Of a stretch of 23,768 nt of DNA, positions 1 through 23,768 are shown one piece after another. A program made the position numbers and the translations under genes. Each line of letters opens with the position of its first letter. Position 1 is the first letter of the stretch. The DNA lies in IMG/VR virus record IMGVR_UViG_3300048592_000878, positions 1-23,768 of that record, one strand, 5' to 3'. The DNA is from a virus. Below the pieces are notes generated by a model. It made no database searches, was not told the origin of the DNA, and saw only the letters and a list, made by a program, of their open reading frames with translations.

Positions 1-21
1 CCCGCCACCGCGCGGGGCTTT
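1..21 (+). terminator. Possible truncated terminator hairpin at window edge
   Basis: Bases 1-5 (CCCGC) can pair with bases 12-16 (GCGGG) around a 6-base loop, and a short T-run follows at 19-21. The right arm GCGCGGGGC also looks like the 3' half of a longer hairpin whose 5' half would lie outside the window. This would end transcription of an upstream gene before the tRNA-like gene. The evidence is weak because the element is cut by the window edge. Confidence 0.25.
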
Positions 22-26
22 GTCAT

Positions 27-124
27 GGAAGCGTGCCGGAATTGGCAGACGGACGGCCGTGGTAGGCCGATGGGGCATCTTCGGTACCTGCGCCTTGATG
101 TGGGTTCGAATCCCACCGCTTCCT
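27..124 (+). tRNA. Class II (Leu-like) tRNA or tRNA-like gene, anticodon uncertain
   Basis: A cloverleaf can be drawn. The acceptor stem GGAAGCG (27-33) pairs fully with CGCTTCC (117-123). The D stem CCG (36-38) pairs with CGG (50-52) around a Leu-type loop containing AATTGGCAGA. The T arm is GTGGG-TTCGAAT-CCCAC (100-116). Between them is a 5-bp anticodon stem, CGGCC (54-58) with GGCCG (65-69), and a long variable region of about 30 bases (70-99) with an imperfect stem (72-77 with 89-94). Several things are odd. The anticodon loop is only 6 bases (GTGGTA) if all five pairs form. The triplet after its U is GGU, which would read Thr, although the body looks like tRNA-Leu. The discriminator base is U, and the 3' end reads CCCA rather than an encoded CCA. 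It may be a degenerate or unusual phage tRNA. Confidence 0.55.
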
Positions 125-151
125 CCCACAACCTTTTCCCAAGGAGTCACC

Positions 152-496
152 ATGACCTCACGTCTCGCAGCCTTTCGCGCCGTGCTTCTCGTAGCGGCTT
201 TGCTCCTCTCCGCTTGTGGTCCCGGGGAATTTCCCCTTACGCCGGGTCCGGGTCATACGCTGAGAGTCGACGCCATCGAGCCCGTGTGCACCTCTGGTGA
301 CGACACTACGAGCACCCGCACGGAGTTCTACCTGCTCTATACCGACCAAGGGACGTTCGCCACATCGATCCAAGGGTCCAGGCGGGTCAAGGAGGGCGAG
401 GTCACAAGCTTCTACGCCGAGTCTCATTGCGCTTACGCCAACTTCGAGGGCTGGCAGGTGGTTACACCGGAGCAGTCCAGCAAAGCGGCCAACTGA
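152..496 (+). CDS. Small predicted lipoprotein
   Basis: The 114-residue product starts at the ATG preceded by AAGGAG with good spacing. Residues 1-21 form a signal peptide: basic residues, then a hydrophobic core, ending in the lipobox L-S-A-C with the lipidated cysteine at position 22. Glycine at +2 would not retain the protein in the inner membrane of a Gram-negative host. The mature part is about 93 residues with two further cysteines (46 and 93) that could form a disulfide. It has no recognisable domain. The stop codon overlaps the ku start (ATGA), so the two genes are translationally coupled. Phage lipoproteins often act in superinfection exclusion or lysogenic conversion. That role is inferred from size and location class only. 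Confidence 0.8.
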   Translation: MTSRLAAFRAVLLVAALLLSACGPGEFPLTPGPGHTLRVDAIEPVCTSGDDTTSTRTEFYLLYTDQGTFATSIQGSRRVKEGEVTSFYAESHCAYANFEGWQVVTPEQSSKAAN

Positions 497-1212
497 TGTT
501 GGCGACCGTCTGGAAGGGCACCCTCGAGTTTGGGCTGGTCTCGGTACCCGTCCGAATGGCGGTGGCGGTCAAAGAAAAGAAGGTTGATGTCAACCTGGTC
601 AATCCGAAGACCGGCTCGGGCGTCTCTCAGCAGGTGGTCGACCAGGTCACCGGCCAGAAGCTGAACCGCGCGGAGCTGTCCCGGGCCGTCCACGTCGACG
701 CTCGCACGGCCGTGGTGACGAAGCAGGAGCTGGACGCGCTTGACGCCGCTCCCTCTACCGAGATCGACCTGGTCTCGTTCGTGAAGTTGGGCGAGGTCGA
801 TCCGATCCATTTCTCGGGATCCTTCTTCCTATTGCCGGCGGCCGACGTCGACGATTCTTCCTATCACCTGGTCGCCCAGGCCCTGCGTGGTTTCGGTGCC
901 GTTGGCACTATGGTTCGGCTGGGCCGCCTTCGCAACATTTTGCTGCGCGTTGCGCGCGGCGGTGTGCTGGTACTGCACACCCTGCACAACGCCGGCGAGG
1001 TCCGCCAGGCGGAAGAACTCGAGCCCGCGGCGATTGATCCCCGCGATCTACGGCTGGCCCGGCGCTACGTGCGAGCTCACACCGCGCCGTGGACACCTGG
1101 CGACCTGGTCGACCACCATCGCCAGAGGCTGCTCGAGCTGGTCGCGGAAAAGCGGCGAGAGGCCGCCGGCGACCTGACCTCTGAGCTCAAGTCTTCGGTG
1201 GCCAAGTCGTGA
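496..1212 (+). CDS. ku: Phage-encoded Ku protein (NHEJ DNA-end-binding)
   Basis: The 238-residue protein matches the bacterial Ku core. It opens with MLATVWKGTLEFGLVSVPVRM, matching the family's 'iWkG.isFGLVnvPV' start. Then come a Q-V-V-D-Q-V-T-G segment in place of the usual Cys-x-x-Cys-like region, VVTKQELDAL, the acidic IDLVSFV..GEVDPIHFSGSFFLLP strand-turn-strand, the V-G-T-M-V-R-L-G-R motif, VLVLHTLHNAGEVR, and a C-terminal helical end. Known Ku homodimers thread onto double-strand ends and recruit LigD for end joining. At 238 residues this is a minimal core without the basic C-terminal tail of many bacterial Ku proteins. The start is set by the ATGA overlap with the lipoprotein gene; a longer in-frame reading from 427 would overlap that gene by 70 bases. 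No ligD is visible here, so a ligase would have to come from the host or from elsewhere in the phage. Phage Ku is known from mycobacteriophages Omega and Corndog. Confidence 0.88.
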   Translation: MLATVWKGTLEFGLVSVPVRMAVAVKEKKVDVNLVNPKTGSGVSQQVVDQVTGQKLNRAELSRAVHVDARTAVVTKQELDALDAAPSTEIDLVSFVKLGEVDPIHFSGSFFLLPAADVDDSSYHLVAQALRGFGAVGTMVRLGRLRNILLRVARGGVLVLHTLHNAGEVRQAEELEPAAIDPRDLRLARRYVRAHTAPWTPGDLVDHHRQRLLELVAEKRREAAGDLTSELKSSVAKS

Positions 1213-1661
1213 CCGGTCTGCTCGAGCGCGGCAACCTGTTCCTCGCCGTTGGAACCGGCGGCAGGCCCACAAGGCTCTCCTGGTTCAACGGGGAGTACTT
1301 TGATTTGGTAGACTCTTGGCGAACACCCGGTATCCAAGAGATTGCCGAACAGGTCGCCGACTATGCCAGCCGCTGGCCGTCCCAGCCGAGGGTGCTCGTG
1401 GTGCGAAGCTCCGGGATTGGCGTGGGTATCCTGGACATCTTGCAGAAGTCTCCGATCATTCACGAGGGCACTGGCGCGACCGTCCAGGTCGTTTCTGACC
1501 GTATCTCGGCCCGCCAGGCTTCACATCCTCTCGACGGATTCCACAAGCTGCGCGAGGCCTGCGGCGTCACCCGGGCCGACCTGGTCAAGCATGGCGTCAA
1601 GGTCGACGCCAACGGTAACATTCAGTCTGGTCTACCCGTGAGGACGCATGAGGACGATTGA
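1209..1661 (+). CDS. Putative RNase H-fold protein resembling a terminase nuclease domain without its acidic residues
   Basis: The 150-residue product starts at GTG, whose GTGA overlaps the ku stop. I do not recognise a named family. By eye the order of elements resembles the nuclease half of terminase large subunits, including the TerL in this window: a first strand LFLAVGTGG followed by a hairpin strand (residues 9-35), a helix, then VLVVRSSGIGVGILDIL (62-78), matching TerL IIRIDATGLGVGVPDQL, then VQVVSD. In TerL the two aligned positions are the catalytic Asp333 and Asp384; here they are Gly15 and Arg66. If the likeness is real, the domain cannot be an ordinary metal nuclease and may bind DNA or protein. 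It is coupled to ku, which suggests a shared role at DNA ends. Confidence 0.7.
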   Translation: MTGLLERGNLFLAVGTGGRPTRLSWFNGEYFDLVDSWRTPGIQEIAEQVADYASRWPSQPRVLVVRSSGIGVGILDILQKSPIIHEGTGATVQVVSDRISARQASHPLDGFHKLREACGVTRADLVKHGVKVDANGNIQSGLPVRTHEDD

Positions 1662-1992
1662 TGCCGTCAGGCACGCCGAGCTGGTGCTCTTGAACGAGAG
1701 CTGGATGCTGGGGAGCGACCCTGTGTTGCCCGACGTCGTCGAAGCCCTACGCCTCCCCTCTGTCCGGCGTGGCGAGATGGGCTACGGCCGTGTGATTTAC
1801 GGAACGCCAGACGGTCGGACCGTCCATGGGATGCTGAACCTACCGCAGCGCCAGCTGCCCGGCGCCCCGCGCAACGTGGAGTCGCGAGGTTCCATCGCGC
1901 TCCATCGAGCCAGGTTCGACTCTCCCGAAGAGGCCAGGGAGGCGGCCGTTTCTCTCCTCCAGCTGGCCGACGAATGGCAGGACGAGCTTTGA
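1648..1992 (+). CDS. Hypothetical protein, 114 residues
   Basis: The ATG lies inside the end of the preceding gene (14-base overlap), and the reading frame is fully open to a TGA. I recognise no family. The protein has an acidic, leucine-rich N-terminal half, a central stretch with MGYGRVIYGTPDGR that suggests a beta hairpin, and a C-terminal amphipathic helix, EEAREAAVSLLQLADEWQ. There is no signal peptide or membrane segment. It is a soluble protein of unknown role in the operon between ku and the terminase genes. Confidence 0.6.
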   Translation: MRTIDAVRHAELVLLNESWMLGSDPVLPDVVEALRLPSVRRGEMGYGRVIYGTPDGRTVHGMLNLPQRQLPGAPRNVESRGSIALHRARFDSPEEAREAAVSLLQLADEWQDEL

Positions 1993-2255
1993 CCTGGTGG
2001 TTAGGAATGAGCCCGTTGAAGTTTGCCAGGGACGTCCTCGGTATCGGTACTGACCTGGGCGAAGGCCCGGATACGAGCACGCCGCCGCCCCCGTCAGAGG
2101 GCTCCTACGTTTTCACGGATGGCTGCTATTCGATGAACCGAGGCCCAACCCGGCCCCAGCGGCGGCAGTCACTTTACCAAGCGAGAGTTGCTCGGGTCTT
2201 CGGGCACAGAAGACCCGGGCCGACGGACCAGCAGCTTGCACCCACCCACAAGTAG
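1989..2255 (+). CDS. Hypothetical small protein, start and coding status uncertain
   Basis: The frame is open over 88 codons. I place the start at TTG 1989 because its TTGA overlaps the previous stop, the coupling style used throughout this operon; ATG 2007 and ATG 1974 are alternatives. The first 40 residues (MSPLKFARDVLGIGTDL followed by a proline-rich run) look protein-like. The second half is Arg/Pro/Gln-rich and runs through a strong hairpin, so part or all of it may be non-coding. No family is recognised. If the gene is false, this 273-base stretch before the methyltransferase remnant contains only the hairpin. Confidence 0.35.
   Translation: MTWWLGMSPLKFARDVLGIGTDLGEGPDTSTPPPPSEGSYVFTDGCYSMNRGPTRPQRRQSLYQARVARVFGHRRPGPTDQQLAPTHK
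2190..2220 (+). terminator. Strong GC hairpin, possible transcription stop or processing site
   Basis: CGGGTCTTC (2193-2201) pairs perfectly with GAAGACCCG (2209-2217) around a 7-base loop. The stem extends outward to 12 pairs with one G-U (2190-2192 with 2218-2220). No T-tract follows, so it is not a classical intrinsic terminator. It lies between the ku cluster and the methyltransferase remnant and could separate the two transcripts or protect the upstream 3' end. Confidence 0.45.
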
Positions 2256-2265
2256 ATTGGACTAG

Positions 2266-2617
2266 ATGTTTTCGTTTTCTGACTGCATCGCCTGGCAAGG
2301 CGATTGCCTTGACCTTTTACCACGGATTCCCACGGGATCGGTGGATATGATACTCTGCGACCTTCCTTACGGCACGACGTCCCACGAGTGGGACAAGCGA
2401 ATCAATCTGGTGGCCCTTTGGGCCGAATACAACCGGGTCTTGAAGGTGAACGGCGCCTGCCTCCTGTTCTCACAGTGCCCGTTCGACAAGATCCTTGGCG
2501 CGTCCAATTTGAAGGCCCTTCGGTACGAATATCGAGAGAGACCCGGCTTACTTCGCGATAGCTCAACAGAGACTCAGCGCGGCTCAGGCGGCGCCCGAAG
2601 AGAGGAACGAAGAATGA
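2266..2617 (+). pseudogene. DNA adenine methyltransferase remnant with internal deletion and frame change
   Basis: Residues 1-88 of the first frame are the N-terminal part of a beta-class (motif IV first) DNA methyltransferase: WQGDCLDLLPRIPTGSVDMI, the catalytic motif DLPYG at 32-36, then HEWDK, LWAEYNRVLKVNGACLLF and a final LRYE. Normally this continues to a target-recognition region and the AdoMet-binding F-x-G-x-G motif. Instead, from about 2525 the next frame encodes NIERDPAYFAIAQQRLSAAQ, the typical methyltransferase C-terminus, and ends at TGA 2615-2617. That stop overlaps the next start by ATGA. The middle (probably more than 100 residues, including motif I) is gone, so it cannot methylate DNA. 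Simple read-through would give a 192-residue fusion with the next gene. Confidence 0.75.
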
Positions 2618-2844
2618 GAGAGATCAAAGTTTTGAAGGATGGCCTGCTGATTGGTGGCCACCGGTACAACGCCGGCGATGTGGTTCTGCCGGAGCATCGG
2701 ACCCACGACGTGGTCCAGGCGGCCGACGGCCGCGGTGGCCAGCTGGCGGGGTGGGTCCTGCGCGACAAGCTGCCCGCCCCTGCCGCCGAGCCGGCACCCG
2801 AAAGTGGTGATGGCGAGGTCGAGGCGAGCGCAGAGCCCGCCTGA
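2614..2844 (+). CDS. Small phage protein of the 'GG-x-RY-x-AGDVV' type
   Basis: The 76-residue product starts at ATG 2614, set by AGAGGAA upstream and by the ATGA overlap with the old methyltransferase stop. Residues 1-45 (KVLKDGLLIGGHRYNAGDVV then LPEH) resemble short beta-rich proteins common among phage head-gene clusters. Their exact function is not established to my knowledge. The C-terminal 30 residues are Ala/Pro/Glu-rich and probably disordered. It could be a minor head or fibre-associated protein. A longer open frame begins at 2266, but its upstream part is the methyltransferase remnant. Confidence 0.65.
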   Translation: MREIKVLKDGLLIGGHRYNAGDVVLPEHRTHDVVQAADGRGGQLAGWVLRDKLPAPAAEPAPESGDGEVEASAEPA

Positions 2845-2853
2845 TCCCGCAGA

Positions 2854-2911
2854 GGGGGTAAGGGGGGCGGGGGTCCCTCGGGTTCAGATCGACCCCCCGG
2901 CCCCGCCGGGG
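2854..2911 (+). other. G-quadruplex motif plus GC hairpin before terS, candidate cos/pac region
   Basis: The 129-bp gap between the small gene and terS holds four G-runs (2854-2858, 2862-2867, 2869-2873, 2880-2882) with loops of 3, 1 and 6 bases, which fits the canonical quadruplex pattern. Next comes the perfect hairpin CCCCGGC (2895-2901), a 3-base loop, then GCCGGGG (2905-2911). DNA just upstream of the small terminase gene is a common place for the packaging recognition or cleavage site. Assignment as cos or pac is inference; no overhang can be read from the sequence. Confidence 0.4.
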
Positions 2912-2955
2912 AAGCGCCAGCGGTTCCCAGGCGCGCGCTTTCGCCGCCACCAACA

Positions 2956-2964
2956 AAAAAGGAG
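2956..2964 (+). promoter_or_regulatory. Shine-Dalgarno that fixes the TTG start of terS
   Basis: AAAAAGGAG lies 9 bases before TTG 2974, and no ATG or GTG is positioned to use it. This supports the rare TTG start for the small terminase subunit. Confidence 0.6.
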
Positions 2965-2973
2965 CTCGTCCAT

Positions 2974-3555
2974 TTGTCCATTGCCAAGTGCCAAATCAGG
3001 TGCGACGTGAGTCCGGAGCAGAAAGAATGGCTGGACAGCCAGGGTAAAAACCTGTCCCAGACCATGCGAAACGTCATCTCCCGGGCGATGCCTGGAGGAG
3101 ATCTCGACATTCGCGAGGTGGACCTTAGCGTTCCGCCCCAGATCAGATTCCTGGAGGCGGTCGAGGTTCACTACCGTTTCCGCAAGTCGTGCCAGGTGGC
3201 CCAGGTCAGCCCGGCCGAGATCACCGCGGCGCTGGCTGCGGACGAGGTCTTTCGCGAGGCCTACAAGTCGGCCCAGGCCACGTTCACCGAGGAGATGGAG
3301 TTCATTGTCCTGGACTGCGCCAAGGGCAACCGGAAGATTGATAAGCCGGCCATGACCGGGCTGATCGCCTGGCTCAACAACAATCACCCGGCGTGGGGCA
3401 GGGTGAAGGCCGAGATGATCCAGAGGATCTTCGGTCCGCTGTTTCGGGATATCTTCGCGGCAGCCGCGGAGTTGCTTGATTCCAAGACCTACAAGAAGTT
3501 TGTCGAAAAGCTGGAGTCGATACGCGAGGTTCGGCTCTTGCCCTTCTCCGACTAG
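2974..3555 (+). CDS. terS: Terminase small subunit
   Basis: The 193-residue protein sits directly before TerL. Residues 1-42 look like a ribbon-helix-helix DNA-binding unit: a strand KCQIRCDV, helix SPEQKEWLDSQ, then helix NLSQTMRNVISRAM. Residues 60-95 form the helix-turn-helix found in many small terminase subunits (YRFRKSCQVAQVSPAEITAAL then FREAYKSA). The rest is helical (FTEEMEFIVLDCAKG, MTGLIAWLNNNHPAWG), as in the oligomerisation region. Small subunits form rings that bind cos or pac DNA and pass it to TerL. The start is TTG with a strong Shine-Dalgarno. The extra N-terminal DNA-binding unit is unusual. The assignment rests on position, size and HTH, as this family diverges quickly. 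Confidence 0.75.
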   Translation: MSIAKCQIRCDVSPEQKEWLDSQGKNLSQTMRNVISRAMPGGDLDIREVDLSVPPQIRFLEAVEVHYRFRKSCQVAQVSPAEITAALAADEVFREAYKSAQATFTEEMEFIVLDCAKGNRKIDKPAMTGLIAWLNNNHPAWGRVKAEMIQRIFGPLFRDIFAAAAELLDSKTYKKFVEKLESIREVRLLPFSD

Positions 3556-3567
3556 GTTTCCATCGCC

Positions 3568-5109
3568 GTGGCCCTGCCCGCTCTGTCGCGTGCCCATCTC
3601 GACAGGTGGGCTCGGCCTGACCCTCTGCTGGTTGTCAATCCGGTAGAGACGAAGATCCGGAGAAACGTGCGCAGCGCGGTCTGCCACACCGCCCTGAAGC
3701 TGGCCGACGAAGAGATCGAACCGTGGTATGAGTACGCCGACGATCCTGTCGGCTTCGTGCGTGACATCCTCGGTGTCGAGCTCTGGGCGAAGCAGCTCGA
3801 GATCATGCTCTCGGTTCATGGGAACCCTCGGACGGCGGTGCCGGCCTGCTACGCCAGCGGCAAGACATACCTCGCCGCTTGCATCGTTCTCTGGTGGCTG
3901 TACACGAGGACGCCGGCGATCGCTGTTACGACCGCCCCGACGGCCCGTCAAGTAAAGAAGAATCTCTGGCGCAACGTTCGCAACCTTCATCGCAGGGCAC
4001 GCGTCCGGCTTGGCGGCTCCCTTCTTCAGACGGAATTGAAGCTGGCCGACGACTGGCAAGGCTTCGGATTCTCGGGCAGTACCGGCGAGTCCGTACAGGG
4101 GATCCATGAAAAGGCCAACGTTCTCTTCATTGAGGATGAAGCTGCCGGCATGTCCCAGGACTTGCTGGACAACTTCGAGGGCATCACTGCGGGCTCGACC
4201 AAGAACCGCCATCTGAAGATCGGCAACCCGATCATCAACGAGGGCGCGTTCTACGAGGCCTGCGCGGACACCAAGAACTGGAACGTCATCCCCATCTCGG
4301 CATTCGATGTCCCGAACGTCGCGCAGAAACAGATTGTCGTGGAGGGCCTGGTCGACCATGACTGGGTTGAACACAAACGCCAGCGGTTCGGGGAGAATTC
4401 GCCGTTCTGGTACACGAAGGTCTTGGGCCTGTTCTGGACTCAGGCCAGCGAGCTCGTCATCCCTGTCGAATGGGCGCAGGCCGCGCTCGAGCGCTGGGAC
4501 TCGCCAGAGCTGCTTGAGTGGGAGAAGGAGAACCTCCACCTCTTCCACATCGAGATCGCCGCCGACATCGGCCGGACGATCGACGAAACCGTAATCGTCA
4601 AGCGCCACGGCCGGCGAATTTGGGTGCTGGAAACCTGCTCCCTCAAGGATTTGACGCTGGTCTGTGACCGCATCGAGCACTGGGCTCTGAAGGAGCGCGC
4701 CGACATCATTCGGATCGACGCGACCGGCCTCGGTGTCGGCGTTCCCGACCAGCTGATACGCCGCATCCTCGACGGGGACAGCATGCTTGACGAGGACATC
4801 GTCATTGACGCCGTGGTTCTCGGCCGGCGCCCGCTGGACCGCGACGCCTACGAGTACTCGCTCGACGAGATCCAGTGGGAGATGCGCAAGGCGTTCGACC
4901 CGAGCAACCCCGAGGCGATGGCCATCAACGATCCCGAGCTCGCGAAAGAGCTCTCGTATCGCTCCTGGGAGCTCTCAAGGAAAGGCAAGATTAAAGTGGA
5001 CACCAAGAAGGACTTGCGGCGCAAGAAGAAGCCGAGCCCGAATAAGGCGGATGGTGCCATGTTGTTCTGGAACCAGCGCACGGGCTTCACGGAGCTTCTG
5101 GCGGCATGA
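3568..5109 (+). CDS. terL: Terminase large subunit (packaging ATPase and nuclease)
   Basis: The 513-residue protein shows all core motifs. The ATPase has a variant Walker A, ACYASGKT (93-100), Walker B VLFIEDEAA (185-193) with the catalytic Glu after Asp, and the coupling motif KIGNP (217-221). The C-terminal RNase H-like nuclease has IEIAADIG (Asp333), IIRIDATGLGVG (Asp384) and the late acidic residue in NKADGAM (Asp495). The enzyme docks on the portal, drives DNA into the prohead with ATP and cuts the concatemer. It starts at GTG 3568, 12 bases after the terS stop, and its stop overlaps the portal start by ATGA. Its full length and intact motifs indicate a working enzyme. Confidence 0.95.
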   Translation: MALPALSRAHLDRWARPDPLLVVNPVETKIRRNVRSAVCHTALKLADEEIEPWYEYADDPVGFVRDILGVELWAKQLEIMLSVHGNPRTAVPACYASGKTYLAACIVLWWLYTRTPAIAVTTAPTARQVKKNLWRNVRNLHRRARVRLGGSLLQTELKLADDWQGFGFSGSTGESVQGIHEKANVLFIEDEAAGMSQDLLDNFEGITAGSTKNRHLKIGNPIINEGAFYEACADTKNWNVIPISAFDVPNVAQKQIVVEGLVDHDWVEHKRQRFGENSPFWYTKVLGLFWTQASELVIPVEWAQAALERWDSPELLEWEKENLHLFHIEIAADIGRTIDETVIVKRHGRRIWVLETCSLKDLTLVCDRIEHWALKERADIIRIDATGLGVGVPDQLIRRILDGDSMLDEDIVIDAVVLGRRPLDRDAYEYSLDEIQWEMRKAFDPSNPEAMAINDPELAKELSYRSWELSRKGKIKVDTKKDLRRKKKPSPNKADGAMLFWNQRTGFTELLAA

Positions 5110-6473
5110 GCTTTTTCGACAGGATCGCGGCCGCCGGACGGGCGCTGGTGGGCCGGGCCGACTATTCGGACTATCACAAGCAGCTGACCGATGTGGGATG
5201 GTTCGGGACAGGCGGGCTCTCGCTGGCCGCCGGCGCTTGCCGCAACACCCGGGCCTGGCTCGAGACCCTGAACAAACACCCACGCCTTGCCTCGGCCGCC
5301 AACAGGATCGCGACCGACGGCGGTAAGACACGCTGGTTTTTGCTCGAGGACGATCGGAAGACCGGGAAGCCGCGCGAGGTGACCGAGCATCCCTTCCTCA
5401 AGTTCATGGCGGCGCCTTGGAGGACGGCCGCGGGCGGCAGCTGGTGCACGGTAATCTACCTGATCATCGTCTACCTGCTGATCGATGGGAACGCCTTCCT
5501 CCGGTTGAAGTGGAAGAACCCCGACAAGAAGGGACCGCCCGACGAGATTTGGCCAATCTCTCCGCACCTGGTGGCCAGCGTCCCGCGCAAAGGTCAGCCG
5601 TACTATCTGCTGGCTGCCGGCGTGGAAGAAGCTTGCGACCGGATTCCACCCGGCGAGATGCTATGGCTACGCCGCCCGAACCCCCTGGACCCCTTCGGCC
5701 GTGGTTGGGGCGTGGCTCAAACGCTGGATGACGAGGTCTCTCAGGATGAATGGGCGGCCAAGTACAACAACTCCTGGTTCAGGAACGGGGCACGGCCCGA
5801 CCTGCTCATCTCTATCGGAGAGGCCAACCCGCTCGAACGCAAGCGCATCGAGGAGAGCTGGAAGAGCAAATACAGAGGCATCGCCAACGCCTTCAAGACG
5901 TTCTTCTTGACGTCGGACGCCAAAGTCCACAACCTGGCCACGACTCACAAAGACATGCAGTGGACCGAAGGTCGCAAGCTGCTGCGCGACATCATCTTCC
6001 AAACGTTCGGCCTGCCTCCGGAAGTCATGGGTGTGGTCGAGAATTCCAATCGCGCCACGGCCGAGGCGGCTCTTTACCTGTACAGCCTACAGTGCATCCT
6101 CCCGATGGTCAGCAACATTTGCGACGAGCTCAACCGGCTTCTGCTGCCCCTGTTTTTCGTCAACGGACGCTCTGTCTATCTGGGCTTCGAGTCGCCTGTT
6201 CGCGAGACTGAGGAGTTCCGACTCAACAAGGCTACCGAGCTGTTCAAATGCGGCGCCATCACCCGAAATCAGTGTCTCGAGACCGTGGGCTATGACCCGG
6301 CTCCGGGAGCCCGTGGCGAGGAGTATCTGGTACCGGTGAACATGCAGGCCGTCGGTCCGAACGACAGCAGCAGCAGCGAGAGCGCCGAGAAGCCGGCCAA
6401 AAGGAACGTCGTCAAGATTTTCGCGCCCCGGGGCGGCGTCATCAGCGAGATCGAAATGGAGAGAGCAGCGTGA
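5106..6473 (+). CDS. Portal protein, HK97 type
   Basis: The 455-residue protein has the size and order of HK97-family portals. The N-terminal part contains WLETLNKHPRLASAANRIA and the segment leading to HPFLKFM. The wing region contains YLLIDGNAFLRLKW and a short Pro-rich turn. The clip/stem region contains EEVSQDEWAAKYNNSWFRNG (as VSQDEWAAKYNNSWFRNG), then LRDIIFQTFGLPPEVMGVVE and NSNRATAEAALYLY, a hallmark of this family, followed by helices lining the channel. A serine-rich, flexible C-terminus follows (about residues 418-435). Twelve copies form the ring through which DNA enters and leaves the head. It is coupled to terL upstream and to the protease downstream by 4-base overlaps. Confidence 0.93.
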   Translation: MSFFDRIAAAGRALVGRADYSDYHKQLTDVGWFGTGGLSLAAGACRNTRAWLETLNKHPRLASAANRIATDGGKTRWFLLEDDRKTGKPREVTEHPFLKFMAAPWRTAAGGSWCTVIYLIIVYLLIDGNAFLRLKWKNPDKKGPPDEIWPISPHLVASVPRKGQPYYLLAAGVEEACDRIPPGEMLWLRRPNPLDPFGRGWGVAQTLDDEVSQDEWAAKYNNSWFRNGARPDLLISIGEANPLERKRIEESWKSKYRGIANAFKTFFLTSDAKVHNLATTHKDMQWTEGRKLLRDIIFQTFGLPPEVMGVVENSNRATAEAALYLYSLQCILPMVSNICDELNRLLLPLFFVNGRSVYLGFESPVRETEEFRLNKATELFKCGAITRNQCLETVGYDPAPGARGEEYLVPVNMQAVGPNDSSSSESAEKPAKRNVVKIFAPRGGVISEIEMERAA

Positions 6474-7342
6474 GCATTACCATCGGCGGAAGTATTCTGG
6501 GCGGCGAGAGAGCCCTCGACGAGGCCGAGCAGATCGTTCGGGACTGCCAGGCGAAGTTTGAGGTCCGGGCGGTCAACGAAGAGGCCGGTGAGGTCGAGGC
6601 GGTCATCTCAACGAGAGACGTCGACCGATATCGTAGCATCATCCTGCCGCAGGGATTTGACCGCCTGCTGAACCGGTTCTTGGCGAATCCTATGTTCCTC
6701 TGGCAGCACAACCGGCACGCGCCCCTTGGGTCAGTAGTGAGGATCTGGCGCGACAAGGATCAGGTCTACGCGATCCTTCGCTTCGATTTGAAGAACAAGT
6801 TCGCGGCCGAGGTCTTCCGTCTCTATAAAGACGGGATTATGCGCGCCTTCTCGGTCAGCGGGGCCGCCTCACAGATCTTCTACGCCTGGATGAGCCCGAA
6901 GGAGCGCGAGGCTCTCCGCGAGATCGATCCCGAGGCCTACGACGCGCTGGACGCCGAAGAGGCCTACTACGTCATCTCTGAGCTCGAGCTCTACGAGGTG
7001 AGCGCCGTCACCGTCCCGGGCAACCATCGCGCGCTGCGCCGCGCTCTCGAGAACGGGGACATCGACCAAGAGTTCGCCGAGTTCTTCGGCATCAAACGGG
7101 GCCTCGACGCTCCAATGGAAACAGACCAACAGCGAAAGGAGCCCGATATGGATAGAATGCCCAAGGAACTGGTCGAGCGCATTGACGCGCTCACCCGCGC
7201 CGCCAGCGAGCTGATCGAGGAGCGAAAGGCCGCCAAGGCCGCCCCGACCGGCCTGACGGACGAATTACGCGCGGAGGTCCGGCAGGTTGTCATCGACACC
7301 TTCGCCGAGATCTACGCCGGCGGCGACGAAGACAACGAGTAG
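6470..7342 (+). CDS. Prohead protease, with C-terminal scaffold-like extension
   Basis: The 290-residue protein starts at GTG 6470 (GTGA overlap with the portal stop). Residues 28-190 match the HK97 gp4 / peptidase U35 fold: F-E-V-R-A-V-N then a strand, D-V-D-R-Y-R-S-I, FLWQHNRHAPLGSVV with the likely catalytic His80, IMRAFSVSG with the likely nucleophile Ser128, and ELELYEVSAVTVPGNHRAL at the end of the domain. It would cleave the capsid delta domain and scaffold during maturation. Residues 215-290 are an extra helical acidic tail that contains its own ribosome-binding site and start (see the nested feature). The stop is followed by a terminator. Confidence 0.9.
   Translation: MSITIGGSILGGERALDEAEQIVRDCQAKFEVRAVNEEAGEVEAVISTRDVDRYRSIILPQGFDRLLNRFLANPMFLWQHNRHAPLGSVVRIWRDKDQVYAILRFDLKNKFAAEVFRLYKDGIMRAFSVSGAASQIFYAWMSPKEREALREIDPEAYDALDAEEAYYVISELELYEVSAVTVPGNHRALRRALENGDIDQEFAEFFGIKRGLDAPMETDQQRKEPDMDRMPKELVERIDALTRAASELIEERKAAKAAPTGLTDELRAEVRQVVIDTFAEIYAGGDEDNE
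7136..7140 (+). promoter_or_regulatory. Internal Shine-Dalgarno for a nested scaffold start
   Basis: AAGGA lies 7 bases before ATG 7148, inside and in frame with the protease gene. This is one of the best-spaced ribosome-binding sites in the region, although it is not needed for the protease itself. Confidence 0.5.
7148..7342 (+). CDS. Predicted nested scaffold protein (in-frame internal start)
   Basis: A 64-residue product would start at the internal ATG with the sequence MDRMPKELVERIDAL and share the protease stop. It is predicted to be almost fully helical and heptad-like (VERIDALTRAASELIEER), with an acidic end (GGDEDNE). Phage lambda makes its scaffold Nu3 from an internal start in the protease gene C, and the arrangement here is the same. 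No separate scaffold gene exists between protease and capsid. The capsid protein also has its own N-terminal delta-like region, so the nested product may be an accessory scaffold or only the protease's targeting tail. Confidence 0.45.
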   Translation: MDRMPKELVERIDALTRAASELIEERKAAKAAPTGLTDELRAEVRQVVIDTFAEIYAGGDEDNE

Positions 7343-7387
7343 GCGCAAGCGCGCTCGCAATTCCCCAAATCACCAAAAAAAACTTCA

Positions 7388-7410
7388 GGCTCGCCCCGCG
7401 GGCCTTTTTT
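7388..7410 (+). terminator. Intrinsic terminator before the major capsid gene
   Basis: GGCTCGC (7388-7394) pairs with GCGGGCC (7398-7404) over 7 pairs (one U-G) around CCC, followed by six T (7405-7410). It lies between the protease stop and the capsid ribosome-binding site AAAGGAG (7417-7423). Confidence 0.75.
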
Positions 7411-7434
7411 CATGCGAAAGGAGCCCAAATAACT

Positions 7435-8622
7435 ATGGGAGCGACCCTACAACAGGTTCAGAGAATGGTTATCGACCGTGTCAAGCACGATCGGGATAAG
7501 GCCAAGGACCAACCCAACCCCAACGCCGAGCGCTTCGCCCAGATCGAGCAAGCGGCCGTCGAATGCGTACGCAGCGGAAACCGCCCGGGCGAACGTCTCG
7601 CGCTGATGACCGTGGCCCTGGCTGCCGCCGATGGTAACGCCGAGCGCGCCAACAAGATCTTGCGCGATCGCTACGGCCGCCCCGACATGGTTCCCGAGAT
7701 CGAGCGCGCTATGAGCCAACAGAACCCTACCGAAGGCGGCTATTTGGTCCCCGAGAAGTGGACCGACGAAGTCATTCCTGCCATCAAGGATCAGGCTTTG
7801 TTGGTGAACCTGGGCGTCCGCGTTCTCGAGAATCCGACCGGAGATCTCTCCATGGCTCGCGTTTCGGCAAGCGCAGCCGCCTACTGGAAGGCTCCTGAAG
7901 GGTCGAAGATCAAGGCGACCAAGGCGAAGTTCGGACGATTGCGCTTGCGCGACAAGTCCTTCGCCGCAATCGTGCCCGTCAGCAACAAGCTGATGGCCAA
8001 CGCCGGCGTAAGCTTTGCGAACTTCCTGGAAGGCGACCTGCTCTCCAGCGTGGCCGTCCTGGTCGATAAGGGCGGCTGGTTCGGCAAAGGCGGCGAAGAC
8101 GAACCTTTGGGCCTCTTTGACCCGAAACTTTGCAACGGTACCTCAGGGGTTAACAAGGTCAGCCTGTCGACCTTCGACGAGGACGCGCTGGTAGACCTGA
8201 TGCTCGCCCACATGGAGGCCAACGGCACCATGGTGAATCTGCAGTGGGCATTCGGTCCCGCCGTGTGGGCGAAGCTCATGAAGATGAAGTACGGCACCTC
8301 GGGTGAGGGGGGTCACATCTTCCGAGAGGAGATGACCAAAGGGACCTTGATGGGCGTGCCTTTCAAGTACAGCAACATCATCAAGCGGAAGGACCCCAGT
8401 ACTGGCTACTTGGCGCTCGCCGACTGGAACGAGTTTATCTTCGCGCCCTCGCGTCCCATCCAGTTGGCCAAGACCACTGAAGGTGGCTACTACGACGACG
8501 AGGGCAACCCAGTCTTGGTTTTCGGCACCGATGAGACCGCCATCCGCATCACCGGCGGGGCCGACATGGGTCCGCGCCAGATGCACAGCTTCACTCTGGC
8601 CGACGACGTGGACCTGACCTAA
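7435..8622 (+). CDS. Major capsid protein, HK97 fold
   Basis: The 395-residue protein has the HK97-type plan. Residues 1 to about 98 are a helical, charged delta-like region (QIEQAAVECVRSG, AERANKILRDRYG) normally removed by the prohead protease. The mature N-arm then starts near TEGGYLVPEKWTDEVI, with the GGYLVP landmark at 101-106. Later landmarks are AAYWKAPEGSKI, FAAIVPVSNKLM, DLLSSVAVLVDKGGWFGKGG, a PLGLF segment, and KGTLMGVPFKYSNII before the C-terminal A-domain strands. It assembles around the portal as pentamers and hexamers. Cleavage near residues 92-100 is inferred. The start is the ATG 11 bases after AAAGGAG. The terminator directly upstream suggests it heads its own transcript. 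Confidence 0.93.
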   Translation: MGATLQQVQRMVIDRVKHDRDKAKDQPNPNAERFAQIEQAAVECVRSGNRPGERLALMTVALAAADGNAERANKILRDRYGRPDMVPEIERAMSQQNPTEGGYLVPEKWTDEVIPAIKDQALLVNLGVRVLENPTGDLSMARVSASAAAYWKAPEGSKIKATKAKFGRLRLRDKSFAAIVPVSNKLMANAGVSFANFLEGDLLSSVAVLVDKGGWFGKGGEDEPLGLFDPKLCNGTSGVNKVSLSTFDEDALVDLMLAHMEANGTMVNLQWAFGPAVWAKLMKMKYGTSGEGGHIFREEMTKGTLMGVPFKYSNIIKRKDPSTGYLALADWNEFIFAPSRPIQLAKTTEGGYYDDEGNPVLVFGTDETAIRITGGADMGPRQMHSFTLADDVDLT

Positions 8623-8631
8623 ACCTCGCTG

Positions 8632-8671
8632 GGGTCCGGAAGCGCAGCATCGAGGCTACGCTTTCGGACCC
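8632..8671 (+). terminator. Long hairpin just after the capsid gene
   Basis: GGGTCCG-G-AAGCG (8632-8644) pairs with CGCTT-T-CGGACCC (8659-8671), 13 pairs with one G-U and a 14-base loop. No T-run follows. It may stabilise the abundant capsid mRNA 3' end or attenuate read-through into the next genes. Confidence 0.5.
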
Positions 8672-8702
8672 GGGCCGACCCCCAAAACGAAAGGACAACA
8701 TC

Positions 8703-9146
8703 ATGGGCGTCACCTACGTTAGCAAAACCGCTATCGAATCCAACTTCCTGCCGACCGGCCTCGCTGGCGACGCGATCGGCGCGACCGCGAACGGGACCAG
8801 CCACGATCGGAACACGATTGACAAACTTCCGGCCGGGCCGTTCGACGAGGCCTTCTTGCTGCTCCACCTGGAGGCCATCAACGGCGGCCCTTCGGTCGCC
8901 TCGGTGACCTTCCGAATCGAGCACTCGGATAACAACTCCGACTGGACCGCTGTCACCGACTTGGCCACGGTTGAGGCCGCGACCATCACCCTGACAGCCG
9001 TGGGCTTCAAAACCCTGGCTGTCCGACCTAACGGCCTGAAGCGGTACAGGCGCGCGGTCATCTCGGCGATCACCCTGACCGGGGGCTCGAGCCCCTCGCT
9101 GAAGCTGCGGGCCGTCTGGGTTCTCACCGGCGGCCGCCAGGTCTAA
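8703..9146 (+). CDS. Beta-rich structural protein, probable head decoration protein
   Basis: The 147-residue protein is encoded immediately after the capsid gene, with AAAGGA 8 bases before the ATG. It is predicted to be nearly all beta strand: AFLLLHLEAING, SVTFRIEHSDNNSDWTAV, ITLTAVGFKTLAV, RYRRAVISAITLTGG and a final SLKLRAVWVLTGG. Small beta-sandwich proteins with this RYRRAVI...TGG...SPS pattern occur among phage structural genes. The position between the capsid and the first connector suggests a decoration or cement protein. I cannot name a family with certainty. Confidence 0.7.
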   Translation: MGVTYVSKTAIESNFLPTGLAGDAIGATANGTSHDRNTIDKLPAGPFDEAFLLLHLEAINGGPSVASVTFRIEHSDNNSDWTAVTDLATVEAATITLTAVGFKTLAVRPNGLKRYRRAVISAITLTGGSSPSLKLRAVWVLTGGRQV

Positions 9147-9149
9147 TCC

Positions 9150-9782
9150 GTGGACGCCATCAACCCCGCGTGCAACGCGCTGACCACGGTGGCTCGGCTC
9201 CGAGCCGCGGGGTTCGGTGGCCAGGCCAGCAACAGCGCTCTCCAGATCGCGATCAACGCGATTTCGGCTATGGTCGAGCGAGAGTGCGACAGGGAGTTTC
9301 GCGTCAGCTGCTTCGGCGGCGACGAACACCCGCCCGAGCTGGTGCAAGGGAGCGGCAGCCGCATCCTGGTGCTTTCCACTTACCCGATCCTGGAGGTCTC
9401 CAAGGTCGAGATTGACGGCGCCGAAGTCACCGACTGGCAGCTGATCCCGGGACTGGCAAAGTGGGGCGCGCTCGACCGCCGGTCTAAATGGCCACGCCGG
9501 GAAGGCCACTGGGGCGACCTGGTGTGTGACCCAGACGGGGAGGCCGACTGGAACGTCGCGGTCAGCTACAAAGCCGGCTTTCGAGAGGTTCCGGCCGATC
9601 TCGAGCTCGCGGTGATGACCGAGGTCGACCTGGTCGCCGGCGGCTCCGGCGGGAAGGCGACACGGCGCATCCAGAGCGAGCGGACGCCCGGCGGCTGGTC
9701 AATCGCCTACGGCAAGGGCGAGCACCAGTGCTCTATGAGCTCCGTGCGCATCTTCGAGTCCTATCGGAGGAAAGACCTGTGA
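9150..9782 (+). CDS. Head-tail connector (gp6/gp15-like adaptor)
   Basis: The 210-residue protein starts at GTG 9150, three bases after the preceding stop. The N-terminal helices (ARLRAAGFGGQASNSALQIA, then AISAMVERECDREF) are followed by STYPILEVSKVEIDGAEV, a tryptophan-rich loop, NVAVSYKAGFREVPADLELA and C-terminal helices. This follows the pattern of the HK97 gp6 / SPP1 gp15 connectors, in which helices pack against the portal and a 'hxYPIxxVxxVxxDG' strand pair follows. It forms the first ring under the portal. The end overlaps the next gene by GTGA. Confidence 0.85.
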   Translation: MDAINPACNALTTVARLRAAGFGGQASNSALQIAINAISAMVERECDREFRVSCFGGDEHPPELVQGSGSRILVLSTYPILEVSKVEIDGAEVTDWQLIPGLAKWGALDRRSKWPRREGHWGDLVCDPDGEADWNVAVSYKAGFREVPADLELAVMTEVDLVAGGSGGKATRRIQSERTPGGWSIAYGKGEHQCSMSSVRIFESYRRKDL

Positions 9783-10105
9783 ATCGAGACCGCTTGGTGC
9801 ACCGTGCGACGATCTCGCGACCGGTGGTCACCCGCGAGGAGGGGAAGACCGTCGCGAGCGCGCCGGTCCCCGTCGTCGCCGGCGTCCACGTCTGGGCTGA
9901 AGGGATTGGGCCGGCCCAGCGTGCGCTGCTGGTCGGCCGGCGCGACCACGCTCGTTACACCCTCAGCTGGATGGACGATGAGTTTCGGTCCGAGGACGTG
10001 GTCACGTTGACCGAGCCGGCGCTCGGGACCTACGTCCTTCGAGGGATTCAGCACGATATTCAAGGCGAGTATTGGTTCGGGACTTTGGAGGAGCGGGCGT
10101 CATGA
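9779..10105 (+). CDS. Head-tail adaptor / stopper protein
   Basis: The 108-residue protein starts at GTG 9779, set by the GTGA overlap and CGGAGGAAAG upstream. It reads NRDRLVHRATISRPVV near the start, then a loop, VVAGVHVWAEGIG, and short strands (RYTLSWMDDEFRSEDVV, TYVLRGIQHD, EYWFGTLEER). This is the pattern of the SPP1 gp16-type head-tail joining family: a small beta barrel that plugs the portal channel after packaging. It lies second in the neck gene series, as expected. Confidence 0.8.
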   Translation: MNRDRLVHRATISRPVVTREEGKTVASAPVPVVAGVHVWAEGIGPAQRALLVGRRDHARYTLSWMDDEFRSEDVVTLTEPALGTYVLRGIQHDIQGEYWFGTLEERAS

Positions 10106-10734
10106 TGGAACTCGACGTCGACACAGCCACGGCCGAGCGACTTCTGGGCCGCAAGCTGACCGCGCTCGACCGATTCCTGGGCTTGGCCACTGACAAGGCA
10201 ATCAAGCTAGTGGAGACCAGCCTGCGTGCTCGCGTCAAACCCATCCGAAGGCCGCAGAACATCCAGGATGCTCCCCGGCGCACGGTACCGAGGGTGAACC
10301 CCGTCCACGTGAAGCGCGAAGGGTCCGATGGCTTGGTCTATCTCCGACCTCACGTGACCAGCGCTCGTTCGCCTGTAGTGCAAGCCCTGTTTCAGCAACT
10401 TGGCCTGGGCGCGCAGCTGGTGCGCAGCGGGCTTTGGATGGACCCGAACAGGATCGTCCGCGACCCCATCACTGGGAATTTCGCGGGAAGCGTCAGGAAT
10501 AACGGATACACGTCCAGGAGCGGACTCCGATTCTATCGCTTCTCTAGGACGCCCGGGCTCGAAGAGTGGGCCAGGAACAAGGACAAGGGTACGCAGGCCT
10601 TGCGCCACACAGTCCGGCTGACCTCGCCCGACGTCCGGATCAAGCTGATCCTGGCCCCAACCGTGAAGTTTTGCCGACAGCGCGTCTTCGCGCTCTTTGA
10701 AGCTGCTACCAAGGAGGCGATGGACGCCCAATGA
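10102..10734 (+). CDS. Neck / tail-component protein, HK97 gp10-like
   Basis: The 210-residue protein starts at ATG 10102 (ATGA overlap; a second ATG follows at once). It has an N-terminal helix, ERLLGRKLTALDRFLGLATD, and KLVETSLRARVKPI, resembling HK97 gp10-like proteins ('a...ie..a...vPvdTG.L'). A basic central part with loops follows (KREGSDGLVYLRPHVTS), then C-terminal helices (VFALFEAATKEAMDAQ). It sits between the stopper and the tail terminator, the usual place for this family. It is longer than the typical 120-150 residues, with a middle insertion around residues 95-160. Confidence 0.65.
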   Translation: MMELDVDTATAERLLGRKLTALDRFLGLATDKAIKLVETSLRARVKPIRRPQNIQDAPRRTVPRVNPVHVKREGSDGLVYLRPHVTSARSPVVQALFQQLGLGAQLVRSGLWMDPNRIVRDPITGNFAGSVRNNGYTSRSGLRFYRFSRTPGLEEWARNKDKGTQALRHTVRLTSPDVRIKLILAPTVKFCRQRVFALFEAATKEAMDAQ

Positions 10735-11252
10735 TCGAGATCGACTTGGACGCGGTAGCCGAGCACGCCCGCGACCTGATCTGGGACCAGCTGCGCGAGG
10801 AGCTGGAACTTGTCACCTGCCAACAGGGCTGTCCGGAGCAAGTCCGTTCGCCGCAAGACCTCGCCGACGCCGTCCCGGCCGTGCTGATCGATCCGCCCAA
10901 GTGGAGCGGCGGGCGGCCCGAGGCCGAAGGCTTGCCGGCGCTGGAAGGCACGGTGACCATCGGGATCACCTTCATCCGCCCGATCGCGCCTCCGCCGGAG
11001 TCGGAAGACGACCCGGTCGAAGAGCACCCGAGAGAGCTGGTGAAGCAGCTTCAGAAAATTGCCGCTCTCTTCTCTCGCCCTGACTTCAAACTGGAAGGTT
11101 GGGATGACGGGGCAGGCCTGGATATCCAAGAGATTTACCCGGCCGACCTCGGCCATGACCACGATCTTACCTACGAGGACAGCACCGTGAGGCTGGCTCT
11201 CGGCAGCATCACCCTTCAGGCGAGAGCTATCGTCTACGACCCGGCCGGCTAG
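10731..11252 (+). CDS. Tail terminator / tail completion protein
   Basis: The 173-residue protein starts at ATG 10731 (ATGA overlap, GGAG upstream). It has an N-terminal helix, DAVAEHARDLIWDQLREELE, then strands around PAVLIDPPKWSGG and GTVTIGITFIRPI, an acidic loop, and a C-terminal beta part (YEDSTVRLALGSITLQARAI). Size, mixed alpha-beta character and position, last before the tube protein, fit the tail terminator ring that caps the finished tail. The assignment comes mostly from gene order. Confidence 0.65.
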   Translation: MIEIDLDAVAEHARDLIWDQLREELELVTCQQGCPEQVRSPQDLADAVPAVLIDPPKWSGGRPEAEGLPALEGTVTIGITFIRPIAPPPESEDDPVEEHPRELVKQLQKIAALFSRPDFKLEGWDDGAGLDIQEIYPADLGHDHDLTYEDSTVRLALGSITLQARAIVYDPAG

Positions 11253-11277
11253 AGCCGCCACAATCATCAAAGAAACC

Positions 11278-11307
11278 AAAGGCCCGTCCTGACCCGGCGG
11301 GCCTTTT
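11278..11307 (+). terminator. Intrinsic terminator before the tail tube gene
   Basis: AAAGGCCCG (11278-11286) pairs perfectly with CGGGCCTTT (11298-11306) over 9 pairs around an 11-base loop, ending in TTTT. It closes the neck gene series. The tube gene starts 21 bases later with its own GGAGGA. Confidence 0.78.
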
Positions 11308-11327
11308 GCATTGGAGGACAAGTCGGC

Positions 11328-12092
11328 ATGTCAAACAGGAATTTTAAGAAGAACGTCTTGATGGGCAACGGGATCATCAAGAGAGACGGGACCTTCGATA
11401 TGGGGTACCTGCAAGGGAAGTCGGAGTTCAACTTCACTTACGACATCGAGAAGTTCAAGGAAGGCGCTCCCTTGGTCTTGATCGGTCAGGAGACCAAGGA
11501 ATGCACCTGCGAGCTGAAGTGCGGCTTAGCCGAGTTCAGCCCAGAGAACGCTTCCATCTCCCTGGGCGGCATCGAGATCGTCCCCACTGGTAGCGCTCAG
11601 ACGGTAACGGATGGGGCCAACCAGAGTCGCACCTTTGGTGGGAACTTCGGCGGTGCCGGCTACCAGTACATCACCCTGGACGGGCCTGTAGTGACGGGGC
11701 TGGTGCTAAAGAACGCGGCGGAGACGGGCGACCCCTACGTTGAGGGCGTCGATTACCTGCTCTTCGGTAACCTCCAGTACGTGCTGCGACTGCCGGGCGG
11801 TGACATCCCCGAGGACGGAACGGTGCGGGTCCACTACGGATACACCCAGGTCGCGGGCAAGCAGATCAACCTGGGCTCGAGCTTCGATTTGGAGTTCGGA
11901 ACGACCACGTTCGTGCACCCGCGCTCCAAGTGGAACAAGAAGAAGATCACGATCCACCTCCACAAGTCGCAGGCCGCCGGAAGCATCGCCTTCGGATTCG
12001 AGGACGGGAAGTTCGGTGTCAACGATTTCGTCGTCTCGGGCATCTTCTCCGAAGAGCATGGCAACTTCGGCTATATCCACTGGGAGGACTAA
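11328..12092 (+). CDS. Major tail tube protein
   Basis: The 254-residue protein starts at ATG with GGAGGA upstream. It is beta-rich with many small residues: a start SNRNFKKNVLMGNGIIKRDG, then SEFNFTYDIEKFKEG, TCELKCGLAEFSPENASISL, a region rich in Thr/Gly/Asn, VDYLLFGNLQYVLRLPGGD, TTTFVHPRSKWNKKKITIHL and a final IAFGFEDGKFGVNDFVVSG. This fits the siphovirus tube protein, which stacks as hexamers. The position between the terminator-type protein and the frameshifted chaperones supports this. The upstream terminator suggests independent, high expression. Confidence 0.82.
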   Translation: MSNRNFKKNVLMGNGIIKRDGTFDMGYLQGKSEFNFTYDIEKFKEGAPLVLIGQETKECTCELKCGLAEFSPENASISLGGIEIVPTGSAQTVTDGANQSRTFGGNFGGAGYQYITLDGPVVTGLVLKNAAETGDPYVEGVDYLLFGNLQYVLRLPGGDIPEDGTVRVHYGYTQVAGKQINLGSSFDLEFGTTTFVHPRSKWNKKKITIHLHKSQAAGSIAFGFEDGKFGVNDFVVSGIFSEEHGNFGYIHWED

Positions 12093-12095
12093 TCG

Positions 12096-12539
12096 GTGCG
12101 AAACGACCTCGACGAGATTATTGATCGCGACGAGTGGGAGCCACGCATCGCCGGCAAGCGCCTGCGGTTCCTGGAGATGGCCAGCGCCGAGCTCACCCGA
12201 TACGCCCAGCGCCTCGAGAGCGTCTACGAGCGCGCCGCGACCATCATCGCCGAGAACCCTGATATGGGTCTCGACGAGGTGGCCGAGGCGGTGCTCGAGC
12301 GCGAGGACGAGTTCTTCCTTTGGCTCTGCAATTTGCACAGCCACACGGACCGGGTAGACCTGGAGTGGGTCAAGGTAGAGCTGACATGCGGGATGCGCCG
12401 GCGATTGCTGGCTAACCTCGACCGGCTCAACCACATCGAGCCTCAGCTGGGAAACTGGCAGAGGCTCCTCGAGACGGCGAAGAGTCGGGCTCAAGTTGGG
12501 CCGAGCTTGCCGACCTTGTTGGAGCCCGATACGGAATAG
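12096..12539 (+). CDS. Tail assembly chaperone, upstream frame (G-like)
   Basis: The 147-residue protein starts at GTG 12096, just after the tube gene. It is helical and acidic (RLRFLEMASAELTRYAQRLE, LDEVAEAVLEREDEFFLWL, VKVELTCGMRRRLLANLDRL). It occupies the place of lambda gpG, between tube and tape measure. Codons 119-120 lie in the heptamer G GGA AAC. A fraction of ribosomes is expected to slip back one base there and continue in the downstream frame, giving a 248-residue fusion. The chaperone holds the tape measure for tube assembly and is not part of the virion in lambda. Confidence 0.85.
   Translation: MRNDLDEIIDRDEWEPRIAGKRLRFLEMASAELTRYAQRLESVYERAATIIAENPDMGLDEVAEAVLEREDEFFLWLCNLHSHTDRVDLEWVKVELTCGMRRRLLANLDRLNHIEPQLGNWQRLLETAKSRAQVGPSLPTLLEPDTE
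12449..12455 (+). other. Programmed -1 ribosomal frameshift site GGGAAAC
   Basis: The heptamer is in the correct phase (G GGA AAC) near the end of the upstream chaperone frame. The -1 frame is open from here to 12841 and encodes a plausible chaperone C-terminus. Lambda uses GGGAAAG at the same place. The position, phase and open downstream frame together make this a strong prediction. Confidence 0.85.
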
Positions 12540-12841
12540 ACCCGACCACCATTCGCGCCACATGGACGCCCCGACAGATCATGGCGTTCTGGTGGATCGC
12601 TGCCCGGGAGCGCTGGCTCGAGCGGATGGACATCTACCGCGCCCAAGGCGCCGAGATCGAGGAGCCCGATTGGGACGCGCTTCGCCAGGGCCGTGACGTC
12701 AACCGAGAGGAGGCCGAGGAATTTGCGCGTTTCAAGGCCGAGTACGAGGCGTCCAAGGCAGCTGGGGCGAGCGATCCTCGCTTCTCCATCGGCAAGCCCG
12801 GCGACGGTGGGACCTGTTACGAGCCCGGACCTGGTGAGTAG
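12455..12841 (+). CDS. Tail assembly chaperone, downstream frame (T-like), made as -1 fusion
   Basis: This frame adds about 128 residues after Asn120 of the upstream protein, so the full fusion spans 12096-12841. It reads LAEAPRDGEESG, SSWAELADLVGARYGIDP, then TTIRATWTPRQIMAFWWIA, typical of the second half of these chaperones, followed by a charged helix (REEAEEFARFKAEYEASKAA) and a Gly/Pro-rich end. The first ATG in this frame is 12581, but it lacks a convincing ribosome-binding site and would cut the conserved part. The tape measure gene starts 2 bases after the stop. The T-like part is expected to bind tube subunits. Confidence 0.8.
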   Translation: MAEAPRDGEESGSSWAELADLVGARYGIDPTTIRATWTPRQIMAFWWIAARERWLERMDIYRAQGAEIEEPDWDALRQGRDVNREEAEEFARFKAEYEASKAAGASDPRFSIGKPGDGGTCYEPGPGE

Positions 12842-12843
12842 CA

Positions 12844-15800
12844 ATGGCTGACGTTCCTGTCTTCGTCCGCATTCGCGGAGCCAAGGACGGCTCGCTCAAC
12901 GCTGTCATCGGCCAGGTCAAGGGTGAGGTGCGCCGCCTCACCGCCGACGTCGTGGACACGGGCAGCAAGATCGGTCTCGCGTTTGGCGGGGGAGCCGCGG
13001 GAATCATTGCCATGGGCGTGGCCGCGTTGAAGACCGCTGGTCAATTCGAGCAGATGGGCGCCAAGCTCAACGCGCTACTCAAAGACGGTGAGGCTGCGCA
13101 GCAGCAGCTGGTGGAGGCAGCAGCGCTTTCCACCATCACACCGTTTAGCGTGGAAGGCTTGGTGAACGCCACCGTACAGCTGACGGCGTATGGTCAGCGC
13201 GCCCGGGCTATCTTGCCGCAGGTGGCCGACCTGGCCGCGGCTATGGGGAAGTCGGTTGAGGAAGCGTCCCTGGCCGTGGGCAAGGCGGCGAGCGGCAGCT
13301 CCGAAGGCTTCCAGTCCTTGCGCGATACCTTCGGCTTGACGACGCTCGAGCTCAAGAAGATGGGCGTGGAGCTGAACGACTCCGGCGGCCCACTGCTGCG
13401 CACCTCCGAGCAGATCGAGAAGGCGCGCCAGGCTATGCTGCGCCTGATCGAGGTCAAGTTCGGCGGCTCGGCAGCTGCCCAGTCCCGCACCTTCGAAGGT
13501 GCTATGAGCAACCTCGGAGACGCGGTGCAGCTGGGTCTCAACAAAGTCGGGCAGAGCATTCTCCCGATTGGAACTCTCCTGGCCAAGTTCTCAGCCGACA
13601 CCATCGGGCGCTTTCAGCAGATCCCGGGTCCCGTGGTGGCCACCGGTGTCGCGTTGGGCGGTCTCGCCGCCGTCGCACTCGGCTTGGTTTCGGCCGCGAC
13701 CTTGGTGGGCGCGGCTTTGGTGTCCTGGTACACCCATCTCGAGGCGTCGGCCGCTAGCTCCACGGTGGCCAAGGCTGCCGTGGACAGGTTGAGCGCGAGT
13801 TACATCACCCTCTCGGGCGCCGTCAACACCGCTACTACCTCGCAGAGCAAGATGGCGGTCGCTGCTCGCACCGCCGCCGCCGGCCTCGCCGTGGCCACGG
13901 GCGTTTATCTGGCCGCGACTCTTGCGATCAAAGCCTACGAGGACGCTCAGATCAAGGCTGGAGACGCCGTCGAGGCCGCGTCGAAGAAGGCGGTCAACTC
14001 CACCAACCGCTGGAAGACCTACCGGGACGCCATCAATTCAGCCGCGGCTGAGTCAGGCATCATGGTCGAACGGGGCGGACAGTTGGGCGAGACCACGGAC
14101 CAGATTCGCGAAGCCTTCGCGAAGGCCTCGCCGGCAACGCTGGTGGCCAACTTGGAGAAGGCTGGCGTCGGCCTGGACGATGTGCGCAAGGCTGTTGGTG
14201 CAGTCGGCGACGAGCTTGATGCGGCGCAGGCAAAATGGAAGAAGGCCCAGGACGCTGTCAACAGGATTCCGGATGCCGTGAATCCCAAGTCGGTTATCCA
14301 GGTCGCGGGTTCGGGTTTCGCCGAGTTCTTCCCCGGGCGAACCACCGCTACGATTGAGGAGATTCGCCAGAAGGCCGCTCAGCTTAAGTTCGAGATGCAA
14401 GAATTGGCCCGCACCAAGGAGGCCGTGACTCAGACGCTCAGCACCTTTGAGCGTTTCGCGGCGCCCCTCCAGGCGGCCATCAAACATGCCGAGAAGCTGG
14501 ACTCCTTCCTGCAGTTTTCGAAGAGCAGCAAGGACCTTCAGACCCTGCAGACTCGTTTGCAGGTCACCACTCAGGAGCTTCGCTCATTCGAGGTTGCCGC
14601 TCGGGCGCAGGGCCTTCCCACGGAGGCTGCAGCCCTCCAGCGCGATCTCCTGACCGCAACCGGCACCCGCGCCGAGTTCGCGAAGTCATTCTTGGGCGTG
14701 CTCGAGCAGCAAGCCGATGCCGAGCGCGACCTGGCCGCGGTGACCCAGAAGGCCGAGCAGGACAAGCTTGCGGCCATCGAGCGAACCCAGAGCCAGCGCC
14801 GCGCTCTTGCGGGCACCACAACCGCGCAGGAGAAGGCCGATGCGGAGGAGCGCCTGGCCGCAGTCACGGGCTCCATCGCCAAGGAAGCGCAACTGCAGCG
14901 CGAACTCGACCAGGTGCGGCAGTTGAAACGCAGCCAACCCGGCCTCGCCGGCGTGGACGAGCGTTTGCGCCAGCTCGAGCTTGAGTTGCAGGGCGTCCGC
15001 GAGCTAGCTGACGAGGAAGTGAAGGCACGGACCGAGGTCCGGGACGTGACCAAGCAGCTCGGGGAGGAACAGGTGGCCAACGCGCGCCAGGCCATCCAGG
15101 ATCAGGTGGAAGCCGCCCGCGAGCTCACGGCAGAGTTGAAAAACACCGAAGGCGGAGAGTCCGCCGCGGTATCCGGACAACTCGCCGCTATCCTCGCTGG
15201 GTTGGACCGCTGGGAAGAGAAGAACCAGTCCCTCGTTGCGAGCTCTCGAGAGGTACGTCGCTCGCTCGAGCAGGCCCGGCAGGCGGTCGAAGGTCAGCAG
15301 GCGCAGCTGCGAGAGCGTGCTCAGGCCGGGCGGCTGGAGGACATCAAGCAGAAGGTTAGCCTCGAGGTCACGGATGCGCCCGACACCTTGGCCAAGCTTA
15401 ACGCGGTTCGCGGCGCCATCACTCAGCTCAACGCCGAGCGGAAGAGCGGGATGCTGGACGCGAAGGCTGCGCAGGCCGCTCTGGTCGAGCTGCAACGCCA
15501 AGAGCTGGCGCTGAACAAGCAGAACAACGCGGAGATCGCAAGCAAGGCACAGACGTTGGCGGACCTCACCCAGAGCGGGCTGGAGAAGGAAGTCGAACAT
15601 CTACGCGTGCGCCAAGAGGCCGGCGAGGACGTCGCCACCAAGCTGAAAGCTAAGGAGAAGGAACTTCTCGACGCCAAGGTGGCAGCTATCGAGGCAGCCT
15701 ACCAGGCCGACCTGGCGGCGAACAAGGACCGCGAGGTAGCCGAGGCTGAGCGGTCCGCCAAGCTTCGCGCGCTGCTGCTGGACGAGACCAATGCCCGAAT

Positions 15801-16269
15801 CCAGGCCAACAAGCAGGCGAACGACGGCATCGAGGCGGACAACAGCGCTCGAGCCGCCGGGAGCGGTCTGGGGAATCCCGGGACCATCTCCGACCAGGCG
15901 TACAGCACGGGCATCGGAACAAGCGGCTTTGGCCAGGGGCGGCAAATCCGCCGCCAGGCCCGGGTGAACGTTCCGACGCCGGCGCAGGTCGCATCTAAGA
16001 TCGGGATCGACTCGGCCGCGCAGGCTCGCTATGAAAAGCTGAAGTCGCAGGGCTTCGACGTCGCCGCGCCGCTCTCGAAAGACCCGCAGAAGGCGACCTC
16101 CCAGCAGATCAACGACAACCGCTCCATCACCGCGCAGATCCACCTCGAGGGCGGCACGGTGGAGACCATCGTCGCCACGGGTGCCTTCAAGGCTGCGGTG
16201 CTGGCCCTGGTCGAGAAGCGGTGGCGTGATGAGGGTTATCGCGACGGTGGGGAGGGAGCATGGCCTTAG
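12844..16269 (+). CDS. Tail tape measure protein
   Basis: At 1141 residues this is the longest gene of the window, directly after the chaperones. It has a basic N-terminus, three hydrophobic stretches that could enter a membrane (about 39-62, 262-298 and 338-358), and a long helical, coiled-coil part from about 500 to 1000, rich in Ala/Glu/Gln/Lys/Arg (QLKRSQPGLAGVDERLRQLE; KAEQDKLAAIERTQSQRRAL). A region rich in Gly and Ser follows near 1000-1060. No peptidase or lysozyme motif is visible. At the usual 1.5 angstroms per residue, the tail would be about 170 nm. The end overlaps the next gene by 10 bases. Confidence 0.92.
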   Translation: MADVPVFVRIRGAKDGSLNAVIGQVKGEVRRLTADVVDTGSKIGLAFGGGAAGIIAMGVAALKTAGQFEQMGAKLNALLKDGEAAQQQLVEAAALSTITPFSVEGLVNATVQLTAYGQRARAILPQVADLAAAMGKSVEEASLAVGKAASGSSEGFQSLRDTFGLTTLELKKMGVELNDSGGPLLRTSEQIEKARQAMLRLIEVKFGGSAAAQSRTFEGAMSNLGDAVQLGLNKVGQSILPIGTLLAKFSADTIGRFQQIPGPVVATGVALGGLAAVALGLVSAATLVGAALVSWYTHLEASAASSTVAKAAVDRLSASYITLSGAVNTATTSQSKMAVAARTAAAGLAVATGVYLAATLAIKAYEDAQIKAGDAVEAASKKAVNSTNRWKTYRDAINSAAAESGIMVERGGQLGETTDQIREAFAKASPATLVANLEKAGVGLDDVRKAVGAVGDELDAAQAKWKKAQDAVNRIPDAVNPKSVIQVAGSGFAEFFPGRTTATIEEIRQKAAQLKFEMQELARTKEAVTQTLSTFERFAAPLQAAIKHAEKLDSFLQFSKSSKDLQTLQTRLQVTTQELRSFEVAARAQGLPTEAAALQRDLLTATGTRAEFAKSFLGVLEQQADAERDLAAVTQKAEQDKLAAIERTQSQRRALAGTTTAQEKADAEERLAAVTGSIAKEAQLQRELDQVRQLKRSQPGLAGVDERLRQLELELQGVRELADEEVKARTEVRDVTKQLGEEQVANARQAIQDQVEAARELTAELKNTEGGESAAVSGQLAAILAGLDRWEEKNQSLVASSREVRRSLEQARQAVEGQQAQLRERAQAGRLEDIKQKVSLEVTDAPDTLAKLNAVRGAITQLNAERKSGMLDAKAAQAALVELQRQELALNKQNNAEIASKAQTLADLTQSGLEKEVEHLRVRQEAGEDVATKLKAKEKELLDAKVAAIEAAYQADLAANKDREVAEAERSAKLRALLLDETNARIQANKQANDGIEADNSARAAGSGLGNPGTISDQAYSTGIGTSGFGQGRQIRRQARVNVPTPAQVASKIGIDSAAQARYEKLKSQGFDVAAPLSKDPQKATSQQINDNRSITAQIHLEGGTVETIVATGAFKAAVLALVEKRWRDEGYRDGGEGAWP

Positions 16270-16616
16270 CAGCAATCCCGTGGAAATACACCGGGGAAGG
16301 CTCGATCGAGGGGTCCATCGAGACCGAGCAACTTCTCTCCCCTGACGATGAGGGTTTCGCCGGCGGCTACGATTACGAGGAGACGGAGCCAGAAGAAACG
16401 TGGCCCTTTACAGCCCGGGGGCTTATCTGGTCCGAGGTCGACGCGCTACGGACTAAGGCCAAGCTACGGCTCGAGATCTGGAACATCACAGACACCAACG
16501 GTAATGAGTGGTCGGGGCTCCGCAAGTCCTTCTCCTGGAAACCTATCACCGGCACCGGTCGATTCGAGGTGTCCCTAACCCTGAAAGCGCCGGCTACGGC
16601 GCCTTCCGATCCGTGA
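16260..16616 (+). CDS. Small tail protein, function unknown
   Basis: The 118-residue protein starts at ATG 16260, inside the last codons of the tape measure gene, with GGGGAGGGAG upstream. The N-terminal half is acidic (YDYEETEPEETWPF). The second half is predicted beta (AKLRLEIWNITDTNGNEW; SFSWKPITGTGRFEVSLTL). No family is recognised. Immediately after the tape measure one expects a tail-tip protein such as a distal-tail component, so a structural tip role is inferred. The stop overlaps the next start by GTGA. Confidence 0.6.
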   Translation: MALAAIPWKYTGEGSIEGSIETEQLLSPDDEGFAGGYDYEETEPEETWPFTARGLIWSEVDALRTKAKLRLEIWNITDTNGNEWSGLRKSFSWKPITGTGRFEVSLTLKAPATAPSDP

Positions 16617-17872
16617 GCATCACCGTTTCTGGTGCCCTGAGCGGTGCCCGTCCGTCCGGCTGGTCGCTCACCGAGGGACTGAATCGGGGTTGGGACGCCA
16701 CACTGTCTTTCGGGAAGTGGAAGAACACTCGTTTCAGCGCGACCGCCGCCACCCTTTTCACGGTGGCTGACCGGTTTGGGCAGAGCATCACATCTCCGGC
16801 GATGCTCGCCTCCGAGCGCGGACGCTCGCACGGGGGCACCCGGCTTACCGAGTTCAACTTCATCGACGCCACATCGTGGGAACTTTCCAACGGCAGTCAG
16901 AGCTGGGATACGTTCCTTGGGGGCACAATGGCCGACATCATCGACGCCGTGGCCAGCAGGTACACGGTCACGATCTCCGGCGGCCCGACCCTCCCGATCC
17001 ACCAGGAAGACTTCAAGCTGACCAGCGGCCAGGCCATCGTTCAGCGTGTCGCCCGGGTTGCCGGAAAGGTCATGACGATCGGGACGGATGACGGCCTCGC
17101 GTTGCGTAACTGGGACTGGACTGATGGCGCTGCTGCCTTCAGGCCGAGTAAGCGGGGCGGTGTGAAGGAGAACTATCGGCCGCTCGAGCGCTTCGGCCGA
17201 GTCTTTGTTACGAAGACCACGGGCCTCGGTACCAGCATCGGGCCTCAGTACTACGATTTCACCGCGGCGGGGAACGTGACGGAAGAGCTCGCGTTCCCGC
17301 TTGGCGCGGGAGCTTACCCCGAGTACGTCGCCAGCGTGGGCACGGTGGGCTGGGTAACGCTCTGGGACGGCCCCCCAGACTCTGGGGGGAACGCTCTGGG
17401 CACCTGGCCGTTGACCGGCGACAGCGGCGACGAGTTCATCCCGGCGGCCACCGGTACATGGCCGGCGACGCACCTCACCGCCATCGTCTACCCCGACACG
17501 ACGGGCTCGAGCCTTCCGCTCCGGGCCCGCCTTAAGGTCAGCGGTGCGGCTCACAGCACTCTGCCGGTCGGAATCGACGGTGCCATCGCTCAAGAATTCG
17601 GTACCGGCCGCGGTACCCAATCGCCTTTCAGCGACAGTCTGATCCCATCGCTGGCACACGCCACGTCGACTTGGCCGGCCTGGCTGGTCGAAGCGAATCG
17701 CGGCACCAACACTCTCACAGCGCGCGGGCCTCTCCAGTGCGGTGTGCGGGTGGGTCAGACCTGGGGGTGGGCCCCTTGGGGCCTGAGCGGCCGCATCGAG
17801 CAAGTCAAACACTCCGGCGTCGGCAAAAGCTCCGGCACCGAGATCACCGTGAATTGCGACATCGCAGCATGA
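16613..17872 (+). CDS. Tail tip protein, possibly hub-like
   Basis: The 419-residue protein starts at GTG 16613, set by the GTGA overlap. It is beta-rich: TRLTEFNFIDATSWEL, a helix TMADIIDAVASRY, then LTSGQAIVQRVARVAGKVM followed by TIGTDDGLALRNWDW. That helix plus 'TxDGLALR' hairpin recalls the tail-hub domain (gp27/late-control type), in which a helix is followed by a strand with a D-G turn. Later parts are Gly/Thr/Trp-rich strands, ending in RVGQTWGWAPWGLSGRIEQV and VNCDIAA, also typical of hub C-termini. A hub/baseplate role is inferred by resemblance. Confidence 0.62.
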   Translation: MSITVSGALSGARPSGWSLTEGLNRGWDATLSFGKWKNTRFSATAATLFTVADRFGQSITSPAMLASERGRSHGGTRLTEFNFIDATSWELSNGSQSWDTFLGGTMADIIDAVASRYTVTISGGPTLPIHQEDFKLTSGQAIVQRVARVAGKVMTIGTDDGLALRNWDWTDGAAAFRPSKRGGVKENYRPLERFGRVFVTKTTGLGTSIGPQYYDFTAAGNVTEELAFPLGAGAYPEYVASVGTVGWVTLWDGPPDSGGNALGTWPLTGDSGDEFIPAATGTWPATHLTAIVYPDTTGSSLPLRARLKVSGAAHSTLPVGIDGAIAQEFGTGRGTQSPFSDSLIPSLAHATSTWPAWLVEANRGTNTLTARGPLQCGVRVGQTWGWAPWGLSGRIEQVKHSGVGKSSGTEITVNCDIAA

Positions 17873-18111
17873 AGAGCATCTGGAACAAGAGACCTACCCC
17901 TTCGCCGATCAGCGTTGGCCAGTTCTCCGGCAATTCCGAAGACGGCTACCAAATGTTTCGGAATGGCGGGTACTACGCCAGCCAGAACAGCCTGGTGGCA
18001 CCCGCCTTGGGAGTGCCGGCGCTTTCACTGGAGTTCGGCTTCGGCCAAAGCCTTACGCTCGATTTCGGCGGCTTCTACGCAGCCGCGCCTCCGCCGCCGG
18101 AGGAACCATGA
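17869..18111 (+). CDS. Small tail-region protein, 80 residues
   Basis: It starts at ATG 17869 (ATGA overlap) and its stop overlaps the next ATG (ATGA). It has no transmembrane segment or signal peptide. The N-terminus MKSIWNKRPTPSP is proline-rich, the middle contains EDGYQMFRNGGYYASQN, and the end is Phe/Gly-rich (LEFGFGQSLTLDFGGFY) followed by a run of Pro and Glu. It resembles no family I know. The first residues look like those of the next protein (MRSLWRPGP). A minor tip component or short adaptor is possible. Confidence 0.55.
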   Translation: MKSIWNKRPTPSPISVGQFSGNSEDGYQMFRNGGYYASQNSLVAPALGVPALSLEFGFGQSLTLDFGGFYAAAPPPPEEP

Positions 18112-20699
18112 GGAGCCTCTGGCGTCCCGGGCCCGAGCCGCAGAAACGGGGGATGGCTACCTATTTGGGGGAGAACGAGGCCGGTCACCCATGCTGGGAG
18201 ATCGAAGGACTATCCTACACCGGCAGCGTGAGCACCGTAGGCGGCGGCACACCGGTGATCGGCCGGGTCTACCCTGCATGGTGCAACCAGCCAGACAGCC
18301 GCTCACAGTGGGTAGTGCTAGTCCGGCCCGGGACGTCGAAGATCTTGCCAAAGGAGTTCGCCGAGCTCGCGCTGTGGACGCACTTCCTCGCTACGGCCGG
18401 ACGCTCCGGACGAAGTGGCGCTTGGACGCCAGTTGACCTCAGGCGGTTGAAGTCCATCGAAGCCGCGTTCGAAGACCCAGACGCCTTGGTGAGGGTTTGG
18501 GAGAACACCCTCGTCTTCGACGTGTTTGGCGCGGGTGGATTCATCGCCTTGGCCACGTTTGGGGAGCAGTACTTCAGTTTCGAGTATCCGAGCTATTTCG
18601 CCGGCGATGGTCCGCTGGTCGACCTGGTGCTGGACGCCAGCGAGGACGGGAACCTGTTCATCCTTGGAGCCACCTCGGTCGAGAAGGTCGCTCGTGCGAC
18701 GGTCACTCAGGAGTGGACCGAGAGCCTCGGCTCTGGGCCCAAGCCTGGCGGCACAGCGCCCTACAAGCCGCTGGCGCTCACGCTTCACCTGGCAGCGTCG
18801 GCCACCCTTGAGGGCGAAGAGGAGCCCACGGGCCCTCTGGTGGTCTGCCTTTCCAGCAAGCCGCACGACACTCTGGGCCGACCATCGCTCTACCTGCATC
18901 GCCTGGCACGTGCGACGGGGGACCCGGTTGGAGACCCGATCCGGTTGACCCAGCCCGCCGACGCGCCGTTCCACGCGGGCGAGATCTTCCCGGTGGTCTC
19001 GACCTGGTCAACGGCGGAGAACACAACCTTCAAGCCGTGCTACTGGGACCCGACGCTCCTGGGCACGGACCCGGTCGAAGTGGTCGGGCCGAACACCCGC
19101 TACCGCTTCTGGCGCAAGCCGGCCTGGCAGCAGTTCAGCACAACCTGCTTTATGCCGTGGGCGGCGATCGGGGACCTGATTTCCAACCAGTATTCCCCGC
19201 CTGTCTTCCCCGCGTCGCCGGCGGGCACGGTTGACCTGGCGTCGGCGGTCTATCTGGGAACACAGGACGCCGAACCCGGTGGCGACCCACCAGAGGTGCT
19301 GGTCTATCCGGCAAACGTTGTGATGACGATCTCCGAGGGAGACATCGTTGTCCCGCGCTACGCGAAGCCGGTGTCCTGCCTGAGTGGCTACAAGGCCAGC
19401 ACCGGGGCACGGGTGCTCGAGATCAAGGGATGGACGGCAGAGCCCGTGGACGGCCTGTATGTCCGCGACTTCTTTACCCCTCTGGTGATTCGGCGGGGCG
19501 TTCTGTCGGTCATCACCCGGCGCTGCAAGTTTCTCGACGTCGACGTCGACTTCAAAAAGTTCGAGTTCGAGCTCGAGGACGTCCTCCACTTCCCCGAAGA
19601 CCCGCTTGGCCCTTACGACACCTACCGCCACACAGTCGGGGTTATGGACGGCGAAGGCTTCGGGTTCGAGGACGTGACCGCGCGGCGGGCCCGGCCATGC
19701 ATCTCGTCGGAGGATTATCTCGAGACCTTCTCGCTCTATACGGGAGATCGCCTCTCCAGCACTATGCTGCAACCCATCAAGATCGTCTCCATGGCGCATC
19801 GACCCGGGGAGTTCGCCGGCGAGGACCCGGGTACGATCTTGATCTGGGACGGGGAGGAAGCGGTCCCCCACCCTTTCGAGAGCCGCGGCACCATTCCCGA
19901 TTCGACGGACCTCTGGTATCGGGCCCCTTCTCTCCGGCCCCAGGCAAAATTCACCTCGGCCGGTGTGGACGGTGATGGGGTGGGCGCCGACCTGATGACA
20001 AACCTGCTGGATCAGAATGCCCGTGATTGGTTCGTCAGCGGCGGATTCTACTACGTGGATGACGCCGATGAACCTGTCACGGCATCCTACGAAGAAAAGT
20101 TCGTCGCAGTCGAGATGAATACGACCGCTGACGCGCCGCTGCTCTTCGACAAGACGAACCCGGTGCTCTCCAGCGGCGGCAATCTGCTGATCTTCCCTCC
20201 GCGCACCTACAGCTCGGTGATGTACGACGGCAACGATATGGTCCTTGAGGGCGCCAAGCGCAGCTTCGAGTCCTCTGGAACGATCGACGAGGACGCCGGC
20301 GTTTCGTTTGCCGGTGGCAGCGTTTCCAACGGTTGGCTCCACGACGTGGCCATGGGCTCCGACTGGAACAAGCTCAAGCGCTGGTTCTACGCCTTCCACC
20401 GCGGCGAAGGCGGCCTGGCCTGGCGATACGAGTTCACCTACGACACCAGCAAGGCGCTGACTCTGGCCCGCCCTTGTTGTGGCGACGGCAAGGTCTACCT
20501 CTACTACCACCTGGGCACTGGCACCGGCTCGCGTCGCCTCCGCATCCTCAGCGAGGCAGACGGGACCCAGCTGGACGATTACGCGCTGACTCTGGAGAGC
20601 GGCCTGGTCCCAGGAACGCCCCGCTCCCTTATCCTCAGCGGCCAAGTCTCGGCCGTCGTGACCGCCGACAGCATTTTCTCAGTACTACCGCCCGCCTAG
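18108..20699 (+). CDS. Large tail protein, 863 residues, probable tip or minor tail component
   Basis: It starts at ATG 18108 with GGAGGAA upstream and an ATGA overlap. It is acidic to neutral, beta-rich and without signal or membrane segments. The N-terminal part has EAGHPCWEIEGLSYTGSVST. Several repeated-looking D-G and P-G turns follow, a Cys pair near TLARPCCGDGKVYLYYHLG lies close to the end, and a final region GSRRLRILSEADGTQLDDYA resembles a strand-rich propeller or lectin-like module. No catalytic motif is seen. Its size and place after the hub-like gene fit a central tip or side-fibre protein. The specific function is unknown. Confidence 0.68.
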   Translation: MRSLWRPGPEPQKRGMATYLGENEAGHPCWEIEGLSYTGSVSTVGGGTPVIGRVYPAWCNQPDSRSQWVVLVRPGTSKILPKEFAELALWTHFLATAGRSGRSGAWTPVDLRRLKSIEAAFEDPDALVRVWENTLVFDVFGAGGFIALATFGEQYFSFEYPSYFAGDGPLVDLVLDASEDGNLFILGATSVEKVARATVTQEWTESLGSGPKPGGTAPYKPLALTLHLAASATLEGEEEPTGPLVVCLSSKPHDTLGRPSLYLHRLARATGDPVGDPIRLTQPADAPFHAGEIFPVVSTWSTAENTTFKPCYWDPTLLGTDPVEVVGPNTRYRFWRKPAWQQFSTTCFMPWAAIGDLISNQYSPPVFPASPAGTVDLASAVYLGTQDAEPGGDPPEVLVYPANVVMTISEGDIVVPRYAKPVSCLSGYKASTGARVLEIKGWTAEPVDGLYVRDFFTPLVIRRGVLSVITRRCKFLDVDVDFKKFEFELEDVLHFPEDPLGPYDTYRHTVGVMDGEGFGFEDVTARRARPCISSEDYLETFSLYTGDRLSSTMLQPIKIVSMAHRPGEFAGEDPGTILIWDGEEAVPHPFESRGTIPDSTDLWYRAPSLRPQAKFTSAGVDGDGVGADLMTNLLDQNARDWFVSGGFYYVDDADEPVTASYEEKFVAVEMNTTADAPLLFDKTNPVLSSGGNLLIFPPRTYSSVMYDGNDMVLEGAKRSFESSGTIDEDAGVSFAGGSVSNGWLHDVAMGSDWNKLKRWFYAFHRGEGGLAWRYEFTYDTSKALTLARPCCGDGKVYLYYHLGTGTGSRRLRILSEADGTQLDDYALTLESGLVPGTPRSLILSGQVSAVVTADSIFSVLPPA

Positions 20700-20713
20700 C
20701 GGAGGAGGACCCA

Positions 20714-21097
20714 TTGGCCGAACCCTGGACCTACAATTTCCCCAGCCACCGCACGCGCACCAGCTGGGGCTGCTCCTTCGACTTTTCGGGTTACGGGTCT
20801 GGTTACCTGACTGGAGCCTCCGCCCGGCTCGTGGTGGTCGACGCCGCCGGCAACGTGGTCCTCGACCTGTTGACGGAGGAAGGCCTGACGATCGGCGACA
20901 AGGTCGTGAACGAGGGCGAAGAGGATGAAGAGACTCTGGTCGACGTAATTCTCGAGGTCGACCAGCTTGTGGTGGAGCTCGCGGCTGGAGAGTACGGCCA
21001 GGAACTCTGGATCACGCTGGCCAGCGGCCAGGTCGTCCCGGTGAGCGAAGGGACGTGGCCGATCTCGGCCACCCGGATGCCCGAGGAAGAACCGTGA
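20714..21097 (+). CDS. Small beta-rich tail protein
   Basis: The 127-residue protein starts at TTG 20714, five bases after a strong GGAGGAGG (20701-20708); no nearby ATG or GTG fits. It reads MAEPWTYNFPSHRTRTSWG, then ASARLVVVDAAGNVVLDLLT, an acidic loop (NEGEEDEETLVDVILEVDQL) and a strand-rich end (LWITLASGQVVPV). Its first half resembles short phage proteins encoded near fibre genes that present a beta-sandwich ('R..w.f.g..l..a.ar..vrd..G..vl.lst'). It may connect fibre to tip. The stop overlaps the next start (GTGA). Confidence 0.62.
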   Translation: MAEPWTYNFPSHRTRTSWGCSFDFSGYGSGYLTGASARLVVVDAAGNVVLDLLTEEGLTIGDKVVNEGEEDEETLVDVILEVDQLVVELAAGEYGQELWITLASGQVVPVSEGTWPISATRMPEEEP

Positions 21098-21465
21098 GCT
21101 GCGAGCGCCGCTTTGTCGTCAAGGCGCAACCGCCGGCCATCGTCAAGGTCTTCGTTCAGCCCCCGCCTCCCCCAGCGTGCATCAAGGCGACCGGACGAGT
21201 CGGACCGAGAGGGGCGCAGGGGCCACCAGGCAACGGCGCCGCTAGCTGGGCAATCGGCGTCGCTCCGGCCGAGTCGCCTGACGGTGCTCGCACAGTCTTT
21301 CCGACGCCGGACCCGTACGAGCCAGGCACCATGCGCGTGGATGTCTGCGGGATTTCGCTCGCGCGGGGCGTGCATTTCTCAGAAGGTGAAGCCGCCATAA
21401 CCCTCGGCGCCGTTCTCCAAACCGGTGACCTGATTCGCCTAACCTACCAAATCGCAGAGGAGTAA
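21094..21465 (+). CDS. Small tail/fibre protein with collagen-like stretch
   Basis: The 123-residue protein starts at GTG 21094, fixed by the GTGA overlap; a longer frame from 21055 would overlap the previous gene by 43 bases. Residues 22-28 are a proline run. Residues 34-48 are five G-x-y triplets (GRVGPRGAQGPPGNG), a short collagen-like segment. The rest (residues 50-123) is beta-type with GTMRVDVCGISLARGVHFSE and GDLIRLTYQIAEE. Collagen-like triplets help trimerise phage fibres, so an adaptor between tail tip and fibre is plausible. Confidence 0.65.
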   Translation: MSCERRFVVKAQPPAIVKVFVQPPPPPACIKATGRVGPRGAQGPPGNGAASWAIGVAPAESPDGARTVFPTPDPYEPGTMRVDVCGISLARGVHFSEGEAAITLGAVLQTGDLIRLTYQIAEE

Positions 21466-21470
21466 GAAGA

Positions 21471-22262
21471 ATGTCCCTTCCCCAACACGATGGACGCTTC
21501 CATGAAGACGGCTGTATCGACAACAGACAGGTCGCCGCCAACGCGGATATTGCCGTAAGTAAGCTCGACGGGGGCTCTGACGGCCAGGTCCTCAAGACGG
21601 TCTCCGGTGTGCCGACCTGGGCGGCCGAGTCGGGCGGCGGGGCCGACGAGCTCAACGACCTCTCTGACGTGGCCATCTCATCGCCCGCGAGCGGTCAAGT
21701 TGTGCGTTACAACGGCAGCGCTTTCGTCAACGCTGCCATTCAGGCCGGGGACCTTCCCACGGGAATCGACGCCGCGAAGCTCGGCGCGGGCGGTGTGAGC
21801 AACACCGAGCTGGGCTATCTCGACGGCGTCACCTCCGCGATCCAAACCCAGATCGACGGAAAGGCAGCCTCTTCGCACTCTCATAACGCCAGCGCCATAA
21901 CGGCGGGCACCCTGGACGCCGCCCGGCTTCCCACGGGAATCGACGCGGCCAACATCGGGGGTGGCGGGGTGAGCAGCACCGAGTTTGGATACCTCGACGG
22001 TGTGACGTCCGGGATTCAGTCTCAGCTCAACGGCAAGCAGGCCAACGTAACGCCGATCCAGGAGGAGCCTAGCGGCACCAAGGACGGATCCAACGATGAG
22101 TTTACGCTCACCGTGGCTCCTACCTGGGGCACGCTGGTCTGGGAGGGCGTGAGCCTACGGTGGGGAGTCGATTTCGAGTTGGACGGCACCACCATCACCA
22201 TCCTGACTACAGAGAAACCCGAGTCTGGGGACGACCTGTGGTTCTCGGGCCTGGCGGTGTAG
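21471..22262 (+). CDS. Tail fibre protein with GYLDGVTS repeats
   Basis: The 263-residue protein starts at ATG with AGAGGAG upstream. It has the common fibre start (DGRFHEDGCIDNRQVAANAD, then VSKLDGGSDGQVLKTVSG). Two copies follow of the unit 'LPTGIDAA..(L/I)G.GGVS.TE.GYLDGVTS.IQ.Q..GK' (about residues 94-130 and 152-187), a shaft motif found in many phage fibres. The C-terminal 70 residues (TLTVAPTWGTLVWEGVSLRW, GVDFELDGTTITIL) are a small beta domain. The first repeat is nearly identical in DNA to part of the next gene. A role in host attachment is inferred. Confidence 0.82.
   Translation: MSLPQHDGRFHEDGCIDNRQVAANADIAVSKLDGGSDGQVLKTVSGVPTWAAESGGGADELNDLSDVAISSPASGQVVRYNGSAFVNAAIQAGDLPTGIDAAKLGAGGVSNTELGYLDGVTSAIQTQIDGKAASSHSHNASAITAGTLDAARLPTGIDAANIGGGGVSSTEFGYLDGVTSGIQSQLNGKQANVTPIQEEPSGTKDGSNDEFTLTVAPTWGTLVWEGVSLRWGVDFELDGTTITILTTEKPESGDDLWFSGLAV
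21756..21863 (+). repeat. Direct DNA repeat, copy 1 (fibre shaft unit)
   Basis: Over 21768-21863, 92 of 96 bases equal 22387-22482 when aligned by eye, and the differences are mostly third-codon positions. Both copies encode the 'GIDAAKLGAGGVSNTELGYL' shaft unit. A third, more diverged unit lies at about 21925-22034 in the same gene. Confidence 0.85.
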
Positions 22263-22263
22263 C

Positions 22264-23768
22264 ATGAGCTTTAAGCCAAAGTTGTCGAAGCAGATTGATC
22301 CTTCCGGACTCAATGGCTTCGTAAAGACGAACGGCACTGCCATCACGGCCGCCGCTCTCTCGGCAAGCGACATGCCCAGCGGGATAGACGCCGCAAAGCT
22401 TGGCGCGGGCGGTGTGAGCAACACCGAGCTAGGCTATCTCGACGGCGTCACCTCCGCGATCCAAACGCAGATCGACGGAAAGCAGCCTCTCGATGCCGAC
22501 CTGACCGCCCTAGCGGGAATCACTGTGGCGCGCGGCACGATCCCAGTGGGCAATAGCTCCCCTGCCTGGTCTGGGCTAACGAAGGGCAGTGCTAACCAGG
22601 CTCTACGGATGGACGGTAGTGGAAATGATCCGAGCTGGGGCACATTGCCTCCAGGCGGCGGAGGTACAGGTCAAACCTCTCTGGCAGCCGCTCTGGCCGC
22701 TCTGTTAGCCACGGCTGGCGCGGGCGAGGAAGGCCAGTACCTTACGCCTGACGGATCGGGTGGATTCGAATGGAGGGCGATGGACGTGAAGCTCGTTGGA
22801 GATTTTGAGGAGACGTTTCGATCTGTTCCTCGGGACGGATTCCTGGAGTGTGACGGAGCGGCGCTGTCACAGGCGGCATATCCCGATCTCTATGCGGCCA
22901 TTGGCAATCAATATGCACGCGCCGGTGCCTTTGACAAGATCCTAACGGCAGGATCTGTCTCACTTTATGGCCAGGGCAACCTTGCTTCAGACGGATCGGG
23001 GACGTGGATTCATACTAGCGGAGGACAGGGTTCCGCGTATTGGATTTCTACAGATGACGGAGTCTCGTGGACTTCCCAAACGGGTCCAACGACAACATAT
23101 TCCATAGGCTACGGGAATGGACTCTGGATTATGGGGTGCGGTGCCACTCTTTATTCCTCCAGTACAGGTCTAACGTCATCCTGGACGTCCAGATATACAG
23201 GTTCATACACCTTCTACTGCATCCAATGGAATGGTAGCGAGTTCGCCGCGTGGGGCGATGCATCGAACAGTTCGAGCCTGCAATATGCCCGCTCGACTAA
23301 TGGGACATCCTGGACGGGTACAACCCTAACGGGAGGAGCGCAGAATGTTCGCGATCTAATCTGGTTCAACAATCTTTGGATCCTAGCCTCTGACAGTGGA
23401 GGAAATGGAATAATCTGCTCTACCCCGGAGAACTCATCTACAATTACACACCGTCAAACCTCTATATCGGCCTCGGTTCAGGGCTGTTCATTCGCAGAAA
23501 ATGGAACTGTTATCGTTGCCTCATTTGGTACCGATATGTATTCCTCGACAAACGGAACATCCTGGACTGAGCGAACTATACCCTCCCCTGGAGTTTACAG
23601 CGGCTACGCGGGATACATGCGGGTAGTTTGGGATCCGCGTGGGGAGCGTTTCATTCTCGTGGCCCTGAACACCTCGAACACTGTTGGTTGGTGGACATCG
23701 CCAGACGGGACTACCTGGACTTATGAGGGGAATCTTCGCTCCTCCACAACGACAGCCGATCAACCCCT
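22264..23768 (+). CDS. Tail fibre / receptor-binding protein with collar motif and Asp-box propeller (partial, 3' end outside window)
   Basis: The ATG lies one base after the previous stop. The frame stays open for 501 codons to the window edge. Residues 1-80 contain the shared shaft unit (GVSNTELGYLDGVTSAIQ). Residues about 130-140 have a GGGGTGQTS hinge. Residues 192-218 match the phage tail-collar motif (GFLECDGAALS, then YPDLYAAIGNQY). From about residue 230, Asp-box type repeats occur: STDDGVSWT, STGLTSSWT, STNGTSWT (twice), SPDGTTWT. Their tryptophan codons are at 23068, 23182, 23311, 23563 and 23716, with a degenerate unit between the last two pairs; blades are about 38-50 residues. 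This suggests a beta-propeller binding head. The DNA after about 22790 is visibly less GC-rich with different codon use. Confidence 0.8.
   Translation, partial: MSFKPKLSKQIDPSGLNGFVKTNGTAITAAALSASDMPSGIDAAKLGAGGVSNTELGYLDGVTSAIQTQIDGKQPLDADLTALAGITVARGTIPVGNSSPAWSGLTKGSANQALRMDGSGNDPSWGTLPPGGGGTGQTSLAAALAALLATAGAGEEGQYLTPDGSGGFEWRAMDVKLVGDFEETFRSVPRDGFLECDGAALSQAAYPDLYAAIGNQYARAGAFDKILTAGSVSLYGQGNLASDGSGTWIHTSGGQGSAYWISTDDGVSWTSQTGPTTTYSIGYGNGLWIMGCGATLYSSSTGLTSSWTSRYTGSYTFYCIQWNGSEFAAWGDASNSSSLQYARSTNGTSWTGTTLTGGAQNVRDLIWFNNLWILASDSGGNGIICSTPENSSTITHRQTSISASVQGCSFAENGTVIVASFGTDMYSSTNGTSWTERTIPSPGVYSGYAGYMRVVWDPRGERFILVALNTSNTVGWWTSPDGTTWTYEGNLRSSTTTADQP
22375..22482 (+). repeat. Direct DNA repeat, copy 2 (fibre shaft unit)
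   Basis: This is the second copy of the fibre shaft unit, 619 bases downstream of copy 1. It lies near the 5' end of the second fibre gene. Exact blocks of 29 and 35 bases are shared, long enough to serve homologous recombination between the two genes. Confidence 0.85.

Follow-up and report, generated by a model that had tools for sequence, protein, structure and literature searches.

We found that a fragment of an uncultured phage carries a genuine prokaryotic-type Ku gene shortly ahead of its terminase genes, and that the same layout is kept in a second, strongly diverged phage. The window analysed here is a 23,768-nucleotide (23.8-kb) linear fragment, and whatever is reported absent from it is absent from the fragment, not from the whole phage genome; the second phage is represented by contig G001 (IMGVR_UViG_3300048592_001414, 36.7 kb). 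In our preferred reading, to which we give about an even chance, the phage Ku works with host LigD supplied in trans and circularises the linear genome after injection by joining its two ends, as has been proposed for mycobacteriophages Omega and Corndog. The genes described below for positions 27–8622 of the window lie on the plus strand.

The Ku gene occupies positions 496..1212 and encodes 238 amino acids. A sequence-only reading of this DNA had called the product a Ku core protein, and both the Pfam profile search and the structure prediction that it proposed bore this out. A six-frame Pfam search of the window matched the ORF to PF02735 (E = 5.3e-23, 75.8 bits), a Pfam scan of the protein scored 74.8 bits, the cut-off being 25, and a PHROG scan returned phrog_4873, ‘Ku-like DNA end binding’ (125 bits, E = 6e-36). 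Solved bacterial Ku chains matched it by sequence comparison with E values of 5e-22 to 1e-17. The AlphaFold2 model, built as a monomer, was confident (mean pLDDT 91.3, pTM 0.77), and its best fold match in the PDB was the Bacillus subtilis Ku–DNA complex 9vnq (E = 8e-19, TM 0.82/0.87), with the Mycobacterium tuberculosis Ku–DNA complex 9i91 also among the top matches. Taken over 9vnq, 9i91 and 8v53 (TM 0.77–0.87, E from 1e-15 to 1e-18), the model has the solved bacterial Ku fold; the top viral fold match was the Ku of cluster O phage Dylan (TM 0.80/0.68). A Gam profile was not matched, and Pfam and PHROG scans at E ≤ 0.001 gave Ku families only. All features of a PF02735 Ku that could be examined here were present.

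The gene overlaps the ORF on either side. Its start shares one base with the end of a small lipoprotein-like ORF (152..496, ATG at 152, Shine–Dalgarno AAGGAG, lipobox LLSAC, no Pfam match), the junction reading TGATG at 494–498, in agreement with the coupling of these two genes that had been read from the sequence. Its stop overlaps, in GTGA, an ORF at 1209..1661 that has no Pfam or PHROG match; this overlaps an ORF at 1648..1992, which in turn overlaps one at 1974..2255, and Pfam and PHROG scans assigned no function to either of the latter two. A fourth ORF (2266..2844) appears to be a methyltransferase remnant, matching phrog_67 over residues 10–88 only and also phrog_12862: its N-terminal ~85 residues are those of a DNA methyltransferase and the remainder is unrelated, as if a deletion had truncated the gene. 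After a gap of 129 bp come the terminase small subunit gene terS (2974..3555; phrog_4044, E = 4.5e-5; aligned with the G001 TerS at E = 2e-7), the large subunit gene terL (3568..5109; phrog_2, E = 1e-23, with tblastn matches to annotated TerL genes), the portal protein (5106..6473; PF04860, E = 1e-44), the prohead protease (6470..7342; PF04586, E = 6e-7) and the major capsid protein (7435..8622; PF05065, E = 2e-30). Ku thus lies 1.76 kb from terS and 2.36 kb from terL; it had been described as next to the packaging genes, and although it is unusually near them, it is not adjacent, with four ORFs (1209–2844) intervening before terS. At the other side of the lipoprotein-like ORF, Rfam model RF00005 matched a tRNA gene with a long variable arm at 27..124 (38.2 bits against a cut-off of 29). 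ARAGORN called no tRNA there, and the anticodon loop is apparently 6 nt long (GTGGTA between CGGCC and GGCCG), so the gene may be degenerate or unusual; it probably lies outside the mechanism considered here.

The C-terminus of the protein bears on what this Ku might do. A motif, D-[LIM]-x-x-x-[LI]-x-x-S, is near-universal among the aligned bacterial and phage Kus, and the window Ku stops right behind it: GDLTSELKSSVAKS. Its residues GDLTSELKSS align with DLMxALxxS of bacteria and phages, and the protein is a natural ‘Ku-min’, made of the beta-barrel core plus the minimal C-terminus, with the basic extended tail absent. The conserved minimal motif has been reported to contact LigD, and M. tuberculosis Ku cut back to this minimal C-terminus stimulated ligation of blunt and 4-nt sticky ends equally to the wild type (PMC9638933, PMC13201618), while the extended tail limits threading of B. 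subtilis Ku along DNA (PMC13201618). By analogy, GDLTSELKSS may recruit LigD to the window Ku. No ATP-dependent ligase (PF01068) was found in the window, itself a fragment, or in G001; any end joining would thus need the LigD of the host, as in Omega and Corndog.

That lack of a phage ligase also suits a different role, in which Ku would coat linear phage DNA at its ends, either on entry or during replication, and block RecBCD/AddAB-type nucleases, in the manner of Mu Gam and without LigD. DNA-end binding is common to Ku and Mu Gam, Gam shields linear phage DNA from nucleases (PMC1378119), and the window Ku is free of the tail that limits threading in B. subtilis Ku (PMC13201618), which fits a coating function. 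The protein is, however, a bacterial Ku by both sequence and fold, the Pfam scan matched Ku only, and the LigD-linked motif has been retained at its very end though everything beyond is absent. It is mainly because this motif has been kept at the C-terminus that we prefer end joining to pure end protection, which we consider unlikely.

The closest Ku that we found, at 41% identity, is that of G001; it was reached by alignment queries only, and scans of viral contigs with the single protein returned no close relatives. In the Ku tree, the two proteins are sisters (support 99/97) on long branches. G001 and the window have in common the gene order Ku, terS, terL, portal, protease, capsid, and in G001 the distance from Ku to terL is 1.9 kb. 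The five packaging and head proteins that come after Ku in this order are only 23–29% identical between the two phages, and none of the genes between Ku and terS is common to both. Unlike the window Ku, the G001 Ku retains a basic tail behind the motif. Among 29 other Ku-bearing viral contigs surveyed, G001 was the only one with Ku less than 3 kb from a detected TerL; in five more the distance was ~5.5–9 kb, and in the rest it was larger or TerL was undetected. The closeness of Ku to terS and terL remarked on in the sequence-only reading is indeed unusual, and it is kept in a diverged phage. The record ‘Bacteriophage sp.’ MT838252 was set aside as a source of phage Ku: its Ku is of bacterial type with a Lys/Ala-rich tail, and the record is without annotation. 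As a separate observation, the best-scoring protein common to the window and G001, at 728 bits and far above the packaging and head genes, is an 863-amino-acid product at 18108–20699 that has no Pfam match and is probably a tail protein exchanged more recently.

Ku was present in 0 of 23 other contigs with a related TerL, several of which are fragments, so it is optional in this terminase lineage, yet stably placed where present. Such patchy presence would be expected of accessory cargo, that is, a repair gene in a variable spot near the genome end that would aid the lysogen or the replicating phage and have no link to packaging. Around Ku, the window has genes of a typically accessory kind (a tRNA, a lipoprotein and a methyltransferase remnant), bacterial NHEJ genes are known to move horizontally (PMC11936186), and G001 is probably temperate because its contig contains an integrase and HTH regulators. 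What makes this reading improbable to us, to a similar degree as end protection, is that Ku has kept its position in two phages between whose packaging and head genes 71–77% of aligned positions differ, and that it has diverged less than those genes, the genes intervening between Ku and terS being all different.

As for the virion DNA ends, the sequence-only reading had proposed that they may be unable simply to anneal and be sealed, and had counted pac-type ends as evidence against its view. In the gap just before terS lies a G-run box, GGGGGTAAGGGGGGCGGGGG (2854..2873, plus strand), which resembles one seen close to the right cohesive end in actinophages. It is the strongest G-run cluster of the window, and the strongest cluster of G001 (contig positions 12969–12986) likewise sits in the gap before terS. 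Equally strong clusters arose somewhere in 96 of 200 dinucleotide shuffles of the window and in 51 of 200 of G001; because such clusters are this common, only the position of the box counts. A run of at least five Gs started 42–52 nt before the right cohesive end in seven of eight actinophage records cut at their cohesive ends (phiC31, Galaxy, Bennie, Circum, Zeta1847, CapnMurica and MiaZeal), a small panel from which the rule was drawn after the window had been seen. MiaZeal is itself a Ku-bearing cluster J phage. By comparison, no such run occurred within 300 nt upstream of terS in any of six phages (0/6), three permuted, one with a direct repeat, and phiCD27 and phiEf11, which were taken without a check of end type. 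Microdon was dropped from the panel, its record apparently not being cut at the cohesive ends.

In both phages, the position of the box suggests a cos site in the Ku–terS interval. Applying the 42–52 nt distance from G-run start to cut in the seven cos phages, we place the predicted cohesive-end cut of the window at 2901..2920; its counterpart in G001 would fall around contig positions 13010–13030. Two further lines were not used. The sequence GGGAAGC occurs in both phages at a near-equal distance from the G box and was considered as a common cut site, but 38 of 1,000 shuffles matched as well; and in a collection-wide scan for the G-run pattern, many of the matches listed lay at contig ends. 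Separately from the question of Ku, a G-run 42–52 nt ahead of the right cohesive end might help to predict cos sites in fragment genomes generally; one search of the literature turned up no account of such a run.

The terminase itself did not place the ends. A tree of 29 TerLs gave no supported placement for the window TerL, and its neighbourhood spans circularly permuted, direct-terminal-repeat, pac and cos phages: Laroye is circularly permuted and Amigo has a 1,584-bp repeat (PMC5513430), the pac-type P1 PacB is among the relatives, and so are Streptomyces cluster BI phages, which have 9-nt 3′ cohesive ends (PMC9670994, PMC6256688). Microbacterium phage Fork, another TerL relative, was ruled out as a cos phage, its record (MH371108) bearing a 3,099-bp direct terminal repeat. 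Because the relatives are mixed and the placement of the window is unsupported, TerL phylogeny is uninformative on end type; it is the position of the G-run box that favours cohesive ends over pac-type redundancy. Ordinary cohesive ends of 9–13 nt are closed by most phages without Ku, a point that counts against the end-joining reading here.

Ku near terS and terL and a predicted cos in both phages, a stretch of coding strand from the end of Ku to terL in which no terminator-like site was found, so that co-expression with terminase is possible, and the idea of packaged Ku raised for Omega (PMC3706429) would all fit a Ku that holds or protects the terminase-cut concatemer end, or one that travels in the virion and is injected along with the genome, but mass spectrometry found no Ku in Omega virions (PMC3706429) and nearness alone does not show function, which leaves such a packaging-step role very improbable. 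End joining by Ku and LigD would proceed as follows. Cohesive ends are probably left by terminase cutting at a cos site shortly ahead of terS. When the linear phage DNA enters the cell, Ku would load onto both of its ends, bridge them and shield them from nucleases; its minimal C-terminal motif would recruit host LigD, which would seal the ends and yield a circular genome after infection. In this scheme we infer the cos-type ends, from the G-run box, as well as the use of host LigD and the purpose of circularisation. If the predicted cos is correct, no more than ~2 kb would separate the Ku gene from the right end of the virion DNA.

Phage Ku was already known from the cluster J and O mycobacteriophages. 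NHEJ circularisation via Ku and host LigD has been proposed for Omega and Corndog (PMC3706429, PMC4351075); cluster J phages have 4-base ends (PMC3706429), as do Corndog and cluster O, for which circularisation by NHEJ was likewise proposed (PMC4351075). The Omega/Corndog type of circularisation goes with a linear genome whose 3′ cohesive ends are short (4 nt); the corresponding observation in the window is the cos-like G-run box before terS. In several respects cluster J resembles the window: its Ku has the core and minimal C-terminal motif (30% identity), a G-run box lies near the right cohesive end, and no phage ligase was found in MiaZeal. The Omega-type Ku differs from the window Ku in having an extra Lsr2-related C-terminal domain (PMC3706429). 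The gene is also placed differently, since in cluster J it lies on the opposite strand at ~10 kb from the right end, is separated from terL by ~96 kb of the linear genome, and adjoins FtsK-like genes rather than terS. Proximity of Ku to an FtsK-like DNA translocase gene was also seen in the Omega-like phages Pound and Thibault and in phage WXIN. Cluster O (Corndog, Dylan) has the Ku fold in common with the window. Bacterial Ku (B. subtilis, M. tuberculosis) matches the window Ku in fold (TM 0.82–0.87), core sequence and minimal C-terminal region; the window Ku, unlike these, is without the extended basic C-terminus and sits in a phage structural-gene locus. A Ku is also listed for Streptomyces phage BillNye (PMC11936186). 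Compared with the known phage Kus, the window is distinguished by the lineage of its Ku, by the absence of a tail and by the position of the gene near terS and terL.

Ligase genes close to Ku were seen elsewhere. In IMGVR_UViG_3300025928_000022, a phage contig, a WGR-domain ATP-dependent DNA ligase gene (8258–9307) lies ~0.6 kb upstream of Ku (9929–10768) on the same strand, possibly a phage-encoded two-gene end-joining pair, and in contig G002 a ligase domain lies ~3 kb from Ku.

More tentatively, and with less confidence than we have in circularisation itself, Ku, cos, terS and terL may form a conserved module for making and joining ends outside the mycobacteriophages, with Ku 1–2 kb from the right end and NHEJ needed at every infection, in the window by way of a tail-less Ku. 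Phage NHEJ has so far rested on a few mycobacteriophages in which Ku is remote from the packaging genes and 4-base ends were the basis for inferring what it does. A diverged Ku beside a predicted cos and terS/terL in two phages outside that group would provide an independent system in which end joining, end protection and repair can be told apart, and a naturally tail-less Ku would be material for finding out which part of the protein LigD recruitment depends on.
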